Shown here in pieces: positions 1-64,000 of a stretch of DNA of 64,000 nucleotides. The notes below the pieces were generated by a model. The model worked only from the letters and a program-made list of their open reading frames with translations. It had not been told where the DNA came from and ran no database searches. The DNA lies in NCBI GenBank assembly GCA_000727475.1, contig KL647289.1, forward strand, positions 6,996,629 through 7,060,628, given 5' to 3'. A program made the translations under genes and the position numbers. The DNA is from Sarcocystis neurona (taxonomy: Eukaryota > Apicomplexa > Conoidasida > Eucoccidiorida > Sarcocystidae). Within the stretch, counting starts at the first letter, position 1. The number at the start of each line of letters is the position of its first letter.

Positions 1-892
1 CCTCCTCCTGCTCTCCAGGTTCCTTCCGTCTCCTTTTACCGTCTCTCCTGGTGCTGCTGCCTCGCTCGTCTCCATAGCAGCCGTCTCAGTCGACTCCGCC
101 GAATGTCCTTTGCCCATTCTCGCTGTTGTTGCTGCAGGAGACATGCCATGTGATGCGCGCATTTCCTCTGATGACCTTTGATCTTCGTTAAGCGTCTCGT
201 CTTCGCCAGAGACCCCATAGTCTCTTTTTCTCCCTTTTAAGTCTGCAGACTGCAGCCGCTGCTGCTCTGATATAGCTGCTTCCTCTTTCTCCCCCGGTGC
301 TGCTTTGGTCGCAGCCCCTCCTGCGACGGGTTTTGTTGCTGCTTCTGAGCTGTGCAGCGCTTCAAGTGCTGTTGCTGCTGCTGGTGTGGTGGTGGCGTTG
401 CGAAGGATCGCGTTTTCTGCTGCCGCTGCTGGTGTTGCTGGACCAACAGGAGTGTGGTGTGCGACGTGTTTCGGGCCCGCTGCTGCGGCTGCTAGCTGCT
501 GCGGCAGGGGAAATTCGCTGCCCCCTGCAGTTTGTCCTCCGTGGACCGGAGTTGAGGCCCCACTGGTCTGTTGCGTGTGCAGCAACTCGGCCTCCAGGGA
601 GGTTGCTTCTTGTCTCCTGCGCCGCCGCTGCGTCTCTCCCGCTACAGATGGAAGACTGTCTCCATCGTAAACTGACGACGCCGAGTAGCCGCGCCGAGAC
701 GGCAGAGACGCCGTCTCCCTGTCTCCGCCGCGCCAGTGCCGTGGAGAACTTGCAGCCGAATAACGCAGAAGATGGGATCGTGGAGATAGGCTGCCTCTTA
801 GAGAACTGCGACGGGACGCGTCGAAAGCACCAGCAGCGCGGCGGTGAGACTGTTGGTGCTGCAGACTGCGGCTCCACGGCAGCTGCTCGCGG
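1..892 (-). CDS. Coiled-coil gene, low-complexity exon (partial)
   Basis: This frame is open on the minus strand from 892 to the window edge (about 297 codons). The acceptor is a pyrimidine-rich tract ending GCACGCAG at 893. The exon enters in phase 2, which matches the phase-2 exit of the exon at 1899-2323. The protein here is not coiled coil. It starts Arg/Ser-rich, becomes Ala/Thr/Pro-rich with several Gln pairs, and ends with mixed charge. No domain is recognised. Competing Leu- and Cys-rich frames on the plus strand are the complement of CAG codons. The protein continues beyond the left edge, so its C-terminus is not visible. The exon is well supported by frame and phase; its function is unknown. 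Confidence 0.62.
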
Positions 893-1898
893 CTGCGTGC
901 ACCAGAAACAGAGAGAGAGAGCCAGAAGACGTATCTAAAGAGAGACACACACTCGAAATGACCGGCAAGCAGGTCGGAAAAACTGCAGTTCCTTAACGAA
1001 CACAGGAGGAATGCGTGCCTGGAGCAGCTTTACTTTGTTAGGCCTGACGAAATGCGGGCCGCCTCCCTCGCTCCAGTGTGTCTGAGGAGCGTATATATAC
1101 GTGTGTATATGTGTGCTCCGGGATGACGAGCAAAGATATTTGGTCATGCCCATTTGCATACGTAAGTGGTAAATCGAATCTTCTGTCATGGACGCGTGTC
1201 CACGAAATGGATATATATTTGCTGGAGGCCAGAACCTACAATTTATGCATCGGTGGAACATCCCTGCGTGAGATCGTACACGTGTGTTTACGTCAGTAGG
1301 TCTATATGTATAAACGTAGAGGTACGTAGGGCGTACTTACACGCATGCGGACATAGGTGCCTGGCTATACACATACATATATATATATGCATGTATGTAC
1401 ATTTATTTCTGTCTGGGTGTGTATTTGTGTGTGCGTGTACGTGCGTTGTTATGCATATACACTTGTACGTGTAAAAATACGTACACACAACCGTGCATCC
1501 GTACACGCATATACCTAAATATATATATATATATATATGGGTTGGATAAGAGCTTTCCGCCGAGCTCGCGAGGAGGGAAGGTACTGGTAGGAGCAGCTTC
1601 AGATGCTTCTCTCTTCTTGCCGCACACCGGTGAGCGCAGGGACACCTCTGTGTACTGCGCCTACACGCTTTGTACGTCCCACATACACGACACAAGTCTC
1701 CGTCTTCGTCACCAGTCATATACTTGCACTCAGACAAGTACTTACCAGTCCCCCACACATTCAGGAACTCCTTCGTGTATATATATATATATGTATGTAC
1801 GTATATCGCCTCCTCCACGCCTACGTGAGTGTAAGCGGAGACACGCCTGCGTGACGCTGTTTTGACTGCTGGGCCTGCGGAGTATGGAGTGTACGTAC
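893..1898 (-). other. Intron, alternating purine-pyrimidine DNA
   Basis: This 1,006-base intron has a donor reading GTACGT. It contains TA tracts near 1378-1390, 1519-1538 and 1780-1792, embedded in GTATAC/ACGTGT-type alternating sequence. No other gene is seen in it. Confidence 0.55.
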
Positions 1899-2323
1899 AG
1901 CTCATCGAGAAAAACTTCGAGTTCCTTAATATGGTTCCTGGCTGCTTTCAGCGTCGTGTGAAGTCTCTCTATCTCTCGCTGTCGATGCAAAAGCAGCAGC
2001 TGTTCGTCTGCGTTTGAAGCGGCCGCTGCTGCAGCAGCGGCAGCAGCGCTCTCGCTCCTGCGGGGCCTGCCCCCAGCACTCCGTGAGGTGTTCCACCCCC
2101 TGTAGACTTCGTTGCTGCTGTGAACCCTGGGGTTGGCGCCGTTGTCGCCGCTGCCGCCGCTGAGCTGCGCTGCGGCTTGCTGGACAATTTGCAGCATTTT
2201 GTGGCGGTCCCGCTCCGCCTCTCTGGTCCATATATCATGTGCGTGTAGAAGCTCGTCGCGTACTGCCCGTAGTTGCTGCAAAAGGCGAGAGGCGTGCTGT
2301 AGCTTCTGCCCCTCCTCTTCGAC
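1899..2323 (-). CDS. Coiled-coil gene exon, 425 bp
   Basis: The acceptor is CCCCCGGGCAG after a 50-base stretch without AG, and the donor is GTACGT. The exon enters in phase 0 and leaves in phase 2. Its 141 codons contain two helical, charged stretches (around QKLQHASRLLQQLRAVRDEL and QREIERLHTTLKAARNHIKE). Between them is a Gly/Ser/Asn-rich linker and a run of ten Ala encoded by GCA/GCC. Heptad-like Leu spacing and alternating charges suggest a coiled coil. It joins in frame to the exon at 4603-4838 upstream and the exon ending at 892 downstream. Such proteins are often structural or scaffold components; no specific family is recognised. Confidence 0.68.
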
Positions 2324-4602
2324 CTGCCCGGGGGTTTCGGCAGCGTCAGAAGCGACACGCCAGCAGCAGAGACAGCAGGAGCACCAGAAAGAGCAACAAA
2401 ACACTACCAGTCGCAGCAGGAGAATGAACCTCTGTAGATAGGATCTACAGAGAGACTGAAGCAGCAACCGCTGCCGCGAGGAGGCAGCGAAACAGTCGCG
2501 CTATACAACGCAGCAGCAGCAGCGCCTCCAGTCTCGCAGGTGAAAAAGCACCAGCTGCAGCAGCAACGCGAAGAAATGAGCATGTGCCACGTTCACATTG
2601 TAGATCACTGGTGGGAGGCATTGCCTCCTGTGCTCTCAGGTGGACTGTGAAGTGTACTGACGCCGCGAGCAGGCGGCATCTCTGCACAAGGGACCACCAA
2701 AATAGTTGAAAATACGCACAGCTTAAACAATCGTGCGATGCGGGGCTGTGCCCAAATGCAGTGCACACACGTCTGTCCATATACAGGTGTGCCCCGTGTA
2801 TCTGCGTAGAGAGTCACAAAAACTCCACCAGCCGAATGTTAGGTGTACATACACCGTAGGTAGTCGAGTGTACACACACAGCAGGCGGGGCGCGGATGTG
2901 CGTAGAACAATATCCGTAGACCAGCCGCCCCGTAGGATTCAAGGTAAACCCTCGTTTATATTTCTCTGCGATAACTACCACAATATGAGGTGCCCCTCCT
3001 GGACAACCTAGTATGGAAATGCAATGCGTACAACACGGCAAGGTGTACGTTCGCCGCAACAGAGGATCCACAGACATGTTGACATATGTTGAACGGCAAC
3101 AGCAAAACTTACCGTAACTGATCGGACGTAGCAAAGCGGATGGATGCACGTGTGCGTGTGCACAACTGGGGAAGCTCAAAAAGTCAGTGTACTTGCAGCG
3201 AGAGGCATACACGTCGCTATGTGTATGTACAGCAGCCCCGTAGCACTCACTCCCCATCGAGACCCCCCCAGTGAATGCAAGAGTTAGCCGGATCCCCCGT
3301 GTGTACGCACACGAAAAGGTGCTCGGGGGACTCAGCCAAGCGCAATACTTGTAAGAGGAGTAAAATCATACAGAGACCCACACCTGCGTCGTATACGGAC
3401 ACACGTGTCGACAACGGTATTCTTACGTGTTGGGATAGACAAGCGAGTATACAAAACAACAGTGTACATACTAGCTACGCTCATATACACGTACAAACAT
3501 TTATATATATATATGTGTATGTAGTTTCACTACTTGTGTATGTAGATGTAATTAGGGGGAAGATTTGTGTCGTTCAGCTTGCGGTATAGAGTCGAGGACA
3601 TGTGGTGGTGCGTAGCTAGTCTCTGTTTCAGTCTCCTCGATACCACTGTGGGCATCCCCGTGAGCGTGTGTACTTAGGCATGCATTTACATATATACATA
3701 AGTACATACATATACTCACATATATAGACGTACGTGAGTACGTCGAAACGAGCTATGCACTGACTACACACATACACGTAAAAATATACATATACATATA
3801 TATATATATATATGCAGCGAAAGAACCTGTGCAATGCCCGCATATATACATATATATATATATTTATGTGCTTACACGTAAAAATGTGTACCCAGAAAGG
3901 CACGTACTGGTGTACACGTGTCTGCTGTATGCGAAAACACGGTCTTCTGTAAAGTCCCCACCAGATCCTTCCGTAATAAATCCATGCGTGTATCTGTCCC
4001 GCGTAACGGCCTCCCTCTTCTCTAACAACCCCACTCGCGCAGATATACACGTATACATGTACAGGTATACAACTCAGAAGTGCACCTCATATACCTATTA
4101 TGTATACAGCTGTATGTGTACCTCGTACACGCAACTAATATATGTGGGGATACATCCAGTCACATCTATACATGTATATATATTATATCACTAGCCTCCG
4201 TGCAACGCACGCACGTACAATTGTATGTATATATATATATATACACGTAGATGCACTTATGTATGTATGTATACATATATATATATATATATAGAGAGAG
4301 AGATAGAGAGATAGAGAGAGACATTCACACGTATCGGCAGTCTGTACGCACAAAGCGTATATACATATATACTCATATATATGTACGTATACTACCCATA
4401 CATACAGCGCATACATACCTGCAGATGTTCACGGCGTACACTTTTATCGTATATGTACACATATATACGTATATACACCACATACGCAGAATACGAGTAC
4501 ATGTATGTATATACACACGTGTAAAGCGTCCTAGTGATCGAATGTCAAGCTACTTCGGGAACGCCGGCACTTGTCTATTGCTTGTTGTGCGGATTTTGAT
4601 AC
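2324..4602 (-). other. Intron, TA and GATA microsatellites
   Basis: This 2,279-base intron holds TA runs near 3505, 3800, 3850, 4226 and 4273. The last runs into a GA/GATA tract at 4292-4321. Nothing gene-like is supported in it. Confidence 0.5.
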
Positions 4603-4838
4603 CTCCTGCTTGGCATCGAGCAGCAGCGCGTGCATGCGCGAGAGTTGCTCCTCCTTCTCTGCTATCTGAGCTGATAGGGCTGCGTTAGCGTCCTCGAGCT
4701 GCTGTTGCTTGTACCGCGTGACCTGGTGCTCTGCCGAGGCGCCTGGGCTGCTGTTAGCTGCTGCTGCCGCTGTCGTGGCGGCCAGCAGCAGCCGACTCTG
4801 CAGCTGCTGGACCTCCTGCTGCAGCGTCTCCTTCTCTC
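4603..4838 (-). CDS. Coiled-coil gene exon, 236 bp
   Basis: The acceptor is GCGCGGGCAG preceded by a strongly pyrimidine-rich transcript tract; the donor is AG|GTATCA. The exon enters in phase 1 and leaves in phase 0, matching both neighbours. It encodes about 78 residues of Glu/Gln/Leu-rich helix (for example EKETLQQEVQQLQSRLLL and LEDANAALSAQIAEKEEQL), interrupted by an Ala run. The joint with the exon at 6250-6340 makes an Arg codon across the splice and continues the charged helix without a break. Reading on past the donor gives a short tail and a stop, so splicing is needed. Confidence 0.72.
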
Positions 4839-5090
4839 CTGCCCGCGCGCATGCAGCAGCAGGATAGGAGAAGGAAAGGGAGAAGAGGACAAGGCAAAAG
4901 AACAAAAAAATGATCGATAAGAGGAAGCCCTGGTGGCAGAACTCGAGACGCAATGGGGAAGGGACGGAATTTACAGCAAGCCATACGAAGTGGACGTGTA
5001 GCTTCCTGAAATGTGGATGAAGTGCAGCTGGCGGGACACAAACTGTTTATTTCCTCCGAAGAACTTGGCAGCGAAAAAACGTAACCTAAC

Positions 5091-5122
<32 letters not shown>

Positions 5123-6249
5123 CTGTGTATCTTCTATTCCCCGAGCATGCTGATGCAAAGGACACACATGCACATAGATATAGGTGCACATGATTAACCG
5201 CGTATGAGACTAGTGAAAGCGTGTCGCATATGCACACGAGTAAACACGAACATCTACAGAGAGGTGGATGAAGGAAGAGCCACACAGACAAGAAAGAGCA
5301 AAGTGTCACACAGAAGAGCAGTACCAACAGAGAGAAAGAAAATGAGTTTCATCAACCGTAGAGCACCTGGCCGCGCAGAAAGGGAAAAAGAATGTGTTTG
5401 ACAAAGAAGGGAGGAACACGAAAGGCAACCGGAGGGACAGTCGTAGGATCGGAATTGATAATGTGCACCTGCCTCTCAGGCGAAGCGACCCCCGTAGAAC
5501 CTGACGTAAGGAAACGTACGAGAGAAACCAAGTAGCAGCAGCAGTGTCGAAGCAGCAGTAGCAGAGAAGCCTCAGCAGCAGCCTATCCAAGAGAGAACGG
5601 TCGCGCAGGCAGCAGCGGGAGCGACAGGAGTAGCAGCACAACAGCAGCAGCAGCGGGAGCGAGAGCAGCAGCAAAAGGGCGGCAGCACCAGCCGCACAGC
5701 AAGCAGAAACACGTCAACACGTGAGGAACGCAGTAATCCATTATCACAGGCAACACCAGGGCACTCCCACCACAGCAGCAGCACTGCAGCAGCAGCGTTG
5801 CGGCAGCAGCAGCACTCTGTCACTCCCCTCAGCAACAGCGGGGACACGGCAGCAGGAGGAGCAGTGACAGCAGCAGCTGCCGCTGCACCTTCGGAAGACC
5901 GGTAGCGGACACCGCCGACGGCAGGGTATGAGCTTGAACACTCTGGCCACTTCCACTGAGCACACGAAGCGGGGCTTTATTTATGGGCGCTCGACACGAG
6001 CAGCAACAGCAGCGTTTGACTCTTCTCCTTCCGGAGCTGCCTCGCATTTTTCCCTGTTCCGGCGTCCCTCCGGTGCTTTTTCTCCTCCTCCTCTTCCTCG
6101 GACGGCAGCAAAGCAGCAGCACAGCCGACAGCGCTCCACCCCGTGGTCAAGTCAGCAGTAGCACGAACAGGAAAAGTTGCAAAGACTTTCTTCACCGGCA
6201 GCGGCTGAACAAGTCTACTTTGCAAAGCCGGAACACAGCTGGAACTTAC
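4839..6249 (-). other. Intron with plus-strand CAG tracts
   Basis: This 1,411-base intron has purine-rich plus-strand sequence at 4861-4925 (a pyrimidine tract in the transcript) and a TA run at 5094-5116. Dense CAG/GCA triplets on the plus strand lie at 5529-5690 and 5765-5885. The flanking exons fit each other in phase, so the CAG region is best read as intronic, although one plus-strand frame stays open for about 130 codons. Confidence 0.5.
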
Positions 6250-6340
6250 GATACAACGTGTCCACAGTAGCTGCGTAGTTGTCTTCCTGTGCTGCGGCTT
6301 TTCGCCGGAGTTCCTCTACTCTTCGTGCATGCGAGCTCTC
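6250..6340 (-). CDS. Coiled-coil gene exon, 91 bp
   Basis: The acceptor is GTGGCGTAG and the donor is a canonical GTAAGT. The exon enters in phase 0 and leaves in phase 1. It encodes 30 residues with high Arg/Glu/Ala content (core RRVEELRRKAAAQEDNYAAT), typical of an alpha-helical coiled coil. Phase and composition fit the exons on both sides. It is too short for an ordinary open-frame search and was found by splice-site reading. Confidence 0.72.
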
Positions 6341-7934
6341 CTACGCCACAGCAGATGCGACACGCACCAGAAAATTGGCTCCCGCCTCAGTAGAAAAGTC
6401 TTCACACCTATACATTTACAGCCGTCCCTTTAAAGGATGTACACAGACGGTAGTACATACATACGCGTGTAGAGATATATTTTGCAAACATGCGTGTACA
6501 CATATAAATGATAACATGGATATATAGACGTGTACAGGTATGTGTGTTTGTATCTGTCAGCTTCTGTACTTCTGCGTACGCATGTATACATATAAGTCCT
6601 TCAGCAGATGTGAAGAGTCGATACGTGTGCATTGATCCATCCAGGAGGACCTATATGTAAGGATACACAGATGTAATTGTGTAGCTGTATTTTAATTTAC
6701 CTACGGACGCACAGGTAGATGTGGGTCCGCGCCAGGACGAAGACTGCTGCCCGGACTGTTGAATAGAGTCACAGGGACGCGTGGAGGAGACACGCTCGTG
6801 CAGCTGCAGCAGCAGATATATATTTATTCACGCAGACATGCGCAGATACAGAGAAAGACGTGGCTAGATTCGATAAGCGCGTGGACAAAGAAGAAAACGC
6901 AAGCTGTCACGGAGCCACGTGAACATTTCTATGCACACACATTCGTACTTATAAAATTATCTGCCCGTATACATACACACGTTTGAAGAATTACACGTGC
7001 GTACACTCTTGACCCGAGACCTACATCTATATCTATATATACCTATATATACATACATACATTTGCATGAACAGGCACAAAGAACTGACACGCATACGGG
7101 CAAATACAGATGTATATATATATATATATGTGCAAAGTTGATTTTTTTCGTCGACGTATGAAACACTACACGTACATTGCTAGGATCCTCTATTTTTTTC
7201 CCTTTTAGTAGACACAAGGACATCGAGCAGCTACACACGAAATTGGACGAACTGCAAAACAAACCGCTCGCGATGTGGCGGATGGGCAGACGGTGACGCG
7301 GATGAGAGCCGAACGACAACGAGCGAGGCCAGGAAACAGCTTGTCAGACTGTTTCGACCCACACACCGAGGATAAAAACCGCTCTCCTTTCATCTACTGA
7401 AACCGGTGTACAAGCAAATATATATTAATAATGATACGTACACGTGCATATATATATATATATGTGGATACCGCACTTTTCTCATCCATTGAAGTCGATG
7501 TACAAATATTTATGTATAGGAAACCATACACAAACGTGCATACATGTACACACGTATGTGTACAAGCATATTATACATATCCTTAATGTAGATGGCTATG
7601 CAACCATGTTTGCTTTCCATACATATGAATCAACACGCACGATGGTAGGCACTGTCGCAGGCGTTGAGACGGAGGCACCCTGTAAAGGTGTAGGGACGTG
7701 CTTCGCTCTATCTCTGTATGCTGGAGAGACACTGAGAACAAAAACAGAGGGCCGTGGCGGTGCGCGGTTGAGGGAGAGAGACAGACGGCAAAGTGGGGAA
7801 AATGACGTCGGCACAACAGAGACACGCGGAGGCGTGCAGCCACCTCCATATGTAGAGAGGGGGAGAGGAAGAGGAGGGGGAAAGCGAGAGAAGGGAAAGA
7901 AAAGGACGCAGAAAAGAAGATGACGCGGACGTAC
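6341..7934 (-). other. Intron, TA tracts and GA-rich block
   Basis: This 1,594-base intron has TA runs at about 7107-7128 and 7448-7462. A GA-rich plus-strand block lies at 7855-7925, just inside the 5' splice site. No gene is seen. Confidence 0.5.
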
Positions 7935-8002
7935 CACCGAAGAAGTGTGACGCTGCAGTGCGTCCTTCTCCTTCTCAACTGCTCGAAGACGAAGGTCTGC
8001 AG
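7935..8002 (-). CDS. Coiled-coil gene exon, about 68 bp
   Basis: The donor is GTG|GTACGT. The acceptor lies in a CTGCAG|CTGCAG| pair, so the exon may start at 8002 or 7996; both keep the same phase (a NAGNAG-like choice that would add or drop two residues). It enters in phase 1 and leaves in phase 0, as its neighbours require. The product is about 22 residues of charged helix (core DLRLRAVEKEKDALQRH). The size and frame fit are good; the exact 5' end is uncertain. Confidence 0.6.
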
Positions 8003-9428
8003 CTGCAGCAGCAGCACAAGTTTCAGTCGCGACGACTACTCTTACAAATTCCCCTTGGACGCTCACAAGATGGGGGTCTAAGCAAACACATCATAAATAT
8101 GCACTTGCACATGCATATTTATATGTAGTCATAATATACACGAAGAAGAAAACTCTCACATGTACACCTCTGTACGCGAGTGGTATACCCTTGAGTAGAC
8201 TTATATACTGAGACGTAAGAAGAGTGGACCAGCCAGACAGATTACGTGTGCGTCGAAACATGCATAAATATGCATGTACACAGACACCAGTCTACACAGA
8301 CGTGTGGATATCGATACATGCATGTAAATATATGTGTGTATATGCCTGTCTTCCTCGTGTGCGCATATATATATATATATACACACACAGACACACACCT
8401 ATGTGTATGTGTATATATAGGTCCGTATGCATGTGTGCATAGGCGCGTGGATATATGGATGCATGTATATCAGTGCGTATATCTGTATGTATGCCTGTCT
8501 GTACGCGGGCACCTGTACGTGTATTCGGCGGAATTGATGCAGGAATCTCTGTGCTTCCTCATTATGTACGCATATTCATATAGATAGATGCATATATATA
8601 TATATGTATATATAAATGTAGGCGTATGCATAAATATCTACGGATGGGTACGTTTGCGTGTGACGTATGTATTCCTGCACGCACACATGCACGTGTACAG
8701 TAGTAAAGCCGCGTGTGGGCCGCAGAAGAGATCCATGGGAATAGAGCATGCCTTTGTTAAAAAGTTCCTTTGCATTTGAGGAGAGAGCACGCGCTTGGAG
8801 ACTGACACGAGTGAGAAAAGATGACAAAGAAAGCCGGCCACATACAACTGGACTGTCCCCTAAGGGAAAATAAGCTGACAAGCCATCACTTTCAACGCCG
8901 TTAGGAGGACTCTCTCACCACAACTGTAATAATACTACTACTAGTACTAGTACTAGTACTACTACTACTACCACTATAACTACTACTACTACGAGCCCTA
9001 CTACTACGAGTACTAATATTACTATTACTTCTAATACTACCACTGCTAATCCTACTACGAGTACTACTACTACTACTGCTACTACTACTACTACCAGTAC
9101 TACTACTAAAAGTACTACTACTACTACTAATACTAATATTACTCCTGCCACTACCAAAAAAAATACTGCTACTGCAGTACCACTTTGACTACTACTACTA
9201 CTGGTACTACTACTACTACTACTACAATTACTAGTACTACCATTACTCCTACTAGTAGTACTCCAGCTAGTACTACTACTACTACTACTACTGCAGCGAC
9301 GACTACAAGCACGACCACTCCTTCGGCTCCTAGTGATATAATACGGTGGAAGTCTTGGATGGAAACGAGTAGCAGATATGGCTGCAGTATCAGCCGCCAG
9401 CACGGGAGCTGCTGCTGCAAAGCCTTAC
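8003..9428 (-). other. Intron containing a TAC triplet array
   Basis: This 1,426-base intron has TA runs near 8365 and 8593. Its right third is the degenerate CTA/TAC array described separately (8929-9330). Confidence 0.5.
8929..9330. repeat. Degenerate TAC/CTA triplet array
   Basis: About 400 bases are made mostly of TAC/CTA triplets on the plus strand, with scattered substitutions (TAT, AGT, CCA). Frames read as poly-Thr, poly-Tyr/Leu or poly-Val depending on strand. It sits between two phase-matched coiled-coil exons, so it is intronic. The same motif class, on the opposite strand, recurs at 20.6-21.2 kb. Confidence 0.85.
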
Positions 9429-9507
9429 CTTCTAACGCCTCCTGCTGCTCCGCCACGCGGCGCCGCAGGTCTTCCTGTTCTTTTTGAAGAGCTTCCACCG
9501 ACGGCAG
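9429..9507 (-). CDS. Coiled-coil gene exon, 79 bp
   Basis: The acceptor is GTGTGGCTGCAG and the donor is AAG|GTAAGG, close to consensus. The exon enters in phase 0 and leaves in phase 1. It encodes 26 residues (core VEALQKEQEDLRRRVAEQQE) with heptad-like Leu/Val positions and strong charge alternation. It is one of the clearest coiled-coil segments of the gene. Its exit phase matches the entry phase of the exon at 7935-8002. Confidence 0.75.
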
Positions 9508-11006
9508 CTGCAGCCACACCCAACACAAGAACACATAAAGAAGCCCCATCTACATATCGAGACGAGACACCCTTACCTGTAGCAACTGCACACCGATATA
9601 CTGGCGCGTGTCTAACAAGCAACACGCTCACGCATTTACATCACAATATCTGTCGGTAGACACGGACACACACATGAATATATGGGAACAGAAACGTATA
9701 TACATATATATATATATATATACGTGCGCATGTGGGCGTGGAGACGGCGATGTGTGCGCATCCGCACTAGGAGACAGATATACACCCGCATGTTGGTTAC
9801 ACGCCATATACATACATGTAGGTCTAAAATGGTGCACACGCTTGTACGCAGGTGTACATCTATGCAAACGCACGTGTGCAGACATACGCAGATAACTGTA
9901 CACACACATACGGTTCTCTCTCCCTCGGTTGCGTGGTGTAACTGGGCGCACGTGTGAAATGCCCACACAGACACAGGCGCGGACAGAAACACAGCGTGCA
10001 TGTTTGGACGTGCTTGCTTCACGGATGATGTACGTTATACATGGAGAGAAACAGAGCGGGAGACGCACACAGATGTTTATGGGAAGCCTCGCTGTCTGTG
10101 CACACCCGACCCACGCAGCTGCTATGTATTTTTGTGCGAGCAGGCTGGACACCGACACAGACACACACACGCAGACAGAACAGAAGGCCTCACGCGTAGC
10201 CACACTGCTGCATGTCTACGTATACAGTCGTGTAGACGCGCGAGCCTGGCTACACAGGCATAAAATCATTTTGCCTAGTAACGAGGGTGTCACACGTTAT
10301 TGCTACTCTTCCCGCATGTGTCTCTACAGACGGACAAAGAAGGCGACTTCACGTCTCTTCGTCGCCTCTCGGATGCCTCCCTATACAGACGTATGGCTGC
10401 ATCTATGGGGGTATATGTACGTGCATATACTTCCACACGTATGTAACCAGACGCACAAACATATATATATATATATATATATATGCATATTTAGGTGTCA
10501 ATTTATATATATGTATAGGTTTATATACGTGCGCCGTACCTACGTCGACTCCAGGCATGTTCCCGTTTTTCGACACCTGCGTTATACATATATGTATATA
10601 TATATATATGTATATATATGTACTAGTACATGTATGTGTCTACAGAGTAAGCATGCAAGGACGTGCACGAGGACCACGTGGGAGATGTATCTCTCTTCCT
10701 TTCTCTCTCTTTTTCGATGTTTGTCTACGTAGATGCGTAAACGACGAAAGACACGTGTCTGTTCTACGGCAAGTTCCTCGCGGCGACAGAGCTGCATTTT
10801 TTCCTCTCTCTAGTGAAACGTCTCTCTCGTTTGACCTCGATGTCGCGCGCTCCCCCATTACTAATGCCCTGCGGAATCTTTCACTTTCCTTTTCCCTCGC
10901 TGAAGTTAATAGAGAAGTTTGCGAGACTTCTCTGACACATGGATTCTTTTGTGTAGAGATCCGGGTGCACACACTTTCCGCTCGAGCAGGCGGCAAAATT
11001 TCTTGC
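9508..11006 (-). other. Intron, TA tracts, possible GC-AG type
   Basis: This 1,499-base intron has TA runs near 9700-9720, 10460-10484 and 10595-10608. The favoured 5' splice site is CAG|GCAAGA (GC donor). A GT alternative (GTGCAC) lies about 40 bases further into the intron. Confidence 0.4.
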
Positions 11007-11120
11007 CTGCTGCGCCACAGCACTCTCTTCGCCACCATTTTCCGCGCGACGAAGCCGCTCCAGCAGTTCCTGCTTCTCTCGCCGCAGACGCTCGAGACTC
11101 CTACGAGAGTCCTCTGCCTC
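11007..11120 (-). CDS. Coiled-coil gene exon, 114 bp
   Basis: The acceptor is GAGTCGTAG, and the frame before it contains a stop, so the 5' end is fixed. The exon is 38 codons, phase 0 to phase 0. The sequence is Arg/Glu/Leu-rich (core SLERLRREKQELLERLRRAE), clearly coiled-coil. The 3' end is less sure. CAG|GCAAGA is a strong GC-AG donor in the right phase; GTGCAC downstream is also phase 0 and would add about 14 Cys- and Ser-containing residues of different character. The GC donor gives the better protein. Confidence 0.65.
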
Positions 11121-11789
11121 CTACGACTCATGCGTACCATTGCACGCCACAACGCACGTGGACACACATACGTGCAAGTGTGTAAAGATTGAGAAAGGAA
11201 GATATATATATATATGTATATACACATACGCGCGGACAGATAGATAGACACTTACGTACAGAGAGAAAGAATGCTATAGGTATATACATATGCATGTATA
11301 TATATACGTGTAAATCCAGATAGGTAGACAGATAAGTGCAGGTGGATAGATGTAGACTAATACATAGATCACCACAAACACAGAGAAGACGCGCAGAGAT
11401 GGAAATACAGGAAGAGATGCAAATGTGTAAATATATGTAGATAACGACGCCGACCAACACGTACGTATACACACCCATATCCACGCACATGTTAATACAT
11501 ATATATACATGCATGGGCATAGGCAGAGTGGAGTACTAGACGTCGAAGTCCTCATCTGACAAGCAGCCAATCGTAGAGGGGCACACACACATACATATTT
11601 GTTGACGAAACATACCGACATCGATATGTATATCAATATATACATATGTATATGTAGATGGAGATAAATAAGAGTTGTACACGTATTGATATTGACTAGA
11701 CGTAGGCATTCATATTTTCAAGCCACACGCGCCACCTCTATTTGTCTAGGCTTGCGACACATGTAACTGAGCACATGCACACATACAGC

Positions 11790-11822
<33 letters not shown>

Positions 11823-12652
11823 GTATATACATATATATGTGTGTATGTTCATGTGTGCGAGCATGCGTCGTCGTACATCAATGTAGATGGCTATTTTTGC
11901 CTATGAACACAGACCTATATCTACCTACATGTATACGCGTGCGTGTGCGCATGGTCGCCTTTCTATACCTGTGTTCGTACGTGCGTGTATGCATGATCAT
12001 ATGTATATCTGTGCGTATATTATTAGCTAGACATCTGTCTATGTATACTATATACTTATATATGTGTGTGTGCATGCTTAGATATGATGACATATATATA
12101 TATATATACATATATATGTATTTAGATGTGAGTACGTGCGTGCTTCTTGATCTAGATCTTCAAATTTATATATATATATACACGTATATGTGTGTATATG
12201 TATGTGTATACATATGTAGAGAGAGATAAACGCACATATGAACCAAGAACAAAGAACCACGTTATTTTGTGTCTCCCTATTCATGCCTTCACACACGTGA
12301 CGACAAGCCACTTTCCGAATGGCTCGAAGACTCTGCCTCAATATCCGTGTACATGCATAGATGTATATATCCATCTATGTAAGCAAAAATTTTGTATACC
12401 GTGGATGGTACAGCCACACACATACATATATACGTATATATATATATATATACGTATGTATATAGAGTCATAGGGTGGTACACACACAGGACAGAGAACA
12501 ATCAGAGAGTCATACACTGCACACGTATACATACATATACATATATATTCTATATATACATAGAATGGTAGGAATATATGTACATGTGTAGGTGTATCCA
12601 AAGGGGTAGCTTAATATGTGCGTACAAATCCTGTATACTATGAATGACTGAC

Positions 12653-12688
<36 letters not shown>

Positions 12689-13158
12689 AAAGGGTCACAG
12701 GGTGGTAAGTAGACCGGACGCCAGATAACCACACAGTCCTACACTACCCACGTATACGCACGTGTAGATAGATTGATAGACAGGTAGATAGGCAGATGTT
12801 TACACACGTAACGGATGCATGTTGGTGCTGGTATAGGGGTGTTCGAACACACTTCTGTTGTACAATCGTCCATCAACACACGTATAGGAACAAGTATGTT
12901 TATCTCCCTCAGCTTATTCCATATATATGCCGTTCCCTCTCTTCAAATAAACAGCTGCCAATATCTGCACCTAGACACATATACATATGCGTATATGTGT
13001 ATATATGCACATACATATATATATATATATATATATTTGTAGGTTTTCCGTGGCACCTGTCTATGTACCAGTAGGAAAACAGATGAAAGAGACAGGGGCG
13101 ACAAGGACGTCTAGACGAATGTACGTTTCCTCTTCGGGAGAATAAGCAGCAGATTTAC
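11121..13158 (-). other. Intron, densest TA microsatellite field
   Basis: This 2,038-base intron contains at least eight TA runs (near 11199, 11790-11840, 12089, 12169, 12435, 12656-12686 and 13016-13034), separated by alternating purine-pyrimidine sequence. No gene is seen. Confidence 0.5.
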
Positions 13159-13331
13159 TTCTGAAAATATTTGCGCCTGTGCTTCCACCTGCTGGGCAGC
13201 CTCCAGGGCGATGATGAGCAGTCGCTGCTGCTGTCGAACGAGTTTTTGCTGCTGCCGCTTGCTGCTGCTCGCATGCGCTAGAGAGCAGAGTTCTCCCAGC
13301 TCCTCAAGTGCATCAGAAAGTCCGAGTGTTC
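13159..13331 (-). CDS. Coiled-coil gene exon, 173 bp
   Basis: The acceptor is CACATGCAG and the donor is GAA|GTAAAT. The exon enters in phase 1 and leaves in phase 0. It encodes 57 residues that start with an acidic helix (DALEELGELCSLAHASSSK) and pass into a Gln-rich helix (RQQQKLVRQQQRLLIIALEA). Composition and phase both fit the downstream exon at 11007-11120. The conceptual joint with the small exon at 13621-13657 gives a Gly codon. Confidence 0.68.
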
Positions 13332-13620
13332 CTGCATGTGCATTCGCACAGACACGTATACACACGTATGTATATAAATATGTGTAGGTATGTAAATATA
13401 TATATATATACACACAAGTATGTGTATAGATAGCTTCTCAGTGTTTGATTCAACAGCATATGTATAAAATAGAGAAAGGGAGAGACGCGCGCAGTGCGTA
13501 CAGAGCGTATATGCGCACACGTGTAACAGACGTGTCTTTGGCTGCTGATGCTGCTGCTGCCGGCAGATGTTGTTCCTCGCGTCCATCAGAGAAGCCAGCG
13601 AAGGCGAGAGATTTGTTCAC

Positions 13621-13657
13621 CTTTAGAGATGTCTACAAAAGCCCAAGTTTCCTCTCT
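13621..13657 (-). CDS. Possible 37-bp micro-exon of coiled-coil gene
   Basis: The acceptor is GCTTGCAG and the donor is AAAG|GTGAAC. The exon enters in phase 0 and leaves in phase 1, which is what the next exon needs. It encodes only REETWAFVDISK and one split codon. The adjacent GCT-rich sequence at 13540-13560 is then intronic. Support rests on splice sites and phase alone, so it is tentative. It is the most upstream exon of the phase-consistent chain. Confidence 0.42.
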
Positions 13658-15155
13658 CTGCAAGCTGAATGTATAATGGAAGTATGCGCCCTGTACAACA
13701 TTTGCGTATATACATGTGGACGTACGAAACCGTAGGTAACATATATATATATATATATATATATGTACGTGGGTATACGGCAGTGTATACACTATTATAT
13801 GTCTGTATGGGCCCTATAGAGCATCTGGCTGTACACGTGCAGATGAATAATATATGTCTACGCGTGTGTATGGCAGCATGTATACACACACATGTGTATA
13901 TGTATACGCGTGCACCCTACAGAGCACAAGCCTATATAAATGTGTACGTGCGAAACGGGAAAATGTGTGTGTATATCCAGATATATATATATGTGTTAAT
14001 ATATATATATATATATATATGCACGTCTGTACTTGTGTGTACAGCAGGATATATATATATATATATATGTACTGCGTATGTATTTTAATGGATACGTATG
14101 TCTACGTACGTGTAAATTCAACAGTGTACCTCCCCCCTGTACGAGATGCTCACGCTACTGCTGCTGCGGCTGCGGCTGTTGGCGGCACCCGGCGTCCGCG
14201 AAAAGACTCGTTTGCGTGTTTGACAGTGCCTCTGCCACACAGTAGAACACTGCATCGTGCCTTCCCTCCCACCCCTTCCTCCTACACATATGAAAACATG
14301 CATGCCCAAACACACACACACACACACACAAACACACTGCAGCACCAATGCAGAGTGTTCACACCCATCTCTATGCATGCCAGTACAGAAATGGAGATAC
14401 TAATACACACAAACTCAAACGCAAACACACAGAGATACACGCGCACACCGTAGCACGTGCAAGTATAAAAGTGAGAATAGCCATGTCTGGATACGCCAGT
14501 TGAAGGAGAAAGGAAGGTTGTTGGCTCCACACATTTACGGGGAGGCCCTCACACTCGTATTGTTTTACTACGTACTGTGTAGTTCAATATACATGTGACA
14601 GAGGTCCATACATATACCTCTCTCTACATACGTTTCTACACACGTGCATGCTTACACACACGTACGGGCACACCTCACTGTAGGGACGTGTATATATGTA
14701 AAGGCAAAGGAAAGGAAACTGTCCTTTGTCGCCACATGTGGGAGATACATGGTGCCACACGAGCAGGACCTGCGTCACCGCAGAAAACGACAGACACAAG
14801 ATTGACTGCGGAGGCAGCCAGCCTCTGAAAACCAACGGCAAAGACTGCCTCCTTCTTTTGAATCATCTATGACAAGACGACGGAAGCGGGGTGGACCGCG
14901 ATTCTCATTTTATGAGTAAGAAAGGGCGCAGAAAGGAGGCTGTGTCATGAAAGGCACGCGGCAATCCGGAGGCCAAGGGAGCGAGGCGGAAGAAGGGGCG
15001 CCGACGCTTTGGCAAGAGACAGACGAGGAAGCAAAAAACAGAAAATTTCTTCTCAGCGGGGAATACGTTCCACAAGGCAACCGACACCGCATGTAAGAGA
15101 ACTAAGTATTGCATGCGAGACATAAAGGAATTTTCCTTCTTCTCCTAACAGTTAC
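13658..15155 (-). other. Unresolved stretch between coiled-coil chain and large exon
   Basis: This 1.5-kb stretch has TA runs at 13740-13764, 13979-14019 and 14050-14068, a CA run at 14310-14336, and pyrimidine-rich transcript sequence at 14880-15150. A possible exon at about 14134-14246 has an acceptor GTGTGGCAG and poly-Gln or poly-Ser frames. In the phase delivered by the large upstream exon it reads 24 codons and then stops at a TAG. It could therefore be the last exon of the upstream gene, or it could be noncoding. Confidence 0.35.
14310..14337. repeat. (CA)n microsatellite
   Basis: A simple run of about ten CA units within the unresolved 13.7-15.2 kb stretch. Confidence 0.9.
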
Positions 15156-18100
15156 CTTTCCGCTCTTCCTCCTCAAAGCCGGGGACCTTCCAAGCGCTCT
15201 CCCTCTCACGCCCCCCCTCCAGTGCCAGTTCTTCAGCGCCTGCGCCTGCGAGCCGACCTTCCGAGACCGACGATTCCTCTGTCTTCTGCCTTCTGTCGCT
15301 GCCGCTCCTGTGACTCTCCCTGTTGCTACCGTAACCCATCTTACGGCTTCTCCTGTGTCTTCTACTGCTGTCATTCGTGCTGCAGATCTCAGCGTCACCT
15401 GCGCTGCTGCTTCTTCTGTGTCGATTGCTGCTGTCACTGGTGTTACGTATGCCTGCGCTATCTGCGCTGCTGCTTCTGCTCTGTCGGTTGCTGCTGTTCT
15501 CGCGTCCCCTGCTGAAGCCGCTGTCTACGCTGCTGCTCCTTCTGCGGCTGCTGGCATTGTCAGTTTCCCCCCTGCTGCCGGTGTGTACGCTGCTCCTTCT
15601 GCTGCTGCTGCTGTCCTCCCTTCTCCTGCTGCTGGCCTCTACGCTGCTGCTCCTTTTGCGACTGTTGACCCTGCTGTCGCTCCTTTTCCTGTTGGTAGTG
15701 TCTACGCTGCTGCTCCTTCTGCATTTGCTGCTGCTGTGAGTCCTTCTCCTCCTGCCGGGGTCTACGCTGCTGCTCCTCCTGCGTCCGCTGCTCTCTCCCT
15801 CGCTGCTGCAGCTGCTGCGACCGCTGGGGCTGCCCGTGCTCTCTGCCAGTGTCGGCGAACCGCCGACTTCTCCACTATCGTGCAATGACCACCGCTGCAC
15901 GTGCTGCATGCGCGCGTGCCTTGTGGTTGGGCTCGTCTCCTGCTGCTGCTGTTCCTGAGACTGAAGAAGAGTACTTTCGTCCTTCCGGATACTCTGCTCC
16001 GCCTCTACAGAAGAGAACTGTCTCGGTTCTGGCACCTCCCGCTGTTTTTTTCCCTGCTGCTGTTGTGGCGTATGCTGTTGGAACCGAGCCTCTTGCAGTC
16101 TCCCTCCCTGGTGCGAATGCTGCTGCTGCTGTTCCACCTGCTGCTGCTGTTCCACCTGGTGCTGTTGTTCCACTTGCTGTTGCTGTTCTACAAGCTGCGG
16201 CTGCAAGTGTCCATGTTGCGTTTGCCGCTGCTGCAGGAGAGGATTTGCCAGAGTTTCGTTTTCTTTACCGCGTAGGCGGCCGATACTAGAAGCTACGGCA
16301 GGCGGGGAGGGTCCTGTTGCTACGCTACCCTGTTTCTGCTGCTGGTGTTGTTGAAAGAACTGTGAATGTATTGTTGTTTCTGCCGCTGCTTCTCCTTCGT
16401 CATGGTGTCGCTGCTGCAGTATATGCACCTGATTCTGGTAGATTTCCCATTGCGCTGCTCTCGCCTGGGCCGCTGCTGATGCAGGTGCTGATGGCTCTGC
16501 TCTCCCTGCTTTTGTTGCCTCTGGCTCCTCGAATTCAGACCGTAACGCAGTGTGGGCACGCGGCGTCGACGGACACACATGAACCTCCTGTGTATCCTCC
16601 TCCCTATCCTCCGCCTCCTCTTCGCCTCTTCCAAACTGAGGCAGCAAAAACTCCCGCGGCTGCTCCTTCTCCGACGGCTGCGCGTGTTCCCCGCTGCCGC
16701 TGCAGTCTGTTGCGTGAGAAGCAGCAAGAGGTGAAGAGTTCTCGAGGCCGCTGCTGGAGGAAGCGGGTGCTGCTGCCACTGCTGCCGCCGCTTCTGAAGC
16801 TTCATCTTCCTTACTATTGTGGCATCCTGTACTGAGACTCTTCCTCGCAGGCAGATCTGGTCGACTAGCAGCAGCAGCTGCTGTTGCTGTTGCTGCTGTG
16901 TGCTCCGTTCTGTCACCAGAAGCCCCGTCCCATGACGAACTTGCTGCATGTCCACTCCTGTCATAAACTCCCTCTCTGCACAGATCACTCCCTGATGCTA
17001 TCCCTCCCATTTTTCTTCTTCTCCTTTCTGCAGCTGCAGTCGCTGCTTCGTGCGCGGCACTACCAGATGGATCAGCAACTGCTTCACGCAACACCTGCTG
17101 CGGCTCGCTGCTTGTCCTCCTCTGCCGCCTCTGTCGAAACACATGAGGAAACGTATGTTCTGTTGCTGGGCTGCGGTGTTGATCAACATTGGCTCCTCGT
17201 GGACTGTCACGTGCCGAGGCAGTCTCTGCAGTGAGTTCACGAGCAGACGTTGAGCTACATTCAGGGGAGTCATGACCTGGACTCGATTTGATATCTTCAT
17301 TGTAAGTTCTCGTCGTTTTTTCCTGCCCATCCTCCCTCTGGTTTTCCTTCCTTTTCAGATGTCGCATCTCCCCTTCACTTTCTCCCCCTCTCCCGCTGGA
17401 AGCTGCTTCTTCTGACACTTCGCCACGCATGCACCAGGAAGAAGGCTCACACCCGCCCGCTGCTTCCCTCGTTGCGATTCTCTCTGCTGAGGTAACAAAA
17501 AACTCCTCCCTTTCCACGACACGGCACTGGCTTCCCAGTCTAGAGTATGAGGCAGCTCTTCTCTCGCCTTCGAGCCCCTGCACGCATGCAGACCGGCCAC
17601 GTGCTGCAGTAGCAGCAGCAATACTGCCGGCGGCTGCTGTCTCCCATTCACACACCCCTCCCCCCCCTGCCTCTCCCCCTTCGGCACCCGCTGCTTCTAC
17701 CTCTGCAGCACCAGGATCTGCCTCTGTCGCATGCGCTGCCCCCTCGGCGTGCGGCGTTTCTGCTCCTGTTGCAGAGTCACGCTCTATAACACAATTCAGT
17801 CTCTTCTGACCTGCTACAGGTCTGCTGCGGCTGCTTCTTCTCCCTCTGCCGCAAAAGCTCTCTTGAGAGGAAACACTTCTACCAGAAATGCTGGTGCCGT
17901 CAGAGTCCGAGCCACGGCGTTCTCTGCATGCAGTGGACAAAGAGTATCTGCCGCTGAAAGCCCTTCCTGTCTGTTCTGTCTCATCTCCGCGGTCAGCTGT
18001 CACCCCTACTCCGATCGACCCAACAGCGGTAGCAGTCCCAGCAGCAGTTGCAGCAGCAGTAGTAGTAGTAGCCGCAGGAGCAGTAGCAGCACGAAGAGCG

Positions 18101-19433
18101 GGGCTAACAGCAGCAACATTATCAAAATCCGCTTTCCTTCTCTCGACACGCTCTCTCGCTGCATGCCTAGCAGATTCAAGAGGTCTTCTTCGTGAGTCGG
18201 CGGCTGCATTCGCTGCGTCATAAGTCCCGCCTTTTCTTCTCCTCTCTTCCACCCCGAAGAAGCTCGTCTCTCCTCGTCCGAATTCTTCTTCTCCCTCCTC
18301 TTCTCTGAGTTTCTCGTCTCCTGTTGCTAATCCTGCCGGCACAGCACGAGAGAGCATGGATCTTTTATACAACAACGCGCCCCAGCTTTCCCTCTCGTCC
18401 CCGTCGCCGTACTCCTCTTCTGCTTCCTGGTGTTCCTCCTTCCTGTTCACGTCTTCCAGCATTTCCTCAACAAGTCGGGGTCGTCGCGTCCCCCGCTCTC
18501 CCCCTGGCTCCTCGGCTTCCTCTGCAGTTTCTCCAAGCACCTGCTCTTCCTCATCCCTGTCCCCCTCTGTATGCTGCGCCCCAGCTTCTCTCTCGTTCCA
18601 CTCATCTTCTTCCTCCTCCTCCACGTCCTCCTCGTCGCCGTCTTCCTGTCCTTGCTGCCCGTCCTCTTCTTCTTCGTCCTCCTGGTTTTCCGCTTCTTTT
18701 TCTTGATTCTTCTCCTGCAGATAGGCTTGAAGAAAGTCAAAGACCATTTTGGAGAGTTGGCCAAGCGAAAGCGTTGCATGCGCTTGCAGCTTCTCCGTCT
18801 GCTGGTACACCTCGCCCCAAAACGCATGCGTCCGTGGAGAGCAGAGGGAACTTCTCTCTTCTCCCAGATGGTCTTCACTGTCATCCGCTCCTGCAGGATC
18901 AGCACCAGCACCGGTGCCCCCTCCTCCCTCCCTCCTTCTCCCCCCCCCGAAACTATTGACGCTGCTGTTATCACCAACGCCATCACTACTCGCACGACTA
19001 TTCCGACGAGGGGTGCGGAGAGAGACAGCAGCTGACAGTTGCTGGGGGAGCTGTCGGATGGTATGCGCTACGATTTCCAGGACCTCCTCGCGAGAGAACA
19101 CCACCGCGGCTGCAGGAACACACGACGAAACACCAGCACCGGCAGAAGTGAGGCCCAAGGTGGTGACACGAGAGGAAGCAACAGCAGTGGAAGAGGCGGT
19201 TCGCTTCTCACGTGGAAAAGAAGAAGAAAGAAGGGCAGCAGGGAAGGTCTCGGCCAATCGACGTGAAGCTGCAATCTCACCTGGACTAAAGGAAAAAGAC
19301 TGCGGGGATGCTCCCGCTGCTCCTGCGGCCGCTTCTAGAATCACGTCTCGGAAGAGCTGCAGAGCCACCACGTGTTCGTCTTGCGGCTCCAGCGCCTCCT
19401 GCAAACCCAGCGCCCCAAACAACTTCTCCATCC
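15156..19433 (-). CDS. Large low-complexity exon, about 1,425 codons
   Basis: The acceptor is CTGCCCGCCAG after a long pyrimidine tract, and the donor is AAAG|GTAACT with a stop two codons later. An ATG sits two bases after the acceptor, so this may be the first coding exon. In order: about 270 mostly ordered residues (helical, starting MEKLFGALGLQEALEPQDE, with HAFWGEVYQQTEKLQAHATL near the end); an acidic Glu/Asp block (plus-strand 18590-18720); a long Ala/Ser/Gly/Glu region; a Gln-rich region with VEQQQQ-type repeats (about 16117-16201); and an Arg/Ser repeat domain (15337-15786). No catalytic domain is recognised. It exits in phase 1, while the nearest confirmed downstream exon needs phase 0, so it is either a separate gene or lacks one linking exon. 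Confidence 0.75.
15337..15786 (-). repeat. Seven-copy RRSSSVD repeat domain
   Basis: Within the large exon, a core R-R/K-R-S-S-S-V/A-D/E occurs seven times with spacing of 19-22 residues (about 60 bp). Copies include GRRRSSSVD, CRRSSSVD, RKRSSSVE and HRRSSSAG. The linkers between cores are Ser/Arg/Asn-rich and vary. The cores look like basophilic kinase sites (R-x-x-S). This is a repeated protein domain, not a simple microsatellite. Confidence 0.75.
16117..16201 (-). repeat. VEQQQQ-type glutamine repeat
   Basis: Four copies of a hexapeptide V-E-Q-Q-Q/H-Q lie in the large exon and are encoded by CAG/CAA-rich DNA. The Val-Glu punctuation is conserved across copies, unlike a pure CAG tract. The stretch is likely helical. 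Confidence 0.7.
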
Positions 19434-20578
19434 CTGGCGGGCAGGAGAAAGTGAAGGAGAGCAGCACAACCGAAAATGTGGGGGGAAGGGATGGAAAACA
19501 CCTGAAACGAAGCAAAGAAGAAAGAAAAAGTCGGAGACGTCTTCATGCGGGTGATTGGAGCACACAAGAAAACACGCCACGCGTAGCGGGCGTCCACTCC
19601 GTTCAAAGAACATAGAGAGGTTATCAATTGTCCCAGGTCAAGTGCACACACAGTGAGAAAGAAAGCCGTAGCACATACTGTTAAACAGGTGCGCCCCACC
19701 CACAACGCAGTTTCCATACTCGTGTACATATATATATACACGGAGAAGTCGAGAAGAACCGAAGAAGACGGGTAGTTTGGCCAAATGCCGGTACGTCTGG
19801 GCAAGCTAGCGCTCTCGCATTTTTTTCGGTTTCCACTGTATATCCTTTCTTCTTCTGAGTGTAGATATCTGTAAGGAATTCCACTTGTCTCACTCTGACC
19901 ATTTTTCTTGCTTCCACCAATTCTCTATTTCTCCCTCCTCTCTTTCTCTTTGGGTATTCATCTTCTTCTTTTTTCCTTTTACGTCTCTCACCCTTCCTCT
20001 GTTGTCTCTCTTTCGCTCCCTTCGTCTCGTCCGTATTGTCTCTTTCCGTTTCTTCCTGTCTGTCGCTGTGTCCCCCTATCTCCCTAATCCTCAACTCCTT
20101 TATCTTTCCGTCTGTCCTTCCCTCTCCCTCCGTTCCATGGGTTGTTTCTGCTCGCCTCCTTCTGCAGCGGCTTGGCGTATCTTTCGTACAAAAAATTCAC
20201 TCTGATTGACCTCTGTTCAACACGGCGATTCACTCTTCGAGAAGAAGGACGTATCTTCTGTACTATGCCGGGGTAGGGTGCGGAGAGCTCTGTCAGCCAC
20301 AACAGGAAGGGGGTACTCGTGACCATTTATCGAAAGACAAAATATGTTAGCAAATATGTTATTCAATCTCCTTTACGTTCACGGCGCGGAACAGCAGGTG
20401 GGGCCTCGACAGCAACTGCGGCAAGGCACTAGTAGTGCTTCCCGATGTGGTGGCAAAAGCACCAGTCCTAGGAGTTTCTTTGTTGGCATGTCTTACGCTG
20501 GGATATACTCTGTAGCGGAAGAGAAAGTAGAACAAACAGCTGTGCCCGTCGTGTAGAACAGTTGCAGACATAGATATC
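19434..20578. other. Upstream region of large exon, pyrimidine-rich block
   Basis: Immediately above the acceptor, the transcript strand is pyrimidine-rich (19434-19560). Further up, 19840-20180 is a roughly 340-base pyrimidine-rich block on the plus strand (TTCTTCTT, CTCTCT, TTTCCTTT motifs). It ends in a short plus-strand frame with no recognisable product. Exons or the promoter of the large-exon gene may lie here, but none can be defined. Confidence 0.4.
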
Positions 20579-21240
20579 ATGACATTAGTTGTCGTAGTAG
20601 TGTACGTGGGAGTTGTAGACCTGGTGCCAGGAGCTGTATTAGGAACGACCGGCTACCGTAGACTTAATACTGGTACAGGCTGTCACGAGAATGGACGTAG
20701 CAGTAAGATTAGTCATAGTGGGAGATCTAGTATTAGTAGGAATAGTAGTAGTAGTAATAGTAGTACCAGTCGTCCTAGTCGTCGTAGTGAGTGTATTACT
20801 AGACCTGCTGATAGGACTGGCAGTCCCAGTAGATCTGCTGCCAAGTGTAAGGGCACTACCACGTCTCGCAGGCGTATCGATAGTAGTAGACCAGTTATTA
20901 GTAGTAGTAGTAGTAGTAGGGTTAATAATACAAGTCGTCCTAGTCGTCGTAGTGAGCGTACTGGTAGGTCTTCTAGTAGTAGTAGGAGTCCTAGTAGTAG
21001 ACCTACCGCCCAGAGTGATATAGCTAGAAGGTCTCACAGACGTAGTGATAGTAGTCGATCTACCATAAGTAGGAGACGTACGAACTTCCTACTCGAAGCA
21101 CTAGGAGGGACACTACTGACAGCACTGGTACTAGCCTAGCTGTAGGTGTAGCCGTAACAGAAGTACATCTGAAAGTAGTAGTGGTACTTCTAGTCATACT
21201 GGTAGTAGTCCTTACTCTGGTAATTTTGGGTATCGGAGAG
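20579..21240. repeat. Degenerate GTA/TAG triplet array, about 162-bp period
   Basis: The stretch is rich in GTA/TAG/AGT triplets on the plus strand. It translates as Val-, Ser- or (minus strand) Thr-rich frames. Beyond the triplet period there is a longer unit: a block beginning AGTCGTCCTAGTCGTCG near 20773 recurs near 20935 with diverged flanks. The similar open frames on both strands argue that it is not coding. Confidence 0.75.
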
Positions 21241-21794
21241 ACATATTACGAGTACACGGGGTAGCGTGGGACAAACCGTCCCACCAGAGAAGCAGTAGTG
21301 AGGCTGCGAAACTTTGTGGGAGTGGCGGGAAAAGTAGGGACTGCACCATTGACAGGAGAAACTGAGCAGCAGCAGCAGCAGGTGCAGGAAATGGAGCGCA
21401 CCGAGGTGTCGTGGCAGCTGCTGCGCTTCTGTTCCTGCCGCTGAACTGTGTACACTAATGGCCACACAGCTACTAACAGCAGTGTGAGTCGCAGTTTCAG
21501 TAGCAAAAGAATCAGTAGGAGAGGGAGGAGACGGCCTCGTACTGGAGGCAGAAGAGTAACAGCAGAGCAAGAATTAACAGAGTTGGACACTTCAAAAACG
21601 CAAGAGGAGCCAGCGGCAACAGGCGTGGGCGGTGGAGCACCAGCAGAAGCAGCAACTACCGGGTTCCAAAAAGGGGTGGCCGATACGTACGAGTGCTGAA
21701 CGTGGTAACCACCGGAGCACAAGTAGCAGCAGCAGCAGCAAGACAAAGCTTCACTTACAGCTCCGTAGGTGCAGCAGTACGAGAAGTGTTAAAC
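21241..21794. other. Mixed low-complexity sequence
   Basis: CAG-type and GTA-type triplets alternate here. Short frames exist on both strands (Ala/Gly/Glu-rich on plus, Cys/Ser/Leu-rich on minus), but none has splice sites or composition that would support a gene. Confidence 0.4.
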
Positions 21795-22682
21795 CTAGTG
21801 GGAAGAAACGGAATTATGTTTGGCTGGGCAGCGGCAGGCGTACTGCAACTCTGCTAAAATAGTAGTATCTTCCCAAGAAGTTATGTAAATGCAGTGTAGC
21901 GCAGAGGTAGACATGGCGGCGATTGCCAGACCGGCGAGAATGAGAATACGCAGAAAGGATTGCCAGTTGTAGTCAGAATTGTATTGCAGTGGACAACGTG
22001 GGGTACTGTGGAACCTGGAGCAGGAGAAAAACGTGGTCACGGAAGTGATGCTGCGGTTTCTTCTACTAGGAGTAATAGTAGAAGTTGCTGTTATAGTAGA
22101 AGGTGTAGCCGTACGCGTCGTGGTAGTGCAAGTTATAAGAGCAGGAGATGAAAAACGGAAAAGTGGTAATAATAGTAGTAGTAGCGGTAGAACTTGCAAT
22201 CGCAGCAGCTGTCGGCGGTGTGTAGAAGGAGTGAGAACCGTGTGGAAACACTGGTCGTAGTCGCGTGGGAACAGGAGCCGCATAGTGACGAAGGCATCTT
22301 CGCAAAAGCGCCGGCCAGTAATAGCACCACCGGCTACAGCCGCAGCGTCAGCACCAACCACGCGGAGGAACCAAGCAGCAAGAGTAGCAGGGTTTGTCGT
22401 GCCGCTGCTTGGCTTGGGGTAGCACCCCTGGAAGCAACTAGAGAACTTCGCACCTTTCCAGAAAGAAAGGAAGTCGATGAGCGCAGGAGCGGAATGCTGA
22501 GGGAAGCACGTGTCCAACAGCAGCAGCACCTGGTGCTTGTTTAAAGAGGCAGCAGCAGCAGCGGCAACAGCGGAGAGAAGGTGTTGCTGCAGCAGCTGCT
22601 GCACTTTCTCGTGTGGCACCAGTGGCCACGCAGCCCCGCGGCAGCTGCTGAACAGCTCGACCACTGCAGTCGCCGTTTCCAT
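21795..22682 (-). CDS. Uncharacterised protein, 295 aa, one membrane segment
   Basis: An ATG at 22682 in good context (AATATGG) opens a 295-codon frame. Residues 1-110 look like an ordered domain (METATAVVELFSSCRGAAWP; later ALIDFLSFWKGAKFSSCFQG) with an Ala run. Residues about 110-165 carry a second compact stretch (core RRFCEDAFVTMRLLFPRDYD). A Leu-rich and then Thr-rich region (TTTTRTATPSTITATST) follows, and then a hydrophobic helix (FLRILILAGLAIAAM) near the C-terminus. No family is recognised. A Glu/Gln/Lys-rich frame upstream (22690-22850) is in another phase and could be 5' UTR or an earlier exon. An intron within the Thr-rich part cannot be excluded, because this DNA continues the GTA array. 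Confidence 0.45.
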   Translation of the reverse strand: METATAVVELFSSCRGAAWPLVPHEKVQQLLQQHLLSAVAAAAAASLNKHQVLLLLDTCFPQHSAPALIDFLSFWKGAKFSSCFQGCYPKPSSGTTNPATLAAWFLRVVGADAAAVAGGAITGRRFCEDAFVTMRLLFPRDYDQCFHTVLTPSTHRRQLLRLQVLPLLLLLLPLFRFSSPALITCTTTTRTATPSTITATSTITPSRRNRSITSVTTFFSCSRFHSTPRCPLQYNSDYNWQSFLRILILAGLAIAAMSTSALHCIYITSWEDTTILAELQYACRCPAKHNSVSSH

Positions 22683-23377
22683 ATTTATTCGCCAAACGAT
22701 GCAAATTCTGCCGCCGTTGTTCCTGCTGCTTCTGCTTCTCCCCGTCCTGCTGCTGCTCCTTCTCCCCCTCCTCCTCTTGTTCTCTCTGTCGTTGTTGCGC
22801 CCGCTGCTGCGTTTCTGCCGCGGACGCCGCGGCACTGTAGTGCGCCTGCACGCACCGCTGGCGTGAACGAGAATCACTTGAGAAATTGGAATCAGACCTA
22901 TATATTTTTCCTGGATCGCTACACGTAGAGACTTGTGTATTTCTTTAAAGATATACTTGTATATAGAGACAGTTAACCATATTTACGTATGTACGCATAT
23001 ATATATATATATATATATGTATGCATATATATATACATATATATACAAATATACATATACGCGAACATAAATACGCCCACACAGGATCGCTGTGGCGTAG
23101 TGTGATGCTGAATACGCGTTCTGTAATGCACAACTGCCCACGTTTTCAGCCGTACGACGGAGGGCGGAGGGAAAGGCGACGCATGTGCAAGCGTCCGAAG
23201 TGACACATCAACAGCTATTAAATTCCAGCACGTGGAGCTGCATACGTATACAAGTGTAAATTTGAATGTACATTCATTCGTGCGTATATTCAGAGAGACA
23301 CTAGAGCACACACATATCAACACAGGCATATATACCTATGCATACGCCTATACATATATATATATATATATATATAT
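22683..23377. other. CAG-rich leader, then TA-rich spacer
   Basis: 22690-22860 is CTG-rich on the plus strand and encodes a Gln/Glu/Arg-rich minus frame without a clear start. From 22930 on the sequence is TA-tract DNA (runs near 22997-23018 and 23353-23379). No further gene is supported. Confidence 0.4.
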
Positions 23378-23788
23378 ATGACTGCGAAACGATGGGCAAA
23401 GGGACACGTCTTGGGAAAGTTAATTAGAGAGAACTTCACCCTCTTTTATCTGAGCTACATCCGAAGGCAGACAAGTTTTTCCGTCGTATTTCATCCATCA
23501 AAAACGTTTCACTGGATTTACGGAGGGCAACGAATGAAGAGCGGGAGACAGGAGTGTCGCCCATGCAGCAATCGTGAAAGCAAGGAACATTCAGAAAGAT
23601 CTTCCTTCATTTTGAAAGATATACGTCTCGAGAAAGGCGGAAAGCCGAACGGAACTCCCAGAAAGCTGTCTACAGAGAGTTCGACCGTCTTATACGGATT
23701 CCTCCATACAAAGATACCATATGCCACCTGTCTAATCTTTGAACTTCAGTACTCAATAAATAGACAAGAGTGGCCCCAGAGGGGATGA
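23378..23788 (+). CDS. Possible small ORF, 136 aa
   Basis: An ATG directly after a TA run opens 136 codons of mixed composition (starts MTAKRWAKGHVLGKLIREN). The product is basic, with no membrane helix, signal peptide or recognised motif. There are no supporting splice sites, no conserved neighbour, and no upstream signal except the TA tract. The composition is more protein-like than that of surrounding frames, but a chance ORF is likely. Confidence 0.2.
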   Translation: MTAKRWAKGHVLGKLIRENFTLFYLSYIRRQTSFSVVFHPSKTFHWIYGGQRMKSGRQECRPCSNRESKEHSERSSFILKDIRLEKGGKPNGTPRKLSTESSTVLYGFLHTKIPYATCLIFELQYSINRQEWPQRG

Positions 23789-24855
23789 TTCGAAATTTGC
23801 AGCTGCTACAAAGGAAAAGCTTCACTTCAACCTAACTGTCAATGACAGAGAAGACTTGGCCAGGAAGCCGGCCTTTGGGGTCGCACAGGCGAGATGTAAT
23901 GCGGCGTAACCACATCTCTCTGTACTGGCAAATAGCTGAGTACGGCGTACCCTGTATAACTTGCTAGACAAAGCAAAAGACGGAGCCTCGGACAATACAG
24001 CGAGCACGGCACTCGCGTGTGAATCGGATGCTCCGGGAGAAAGATGTTTACTCGGGAGGACACAGGAGAGAAACGGAGATTTACACCAAGTGGTCGAAGC
24101 GCGGGCACAGTCAACGATTTTCGATAGATCCGCGGCGGAAGAAGTGGCGCCAAGAAGGGTTCACTGGGGCATAGGACACGGAAGTTGAAAAATTAACAGC
24201 GTGGGCAGTTCTTCCCTCAAAGTTCAAATGGGACGTATGTTTTGTGTAGTGCCTGGAGTGCGGTGAGCGAGCCACCCGGCTAGCCAACGCACGTCGGACG
24301 CAAAACTCGCACAAACCCAGGAGTGTAAGAACTGCGGCTGGATGATCTCCATTTGGTCGACCTGGAAACTGCTTCATTCGTTGCGGAGGGTTTCGGATCT
24401 GAGAACTGTCTGTGCCGCGCACGCTGGGGGGCTACACGACGCCTGCGTAAAAGACATACGGAACCACAGCTTCGACTGAGTCGGAGGGAAGCACAAACGC
24501 CAACGCTATCGGGAAACGCCGTGGAATACTTCGCTTAGACAGCTCAGTCGGATACGAAACCTCAAATGACGAAGAACAGCACACAAAACCCGCAAGGTGA
24601 TTTGCTGAGGGGCTTCCAAATGCTGCTAACAACTGTGAAAGAAAGTGGGGACGAGGTACCCCACCACTCCAGTGCGTAATGCAAACACACACACACCAAC
24701 ATGCGAAGGAAACAGGTATGAAGAATATGCGCTAGCAGAGGTGAGGAACAGGAGACGAAGGGCAAACCACAAAGCTCAGGGAAATCCGAGAGTCAGTGAG
24801 AGTTGCACTGCGATGTTAGACATGTCGAGCCACTTGAAGACAAGAGCGACATGCC
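23789..24855. other. No gene recognised
   Basis: Complex, non-repetitive sequence of balanced composition. Overlapping frames of 60-105 codons exist on both strands, without a splice or composition signal to choose among them. Confidence 0.4.
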
Positions 24856-25260
24856 AGCCGCTAACATCGCCGACCACCGCCGCAGCAGCCGGTGCAGGAA
24901 GCAGCAGCAGCCGGAATAGCAGCAGCAGCAGGCCGAACGGCAGCAATGGCAGCAGGCCGAACACCCGCAGCACGGGCAGTAGCACCAGCCGCCGCAGCAG
25001 CCACAGTACCAGCCAGTGTAGCAGCGACCGTAGCAGCCACAGTTACAGCCGGAGCAACTGCATCAGCAGCAGCACCGGCAGCAGCAGCAGCGGCGGCAGG
25101 AGCTGCAGCTGCAGTAGTAGCCGCAGCAGCTGGAAAGCAGCAACAACAACCAGACGTATCGGCAGCAGGAACAGCAGCAGGAGTGCCAGGAGGTGCCGCA
25201 GCAGCCGCGACACCAGCAGGACTGGCACGGGTGCGACGGCAGTATAGCACACTTAATACG
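24856..25260. repeat. GCA/CAG triplet field
   Basis: About 400 bases of GCA/CAG/GTA-type triplets. Three frames are open at once: plus Ala-rich, plus Ser/Arg-rich, minus Ala-rich. This is the expected behaviour of a triplet repeat, so coding status cannot be judged from frame openness. The Ala/Val/Thr pattern (for example VAATVAATVTAGATA) is less pure than a microsatellite and could be an old repeat or an exon of an Ala-rich protein. Confidence 0.6.
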
Positions 25261-26149
25261 CCGCAGCAGCCATCCTTCAGAACGAAGGAGAGACGTATGG
25301 TCTACACAGAATGAAGAATCCGCAGGAGAAGTCTGTCCGTGATAGTCGAATGCCTACCACTCGTGTAACAGCCGCAGAATGTAGAGGCCAATGATAGATG
25401 GGACTAATAATCAGACGCCTATCGCACATGAGACTGCAAATATGCACTTCCGGTATTAACATCGACACGAACGGATGTTTCTCGAGTCGTTGTGTGGTCG
25501 AGCAGGGGAAAGTTCGCAGTGTCTTTGACATGCGCGTTTCTGCAGTCGTGACGGAAAACTTCATCGGCAAGTGAAGAGCATTTGTGCAGCTATATGGGGT
25601 GTCCACGCACGGAGATGCACCTCCAGCATCACTACTTGCACGTACTCCAATCTTCCGGGTACCTGTTGCTACACGTACACGCATCTCCACACATTTGCGA
25701 CAGCTTGTACAGGAGAAGGTACAGAACCGTACATTCACGAAGTGAGTGTATTTCGTGCGACGTATATATACATGTAGCTTCTTGCGACTGTATAGTGTTC
25801 TGACACAGCGTACAGGGTGGCACAGGAACGGTTGTTCAGGAAGCAATACGTGATGAACCCAGTCTACAAACATATAACGGACGATGTACATCATCGTGGA
25901 GTGTAGATCTTTTGGGAGACAAATTACAGTTATGCTTCTCTATGCCCAACTGTAACCCCCCACCAATTTTCAGATCGGTAGGTTCACCAACCACGTGTAT
26001 GGGGTGACGCTCCTGTACACTTTTTCTCGCACTGTAAAAGGGACGGGGTATCACGCTTCACATGCATACCGCCAGGAATAAACAATATATATACATATGT
26101 ATATGCGCAGGTCCACGTGCACTGCGCAGGACGCGTGCGAGTGACTTCC
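25261..26149. other. No gene recognised
   Basis: Unique sequence with few microsatellites. Overlapping frames on both strands show no convincing product. Confidence 0.4.
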
Positions 26150-26378
26150 TGTGTGCACCAATAAAAGCAGAAACCCACGGAAAAGGAAAACCGAATTGTT
26201 TCGAATACGTAGTCTTCCAAAAGTAATAAATGTGCTTCAGCCGGGATTCGACGTGTGGTACGAATGGACGATAAAGCAAAACACCGTAGTTCCTTTGAAA
26301 GATGGAGAAACGGGGCACCTCCCCGTAGGCACCTATATGCAGTTTCACATCACCCACTTGCGCCTCTGCAGTGCGTGA
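26150..26378 (+). CDS. Possible exon or small ORF
   Basis: A plus-strand frame holds a stretch with ordinary protein character (core KVINVLQPGFDVWYEWTIKQ, then VPLKDGETGHLPVGTYMQF). It has Trp, Tyr and Pro/Gly spacing unlike repeat-derived frames. The frame ends just after a possible donor (GCA|GTGCGT at about 26370). No partner exon, start context or family is recognised. Confidence 0.3.
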
Positions 26379-29332
26379 ATTTTATCAGTGTGTACGTGGC
26401 GGGCACAACAGAGAAGCCGTACGTTTCCTGTAGGGGTACACACATAGATACACAGGGAGACAGGGCAGTGGTGTGATAGGCCTAGCGGCGTACGTGAGTA
26501 GTTACAGTACTTTCGCTGTATATTAACGTGTCTCAGAGTAGCTACTGGCATACGCATCTCGATGCTTCTGCAATTGAGCGCACGCACACTTGGGGCTGTG
26601 CACACGTGTCTGGTTGAATGCAAAATCCAGTGGTGGCGTTCAACAGGGCAGTACAACGTTAACCTTCGTTGAGAATGCGGACGCCTTCGCATTCTGTGTC
26701 TCTTTATTTGCAGGTTCGGCATGAACTAGTGTGAATGCATGCGTCAGCGTAATACTCCCTGCACGCTGCTGATTACTGGGTACGAAGAAACCTCTGCGCC
26801 GATATCTGTCTGTTCATGTGTGAACCAGTACCACTACGTAGAGAGTTCAGTACAATGTATGTGTACACAAAATTTTTTGGAGACTCGTGAGCAGATGCAT
26901 TTCCATTAAGTATGCAGAATCCGTGTCTGAGGCTGAGCCGGTCTTGCAAAATGAAAGCGCCGGGTTCCTGGAGCTGTCTTAAAATACACGAGATAGTTCT
27001 GCGCAAAGTCAAGCCGCTGCAGTCCTCCTTTGTATCTTGCCTCACAATCCTCAAGCGGGGACTGTGTGCCCAGGATGTCTTTGCTCTGACATTTGCTTAT
27101 CACCAGGAAACCTCTGAGATGCTAAATACGCACCAGTAGACCTCTGAGATGCTAAACACACTTCTTAATACGGAATCGACAGTGAAATCGAAGACAGAAC
27201 CGCGGAAGAGAGGGCCTCCTTCTCTGACTCTCTACCCCGTCAGGAGTTCAAATATATTAGTGCGTATATGCGTACACATATGTACAATGTTGACCCTAGT
27301 TCTGAGATGAACGTATGTATAACATTTGTGAAGTTTCTGACATGAAGGTTTGTATTCAACTCTTTGAAGATATTGCGCACAGATTCGAGAGAAGCAGTAC
27401 CAACAGGCACAGACGTCTCGTGTGGGCCTTTTTGTACGTCTACCAATTCGTCTTGCATAGATAATAACGCAAACACAAATATATATGTATATATACATGT
27501 ATATATGGGCACGTATGCGTGAGTGCAGTTCGTACATGATAGTTTGTACACAGCGTATAAATGTTGTACTGGTCAGGACGTACGCTGGTAACTCTGTGTC
27601 TCACTTGTACCACTCTTGATGCGTTCCAGAGACTACTGCCCACTTGTTAGAAATTGCCCCTGTACATGCAGAGCTATGCTTTTTATGACGTGAGCACACT
27701 TTCTTTGTTAAACAGTTTCCTTTAGAATGTTGCAGGGAGCACTCGGTTTTCAGGACAAAGGTTCAGCTTTGTTGAAGGAATTTTGGCTTTATCTGGATTT
27801 GTAGCCTGTACCAAACGCGTACAGAAGGGGCACTACCGCTGAGATGTATACTGAAGGCATATGCGTACGGACTTATATGTGCTCCTATATGTTCCGTCCA
27901 GAAGAGTAGCTATACGGATGCGTGCATAGACTGTATCTGTGTATGTCAGAGAGATACACAACAGCATATATATTCGCAGCCTCTTGCATATGCGTTCCTC
28001 TACGTGCTCTGTGGAGAAGTATGCGTAAATGCGGTAGCAGAGGACAAGACGTTAGGCGGCGAGTGCACTGCGGTGAGTGTTAGGTACTCACGTTCCCTAA
28101 CCGTTGGCGCGTATTCATGCATATCTGCTTTCACGCGCTTACATGCACATAGATATACTGAACCATGTGCGTGGAATTAAAGCCTGAGTCGCTCGTGTAC
28201 ACTGTTACCTCGTACCCTCTGCTCTACAAGCACGCGTGTGTTAGCACACAGTTCTTACGAGGATGATTACCTGTGTGACGACAGTTAGTGGAATGGGTGA
28301 AAGCCAGAACAATTTTTCCCTTGGTGTGCGTCTTACCACTGCGATGCGTGCTGACGCGTGTGTACAAATACATATACGTAACGATGGGCGCACAACTGCA
28401 CTATAAAAAAGTATAGGATGTACGTTCGTATACATGCATGCATGTAAGGACACATGCACCCACGCGTGTACTTGTTCACGCCTACGTGTACGTATACTTA
28501 TACATATATATATATACATGCGTCGCTTTGTCCGTGGCTCTGGTATGTGCACCTGATTGCATCTGCATTAATGAACTCGTACAGCCTTTATGTGGGAGTG
28601 TATCTGAACTATAAGCACGTTTAGATTTGGAGGTACGGGATGTAATGTATATACGTCGTAATGCGGTGTACAGCGCTCCCCTCGTTCCACGGATGAAACA
28701 CGCGGCGAGCGGGAGACGACGACGGCGGCGCCGTACATCCTTCCCCTCAAATGCAAAGAAAGACCGAACGAAGGAGCGACAGCAGAGAACTGCTGCAAGA
28801 CTAATCCTGCCGTCCGGCTGCGACTACAGTTTAACAGAGGTTTTCTTGGCATGAAGCTGGTGCACATACCACTGTCCCTCTTCCATCCCTGCGTGCCACA
28901 TGCACGTTCACGTTATTACACGCGCACATATCCGTTTCCATTTATCCACATCTGTGAACATTCAAGCGGGCGCACACGAGTTTACAAAGATGCAGCTATT
29001 GATACAGTCACGTAGAGGATAACAGACGTGTGCGAAAATATATATATATATACATACATGCATATATGCATTTATATATGAACAAGTAGAAAGGTATGTA
29101 CATGTGTATGTATCTGCATTGTTATGCAGACAAACCAACGGGTATGCATGGCATATATATATATATATATATACGTATATATAACGTTGGGTACACTCAT
29201 AGTCACATAGAAAAACACCATATATTCATGCACATGTAAGAATACACACGTAGTTTTATCCGCCTCGAGTAGGATGTCGGTTTGGGTTGCTGCCTCGTGC
29301 ACGGATACCTCTCCTCGACAGTTTCTTTCTGT
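26379..29332. other. Largely featureless spacer
   Basis: Mostly unique sequence. A 33-base near-tandem duplication lies at about 27100-27165 (shared core CCTCTGAGATGCTAAA). TA runs appear near 27480-27500, 28503-28517, 29038-29052 and 29155-29172. No exon chain could be built. The region lies downstream of the 29333-33412 gene and upstream of the 21795-22682 frame. Confidence 0.4.
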
Positions 29333-30520
29333 TTAGATACTCTGCACTGAAGAAAAGGTATCAGAACGTTCGAGGAAGGAAACCGCCCGGGGCACGCCCT
29401 CTCCATTTCCTTCAACTTCGCGGCCTTCGTCCGCTGTGGAGAACAACTGACCTTTTGCCGCATCCGCGACAGCCATAGTTTTGAGGCCTGCTCTCCCGAA
29501 GCCTTCGAAAGTGTACGGGCCTTCGCTGCCCGCCTTCGCTGCTGCTCTTGCTGCCGCCGCTACTGCAGCGGCTTGGGCTGCTAGCTCCGCTGGTATCCTC
29601 TGCACATCTGCTGGCGACAAAGCTGCTTTGTACTGTGGTCCAGCTGCGGTCAGTGTTCCTGCGTATGCTGTTTTGTCGTCTTGAGAAGTTTCTCCTTCTT
29701 CTTCTTCTTCCACCAGTGTGTGTAGGTTTCTTTGAGCTTCTGCCTGCGCCTCACCGGTCGGGCGTGTTGCAAGCTCTCCAACGGCTACCGTCGCTGTTGC
29801 TGAGACGTCTGCTGTTACTGAAGGGCGTTGAGCGGCCAAATCAGTTCCAGAAAGCCTTGGTTCTGGGCCTTCCTGTGAACATTCTACCTCGTTCCATTCT
29901 TTTTCAATGTGTGCTCCTGTGTCGTCGGCTGACGTTGCTGCATCCGCTGCTGACGTCCCCGCTCCCGCCCCAGCGGTCGCTGCCGCCTCAGCAGTCGCTA
30001 CCGCTACCGCAGCCACCTCTGTGGCCGCCGCCCCTGCCGCCGCCGCGGCCGCTGCTGCTGCGCGTTCAGCTGCTGCCTTCCCTTCTTCTCCTTCTCGTGT
30101 AACTTCTTTCCGGAGCCACCTGACTCCTCCTGCTTCGCTGACTTCTGGTAAGCTCGGACCCGGAAAAAGCCGTCGGCGTGCTGCTGCTGCGTGCGCCCTG
30201 TCCAGAGCTACGAAGGAGGTTCGCCGGCGTATGCCCGTTAACGCAATGGAGACTGTGGGTGAAATACTGGAGGCCGCCTCCTCGGTCGCTGACCATTGGC
30301 TTCTCGGAGGTCTCCACTGAATTAAAGATTGTTCTTTTTGTACTTTCTGAAAAAGGGTGCTCAAGAATGGAGAATTCCTGTCCTCAGGCCACAAAAACTC
30401 CAGAATTACCTTCCTGACTCGCTGTGCAAGATAGACTGTTTTCCGGCGAAATAACGGGTGGGAAGGGAACACCCTTATCGGCATGTAGTCCTCCGCAGGC
30501 GGACAGACCCAACGTCCCAC
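29333..30520 (-). CDS. Terminal exon of the 507-aa gene
   Basis: The acceptor is TGTCCTTTAG and the frame stays open for 395 codons to TAA. It starts VGRWVCPPAEDYMPIRVFPS. The first 75 residues are ordered and basic with Trp and Pro. The middle is Ala-rich, encoded by mixed GCN codons rather than a pure repeat, and the end is acidic. Plus-strand frames over the same DNA are Leu- and Ala-rich shadows. An alternative is a stand-alone gene starting at the internal ATG (MPIRVFPS). Confidence 0.65.
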   Translation of the reverse strand: MGRWVCPPAEDYMPIRVFPSHPLFRRKTVYLAQRVRKVILEFLWPEDRNSPFLSTLFQKVQKEQSLIQWRPPRSQWSATEEAASSISPTVSIALTGIRRRTSFVALDRAHAAAARRRLFPGPSLPEVSEAGGVRWLRKEVTREGEEGKAAAERAAAAAAAAAGAAATEVAAVAVATAEAAATAGAGAGTSAADAATSADDTGAHIEKEWNEVECSQEGPEPRLSGTDLAAQRPSVTADVSATATVAVGELATRPTGEAQAEAQRNLHTLVEEEEEGETSQDDKTAYAGTLTAAGPQYKAALSPADVQRIPAELAAQAAAVAAAARAAAKAGSEGPYTFEGFGRAGLKTMAVADAAKGQLFSTADEGREVEGNGEGVPRAVSFLERSDTFSSVQSI

Positions 30521-33412
30521 CTAAAGGACAAGAGAAAAGCGGGATGTCACAGGACAAGAGACCAGCGTGCTGTCACAGGTGTTGTATGCACATGTACTGC
30601 TGTGTGTGCTCGTGCAGATGCAGATTTTACAGTAGACAGAGCAACACCCACATGCATGTAAAATATAAGATTACCTACGTGAATAGAGTACGCACTGTCT
30701 TGCTGGTTCTTCGACGAAGTGCATCTATACGTCGGCTTCAAGAGGCGGAGCAACCCACGCTCGAACGCGAACTAAGAAAATAGACGTATACGTTGGATTC
30801 TAAACAGTGAAGGAGCGAAAGACTTTGATGAACTCGTTTACTTCCTAACACGTGTGCACCCGTTTCTCTGACCTGTACACATAAGTATATAGGACCTAGT
30901 TCGCCTTCAGACACGTGTGCACACGCACGCATACGTTCAGGCGTGTGTCCAATCCTTTATATATATATATATATATATGGAGACGGGTGTCGAATAAGTA
31001 AGTATCCTCTATATACATGTATACATACACATATATATATGTGTATGGATCCGGAAGGATGCAGATATTCCCAGACGTGTGGGGATGCGCCCCTAGATAC
31101 CAAGCGGTGCATGTGAATCTTCTGCAGAACTGCGATAGCCACGATGAAGAAGGGTACACAGTTGTGTACCACGATTATTCCCTTGTTCTTGGATATATCA
31201 GAACAATCACCCATCGATAAACACAGTCGTGCGCCCTGCGTATCTCGGCGTGTTCTGTAAAGATCCTGAAGACAAGGTCATGGACAGATACTGGGCTATA
31301 CGAAATGTAATCACTAACCTTTATATGCGGGGTGTTGCATAGAGAGGTTTCGCAGAAGGACTAGATAACTGCACATACACATACATATATATATGTATAC
31401 ATACGTATATGTCGAAGGGGTGCATGTGTGCACTCAGTTGAGGAGAGACAGTTGGGCAGGTAAACCGAGACAGAGATTTTGTGCGTGAAGTGTGTTACAG
31501 AAACTGCTCTTCTGTGCCGCACAACAAATGCGTGAAAACAGCAGAGAGTTTTGACCGGTGCTAGATGACCGCAGAGTCAAAAGAGCGAGGAGGAAAGGAT
31601 GCTACACATAATGAGGACACAGGAGAGCCTCACCGAAAGGTGGATAGTAATACAGGTAGCGTGGATCAACAGTGAGTTATACCTGAGAAGGACGTTTACG
31701 TAGAGATACTGGCCACCACAGCACGACAGAGAAAAAGACAGGGGGGCCGCCTTTTTCGTGCTGTCGATTTGCGGGATAGCGGTCTGTTTGATTCTTTTTA
31801 GATGTGGTATACACACGATCCAGCGGACGTCCTCCTGGCCCACGTAGAGGTGGAAATATCAGCTTTTAAACGAAAGTGTTGCATGTGTCTCCACTGCTGC
31901 AGGCACTTGTGTCTCCCTACGTGTGCCCTCGCTACTTGTCTATGTATACGTGTTGTATCTATCTAATGAGGGAAAGCAAGATGCGGAATAGGTGTGTATC
32001 CATGTACACGAATGCCTGTTGTATCTGTATCCGACCGCACACAGGTGAATATACAGACGCGTACATATATGTATATCTAAATATATTCATACATACAGGT
32101 AGGTTGCGCATCAACACGAAGCGTTTGCATGTGAGGTGTATTTTCAGTACCATGCCTGCTAATTTCCTCCACTCCGGAGAACATCCGAGCAACCTGAGCG
32201 GGTGCTGCGAGATCTACACGCCTATGGGGCATGCAGCCCCATAGGCTGCTTATTGCTTGCAGCGAAATTCTGCCTCTACTGCGTGGACCCACTTGTTTCA
32301 GCCGGTGGAGTACTACGTCGCCTGTTTGCACGCCGAGGACGCATACAGCACTGCAGGCCCTAAGCACTCACCCGATGTTATACACTGCAAGGCCTACCTA
32401 TATATATATATATATATATATNNNNNNNNNNNNNNNNNNNNNNNNNNNNNNNNNNNNNNNNNNNNNNNNNNNNNNNNNNNNNNNNNNNNNNNNNNNNNNN
32501 NNNNNNNNNNNNNNNNNNNNNNNNNNNNNNNNNNNNNNNNNNNNNNNNNNNNNNNNNNNNNNNNNNNNNNNNNNNNNNNNNNNNNNNNNNNNNNNNNNNN
32601 NNNNNNNNNNNNNNNNNNNNNNNNNNNNNNNNNNNNNNNNNNNNNNNNNNNNNNNNNNNNNNNNNNNNNNNNNNNNNNNNNNNNNNNNNNNNNNNNNNNN
32701 NNNNNNNNNNNNNNNNNNNATATATATATATATATATGCCTAGACACAAGCGACAAACATTTGCTTATACCTGTGTACCTCACTTTCCTGTCTGAGCCGA
32801 ATATACAAATGAGGGAAAACACGCTCGAGACTTCATCGCGGCTGTCGCAGTACACTATGCCCACGAATCAGTGCGAGGCTACGTTGCGCCAGAGTGCTTC
32901 AGCAGAGCAGAGCATTCTGACCCGTGTGTCTCGCCTGCGTGTGCTGCACCTTTGATACGTACGGTAGGCGCAGCACCAAAGATCTACACTCTCCACACAT
33001 GCGTGTGAGCGCCAGTCCGCAGCCCTGCTGCAACTGCAGCGTTGGAACGGGCGTATGGCACTGAGAGGAGGCCAAGAAGGGAGGCAGCAGGTTTGCCCTT
33101 GCTGCAGCTCTTGCACAAAATGCGAAACGGGGGATGAGAACATAGGGTCGGCGTCAACGGCAGGTGGAAAAGCATGCGTCAGTACAAAGGATGGACGAAA
33201 AGGCGAGTGAATAGGAAGACACAACGCAAAGTAGATTTTTGCTGAACTGAACAGAAATCCAGCAAAGTCGCCCTACCCTTGGGAGGAAGGGAACGACGAC
33301 CGTCAGGAGGACCCCAGTGGTGATAACTGTAAGCCCAGTTGTTCGCGTGCTCAGGCTCAAGTCGAGGGTTTTCCAGCCAATTGAAAGGCCGCTCACACCT
33401 ATTGCAGCGCAT
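29333..33412 (-). CDS. Predicted four-exon gene, 507 aa, unknown function
   Basis: The predicted coding exons are 33277-33412, 32151-32321, 31101-31129 and 29333-30520. Their sum is 1,524 bases, exactly 508 codons from ATG to TAA, with every donor and acceptor phase matching. The N-terminus has a CxxC (residues 3-6) and a Trp/His-rich patch (NNWAYSYHHWGPPDG). Residues about 46-110 are basic and helical. Residues 115-170 look ordered (MPIRVFPSHPLFRRKTVYLA). The rest is Ala/Glu/Thr-rich low complexity with an acidic EEEEEGE. No signal peptide, membrane helix or known domain is seen. An assembly gap lies in intron 1, so an additional exon could be missing. The last exon is firm; the first three are inference. 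Confidence 0.5.
31101..31129 (-). CDS. Predicted 29-bp micro-exon
   Basis: The acceptor is GGCTATCGCAG after a pyrimidine-rich tract and the donor is TTG|GTATCT. The exon enters in phase 1 and leaves in phase 0, exactly what is needed to join 32151-32321 to 29333-30520. It encodes LQKIHMHRL plus a split Val codon. Very short exons of this kind are easily wrong. Confidence 0.35.
32151..32321 (-). CDS. Exon of the 507-aa gene
   Basis: The acceptor is GTGCAAACAG and the donor is CATG|GTACTG; phase 1 to phase 1. The product is 56 residues of ordinary composition (core ISLQAISSLWGCMPHRRVDL, then QVARMFSGVEEISRH). The codon use is not repeat-like. The joint with the upstream exon gives a Gly codon. 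Confidence 0.5.
32422..32719. other. Assembly gap of 298 N inside a TA tract
   Basis: The run of N is flanked on both sides by (TA)n (32399-32421 and 32720-32737). The gap is therefore probably a longer TA microsatellite that could not be assembled. It falls inside the first intron of the predicted 507-aa gene. Confidence 0.95.
33277..33412 (-). CDS. Predicted first exon of the 507-aa gene
   Basis: ATG at 33412; the donor is AAGG|GTAGGG in phase 1. Forty-five codons start MRCNRCERPFNWLENPRLEP. The overlapping minus frame is hydrophobic and could instead be a membrane exon, but its exit phase (0) does not fit the next exon. An acceptor at 33399 (GCAATAG) would allow an upstream exon instead of the ATG. 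Confidence 0.42.
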
Positions 33413-33854
33413 CCAGCCGCAGCAGCCACAAAAAACGTGTACACCGTTGCATCTAGGTCAACATGTGGAATTCGCCACAAATATGCGTTTTCAAACTCAC
33501 ATTATATATCTATACACGTGGAGACGCTGATGTACTGGTGTGCACGTAACTGACAGGCAGGCAAACAAAAAGAATCGGTCGGATCAATCAACCTCAAAAG
33601 TCACCGATAGCAGATCGGAAGAAAGAACGACACAGAGCAGCAGCACAGTCCCCAACGGCGACGCATTTCCCTAGATAAAACACAGGCAGAATTTCCCTTC
33701 GACATGACGCGTACAGCGGCGACACCAGCCGGGCGCACAGTCGGCACTTCACGCTTGTGGCAGCAGCGACTCCATACGGGAGTGGTGCACAGCAGCACTA
33801 TCGTAAACACTTCCGAATGCAGCAGCATCGGCGGCCAGCAGCAGACGCAGCAGC

Positions 33855-34078
33855 TCAGCATACAGACGCAACTGCAGGAACGGGCTCCAAACCGTAGGCC
33901 CGCACTAGCTCAAACGCCTCAGAAGAAGCAGAAGCAACAGCAGCCAGCTTAGGTCGCACAGTTGTTGGAGCACACACAGTGTTGCACACAAAGCGGCAAG
34001 AGCCACGACAGGGAGACGTTCGGCACACGCGCCAGCAGTCGCAACGTTCATTCATAAAGTCTCGCGCACCACGCTGCG
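33855..34078 (-). CDS. Possible Cys-rich exon
   Basis: The acceptor is CGGTGTTTCCAG with a good pyrimidine run. The frame encodes a Cys-dense stretch (NERCDCWRVCRTSPCRGSCR, then six more residues and VC) followed by a helix (AAVASASSEAFELVRAYGLE), and stops just after a possible donor TCT|GTATGC. Nine Cys in about 40 residues suggests a secreted, disulfide-bonded segment. A different frame over 33.75-33.88 kb is also protein-like (AELLRLLLAADAAAFGSVYD), so the structure is unresolved. Confidence 0.33.
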
Positions 34079-34984
34079 CTGGAAACACCGGCGGATTCGG
34101 AATAGTAGAAGCAACAGCAGATCGGACGGCGCATTCACTGGTCCGTACATATATATATATATATATATACATGTCGTTCCCCAGTGCACATGAACACCCA
34201 CACCCACACACACACACACACACGAATACACGCACACGTGCATTCAAACCGAGCAAGGCAGCAGGTCGAGACGATGAGGGAGAGGCAGCAGGGAAGGGAA
34301 GAGAGATGGTGGCGGGCGTGGGGGAGAAGCGCTTCTTTTGAGTCAACGGGGAAAGACGCAGCAGCAGCTTTACGGAAAAGGCGTGGTCCGCACAGGAGGG
34401 TCAGAAATCAAATCCGTGTGATACGCGTAGTATAGCTGGACTATTTAGCATTTTTTTCTTAGAGCCTCCAAGTATAGATTAGTTTCAATTCTCCGTGCTA
34501 AACACAGTGAGGACGGATGAACGCTTCTTGACGGTTGGTATGCAGGTAGTCCGGGACAGTTGATCCATGAACGCGATTGCGAAAGTGAAAGGACGTACAG
34601 TCGCGAATATCTGACACAGTTTATAAGTTTGACAGCGCAACTAGGAACAGCCAGTCACGAGGCATGTAATCCTAACCGTGATTATGTATTTGCTAGGCTG
34701 TGTGTCGCGAGCACTTGCTTGCTCACATGAATTTCAGTCGATAAATATAAACACACATGAAAACTTCCTGGGAAGGGAGAGGAAAATACGTAAATCACGT
34801 ACGCCAGACATGCACTCGCAGGAGAATGCACATACCCAGGCACGTCTTTTACAGACACGTATATTGCAGAGTGCACAGTTGTATACTCGCTCCTGAATGC
34901 ACGTTCCTATCTGAGCGTACGTCGGTGCCTACGTATATCTAAAGGACCACTAACTTCTCCCTCTTTCTCCCTCTCTGTCGGCGC
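34079..34984. other. No gene recognised
   Basis: TA run at 34147-34168, CA run at 34203-34222, and unique sequence from 34430. No exon could be supported. Confidence 0.4.
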
Positions 34985-35302
34985 TTATTGACAGGCAGCT
35001 GCTCCTGGGCCAACCTGCTCAAGGAGGAGCCGTGTAGGATTCGGTAGCAAAAAGGTTTCGCGAGCACTACTTGCGTAGTAAATATTTGCCTCACGCTGCC
35101 GCCCCGCTTCAACCCTATTACTACGTATCCGTCCACTGCGTGCAGGCACCTCGGACCTCCCCACTCTCGTTTTGTTGGGTGTGGGGATGACTAGAGAACA
35201 GAAAGAGAGCTGCGCGAAAACGTTTTGTGCCAGGAGTCTGTGCCAGTCCTCCGCCGGAGTGGAAGCTGGGGGGAGCGGGAGACCCTGAAGCTTCTGCAGC
35301 AT
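34985..35302 (-). CDS. Possible small gene or terminal exon, 105 aa
   Basis: An ATG at 35302, with an in-frame stop just upstream, opens 105 codons (starts MLQKLQGLPLPPASTPAEDW). The product is basic in the middle (RSGRIRSNRVEAGRQREANI), with no membrane helix or motif. A second minus frame over 34939-35136 is comparably protein-like (DGYVVIGLKRGGSVRQIFTT), so the call is uncertain. Confidence 0.3.
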   Translation of the reverse strand: MLQKLQGLPLPPASTPAEDWHRLLAQNVFAQLSFCSLVIPTPNKTRVGRSEVPARSGRIRSNRVEAGRQREANIYYASSARETFLLPNPTRLLLEQVGPGAAACQ

Positions 35303-35855
35303 TCGCTTGTCTTAGCTGTCTGCTACGTCTCCAAATCTCGCCAGCCAATAGACTGTGAATGCACTTGCTCCCTGGTGCTACTACCAGGGTTGTTCTCGTC
35401 CGCTGCATGCCAGTGGAGAAGGACGTGAAGGCAGTTCAAGCGCAAGTACCACCGCAGACACTCGAGGCGCCTGCGCATGAAGACGAGGGGGGTTCGTTTG
35501 TGCAGAGTGCTCTGGAGGGCTCTCTGCCTGCTCGGAAAGAACGTAGTGTAGCTTGTCCGGTTGCTGTATGTATGCTCTGTGCACACACAGAGCTACACAC
35601 ATACGTAGATAATGTTGCACTCTCACGCGTTACAGCAAAATAAGAACAGACGACTCCAGATGCTGAATTTGCGTGCGGCGCATCAGGCACGTGTACGTGT
35701 GCGAGACGTAGCGCGTGCAGACGCACGTGGTTCATGCATAAATGGGTCCCGGACTTCAAGCCGCCGCGCAGCCAAAGCCTGCGTCGGCCGTAGGCGCACG
35801 GCTGGATACTCCCGTGCACGACGCAAGTGAAGCGTAGATACCGGGCGCCGACTGT

Positions 35856-36200
35856 GTGCCAGTAGAGTTGGGCAGGGGCTCAGCAGCAGGAGCAGCAGCT
35901 GAGGTGTCGCAGGTAGCCGCAAGTGGGGCGTGGCCTGCGGCAATGCGTGCAGCTGACCCGCCGCGCTGCTCGTGCTGTCCAGCAGAAAACTGGGGAGGAG
36001 GCACTCTTGAGGTGCATGAAGCTGATTTGGCGCGCTTCTCTGGGCCTGCCCATGGAGGGAAGTCCGTGAACAGCCGCAGTTCTGTAGGGCCCTACAAATA
36101 TGATCGGGCGTGTGAGCCGTGCACCGTACCGGTCCGCCGCACGCGCCAACTGCTTGCACCGCCCACTCAACGACAGGCACTCGAAAACTTGGACGGCTGA
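35856..36200 (+). CDS. Possible plus-strand ORF, 114 aa
   Basis: A plus-strand frame of mixed composition contains a Cys/Pro patch (DPPRCSCCPAENWGGG) and a charged C-terminal half (ARFSGPAHGGKSVNSRSSVG) ending in TGA. Its first codon here is a non-ATG, so it may be an exon. The complementary minus frame is long (about 210 codons) but Pro/Leu-rich and shadow-like. Confidence 0.25.
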   Translation: MPVELGRGSAAGAAAEVSQVAASGAWPAAMRAADPPRCSCCPAENWGGGTLEVHEADLARFSGPAHGGKSVNSRSSVGPYKYDRACEPCTVPVRRTRQLLAPPTQRQALENLDG

Positions 36201-36723
36201 TGGACTGCAGGGGAAAAGAGGCTACGCATGCGGTGGACCTGCTACTCTTGCCTTCAGTGTTTGCGGCGAAAGCACTGAATGCCCGGGTACGTAGTTTCTG
36301 TGTGGGGCATGCCAAAAGCGAGTCACTCCGGCCAGGTGTGTATGCACGGCCTGGTCACATGCATGTCACTCTTCCCACGACTGCGTCATGGTGTCTGTAT
36401 CGCTGCTAGTTTCCGCGCCCCCTATCCGCCTCGCCTTCTCACTCGCTGCCATTACTGCTTCTTCTCGGATGCCCCCTCCTCTCTCCCGGCTACTCTACAC
36501 TTATTCTGTCACTTCCTTCAATTGCCTGTTCTCGCACGCATAGTACACACGTCACGACTGTATGCATGTACACATATATCTACTTACTCATGAGGATAGG
36601 TGTGTCCAGTGCTGTAGTGATACACATAGGCACTGGCACAGGGACAGATATGTGGTATTCCTTGGTTTGTAGTCCTCATACACTACAAAGATGATCTCCT
36701 TACGCTACCAGTCTTCGTTTCGT

Positions 36724-36980
36724 TTAGTCAGTTGCGCACCGTGAACGACGGCGTGTGCAGCAAGGGACGGCACAAAATGTTTGATACAGTAGGCCCACAA
36801 GAGAGAAATCCTCCAGCAAAAAGCGGGGGGGGAGCAAGGCTGACACCAAAATACGCCGCGCAGCAGAGAGGCTATCCACTCTACGAAGTTCCAGGAGAAT
36901 CGGCCTCGGTAGAGAGTTGTTCTCTGCACTTCCTTCACAAAGCTGTCCAGGTTGCCCAAGAACAACGAGTAGCAACGGGT
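36724..36980 (-). CDS. Candidate membrane-protein terminal exon
   Basis: An excellent acceptor (CCTCCTCGTTTCTGTTGCAG) precedes two open minus frames. In phase 1 the frame gives 85 codons to a stop with the helix-like core LLELRRVDSLSAARRILVSA. In phase 0 it gives NLDSFVKEVQRTTLYRGRFS followed by an aromatic segment. The exon is probable; which frame is used is not decided. Confidence 0.4.
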
Positions 36981-37543
36981 CTGCAACAGAAACGAGGAGG
37001 ACGGCAGCAACTGGAAAAGTAGAGCACGGTGGAGATTAAGCAAGTCACATGCAGATATACATATATGTATATATATCCACAGATTGAAAGAGGGAGAGAA
37101 AATGCTCACGTACGCAGGTATACGTTTATGTACAAAGAGAAGAGAAATAATTATATCTGTATATACATGTATAGACAAAGAGAGATCTACTAAATACATC
37201 TATGTCCAGATAAATGTAGAAAGGTCTAGTTGTAGACGTCGACACATATGTGGAAATATACATATAAGGAGATATGGAGGCCTAGAAATCAGTGTATACA
37301 CGCAGATGCGTGTCTCTTTGCGGTGCTGATTGTCAATCGGGTTTTTCTTCTCTCTCCACAGAACTCATGCAGGCATTTACAGGAGCTGGAACCGCCGCAC
37401 GAAAGTGGGTCTGCCGCAGGCAAAGCAAATCCGTTCACCACAAACCAGCAGGTACACATATATATATATATATATTTGCATGTAGATGTATAAAAGTGAT
37501 TGTTTAATGTGATATTTTGGTAGACGACTGGTCGGGATAGATA

Positions 37544-37786
37544 TCACTTGGATTCAAAAGTCAGATGTGACAACATCGAGTGTTGAAGGAAGTTCCTTTC
37601 TTGTAGGTAGTGAAAGTGGTGAGCTACGCAGGCAGATGCTGCGCTGCAAAAGTGTCTTGACAGAGAATCGAGAAATGTGAGAACCTCGGCCGCAAAAAAT
37701 TGAAGAGATAAGTAGGAAATGAGCACGTAGACTCGGGGAGTGCTGCAGAAAACGGTGGAAGCGGGAAGTGCTGCCGCGGCGGTATC
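37544..37786 (-). CDS. Candidate membrane-protein exon
   Basis: The acceptor is ACCTCTTCTTTTCAG. The phase-0 frame runs 80 codons to TGA (starts DTAAAALPASTVFCSTPRVY) with a hydrophobic stretch (VLISYLSLQFFAAEVLTFL). Phase 0 is also the exit phase of a possible donor (TCA|GTGAGC at about 40211) in the last transporter exon. This could therefore be an alternative C-terminal exon of that gene or part of a separate one. Confidence 0.38.
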   Translation of the reverse strand, partial: DTAAAALPASTVFCSTPRVYVLISYLSLQFFAAEVLTFLDSLSRHFCSAASACVAHHFHYLQERNFLQHSMLSHLTFESK

Positions 37787-40066
37787 CTGAAAAGAAGAGG
37801 TCGATGAGTATGAGGATGACAGATTGGAGTAGCTGAGCGAGAGACAGACCAAGAAGAACGAGCAAGGACTGTAAAAATATGTACGTATATTTTCACACAC
37901 ACATAAATGACGTAGATATATATATACACTGTGTGTGTAGTTGTGTCTTTCGATTGGCTTGCCAGACTCTCTCTGTTTAGAGGAAGGGGAAGGGAACAAG
38001 AAGTACGCAGGCACTAGACGACCTTTCGAATGTCAAGAGGATTTTAGATAGATTGGTCTGTCTCTTTGCGAAAGGCAAAAGCTCTGAACAGCAGCTTCGA
38101 ACGCAGGGAGCAGAGTCCTGGTAGGTGCGGAGAGGTTGCCTACTAAGATAACTCTGAACATGCATAGCGTGGCCGATAGATAGGGAGTACATTCACAGAT
38201 CTACAAAACAACCCAGTGCTGTGAGCACATACGACGGCAGGTTCCACACTCGCGATAACACTACGGAAGGATAGATCGACGGATAGCGAAACAGCGACAC
38301 GTTGCTATAACGGTGCGTAAGCCGCAGCGATTAGAGAGGCGTGGCTCCAGACAGAGCTGGAGATCCGGGCAAGTCGCGCAGTGTGGGAACAAAGCGACTG
38401 AGGAACAAGGTGGAAAAATGGACTCATGAAGGCGACCAGGGCTCCAGAAGAAGACAGGAGTACCTCCACACAGCGGGTTGTTGCTTTTAGGAGTTTGTGC
38501 GGGTCTATCATTCACCTACTGCCACAAGCAAAGGAACAAGAAACTGTCTTTCTGTACACATCGTCAAGCATATATATTAGTGTGGAGGGGGGCTATGGTG
38601 GTCATATCGTAACGAGGCGTCGCCGTGCCCCCCTCGCCTGCATAATAAAAATATGAGACAGGGACGCCGCAGAAGACATTGATGCCCTGATGGGTCTCGC
38701 CAGGATTAGACTGCTTCTTTCAACGATTAAGCCACGCATGTCGAATTACAAGCTTCCCTACGACAAAAGTTGTAAATGGCTCATTAAAACACGTGTAGTT
38801 CACTTGGCAGTCTCCGGCTGGGCGGCCACTGCAATACTTCTACGGCTAACGAATGCGCAGATGCGGACATCCTCCACAGAACAGCGCTTTCCAAGAAGAG
38901 GGGTGCTCAGACAGAGGGGTCTTGCCCGACTTGCTGAGAGTGAAAAAAGTCTCGGACCTCTGGTTCACATATGGATTACGCCGAGGAAAACAGGCACAGA
39001 GACGAAGAAGGAAACGTGCAATATACGCAGAGGCCACAAAGGGGACACAGAGACGTCTGAATACACGTACACGAGTGTACAGGCCTGCTTATAGCGTAGA
39101 TGGATAGAGATTTAGTTATACTTATAGAGATTGGTATCCTTGATGAGTTGACACTTTGAGGAAGTCAGGGTGCAGTTATGAAGATTTAACGATATTGAAT
39201 GTTTGTGCAGCATGACGGTGGGTGTACACGTCGAGGGAGGGAAACTAGTGTGGCTACACAAGCAGGTAGACAGGAAGCGGTAGCGCTGACTGATAAACAA
39301 TCGCAGAAAAGTAGGGGCCTGCGTAAAAACAAGAGGCGCGCCGAACTAAGTGGCGAATGAAAGGCAGGTAGGTTATGTCAGTAGATTCGGTCGATTGAGT
39401 GAAAGGGACCCTCAGAGGAGAAGAGCGAGGGAGAAAAAAAGAATAAGTAAGTGGAGGCCAAGGGGCAGCTGGGAAGACAGAGCCGTGAAAACTAGCAGGC
39501 TTTATCGATTAAGTAGATCTGGAGGAAACATACTAGGGAGCGGGGAACAAATGGTAGGTCAGTTCTGTGCGTGCAGAGAAATTAGAGCACAGGGGTTCAT
39601 TCACGCAGTGGCAGGTCCTGTTGGGAGCGGAGTACCTCCTCTCCCCCGGGAAAACACTACCGGTGACAGGGCAGGTTTCCGCCCAAGCAGCATCGAGGAC
39701 CAGCCCATATTAGCATGCAGGCTTGAGCATACGCATCTACGCGAACTTCTCCTCGTATGTACATCTATGTACACGTATGCATATACGTGCACATACGTAT
39801 ATGCCAAGGAGTGTACGTACGTGTATGTTTGTATGTGTATGTGCACATTTACACTTGACGGTGAGTCGAGCTCGAACCGGTGGAGAGAAACCGTGCTGGT
39901 GCAAACTAAGAAGTTCTACGCTTACACTGTTTGACGCGGGGCAACGGTCACCCTACAACTCTAATGCAAGTCTACAGCAGGCAGTCACCAGTGCACCAGT
40001 GTCTCCCTTCTCGCTGTGTCTCCGTGTATCTATATACATACTTGTCACCAAAGGACCACGATCTAT
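37787..40066. other. Spacer with unchained possible exons
   Basis: A possible minus exon after a strong pyrimidine-rich acceptor near 38400 (CACCTTGTTCCTCAG; core ARISSSVWSHASLIAAAYAP) could not be placed. A 134-codon plus frame at 38690-39094 and a 194-codon plus frame at 39350-39934 lack support; the latter runs into ATACGT repeats. Confidence 0.3.
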
Positions 40067-40413
40067 CTACTCAAATGTATATGCATATGTATGGGCTGAA
40101 GAGAGGAAAGTCAGCAGGTAGGCCCCCAGGAAATTCAGCAATTCCTGTCTGCAGACGTCTACGTGCTTCGGCGCGTAACGCAAAAAGATCTCGTGGCTCA
40201 CTGAGAAGGGGTGGGCGACCATGCGGCGCGGCTTGCAGAAGAAGGCGACTGCAGCAGCCAGGAGTGCGTTGATGAGGGGAGTGGCAGGTATCACCCAGCA
40301 CACATAGTCGTGGTCGTGTATTCCCAAGACGCAGACTGCCACCAGGCATGCTCCGCAGACGACCGCGTACAACACCGTCGCTGCAGCAGCACAGACACGT
40401 TTCCAAAATGGAA
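40067..40413 (-). CDS. NSS transporter exon L (helices 11-12 and C-terminus)
   Basis: The acceptor is CCGAAGAGAG in phase 1, the only phase that fits exon K. PFWKRV leads into helix 11 (AAAATVLYAVVCGACLVAVC). Then an aromatic loop (DYVCW) and helix 12 (PLINALLAAAVAFFC), with a basic tail. The frame stops at 40067 after a short tail read from ATACAT-type DNA. A phase-0 donor TCA|GTGAGC inside the exon could instead splice to further C-terminal exons, so the true C-terminus is uncertain. Confidence 0.68.
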
Positions 40414-43400
40414 CTCTCTTCGGCAGTAGAGCCGCGGGTAACACGACGGAGCACACAGCAGCAGCACTCCTCGAGACGTGTGCCTGTCGCTGAATGCAGT
40501 CACCGATGCATGCGGTCACCGATGCATGCAGCCACCGATGCGTGCAGCCACCGATGCGTGCAGTCACCGATGCATGATGCATGCAGCCACCGACGCTTGC
40601 CGCTGTCACACTGCGATTGATTAAGCACTTGACACAGCGGAGTTATTCAGCGCGATGTATGGCTACTGCACACTCTTGTGGGAACACGCATGCGTATATC
40701 TACGCGTGCACTCCATGAGGACGCGTATGAAGGGAACGTGGTACACAGAGGTTATAAATAAGCCATGTGTGCGTATGTCTATGGTGACGTCACTGCTACA
40801 GTGGAAGCACGCAAGGTCCATGTATGGGACGGCGGGGCGTACAGCACTTGTGCGCTGGAAAGCTGTCGCGTGTGACATGGGCTGCATGTACCAGCTTAGC
40901 ACATTCCGTTGCTCGCTGCCTGTGACAGCACTGAAAGCTGCAGCACTCGCTGCAGCAGTCGCTGCACACAGTAGCTGAAGCCCACAGCAGCACTTCTCGC
41001 CTGCAGCAGGTGCTGCCCTTCGTTGCAGATAGCAGCTGAAACACGCGTAGAGGTCAGCGCACGAAGAAAACTGACAGAGAACCAGGCATCTGCACAGCAG
41101 TAGGTAAACCTGCCAGATTCAACCGCCTTACCCCTGCAGCCCGTTTCTTACGCAGTAAGAGCGGGCAGCACTCTCAGGTCTCCGGTTTTCGTTGCATCTA
41201 GCAGCACAACTAGCAGATACGAGTGAAGAACACGGGTCAGGGTGTATGTACACTCCCCAGAGTTCCAGGCAAAACTCCGAAGGACTTCCCATAAAACTGT
41301 GCGGCTCGTGTGCGGAGGTGTTCAGCGCAACTACAGCGTGCCTTCCGAAGGTGCAAGAGTGGCACCAGTTGACGCCTACAGTAATTGGTTCGCGCAGCAA
41401 CAGCGACGTGAAGTAGCTGCCTGCTACCTCAGCTCGGTCGCCGTCTGTAGCGCCAGAGGCGCGCAGAGGACGCATCTCCGTGGCCCACTAGATTCTACGA
41501 GAAAAGCCACCAGCATGCGGCGCTTGCAGTTTTGCTTGCGTGGGTAAGCACTAGTCAGCATCGACTATATTGCGACCAACATATCCCTGAGTGCTACAGA
41601 TCTACGCATGCTGCTCCGGCACTGGCTGCAAGCACATTCATTCACTTCTATGTACGTATATGTGTACAGACACTTGCAGCTGTAAAGTCTTGTAAACGGA
41701 TACAGATGGGCAGCCAAGGGGAGAAGGTACTCGTCCCGATTCCTGCACACCAAGACAGCTGCAGTGTGGTACGCACAGAAATTGCTGCACACAGATACAT
41801 ACATATATATGCGTGTATACGGATAGGAGTAGGAAGGAGTATGTGCTGTCAGTGTGTGCGGCCGAGGACATACACGAAGTCTTCCTGACGAACGATTCTT
41901 CGTGACTGTTGTTCACAAGTATACAGACTCTCAGAAGCACGCAGGTACACGATGGCGCCACTGTTCCTTTTTGCTTCTTCTATATTAACTACAATCCTGC
42001 ATATATATGTATATATATATACATATACTGATCACTTGAGGGTAAGAAAGAAATCACGTTGTGTACGGCTCTAAGCATCCGCATCTGCCGGTATCTTCCA
42101 CTGCTGTGGTACAGGAGAAGAAATTGCACTCAGATGAACGGGTGCATCTGCAGAACATGCGCAGCAGGCAGTAGCAGTATGCACGCACTTGTGTGTTAAG
42201 CTCGCTTTGTTGAGGGCTGGTAGAATTTGTTGTCATCACCGCACACAGGCGATGTACATTGCAGACATAGTCGGCCGCGTGCGCGTAAATCATCCACACA
42301 AAAGTAGGTCTACGCATATATATATATATACATATGCATGTATACGTGTTTGTACAGAGGAATGCATATACAGGGTTGCATACGCAGGGGACTGCGACAA
42401 GTGCGGTAAATGTGGCAACTCACGAGATGGAGAGAAAGTGTCACACCTGTAACCTACAGAAGTGTAGTTAGCAGGGAGTGTATGTGTACATCTCATCATC
42501 AGTAAGCTCGTTGTTTCAACATCACCGCACGACAACAATTCACCTGCATCAGCATCCGTGTGCTTAGCTCTTTGTCCACCTGACCACAACCACTTGTGTA
42601 CACGTACGAAGCCGGAAACTCTCTACGATCCCTTGAAACGCTGCATGGGGGCTGGGCGCCCTACCTCTGCGGCCTGCAACTCGGACTTGCAGTTTGTAGT
42701 TTAGATACCACCCTACGACGAGGCTTTCGAGCAGCACGACAAGAGGAAGGACGATGCGCGTGCTGACGGTCAAGATGAACGTGTTGGCCTGCAGCCGCGA
42801 CACCGCAGCAGCAGCAAACGCAAGGAAGCAGCAGCACAAATGACGGCAGGATCAGCGGGGGAGGAGATATGTAGGCGACAGCAGCGCAACAGTTGAGTAG
42901 CAGCAGCGGCGTGAACGGACAGCAGTTTCAAGGGATGATACGCAAGTGGAAACAGCAGCAGGGTGACCTCTGTTGCAGAGTAGCGGCACCAGCGACGGCG
43001 TTAGGGGTAATACGGTCCACCGCGGGTGGCGGTGCACCGTCATGGATCTTGCCGTCTCTCTGTATCTCTGTCTCCCTCCAACCGACAGCGCCAACAGCAG
43101 CAACGTCAGCAAAAGGCGCCAGTCTTGACTGTACACAGAGGTGCGGGACGAGAGAAAATATACGCCCAGTTTTCCCGGGACAGATAGCACGGCTGTCTTA
43201 TATATATATATATATATATTGGCGGTCGTGCAGATATATGCACACTCTTTCTCCTTCCATGTTGGAAACTCTCTCACCTTCTTCTACGTACGGATATGCG
43301 TACGTATACATATATATAGATGTAGATATTTGCTGGGTACAACAGGGACCACAGCGTCAAAGCAGACGCACCAGTGAAGCGCTGTGTATGGCGATGGCAG

Positions 43401-46400
43401 GGTGAAGAAATTTGGGCTCTACCTGAAGAGAGTGCAGAGGGCCAGCTGCCGCACAGAGGCTGAGTCGTTTCCTTCGTCTATCTGGGCTGTACCAGTGCTC
43501 CCCTCGTACAAGCAACGGCAGAAAAGCGCCTTTTCCCACGACAAACAGTAAGCACGCCGGTAAACCGCGTGACGCCAGCTGCCTCGCAATACCTAGATTC
43601 CTCTGTGTATACATATACATAGGTATATATGTATATATATATGTATATGTACACTCTCATATGCAGTGCGTGTTAGCGTTGTGCGTAGTGGGTGAATGGG
43701 TGCGGAAATCCACGACTCACTATTTTTATCCCTCCGTATATCTCTGCGTCCTAACGCCTATGTATACATGTGTGGAGATGCAGTTTGTACGCTCAGAACG
43801 CGTGCACTCAGTGTGGCTGTACGACTGGCAGCGTCCCTTCTCCCTCACTTTTGTTCTCTCTCTGTTCTTCCGTTGAATACATGCAAGGACAAGTGAACAA
43901 AGCACACGTGTGCATTCCAGGACACCCGCGCGGAGCAGGAAAGAAAATCTTCTATACATGTGTAGAGATTGAGTCGCAATGTGTGTGCCTCCACTCATCT
44001 GCGGGAATGCCTGAAAGCGCTTGCGGACCAGCAGAAAAGCGGAGGGACGTAATGAACGACTTCTTCCATCTGTACGCGCCCCTTGAGCCTCACGTGGGTG
44101 AACAGCATGCGACACACAAGGGAGTCATGCTATGTGGCTGCATATTATTTACGCGCGTCCAGTGAGTGCGTCTTCCCACCGTAAGCCGGGAGTCGAAGCA
44201 GACTAAGATGGTGAAGAGGAAGACCGTCAACAGCAATCCGGTTGTGAGGACCCCGTGCCAGCGAGGGCTCGCGATGCGACTTTCCTGCATCAACAGGTCC
44301 GCTCGATCCAACTTTTACTCCACTCGTGTATACGCAGACCTTATCTCTCTATATTCATGTGACACGTACAATGTATATAGGCAGAGATACTATATGCACA
44401 TCAGTTTACATTTATTTATATATATATACTTATGTATAGAGAGATATAGACATAGATATATATATATATAAAGAGAGAGAGACAGACAGACGGACGAGAG
44501 ACAGAGAGAACCACATATACATATATATGTATGTATAATTTTGAAGTTGGTGTAGACACTCACGTATATACACATGTGGAATCACCCCAGAAAGGAGACG
44601 GAGATAGAGAGGCAGCACCATGCAAACGAACCTTGCAGTTGGAAAAGTGCGCTCGGATGGCTCGGCTATGTTGTCCACAAACAGGTTTTGCACTGCATTT
44701 CCGCATTTGTATTTCTGCAGCTGCACACACGCATATGCTTGTCGCCAGTGCGGGAAATTGCAGACGCATGCTTCTTCCCTCGCGACTTCTGCAGCCCGGC
44801 AGACAACAAGGATTCTGCTTCGTGCAATCGCAAAAGGAAAGAAAGACGAAGGGAAGGTTGCAGCACTGTATACATTTCCTTTTGCGTAGCGACTGCCTAC
44901 TGCCTGTAGAACCCGTAACGATAAAGGTACGCGCACTTTTGGTCCCTGTACTACGGTGGGAATGCTCCTTGAGTGTGAGAGGTGGAAACTGAAAGAGCAG
45001 CTAACAGCCGACGTGAGCGTTCAGCTGTTCTGCAATTTTGTACGCAGGACATACACGCACATACGCGCATCTCTATCTTTTCCTTTTGCTGCTCGTACGT
45101 CTATCTATTGTAACACGAGGTGCACAATACTCCAGGTCACTTTTGGGGGGTGCGAGAGAATCTCTGCATGCAGAGGCTTTTGCTGGTGGACGAGTGATGT
45201 ACCGGTGCAAAATCACATGGGCAGTCAGGCGCCTGCGGCGTTGTTTGTGTAGGACGCAGCATAACCGAAGGCGTGAAAGCTTCGCATGTAATTTTTGCCT
45301 GCTGCATTCCCCAGCTGTGGCACACCAGGTGACACGTCACTGCATGCTCCGACTGCGCTGCATCCGCAGGTGGTTTGCATTTTTGCTAACGCTCTCTGCA
45401 CGCAACCTTGGCCTCCTCTGTGCAACAGATGGGTGGACGGTGCACAGCACAGCTACTCGACGATCAATTGCGAGGTCGACACATGCCAGCAGCAACCACC
45501 TAACTAATCAACAAGATAGATGCGTAACTGACAGCGGCTGTGTGCAGGCAAGAGGAACGAAGGCATTGCCGCCGATGGAGACTGTGAAGCAGCCAGGTGG
45601 ACACAGCACTCTACAATCAGAAATCCGTCACAGCTACACAGAAGGAGGACCACGAAGACCCCGAAACGCTGACACGCAGGGCAGAAAAGTCTAAAGAGAA
45701 GTGCAGGTGCAGGGTATCCATTTGCCGGTGTGTTGTGTCGCCGAGGTGTCTCACGGATGCACACATCATAGTAGAGGAGGAGGCGTGACGCTGAGAATTC
45801 GGATGAAAGGAGGAGTGGTCAGCGAGACAAGCGTAGTGCTGCCAAAAATGATGCTGCAGTGTTTTTTCCTCTCACCTGAAACACAGCAAGGAAAGTGTGG
45901 AAAAGAATTGCCACCGTTTGTGTGTCCAGAAGAAACATGCCTCCGTACAGAAACATTGAAAAAACCTGCAGTCCCAGAAGCAATCCCCCACACCCGCACC
46001 ATGGGTGTGCACAGCTTCGAAGAGATTCAGACACAAGCTGGTGCCTGTTTATGTGTGCGTCTATCTATCTGGATGTTGACGTATCGGGAAATCCACAAGG
46101 ACGGGCCGCGGCAAGGCGTACGGTTACGTGCAGACATGCGTCTTTATGGGTTCGCTTGTCTTTCTGAGTCTACGGGTGTCTGGCCATGCACACAGACGGG
46201 CAGCTACACGGCATTCAACGCCGCGTAGACGCGTGACCACCTGTACTTGTTTTCGTCTACCATTGTAGGTCTAGGTGTATCTGGCCTGCTGTTGCTGCTG
46301 CTGTTGCTGCTGCGACGGACAGCACGAGGTTTTCCCTACATACATTTGCATATGTATACGGTGTTTTTCCTTATAGTGCATTCACACACACAGGTACACT

Positions 46401-47450
46401 GCTGAGGATCTTCTAGCGGATGCAGGTGTGTTTCTGCACAGTGCCGCATGCGTAGCACGTACACGTACACGTGTGCCGGCCAAAACTTTCACACACACAC
46501 ACACACACACACGTATTTGCATGCACTTGCAGTAGATGCAACAACACTCGTGAAAGGCACATGACCAAGTTCTTAAAACAGCCGGAACGTCGAAGCGGCT
46601 GCACCTCGTACACGACAACCTTGAAAGCGCTGTGGAAAGTTATGCTGTGGCTACTGGCGCGGCTGACGTGAAATGAGGCCTGCTAGAACTTCGAACGGCC
46701 ACTGTTCTTCATGGACTTCATCTCTCAGCTGAAAGATGCTCCCACCTGTCCTGCTGCCAGAGACGCCGTACGCACATGCGTGCCTTCTACTGGATGTCTG
46801 TGATCCTGTACTCCAGTGGCCACATATATCTATAAAAAGTCTACATTGGTGCTCCATGGATTTATGTGCGAGAAGTGTCATTTCTGCACGCTCCCGTGAA
46901 AAGAGCCACTAGTGCGAATGCTACGTGTGAAGTCTCGCGTGTGCTTGAAGTCTCGCCGCATGCAGCAATCTCACTGCAGCTGCTCCACAACGCGGAACCG
47001 TGCGGCCCGCGTGCCCGCCGGCGACAGGCGAGCAGGGGAAAAGCGTTCATCCACTGCACTCTCCTCCTGGTCTCTCCCTTCTACATTTGTGTGCAGGCAC
47101 AGAAAAATAGACCCCTTATTCGGAAACGGGACACACCTCCTCAGCTTCGTTCACGCGTCCACAAGTATTCTGCACATGTGGAAAGCAAGAGTGACATCTT
47201 GCTTGCCCTTGCGTCAGCGGAAACGAATCTCGTCTGTGGCACTTACGTTGGCAGCAGATATATTTACAAATCCGGCTGGGTAGATGGCGAAGTGTGCAGG
47301 GACGTGACGCGTCTTCAACACCAGCTCGGGTATTGGAATGCCCGTATCCGACTGAGACCCACGACACATACACGCCACGAGCACCAAGCAGCAACCTTCA
47401 TCATGGAGTTCCTGTACATGCTAACTTTTCAACGCGTGATAACCATGCAC

Positions 47451-47488
<38 letters not shown>

Positions 47489-50400
47489 GTATATATATGT
47501 ATACAGGTACGGTTTTCTGTATACCTATAGTCTGTATGTGTGTTCACACTTGCGGCTTGTCGGTGATAAAGCGCACCTTGTGCTTCACTACGTGAAGTGT
47601 ACACACGAGTGGAGCAGCTGCTGCACCGCTTGGGAGAGGAGACTCTTCTTCTTGCACCGCAGGAGAACCAACGTAGGCAACTGTGTCTCACGTCTGGGCT
47701 TCTGTTGCTGCAGGATTCACAATACCGAGCGTAAGACTCGTGCGGGAAGCCGTAGCTCTGCGAATTCCGGCTTGTGCAACCACCGACCGGGATTCAAGGA
47801 AGCACGTCTTCGTGTTTGAGTGATGAAACTCTCTACACAGATAGAAAAAGAAGCACTCCAGGAGGCTCTGCATGCAAGACAAAGAGACATCTGGAGCAGG
47901 CGAGCGGGATTGCGTGTCGGCGCATTTGCCTCTCTGTACAGACTGCCAAGGCGACTTTCCCATGCTGGAAAAAAGCCACCGCCGCGTCGCTGTGCGTGCA
48001 GTGCTCTGCTCGAAAGGGGGATGCGAAACAGCAAATGTGCTATCCACACATATATTTTTCGCTAAAGAAAAAATTGCGTGTAGTCGAACGCTGAGGGGGC
48101 GAGAGGTCAAAGGCGGGGAGGCGTAAAATCTTTGCCTTCACAAAGAACGGTGAGCACCAGGAAGGTTGGCGCACTTTCCGATGAAAGTTGTCCTTGAATG
48201 CTGCATGCCTTTCTTGTCGAGAGGCGTATACACTATAAATACTATATATGTACAGAACAAAGTGGACACAGTTGTAAACACGTGTCTGTGTAGCGGGCAC
48301 AGACATGCAGTGATTCAAAGGCTCCTGCTAATGTGTGTGCTGCGCACACGAGCACTTGCATATAACCTGCTGAACGGCAGAAAAATCGGCAAGTAAGTTC
48401 GTCGTGGAGACCCACGCCTTCTGTAGACCGAAACTGCTGTGCTCTGTGGGTCTTCACGTGGTTACGAATCATCTAGCAGAACGTCTATCAATACATGTGT
48501 ACATACACAGGCATGTGCACAGCAGCGGACGCTTGTGCGTACAGCGTCTCACATACGTGTTTATAAAATAGCGTTTACGAACTCGTAGATAAACGCATGC
48601 ATATACATATATATATATATATGTATATATACGTAGATATGTATATGTACACATATATATATATATATGCATGTGTATATCTACGCATCTATCCCACTTA
48701 GATATTTGATTGCATATATATATATATATATATATACACATAATATTGGGGTTTCAAACTTGCAGAGGCAAGTAATATATATATATATGCAGAGATATAT
48801 GTGTATATACATATATATATATGTGTACATGCCCAGGCACACGCACACCTAGCGCATGCTCTGCACACAGGTCTCGTTTCGTAGGTATATAGCCGTCGGT
48901 GTACGTATTCGTACGTCTGTCGTGACCATCCTGTGGCCCTACACAAGTGTTGACTTCTGTTGTACAGTCCTCCACGTTGCACTTGAATACAAGTGTAAGA
49001 ATGCTTGAGCTTCCGAGGTTTTGCAGGTGTGTTTGCGGTTGTGAACGGCTCTGTTCCTCATTATTACCTGCACACTTCCGAGGACCCCTAGAATCGCGAC
49101 CAGGGCTGCTGCGCTCATACCGACCTGAATAAAGGCGGCATAGTTGCCGCCCGGCACCACGTTGTAGCCGATTCTGGGGAAGAAACAGAGCAAGCAGAAC
49201 AGCAGACGCATCCGTTTTCGGCGAGAAAGAGCGGGCTACAGAGGCAAGAGGCAGACGAAGAAATGCGCGACGGAAAACAAGTGCAGCGTGAGAAACCAAG
49301 AGGAGAAAAGGGAGGGCGTAAGAGTGCTTGAAAAGAATAGGCGCCGGACGCACCGGTACCTCCTGTTTTCTCTTTTGACGCATCGCCTATGCTGACGCAC
49401 ACTGGTGCAGGCCTTCGCACGGCCAGCCGCTTCCTTTTCGCGGCCTGGTGTCAGGGATATAATGATATGTGCTCAACCCAACAGAGTCCTGTAGTACGCG
49501 TCGGTGCTTTCGAAGTCCTTTGTCTCCCTGCTGGACGAGAACTCTCCATAGAGATCCCCCCTGCTCACTACCGATCCACGCATGCATATGAGTGCACACA
49601 CAGATACGTACACGTACACACGCAAGTGTACATACCCACGTAAACAACATCTACACACCCATACCTACGACCACGCACATATATATTCACACCGACAAAT
49701 AATCACAGGCACACACAGACACACGGGCACACACAGACACACGGGCACACACACACACACACACACACAATACATACGTCCACACGCAACCGCAGACGTA
49801 CGACTTGATACGGACGTCTGGGCGAATACTTCAAATTTGTAAGTCCAGGGCAAAACGTCTTGTCGTATGCAAGCGCCGCGTGTCCCCCTGCAAGGCTTCA
49901 GCAGCTAAACGCGTCTCCGAGTCAGCTCCCGCCCACGAGTAGAGCGCGCAGTTAGATGCAAACCAAGAAACGCTTTTCGCCGTCTTGCGTTTCATCAAGA
50001 ATCTTACTTCTCTCTACACCCTATTCAGATATATACAGGTATATATATTAGTTATGTGCACTTTCTCTCCATTCTGGACCGCATAGACCAAAGTCTCTTT
50101 GTGAAGCAGTTTTTCCGCCGTGTACATAAAGACAATATTGAGTTTATTTGTCTCTTTGCGCTCTTTGGCCATGGATACATGCGTATGTACGACTTCTCTC
50201 CATCTGGGGTCCTACAGACCAGAGTTTTTCATAGGACTACCTCTTCTAACTTGCGCTGCGACACGTTGACTTCACCTACGCAGTTTTGATAGATATACCT
50301 AGATGCAGATACACATACGTATACATACATGTGTGTATATTTTTATTTCGAAGAAGGCACGTGCGCCACCTTTACACATGTTACAGTGTAGCAAACAGAT

Positions 50401-53400
50401 ATGCACATGAAGACGCCTTAAAAGGTAGGAGGCTTGGCTTACAAATAAAACTGCTCTCCAACATATACACAGGGACCCCCAGTTCCACGCAGCTGTACAA
50501 GCGCCTACGGCACCGCTGTCGCTAGCACGTCTTCCCAGTTGATTGAACGACTATTTATGGACGCAGTGCCTCAGACAACAGAACAACTTATTGTCTACTT
50601 TTAGAAACGACGGTGCTGGTAGGTTCGTGCGTACAGAAACACTCCTACGTGTGTCTAGGCTCCACAACTTGATAGAGGAAAGAGGTCAACACAGTTGGAT
50701 GATGTGCTGGTACATACACGCGAGCACATACATAGATATATATATATATGTATATACGTACACAAGTGCACAGGAACACACACGTGTATTTTTTCAGTGT
50801 ATATGTGGCATATAGCATAATCCAGCGAAGAAGGAACTCTCGTCCTGACCCATTTTCTGCGACTTTCGTCGTGATAGCGACCTGCCCTTGCTGCCGTGTC
50901 GGCTCCTGCTAGGGTCACAGAGGATTTTCAGCAGTTGCGTTGGCCGTTTCAAAATTCTGTTCTACGTAGTATAGCCATTCGTGTGTTTGTGGCCGCATAT
51001 CGTGGTGGAGGGCCGTCGTTTAGCGTCTCGAATGCTCTCACTATGGATACGTACAAATGCCTGCGTACAGGCGGCAGAAAAAGCGTATAGAAGTGTAGGT
51101 GTGTCCACACACACGCCTATGCAGACACAAATACTTTCGCTCATAAATGCCTGCATACACAAGGTAGCCCATCTACACTGTCCACAAGCTTGCTGACAGC
51201 AAATCGTCCTGCCTTCCCAACTGCGCTGGGAACGATTTAAAGTGACCTCACGAAAACGACAGTTCTGTAGGACATGCGCACACCCATATATACATATGTA
51301 TATATGTGCATGTATATACGTCTACGTGGGATTGTGTATATGGGTTTTCTTCGAGAGGTGTGCGTATATGGATGTTTCTGTTGCATCGGCTTATCACTGT
51401 TCTTTGGGTAGGTGTGAAGTCTTCTTCGTTGCAGTTGCTGGCGGCCGGGTCGCTGCATGCAGAAGGCGTGAGCCCACAAGGAGCTTGAGAAGCGGCAGAG
51501 GAGTGAGGAGCAGGCCCCGTGTTGGAAGCGTGGACCTGCTGCCCGAGGGGAATTTCCTTATGCGTGTGTGCAGGAAAAAAGGTAGAGAAACAGCAACGCT
51601 AGATGCCGCCGCAGGCTAGTCAAAGCGCTGCACGAAATCCCGACGACACGCAGACGCAATCGTCAAGTAGCGTCGTCTAGCGGTCCATACGCGAACTCAG
51701 ATAAATACGCACACGTAGTTGTTCACATGTGGACACATTTTTACTGACGAAGCCGCACCTCAGGATGGACGTCTGCACAGAGTGGGAACGAGGGACATCG
51801 GGCATTTGAAAACAATACTGAAGAGGCACAGTACTGCCATTTTCCTGCTACCCTAATGACTCTTCGAAGCATTTTCCTCTCTTGCGTGTCCTTCCCTCCC
51901 GCAACAAGGCACCCGGCAGCACGAAAGCAAGGTCTTCACTGTTTCGTAATCTCGCAGACTTGCAGCTGTGACTGCATACGGATGGGGAGCAGTCAACCCA
52001 TTGCAAAAAACTACACAGGAGGAAACATCGATGAAAGGGAAATACGAGGCAGGACAGAGAAAAACCAAAGAGAAGTGAATGTACAGGCGATGTTGGCCAA
52101 CGTAATACTGGTAGCACAGGTTTAACATCTTGTTGTCCTAGCTTCAATAAGAATCTCGGTATCGGCGTGTGTAAGCTGGCGCGTGCCGCGTCTGGAAAGG
52201 CACGCATATGCACGCGCAATGGTGGACGAACGGGACTTGCTGGTCAAAATGCGGAACCCCGATTCTCCTGTCTTCGACCAAGCGTTTAAATTACTACGTG
52301 TGATGTACAAACACGTTCGCGTGTGTGTGTGTGTGTGTGTGTGGAGCTGCACACAGACATGTGTATGAGGCAATGCCGCCACCTGCGTGAGGATGTACAC
52401 GGATAGACTTTGACTTGCACACTTATATATATATATACACGGATACATATATATATATATATGTACATACATACACATATATATGCGTGTGTAAATTGTA
52501 GGTTACTGCGAAGCGCTGAGCTTCTGAAGATAAAACATTGTGCAAGGTGAGCAACACGCAGACACACGTGAAATGAGACGTAATTGTTGTCGTCTCTCTG
52601 ACTGCTATCTCGTGCAGACTTACTTCGTGTAGCTACTAAGAGCTTGGTACACGCCGCAGCCAACATACAGATCCGTCAGCATATCTGTGAAGCACGCCGT
52701 AAGGATTGAACAGAGCCGTTCCAACTTAAAACCCCCCAGGACTTCAGCAGCGATCTTGGCTGTGTTTGTCAATATTCCCGTGGACGGCTTCTCCACCAGG
52801 CACACGACCACCAGCGTTCCCGAGAGCAGGAAGCCAAGAAAGATGAGCAGTGCGGAAGCTGTGACGCGGCAGAAAAGGACACGGTGTAAGTGTGCGAGGG
52901 ACGGATACGGAAGGAGGAGAAGTGGAAGAAGACAAGAAGTCAAAATCAAGGCGAGGCAATTTGAAGGGAGAGGAAGTTCTGCAGAACAGGAACAGAAGTA
53001 AAAAGCAGAGCAGCACGGTGAGACCAGACGAGACACAAGGGAAGCTGGTAAAGAGCAAAACCGAGATAAGTGGACGAGAACGGAGAACGAGCATCAGCAG
53101 AAGCAGACCGGGAAGAGATAAAACAAGGGAGAAGACAGTAAAGAAGAAAAGCAACGTGCTTCAGCTGAACTAGGGAAAAGAAGTGAATGAGGTGGAGTAG
53201 ACAAAGCAGAAGAGGCGCAGGTAAAAAAGGGGAGAAGAGCAGAAGGAGAAGCATCAAATAAATGAAAGAGCAGAAGGAACAGAAGAGAAGACGACGCAGC
53301 GAGCGAATGAAATATACCTTAAAGAGAAGAAGGCTTTGAGACAGTAACGACCATCAACAAAGATGAAGAAGAAACGAGAAAGAAAAGAAAGAAGGAAGTC

Positions 53401-56400
53401 ATCAACGACGAAGAGCGAGCGAGTGAATACAAAGAGCAAAGTGGAGTAGGTTAAACTGAAGGCAATACAGTGCCGGGAAAAACACAGGAACAGAATATAC
53501 ATTGAGACGTAACGACTGCTTCGAGCAAGCGCCAGCGGTTGGTATTACAGTAATAAAAAAAAGGTACTCTATCCATTCCACGAATTGAAGGCTATCTGCT
53601 ACGGTTCTTCTGACTTTGTGAAAAATGACGCAACAGCAATTCGAGCTGGTGTAGAACGGAAGCCGTCGGCGCCCGCAAAACTCCACACGCACCAGTGGAA
53701 GGCTGGCAGCAAGCAGAGAGAGACGGCAACGCAAAACAGGCAATGTTCAAGAAGAAGAATGGAAACTGATTGACAGTTGCTAGCGTAAAAGGGATATTCG
53801 GAACAAGGTATAATTCTAGGCGCTACTAAATCCATATTGATATACTCGTGAATGTGTACACATACACGTTAAACTATGTATTGTACTTATGTATGTGTGT
53901 ACGCAGGCGCACACGGGGACACAGAGGTATCCAACAACTACTTCATCAGTAATACTGTACCACGAAGACCGGTAGACCTTCAGAGAGATAGGGAGACAAT
54001 ATTTGTCCTTACTGTCTGCGCGTGTACGTGGGATTAAAAGGAAACCTACTGCATACAGCGTTTCCTTTAGGGGAGAGAAAACAGAGGGGCCGAAAACCTC
54101 TAGGAAAAAAGGAGGAGTTTGTGGAAGGCGCACACACTATAGCGGCACCCCTCACAGATCACGCAAAGCGAAACTCAAGAGGATGGACAGAAAAACAACG
54201 CTCAGGGAAAGACACGTGATCAGCGAGACAGAGAACGCGCGAATACTTTCAAGGGAGCAAGACTATAGTAATGCAGAAAAAGGGGGCAGAGAACGCCCAA
54301 GTACTTGCGGGGGGCCAAGTACTGCGGTAAATAAGGGAAAGGAAAAGGGAAGCGAAGAAAAGTGACACGGCCTTTCCGAACGAAGAGAGCCGACGCTGAT
54401 CTCTCTCAGCCATGTACAGGTATCTACATGTAGACCCGGTGCGACTTCGATATCATCTTATTACACGTGTGCATTGTATGCGCGTGGACCTTCGCACGCG
54501 TGACTATCGGTATCCACCAAGCACACAAACACATACATGTGGATATGGTGTTGATGGCACATACATGCATATGCGTGCAAAAAGGGTACGATATAAACGT
54601 AGAGACAAATATATATGCGTGCATGTATAGATACAAAGGGATTCACAAAAATGAAAGGGCACTATGTAGATTTTACATTTCTGTGCACACGTATGTATAC
54701 AGACACACTCACGCATAAACGAAGATACGCATATCAACATACACATAGGTACACGATGGTTCCTCTAGATGTAGCCGCCTAGATACACGTCGGCATACAC
54801 ACACGCGTACTTACATACACGCGTACACACATACACACCTAAGCGCATGTATATAAGGGTACACACATACACATGTAAACAAATATACGTACAAACATAT
54901 ATATACATATATACATAAATGAATAAGTGTACGTTTCTACAGACCAAGAGTACTACGTACCTGCAGACAAACTCACACGAGTGCACATATGGAGGCATGA
55001 GCTTGTACGCGTGTAGATGCACGTGTAGGGGCGCAGCGGCAAACCCGTGGCCGCACGCAACCCACATCAAAGTACCAGCTAACTGCATCTCTTCTGCGTG
55101 GATTTCCTTTTTGTAAGTGCCACTACATGTTCGCAGATAGGTCAACAGACAGCTCTCGATATACACGCAGGCACGCGTATATAAACATAGGTGTATAAGA
55201 GCATGCGGGTCCTCACCATTATGGAGTCTCATTTTACGTACGTATGGAAGCAAGCGTGTGCTGTCAGGTAGAAAGACAGGCTGCACCCCACACCTAAGAC
55301 AGTGTATGTTTGGGTGCTTTCTTATCTGTATATCTACCTATGTGTCTGTCTGATTATCCAGCTTCATATTCGTTTGTACGTATGTATGTATGTATGTATG
55401 TACATTACAACACGTCCCTGCGGGTCTCCGTCTTTGTCTCTGTGGGACACACTCTAAGCCTCTTCCGGTGACTGGACAGTATCAAGTGTGTAGAGCCAAC
55501 AGTCTTTCAGGCTCACTTCCGTGTAGCCGTCGGTCAACAGACTTCTTCTTACGGAATCTGCTTGACGCACGTGCACACACACACGTATGCGGCAAACACA
55601 TCCACATCCGTGTCCGTACATACGTTTGTTCGTATGGGTGTCGCGCGTGTAGATTCACACATATACACGTACATATTCTTGCGGGCTACGTGAGCTGTCC
55701 AGGGACCTGTCTTCATAAATATGTTTACGTATAGATTGGTACGCAGTCGAAGCGCATCTACCTAGACGTGAAAAATACATCGGTGCACACATATCTGTAT
55801 ACACACATATATCATACACCCCGTGCTGATACTTACTAAAGCCTAAACGGAAGAGACCCCGCCACGTGTGTGCGAGGACCAGCAGCCAGACGATACCGAC
55901 GCTAAATGCATACTTTACGTCCATCGTCTTTGACTTTAGTGAGTGGTCGATAAGACGCGGTTCGTGGCTGTTCAGGAAGTAGTGCGCTGCCTACACAAGA
56001 AAGCAAAGCACAAATATGTACACACGTATGTGTGTGACTGGCAGTTTCATGTCCCGTTACGTAGTCACGCTTTTGTGTTTAAGTCGATACGAAAACACTA
56101 GCATACGTGTAGAAATATATAGATCCCTGAACACGCAAAGACGCGTATACAGATCCACGTGTACCTGTCTCTGTTGGCGCGAGGAGAGTCGTGCCAGTGT
56201 GTGCTTGTACTTACAAAATACCTGGGCTCAGATAGAACTACACGAAACCATATACACATGCATATATATATATACGCGTAGATTTTGAAACACAGAAGGC
56301 TCCGTGGATACTTGTATAGAAGGGACTAAACGCACACATATGTGTGTGTGAGCACAGAGGTGTGCGCGTAAATCAGAAGTGAGACCCCGCTGCTACGAGC

Positions 56401-59400
56401 AGCTGTATAGAGAGACGAGCAAAAATTTTTAATCCATTTCTTGGCGTGTACCTAGGGGGTGTACGTAGGGGAAGATCGACGGAAAAATGTGGAAAGCACA
56501 AAGCGTGTCGGATATGAAGAAGCGTTCCAGGTAGTCAAATCGACCTGCTGAGAGAACAGAGTACGCTGCGCCTTGCACGTCTTAGCGTGTGTGCACACAC
56601 GGAACATGTGGAACATCTACGCCTTTGAACGTTGAGACTTTCTTGAGCACGACTTTCTACATAAGTGTAAAAGTCTTTCTCCAGCGGGGGTACTTAGGGC
56701 TCAAGTTTTATTTCGCCTTTTGAAATACATATAGGTTTACCTCGGTCGAAAGGCGTGTAGGGTTCAGCTGACACTGCAAATAAGCTGACGAGAGAATAAA
56801 CTGCCTTCGCTGCATTCTGAAAACAGGTATGTATACGCGTAGTAGTGAAGGCCCATCAGTGTTCGTGTTGGTATGCAGGGATACCTGTGTCAGTAAGACT
56901 TACAGACGCATGTGCAGTTCTCTCCACCGGGTGCCACGGTTACAGAGGTCTGTGTTTGCACACGAAGAATATATATATATATATATATGGGTGGATCTCT
57001 ACCGTCTCGGTCTCTAGCGTCTTGAAGAAGTGCACACCTCATTACAGCTGGCGCATCTGCAGAGGTAATCTGCTATCGGTCCTCGCCAAAGACGAAGCAT
57101 TTCCAAACTTAACAATCGTGTTTTGTAGCTTCGCCCGCATACAGTAGTTATTCGCACATCAAACTACAACCACCTGTGCACAAGTGGAAATATATATGTC
57201 GGTGTCTTTCGCGCAGCAGCGACTTTTTTCGTCGTAGCGCCTGATGCGGAAGGCAGAATATCATCCCTGCGTTATGAGACGAACAGCTACTGCCTACGCA
57301 GCTGTTGCGGAGCGCCTACTTCAGTTGCGTCCAGTGGTGCTGCTACGTCCGGTGGTAGCGGTGCCACTGCTCTTGCCGCATGGACCGACAAAGATGTCTC
57401 GGTCTCTTGTGCTGTAGGTGCAGTCCAGCTGCAACTTTCCCAGTCTAGACCTATGTAGGGACTCCCCCTCGTGCCGCTACTGCAGCTCGCACACGCTGAG
57501 CGGCTGCCTTCGTCTTTGTGGCTGCCCAGTGGATTGCTGTGACTGCTGTCCTTGATGGCGTTGCTGTGGCTGGACGCGTTGCTGCCGCTGAGTTTGCCAG
57601 CGGTGTCACCGAGTGCTGCTGTCGTGGAGCTGTTGGTGCCCCGTATGCTGCTGTCGCTGTTTCTTCGTGAGGTCCGCTGGAGGACGCTCCTGCCTGGGAT
57701 GTTGTTCTTGTGTTATGAGGATATACCACTATCCTCGTGAAGGGCGTACCACTGAGTTGAGGATGTCAAGCTTCTACGTAACAACGGAGGCCACCAGATT
57801 TGGCATATTGCGTGACTTCAACGTGGTAGCAATGTTGTCCTCGTCCCTGCTACCTACTGCAAGTCGTTCTACTGCTGTCGCATGTAAAGCTGCTTGCAAG
57901 AAAGCTGCGACGTTTCGCTGCTGCTACACGAAATACGGCCACCGGAAAAGGAGGAAGCATGAGGGACTTCTTTTGTTTGTTCTTGCTGTTACTATCCCTT
58001 CTTGTAGTCGCTGCGTCTGGCACCTGTTGTTGCTTCTAACGCGGTTGCTTTCTTTGCGAAGGCTGCTGGTAATCGCGCTACTGTAGAGTGCAATTCTTGT
58101 GCTAACTTCTTCGTAGGGTACACAGTGCTTGTTGTGGCCGTCAGTGGCCTTCTCCTTGACCTTCTTTTTGGCCTGTCATCGCATGCGATGTAGGCCTTCG
58201 GTGAAACTTTGCACGCGTGTAATACTAGTGCGCCTTCGACAGAACCGGAGCACTATCCCCTCCTTTTTCTGTATATCTGGTGAACATACAGCGATTGCAA
58301 CGAAGGCAAGAGCGGTCCGCGCTGCGGCTACTTTGCTTTCTACTATGGTTCTTCCCCTGGCGGCTCCCTTTCGTCTTGTTTTAACAGAACACTACTTGCA
58401 TTCCAGCGACAAAAACGGCTGCTCCTGCTGTTTTCATTGGAATCACTAACGTCCGACTCCTGCCACATTAAAGTCGGTTGCTGTGAACATGCGACGGCTG
58501 CTCTTGCCTTTTTCTTATTCCTGAAGCTGCTACAGCGGTCCCATAGAATTCCTTACCTTTCCAGTGGGGGAGGGAAGACACCGTGCAACTTTTTCAGAAT
58601 ACGAGCATAAGAAGTTGTATCCAGCTGCGTTGCATTCCTGAGCTGTTTGATGCACAGCGCATTCAGCGACATCGCTTTCCGTTAATTCCCACGGCATGGG
58701 AGACTGCCAGCTAGCCACGAAGTACAGAAATAAATGCGTGGCGTAGGCTGCAGCAAGTCCACCACATCACAACCGAAACCAGCGCAGCAAAGATAGCAAC
58801 AGAAGCAACATCACATCACCTGCCGCAGCAGCAAGAACCGCAGCACCAGCGCCAGCAGTACCAGTATTAGCAGCATCTCTAACACACCGCTGCTGCTATC
58901 AGCGGCAGCAGTAGCCGGACAGGCAGCAGTGTGAGCAGTATCCACGGAGGGACCAGAAGCAAGAAAACGGGAGAGCCTGGGTTATGACTTGCATGAGCAC
59001 GCGTGCAGTTACGGGACAAAGACACTGCGTGTTAGCTTGGGAGGCGAGGAGCAGCAACAGCGCATGACGGTCACAGCAACCGTGCCGGAGTGGCACGGAT
59101 GCTGAATGTAGTCTTCTTGGAGCCAGCATGGTTACTAAGTAGAAGGAGAAGATGTACGGGGACACCTTCGCTGAAAAAGGTCTTTTAGTTTATGCTATGT
59201 TCCACGCTGTTTAGGAGACATTCTTCCGAAGTGAATCTGTCCCCGCAAACGCGTTGTGTTCACATGCTGCTGCAGCACACAGTTGGTCGACGGTCCGAAA
59301 ATTCTCTCACTTATGTATCTGCAACTATATACATGCATATATATGTATATACACACATGTACGTGTATGTTCATCCGTAGAGGGAGAGAATACCTACGTG

Positions 59401-62400
59401 TGTCCATGTAATTATGTGTGGATGCGCCTCTTTGAATGCTTCACAGCGTTTACCCTGTGTCCGTTTCACTGTGGTTCAATGCCTGAAGGCAGCTGCACTT
59501 TCTCAGGATTGCTGTGACTGTAGACATGTTCCGGGTGTAGATACGTGGACGGTGACAACTTGGATGGAAACACCATACGTCATTTGATACGGATAAGTTA
59601 CACATCTGCCTGTTGTCTATGTACGGAAACAGATTTTCACATATAGGCGCCCCTGGACATGTACGCTGTATACTGTGCGTGTACGAATCAAGGGTCGGAA
59701 ATGCTACTGCTGCTGGAAAGCCCACCTGAGCGCAGAGCTAGTCGTAAGAAGTTATCGAACGCGATTGCAAGGCCCAAGCCTGCGAAGTAGGGATTGATCT
59801 GTGTGAAACACTTTACCACGCTCCCTCGGTAGAGATTGCCCAGCAGCATCTGCATGCACACAGCCGCATTCCAGCCTCGCACACGCTCCAAGTGGCCCAG
59901 CTGGGTGCTCTCTTATACTCTACTTGTAACTCTATTTCCTTCTACAGATACAGAGGTAAAGATACACATGAAGTATTAACCCTTAGATGCACAGAAAGAC
60001 AGATATGCAGATCGGTATCTAGAGCGACCGATGTCTGCGCACGAGAAAACGTGGCGTCGCCTGGAAAGTACTTCTTCACGTATTTCCGCGGACGCACATG
60101 TCTGTCTCAAGGGACTCATCAGGCGCCTCGCTCTCCCTCAGCTCGGAATAAAGAAGCTGGATGGGTAGTTGACCTGACAGGTGAGTTTAACACCAGTCAC
60201 AGTCTCTTCTTGGCTGCCCTCTCATGATGTATGCAACAAGACGCTCTTTCCGCCGAAGTACAGTGCAGCGTGCCCTCTACACGTTTCTTTCTTACCTCCG
60301 TGTGTATCAGCGGTATTCCTGCTGCAAGAAGTACAACAAAGTATCCCACGAAGAAATATCCACTTTCCCAGTCATGCAATTGCAACCAGAAAGATGCCAA
60401 GCAGCGGGAACTGATCACAGCACCGAAGACGGTCATCAGATAAAGTGTTTCAGTGAAGTAGAGACCTCTGTCCCTTTGTCTTTGGAGCCACGCGCGCCAA
60501 TTGAGGATGTGTGTTTCTCCTCCTTCGTCGCTGGTTAATTGAAATCGGGTAACTGCCCCCACTGATTCCGCACGAGAGGGCGCTTCTCTCCAGAGAGTTT
60601 CCAATTCCTCAGCTGCTGCCGCAGTATCGGTAGACATCAACGTAGGGACAAAAGGATGAACTTCGCGGTCGCGTGGAAGGTTGACCTGCATTGCCAACGC
60701 AGAGTGCTTGCTGCTCAGCGCTGTGACTACGTTGAAAGCAGTTCTTGGAACGCGTTCCCCGCTTTGAATATTGGCTGGAGCCGTCTGAAGGGAAATTTCC
60801 GGACGAAGTGGACTGAGGGTTGCAGCTGGTTCACTTCCTCGTAGCGTGGCCTCACGAGCTTTTTGACCCTGCATCTGTCGAAAAATTCGATCACGCGTTA
60901 GAGACGCACCTGCAGGCGGGCTCTTAGAAAACAACTGAAGAGGCGGTAGCGCAAGAAGACGTCTCCGAGAGGATGGCGCCGTGCCTTGTGGGCCGCGTGT
61001 TGCTGGCGTGATCCCTCGCCCTGCTGCACGCATCGCTGCTGCTTCAGTCGCAGCAGCCACCAAAGGAGTACGAGACGAAATAGGCAAAATAATATCTCTT
61101 CCTCCTTCTGCTACCACTCTACGATAGCGGCCTCCCCTCGCTGTCGATCCCATTGCTCCACGCTTTCCTGCAACAGCTGATGCGATGGCAGCAAAAATTG
61201 GTGCGGAATAGACGGAGCGAGTCTGGCGTTGAAGACTGCCACTCAGAGCAGACCGCACTTCGACAGACGGACCAATGTGGACGCCTGAAACTAGGCGGAT
61301 CCCTGCTGTCGATAGACCTCCTGAAACCGGCCCTCGTTGCGGAGGTCCTGTGGGCGATTCACGTAAAACAATAGGCTCTGCTTCTGGGGGAAACATGCGC
61401 TCAGGAAACATCACTTCGTCTGGCTTCAGCAATGCTCCGTTACGCTCTGCGCACTCCAAAGCGCGTAGCTGCTCCCTTAGCACTGTATGCTCGTCTACGG
61501 GTTCTTCAAGCCTTGCCTAGGGAGGTACATCAAAAAGCAGGAGAGACAAAAAAGTGTGAAATTGGAGATTGCGCAATGAATTGACAGAAAAGGGAACCAC
61601 TGAAAGACGAGAGAGTGCACAGCAGCAGACGTAGGGAAAATAGAACCGGAGGCAGACATATGGGAAGGAAGAAAAGAGGAATGATAACCAGGAAGTTGGA
61701 GGTTTAACGTGTATGGAAAGGAGGTGAGGAAGCTGGAAAAGACGAGCAAGAAGCGCGGATACAGAAATAGGTGGGCATCCGCATCTGTGGGCGGTGCGAT
61801 TTGGGCGTTGTAGCAGATTCATGTAAACGTACTTAATATGGACAGCGTCACCTGCTGTTCACCGCAGCATTCCTTACTGTATGTGCAGCACGTGATTCAA
61901 CCTGTTAGTTCAACATATCACTATTATACATACATCCGCAGACCGTCTGACGCGTACGTGTTTGCTTTTGTGTGTGTGTGTGTGTATGTGTGAATATTTG
62001 TATGCACAAGCTTGAGTACCCTCACGATTGTGGAAAAAGAAAATGCAAGTACTTGCATACAAGAAGCACCCAAGATTATACATAGCTGTGTACACAGTAC
62101 ACACGCAGAAAGTGTGGAACTGGCGCAGCTCCTCGTAGCTGTAGGGGGAATGTAAACTTGCGAGTGCGGAATGTTGAGGCGGTGTGTCAATGTCTGCGAA
62201 AACACGTGTGCAAATGTGGGAGCGCGGAAGAGTCTACGCGTGTACACAGATGTTCACTTGCGATAACTAACGAGCCACGTACCCCACTATGCGTGTGTAT
62301 ACGCGCTCAAGTTTTTCCTTTCGTCTGCGTGTCCGAATTCGGTGACCACAGGCACAGAGCTCAAAGCACGGTCGCTCACACTAGGGAGGGGGACTTCCAT

Positions 62401-63617
62401 ACAAAAACTGGAGATGTAGAATTTCCAGTTCTCCGTCTCAGGATGAGCTGCAAGAGTGCAAAACTACTGGAAAAACAAACGCCTACTGCAGCACGAAACG
62501 CTCTATCCGTAGTGTTGAAGTGTGGTATGGCGCTGGTGCTGTCGTGAACGCCCCGCAGGTCTCGGATTCATGGATAAGCCTGCAGGGACGCGGAGGTGTT
62601 GAAATGCTTTTCATTCTCACACTGATTCGATTAAGCGTATATAGAAATGTAGGTATCTACGAAGTGTGACCAATAATCAGCTCACAAGTCTAGATCCAAC
62701 AGTGGCGTTGTAAGGCTTATGAGGCGTCGAGGTATATCTTCATTCGCATGGGGGTGTGTACATATTTTGGGCGTCCTCTTTTGTGTGCATACAGCCGCGC
62801 AAGTGAAAAATCGTTCTCGGAAACATAGAAGTGCATGCCTAAATGCACATCCAGACGTAGATACAGTCGAAGCTACAAAACACGTGTAAACACTTGCAAA
62901 TACGCATGTACACGCAAACACACGTAAGCGCATAGATCCATACGTGCTCACATACGTTTACACATGTGTGTTCAGATATACACAGTATAGGCATGTAGCT
63001 GTTTTTATCTGCACCTGCACGCACACAGAGTGAAGGGGACGTAGAGGGCTTCAACACAGGCAAAGCTGAGAATCTAAGCTCATTGTTTTTGACGAAAGCA
63101 CCGCATGTTTACAGACGCCTATGGGATTACTTGTGTCACAAAGCATACATTTCCTACACAGCTGGAGACTTCGCACACCTGCACACACATACGTTGACAT
63201 ATTCACGTGTGTGTACCACGTTCGTGGAGAGGGGAGCTACAGACTTTTTGGAGGGGGGAACGTGCTCATGTGTGTGCTCGTGGATACGTGCACACAGAAG
63301 TGAGCAACGCTCACTGCATACCTGTGCAGTCGTGCGTACCGCTAAATAAATTTGTATACATGCATATATTTATATACAGATACGAAGGTACAACTCTTTC
63401 TCCTGGGAAGTGCTGCTGCAGAAAGGATTACGTATGTGTCCACGTGTATGTGGAAAACGACACGCGCCTCTGAGGTCGTTCAGCGGCTCACAATGACCTA
63501 CCTTATTTAGGTATGAGGTGGTATATCGGTACAACATGGCTTCTGCGTGGACCTGCTTGCGCAGTTCTGCGAATTCACCTTTGAAGCTGCCATCTACTTC
63601 TTCAGCCGCACCTTCAT
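40067..63617 (-). CDS. Sodium:neurotransmitter symporter (NSS/SLC6) family transporter, partial
   Basis: Twelve minus-strand exons (63502-63617, 60296-61516, 59726-59849, 58557-58747, 55837-55990, 52624-52858, 49068-49173, 47247-47351, 45876-45965, 44180-44284, 42665-42788, 40067-40413) join with perfect phase agreement into 971 residues. The 5' end lies outside the window. The NSS fold is recognised by order and spacing: GIPL after helix 2; G-x-VVK...INP before helix 3; PW plus Cys in loop 2; GCG...SSYTK in helix 6; a PAHFAIYPAGF-like segment (family: GLAFIxYPxA) between helices 7 and 8; LDTQ in helix 8; LESLVVGWY in helix 10; and helices 11-12. It is expected in a membrane, moving amino acids or related solutes. 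Oddities: a cytosolic N-terminus of about 390 residues, and loss of the helix-1 sodium motif. Substrate is unknown. Confidence 0.85.
40414..42664 (-). other. NSS intron K-L
   Basis: This 2,251-base intron contains a 16-bp minisatellite (40501-40600) and TA runs at 42001-42025 and 42316-42331. Cys- and Ala-rich frames at 40.8-41.0 kb and frames at 41.1-41.5 kb were considered and not called. Confidence 0.5.
40501..40600. repeat. 16-bp minisatellite, about six units
   Basis: Units of CACCGATGCATGCAGC with A/G and C/T variants; one unit is expanded to 23 bases. It lies just upstream, in transcript sense, of the last transporter exon. Confidence 0.85.
42665..42788 (-). CDS. NSS transporter exon K (helix 10)
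   Basis: The acceptor is GTCGCGGCTGCAG and the donor is AGAG|GTAGGG; phase 0 to phase 1. Helix 10 reads RIVLPLVVLLESLVVGWYLN, close to the family's LFVALFExxxxxWxYG, then a basic loop. Confidence 0.8.
42789..44179 (-). other. NSS intron J-K
   Basis: This 1,391-base intron has TA runs at 43200-43220 and near 43625-43650. A CAG-type stretch at 42895-42965 is noncoding by phase. Confidence 0.5.
44180..44284 (-). CDS. NSS transporter exon J (helix 9)
   Basis: The acceptor is GACCTGTTGATGCAG and the donor is ACG|GTGGGA; 35 codons, phase 0. A basic loop (ESRIASPRWHG), then helix 9 (VLTTGLLLTVFLFTILVCFD). Shorter than in typical family members, where a longer loop precedes helix 10. Confidence 0.72.
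44285..45875 (-). other. NSS intron I-J
   Basis: This 1,591-base intron has TA runs at about 44411-44426 and 44456-44470, with a GA/CAGA block at 44470-44515. Confidence 0.5.
45876..45965 (-). CDS. NSS transporter exon I (helix 8)
   Basis: The acceptor is CTTCTGGGACTGCAG and the donor is CAG|GTGAGA; exactly 30 codons, phase 0. VFSMFLYGGMFLLDTQTVAI matches the family's FFLMLLTLGLDSQF. Asp764-Thr765 occupy the positions of the eukaryotic Asp-Ser pair that helps form the Na2 site. Confidence 0.8.
45966..47246 (-). other. NSS intron H-I
   Basis: This 1,281-base intron has a CA run at 46490-46512 and is otherwise unique sequence. Confidence 0.5.
47247..47351 (-). CDS. NSS transporter exon H (loop between helices 7 and 8)
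   Basis: The acceptor is GGGTCTCAG and the donor is AAC|GTAAGT; 35 codons, phase 0. The segment PAHFAIYPAGFVNISAAN aligns with the family's GLAFIxYPxAxxxLP loop-helix before helix 8. Hidden from ordinary ORF searches by its size and a long plus-strand shadow frame. Confidence 0.78.
47352..49067 (-). other. NSS intron G-H
   Basis: This 1,716-base intron has TA runs at 47455-47482, 48605-48620, 48655-48668, 48715-48736 and 48774-48788. Several 80-110-codon frames at 47.7-48.1 kb on both strands are mutually overlapping and lack splice support. Confidence 0.5.
49068..49173 (-). CDS. NSS transporter exon G (helix 7)
   Basis: The acceptor is CTCTGTTTCTTCCCCAG and the donor is CAG|GTAATA; phase 2 to phase 0. 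Continues the SSYTK motif with IGYNVVPGGN, then helix 7 (AAFIQVGMSAAALVAILGVL). Gln696 aligns with the conserved Asn (LeuT Asn286) of the family. Confidence 0.8.
49174..52623 (-). other. NSS intron F-G
   Basis: At 3,450 bases this is the largest intron of the gene. CA-rich block at 49582-49770 (with an 18-20-base unit repeated near 49705-49748), TA runs at 50741-50751 and 52425-52463, and a GT run at 52318-52342. A minus frame at about 51400-51575 without splice support was not called. Confidence 0.5.
52624..52858 (-). CDS. NSS transporter exon F (helices 5-6)
   Basis: The acceptor is GCCGCGTCACAG and the donor is GAA|GTAAGT; phase 1 to phase 2. Helix 5 (SALLIFLGFLLSGTLVVVCL), a short loop, then helix 6 with DLYVGCGVYQALSSYTK. 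The G-x-G and SY-x-K match the family's LGxGxG...ASYNK. By this alignment Asp664 stands where LeuT has the Na1 ligand Thr254. Confidence 0.8.
52859..55836 (-). other. NSS intron E-F with 600-nt pyrimidine tract
   Basis: This 2,978-base intron is strongly purine-rich on the plus strand from about 52880 to 53500, which is a very long pyrimidine tract in the transcript directly before the acceptor. Also an ATGT run at 55377-55402 and ATACGT-type repeats at 54420-54920. Confidence 0.55.
55837..55990 (-). CDS. NSS transporter exon E (helices 4-5)
   Basis: The acceptor is TTGCTTTCTTGTGTAG and the donor is TTTA|GTAAGT; phase 0 to phase 1. Starts AAHYFLNSHEPRLIDHSLKS, matching the family's E-x-F/Y-F before helix 4. 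Then helix 4 (YAFSVGIVWLLVLAHTW) and R-G-L-F-R, in the place of the family's KG(V)K-x-x-G. Confidence 0.78.
55991..58556 (-). other. NSS intron D-E with CTG field
   Basis: This 2,566-base intron has TA runs at 56262-56275 and 56968-56988. The large CTG/GCT-rich plus-strand block at about 57290-58110 gives Ala-rich minus frames and Leu/Val-rich plus frames. The phase-matched flanking exons make it intronic. Confidence 0.5.
58557..58747 (-). CDS. NSS transporter exon D (helix 3 end and extracellular loop 2)
   Basis: The acceptor is GGACTTGCTGCAG and the donor is AAG|GTAAGG; phase 1 to phase 0. Completes helix 3 (YATHLFLYFVASW), then PMPW, where the family has the loop-2 PW motif. The loop carries four Cys (residues 516, 525, 534 and 543) that could form two disulfides. 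Confidence 0.8.
58748..59725 (-). other. NSS intron C-D with GCA tract
   Basis: This 978-base intron has plus-strand GCA/CAG triplets at 58775-58920 just above the acceptor and a TA run near 59335-59350. Confidence 0.5.
59726..59849 (-). CDS. NSS transporter exon C (loop 1 and helix 3 start)
   Basis: The acceptor is GTGCATGCAG and the donor is TCAG|GTGGGC; phase 0 to phase 1. Starts MLLGNLYRGSVVKCFTQINP, matching the family's E-x-x-LGQ-x-x-x-x-G-x-V-x-x-W...I-x-P. Continues into helix 3 (FAGLGLAIAFDNFLRLALRS). The ATG at its start is internal, not an initiator. Confidence 0.78.
59850..60295 (-). other. NSS intron B-C
   Basis: A short 446-base intron, free of TA microsatellites, with no other feature. 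Confidence 0.55.
60296..61516 (-). CDS. NSS transporter exon B (N-terminal domain and helices 1-2)
   Basis: The acceptor is CCTCCCTAG and the donor is GAG|GTAAGA; 407 codons, phase 0 to phase 0. Residues about 39-385 are Arg/Ser/Pro/Ala-rich and probably disordered, with acidic and basic patches. A pre-helix segment (WRAWLQRQRDRG) matches the family's W-x-x-R before helix 1. Helix 1 starts YFTETLYLMTVFGAV and continues ISSRCLASF where the family has GLGNxWRFP. Helix 2 ends in GIPLIHTE, the conserved GIPLxxxE. The exon ends exactly after this Glu. Confidence 0.8.
61517..63501 (-). other. NSS intron A-B
   Basis: This 1,985-base intron has purine-rich plus-strand sequence at 61520-61760 (a pyrimidine tract in the transcript next to the acceptor), a TG run at 61968-61988, and CA/ATACGT-type repeats at 62640-63350. 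Confidence 0.5.
63502..63617 (-). CDS. NSS transporter exon A (cytosolic N-terminus)
   Basis: The acceptor is TTTTCTGATTGCAG and the donor is AAG|GTAGGT; phase 1 to phase 0. Thirty-eight residues, acidic then helical (core FKGEFAELRKQVHAEAMLYR). It joins in frame to exon B, which continues the charged helix. The phase-1 entry shows that at least one earlier coding exon lies to the right; none could be found in 63618-64000. Confidence 0.7.
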
Positions 63618-64000
63618 CTGCAATCAGAAAACATAATACAAAAAGTAGGACAGACACGTCACTGCGATAACGAGGAGATTAATGTACTGTTGTACCAGGA
63701 GGCAGCGAGCACACAATTTCAAAGGAGAGGCTGTGTCACTAGGATTGACACCTCAAAATATGATGCATCGCTCGTCGAAGGAGAAAACAGAAACAATCGC
63801 AGACACGAGAGGAATACCGGAGCGATACTGGAACAGCACAGGTACTCTCACGCATATCTGAGGAAAGAGCGAAGAGAAGGACAGATCAATAGATACATGG
63901 AAAGGTGCGTACATGGACACGCATATACATAGGTATAAATGTGTATGAGCTCGTGTACACACACCTACCACCTATATGTTGAGTAACACCGGGATCTTCA
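63618..64000. other. Right edge, presumed intron
   Basis: Mixed sequence ending in TATA/CA-type repeats. No exon with a phase-1 exit donor could be identified. Confidence 0.35.

Follow-up and report, generated by a model that had tools for sequence, protein, structure and literature searches.

The Toxoplasma gondii protein SLF (TGGT1_208420) is described as a 16-TM protein whose TM1-13 are SNF-like and which is found in complex with a guanylate cyclase. Both an ion transporter and a sensor have been considered for it, and parasites depleted of SLF show impaired motility, abolished invasion and egress, and no response to acid, although the acid phenotype may also stem from lost cyclase activity (PMC9600588, in the sections drawn on here). 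The same sections count 208410 among the SLF-like genes, give a dotty intracellular location for three of four T. gondii SLF-like proteins and fitness scores that suggest dispensability for three of four. In Plasmodium, the SNF-like GEP1 (NSS2, PF3D7_0515500) interacts with guanylate cyclase alpha and models place xanthurenic acid in its SLC6 pocket (PMC7145802, PMC9916804, in part). SLF (208420) is called somewhat similar to GEP1 in a passage of one report (PMC7145802), while the cited part of another states that T. gondii yielded no homologue of GEP1 (PMC9600588). SLF and the SLF-like 208410, 285800, 314340 and 264870 are SNF-like polytopic proteins with segments past the SNF core, and the Sarcocystis neurona gene described here appears alike in these respects. 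A member of the SLF/SLF-like family would be expected to have about 16 TM and to associate with guanylate cyclase, CDC50.1 and UGO.

This gene lies on the minus strand of the 64,000-nucleotide stretch that we analysed (the window). The eleven exons that were joined, from 63617 to 42665, agree in phase, have GT-AG splice sites and give an uninterrupted reading frame of 857 codons, of which the first codon is split with an unseen upstream exon. The first exon recognised (63502..63617) gives a 25-column match to a paralogue (40% identity, E 0.004); the 5' end lies further upstream, and a search for the first exons of the gene did not find them. It is followed by an exon at 60296..61516 (phase 0/0, AG acceptor, GTAAGA donor, within the stop-to-stop frame 60197-61516) that encodes an N-terminal extension, TM1 and TM2, and by one at 59726..59849 (MLLGNLYRGSVVKCFTQINPYF) that runs from the end of TM2 to TM3; for both, an SNF match supplements the splice evidence. 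Splice sites, phase and exon comparison then place the end of TM3 and EL2 at 58557..58747, TM4 at 55837..55990, TM5 and TM6 at 52624..52858, TM7 at 49068..49173, the EL4 region at 47247..47351, TM8 at 45876..45965 and TM10 at 42665..42788 (exon comparison also bears on 59726..59849), while the TM9 exon (44180..44284) was placed by splice sites and phase and aligns with a T. gondii homologue. The comparisons of exons with the paralogue were taken among the matches listed, many low-complexity matches having been set aside by eye. Beyond TM10, an open frame at 40070..40642 (approximate limits) is the probable TM11-TM12, and three stretches are collinear with the C-terminal part of the T. gondii homologue: 36765..37004 (approximate limits; tblastn to residues 755-834, E 1.6e-6), a possible exon at 33274..33399 (weak tblastn to residues 843-884, E 0.20) and the last recognised coding stretch at 29333..30519, with an Ala-rich tail (30511-30323 matching residues 887-949, E 1.2e-4). 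All lie on the minus strand. A run of N beside an AT repeat (32422-32719) falls within a presumed intron of the gene.

A paralogue of this gene occupies the opposite strand of contig C2 at about 7085762-7105701, its TM1 exon starting about 25 kb beyond the window. Its eight TM1-to-TM8 exons agree with the window gene in splice position and phase at all seven junctions between them; a TM9 exon was not found in this neighbour. Since the phases match over eleven exons and the splice positions are identical in the paralogue, a frameshift or a missed exon is unlikely. The earlier note had read the frame around helix 1 as open over 407 codons and free of a frameshift, which holds: exon 60296-61516 is exactly 407 codons long, and phases match across the eleven exons. 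Over its joined exons this multi-exon coccidian gene is intact, and it is predicted to encode a polytopic membrane protein. T. gondii 208410 and 208420 are likewise neighbouring gene numbers, as the two S. neurona paralogues adjoin.

Assignment to the SNF family (PF00209) rests on the joined exons, as the 407-codon exon alone stays below the cut-off of 27 bits (10.6 bits, E 0.22) and the joined exons pass it. The TM1 exon with the next exon reaches 35.9 bits (E 4.6e-9), and TM1-TM10 joined reaches 73.2 bits (E 2.4e-20) over profile positions 9-441 of 524. In a PDB search with a join of five pieces (E up to 10), 48 of the 51 distinct matched sequences were SLC6-type transporters, the best being a betaine transporter (E 1.3e-6); the remaining three were unrelated (E 0.0057, 0.38 and 1.6). 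By its sequence, then, the protein is a member of the SNF/LeuT-fold superfamily, sharing with LeuT/SLC6 symporters the TM1-TM10 profile match, the order of helices, the GxG of TM6 and the GIPL of TM2.

Among about 5.8 billion proteins searched with a TM1-TM3 query, one of 212 candidates matched at E <= 1 (E 6.5e-29), a 1004-residue 'transporter [Toxoplasma gondii ARI]' (here P0121). A first protein search with the five joined pieces gave no match, perhaps for want of some exons and owing to an unsuitable length range. Proteins of Neospora, Hammondia, Eimeria and other coccidians were not among the matches, an absence that means little in a search that needs shared words and similar length; P0121 is the one coccidian comparison outside the source genome, and no orthologue of the window gene itself came up in other genomes in that search. 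It scores 74.9 bits against SNF and matches the window gene at E 1.2e-117, in collinear pieces from residue 207 to 949 of 1004, of which the C-terminal ones cover 755-949, one of the three being weak. Kinship to the SLF family is presumed through P0121, a T. gondii SNF protein; none of the comparisons linked P0121 or the window protein with a particular numbered gene of T. gondii or with a cyclase complex. A simple scan gave it 15 hydrophobic segments, and its mass of 110.7 kDa bears on its identity with SLF or 208410 but is not decisive; SLF-Ty is expected at 120 kDa (PMC9600588, in part). In aligned core columns the window gene is 38.7% identical to P0121 (191/493; also 38.7% over 496 residues in the sequence match) and 40.0% identical to the neighbour (183/458), while neighbour and P0121 share 48.1% (223/464). 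A tree of seven rows unites the three in one clade (100/100) and groups the neighbour with P0121 (86/89), so the window gene may predate the split of the two parasite lineages; with seven rows only, we take this as a tentative suggestion that it split off before S. neurona and T. gondii diverged. P0121 being nearer to the neighbour, the window gene may be an SLF-like paralogue, and the dotty location and the fitness scores of most such T. gondii proteins then count against the signalling role favoured below.

The window gene departs from Na+-coupled transporters at helix 1. The core reads ISSRCLASF at 60415..60389, residues 368-376 of the 407-codon exon (the minus-strand translation of 60360-60462 is LMTVFGAVISSRCLASFWLQLHDWESGYFFVGY), so that LeuT G24-L25-G26-N27-F28-L29-R30-F31-P32 faces S-S-R-C-L-A-S-F-W. 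The signature GLGNxWRFP of Na+-coupled NSS/SLC6 proteins is thus replaced by ISSRCLASFW; its form GLGNxxRFP occurs in 120 of 120 proteins listed from a search with LeuT, a biased sample made of the best 120 of 8000 and hence those nearest to LeuT. The register is gap-free against the betaine transporter in phmmer and with LeuT-type proteins in MAFFT; in the hmmscan match to SNF, 82 residues pair with 82 profile positions, and helix 1 of P0121 is gap-free in hhalign. Three methods, hhalign through the T. gondii relative, thereby bear out the loss of the signature in a gap-free alignment, as first seen in the earlier note. Its numbering of Cys410 and Ser413 is recovered once the preceding exon, with 38 complete codons, is included, and the helix-1 Pro is indeed lost, LeuT P32 being Trp. 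Of the flanks it took to be aligned, the F, G, Y and GIPL do so, unlike the pre-helix W-x-x-R (W8 is Tyr and R11 is Glu). In MAFFT, R5, F31, Q34, G41, F43, Y47 and GIPL are conserved, and N38, G39, G40 and P46 are changed.

Could the segment be an artefact, whether a wrong exon, a frameshift or a sequencing error? No point in support of this was found, and the alignment is gap-free on either side. Neither of the two other frames over the segment gives the signature. No alternative exon for a canonical helix 1, the finding that the earlier note had thought fatal to its claim, came to light either: when 113,972 bases around the window gene and its neighbour were translated in six frames, neither WRFP nor GLGN turned up. 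We regard an artefact as highly improbable. Among looser patterns, one gave a single match, NELRFS (63084, minus), which was rejected since its surroundings are not helix-1-like; another picked up helix 1 of the neighbour itself and, by chance, a match at 46000.

The changes extend beyond helix 1 to the other elements of the sodium sites and gate, for which we assume the LeuT roles (N27, T254 and N286 in Na1, T354 and S355 in Na2, R30-D404 as outer gate). In LeuT numbering, the MAFFT alignment gives for the window gene, the neighbour and P0121, in that order, S/G/G at G24, S/A/A at L25, R/G/G at G26, C/D/T at N27, A/T/T at L29, S/T/S at R30, F/F/F at F31, W/W/W at P32 and R/R/R at R5; further along, it gives R/I/K at Y108, D/D/D at T254 (in the TM5-TM6 exon), Q/D/D at N286 (in the TM7 exon) and L/K/N at D404. 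The window gene therefore has C, D and Q in place of the Na1 side-chain ligands N27, T/S254 and N286, and S and L in place of the outer-gate pair, features in which, along with helix 1, it is unlike LeuT/SLC6 symporters. The helix-1 Asn, Arg and Pro are missing from all three proteins, as are the customary Na1 ligands of TM6 and TM7 and the Asp of the outer gate; only the window gene among them has G24S, G26R and a Gln at N286, where its relatives have Asp. The suggestion that other coccidians share the change is thus upheld in part: in P0121, Asn27, Arg30 and Pro32 are gone, yet the two helix-1 glycines lost from the window gene are still there. In the neighbour, each of the three Na1 side-chain positions is occupied by Asp (N27D, T254D, N286D). 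For P0121, HMMER pairs the TM6 and TM7 Asp with Ser and Asn of the dopamine transporter, and hhalign agrees with MAFFT for TM1 and TM6. At the Na2 ligands T/D354 and S355, MAFFT puts Q and T in the window gene, in an uncertain register that HMMER also gives for P0121 but that hhalign shifts by one residue. A TM8 Asp-Thr considered for LeuT T354/S355 was discarded, MAFFT and the HMMER register placing it two residues earlier. The TM6 and TM7 ligands have changed as well, and so has the partner in the outer gate, which makes a loss of canonical Na1 coupling likely. The literature searches listed no report on the Na+ sites of the SLF/SLF-like family.

We also asked where the window gene departs from its relatives. 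At core columns where neighbour and P0121 agree, it has the same residue in 138 of 221 (62%). Among 282 stretches of nine residues with at least four such columns, four keep none, and these lie in the core of helix 1, in the part of TM7 that includes N286 and in a loop before TM4, so that two of the three places are Na1 elements; this count was an after-the-fact look and serves as a pointer, not a test. The TM1 core and the TM7 site each retain 0/4 of the common residues, and of 24 common glycines 20 are kept, G24 and G26 being two of the four lost. Such a pattern could mark a relaxed or decaying paralogue, in which the neighbour does the work, the window copy drifts and helix 1 was struck by chance, and the loss of both helix-1 glycines in this copy alone among the three would fit as well. 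We consider decay improbable in view of a frame open across 11 joined exons with GT-AG splice sites, the 138 of 221 common residues retained and the C-terminal stretches that still match P0121.

The earlier note proposed a carrier uncoupled from Na+. Loss of the canonical coupling is likely, as judged from the residues above, but a carrier was assumed, and T. gondii SLF and Plasmodium GEP1, the nearest described relatives, are reported partners of guanylate cyclase. In a working carrier that is Na+-uncoupled or runs on a different ion, H+ for instance, the Asp at T254 or N286 would be the binding site for protons or some other cation. Since Na+ and other cations can be ligated by Asp, its presence at either position is no proof against ion binding; it is found at T254 in all three proteins and at N286 in neighbour and P0121, leaving room for a possible binding of protons or another cation. 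The unresponsiveness of SLF-depleted T. gondii to acid would agree with such a carrier, but may come from loss of cyclase activity (PMC9600588, in part). Both outer-gate partners are changed in all three, moreover, and the pocket varies from one to another (Y108 is R, I or K). On balance we hold this carrier to be unlikely.

We favour, with somewhat better than even confidence, a place for the window gene in the SLF/SLF-like branch of SNF proteins as a sensor or scaffold, probably of a guanylate cyclase complex, rather than as a Na+-coupled carrier. This is the simplest account of three members that all have altered Na1 side chains and an altered outer gate: the TM core of SLF/SLF-like proteins would act as sensor or scaffold, and its partner would probably be a guanylate cyclase complex, as reported for T. 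gondii SLF. The pocket of the window gene would be rebuilt with charges, Arg at G26 and Y108 and Asp at T254, which could stand in for a bound cation and form a network replacing both the ion and the substrate carboxylate. ApcT and CaiT are LeuT-fold carriers with a basic residue in place of Na+. Against the sensor or scaffold stands the difference in pocket residues among the relatives, which may mean changed substrates, not lost transport, and P0121 is named 'transporter' in its sources. GEP1 resembles the window protein in its predicted SNF/SLC6-like fold and in a conserved N-terminal segment that precedes TM1, and one of its docked pocket residues, K335, is basic (PMC9916804, in part); to equate K335 with LeuT Y108 is a guess.

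As a further, speculative step, which we think doubtful, the branch could have turned a LeuT fold into a fixed-charge receptor subunit. Charges of the protein would replace the Na+ of Na1, and the conformation of helix 1 and helix 6, and through it guanylate cyclase, would be set by pH or by an acidic ligand instead of Na+. Arg at G26 and Y108 would face Asp at T254 in the window gene and the neighbour would present three Asp, so that the cue sensed would differ between paralogues whose pockets carry opposite charge. Should the Na1 site and the outer gate prove to be missing from the whole branch, Na+ symport would be the least probable of the options between ion transporter and sensor, LeuT positions 24, 26, 27, 108, 254 and 286 would be the place to test sensing, and caution would be due in annotating SLF-branch genes as Na+ symporters.

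AlphaFold2 models of P0121 had a mean pLDDT of 46.4 (21 rows) and 53.4 (79 rows). Helix 1 appeared as one unbroken helix, at about pLDDT 37-60, and several structural alignments paired LeuT 26 with P0121 residue 255 instead of residue 252, its partner in the sequence register. Given the low pLDDT, the unbroken helix and the shifted pairing, the model cannot serve to confirm the helix-1 register or to measure distances.

Elsewhere in the genome, a 2436-residue open frame with a strong SNF match (contig C20, 1262322-1269629, minus) has LEIGCVWRFP as helix 1, with Asn27 changed to Cys and WRFP, N286, T354 and S355 kept. The SNF signature is thus not lost throughout the genome, and N27C alone, present in this more ordinary relative, is not special to the window gene's branch. 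A Gln-rich 899-residue frame (contig C9, 2161552-2164248) matches the window protein weakly (E 1.3e-4), its helix 1 being apparently AENTGSLWTA. Within the window, a 1465-codon open frame (15145-19542, minus) has no Pfam match at E 0.01, five further frames scanned gave no Pfam family, and Rfam gave 0 matches in the 64 kb. Adenylate/guanylate cyclase domains (PF00211) occur on contigs C4 and C2 of the same genome, the one on C2 (119.7 bits, 6950886-6956020) lying about 40 kb before the window start.
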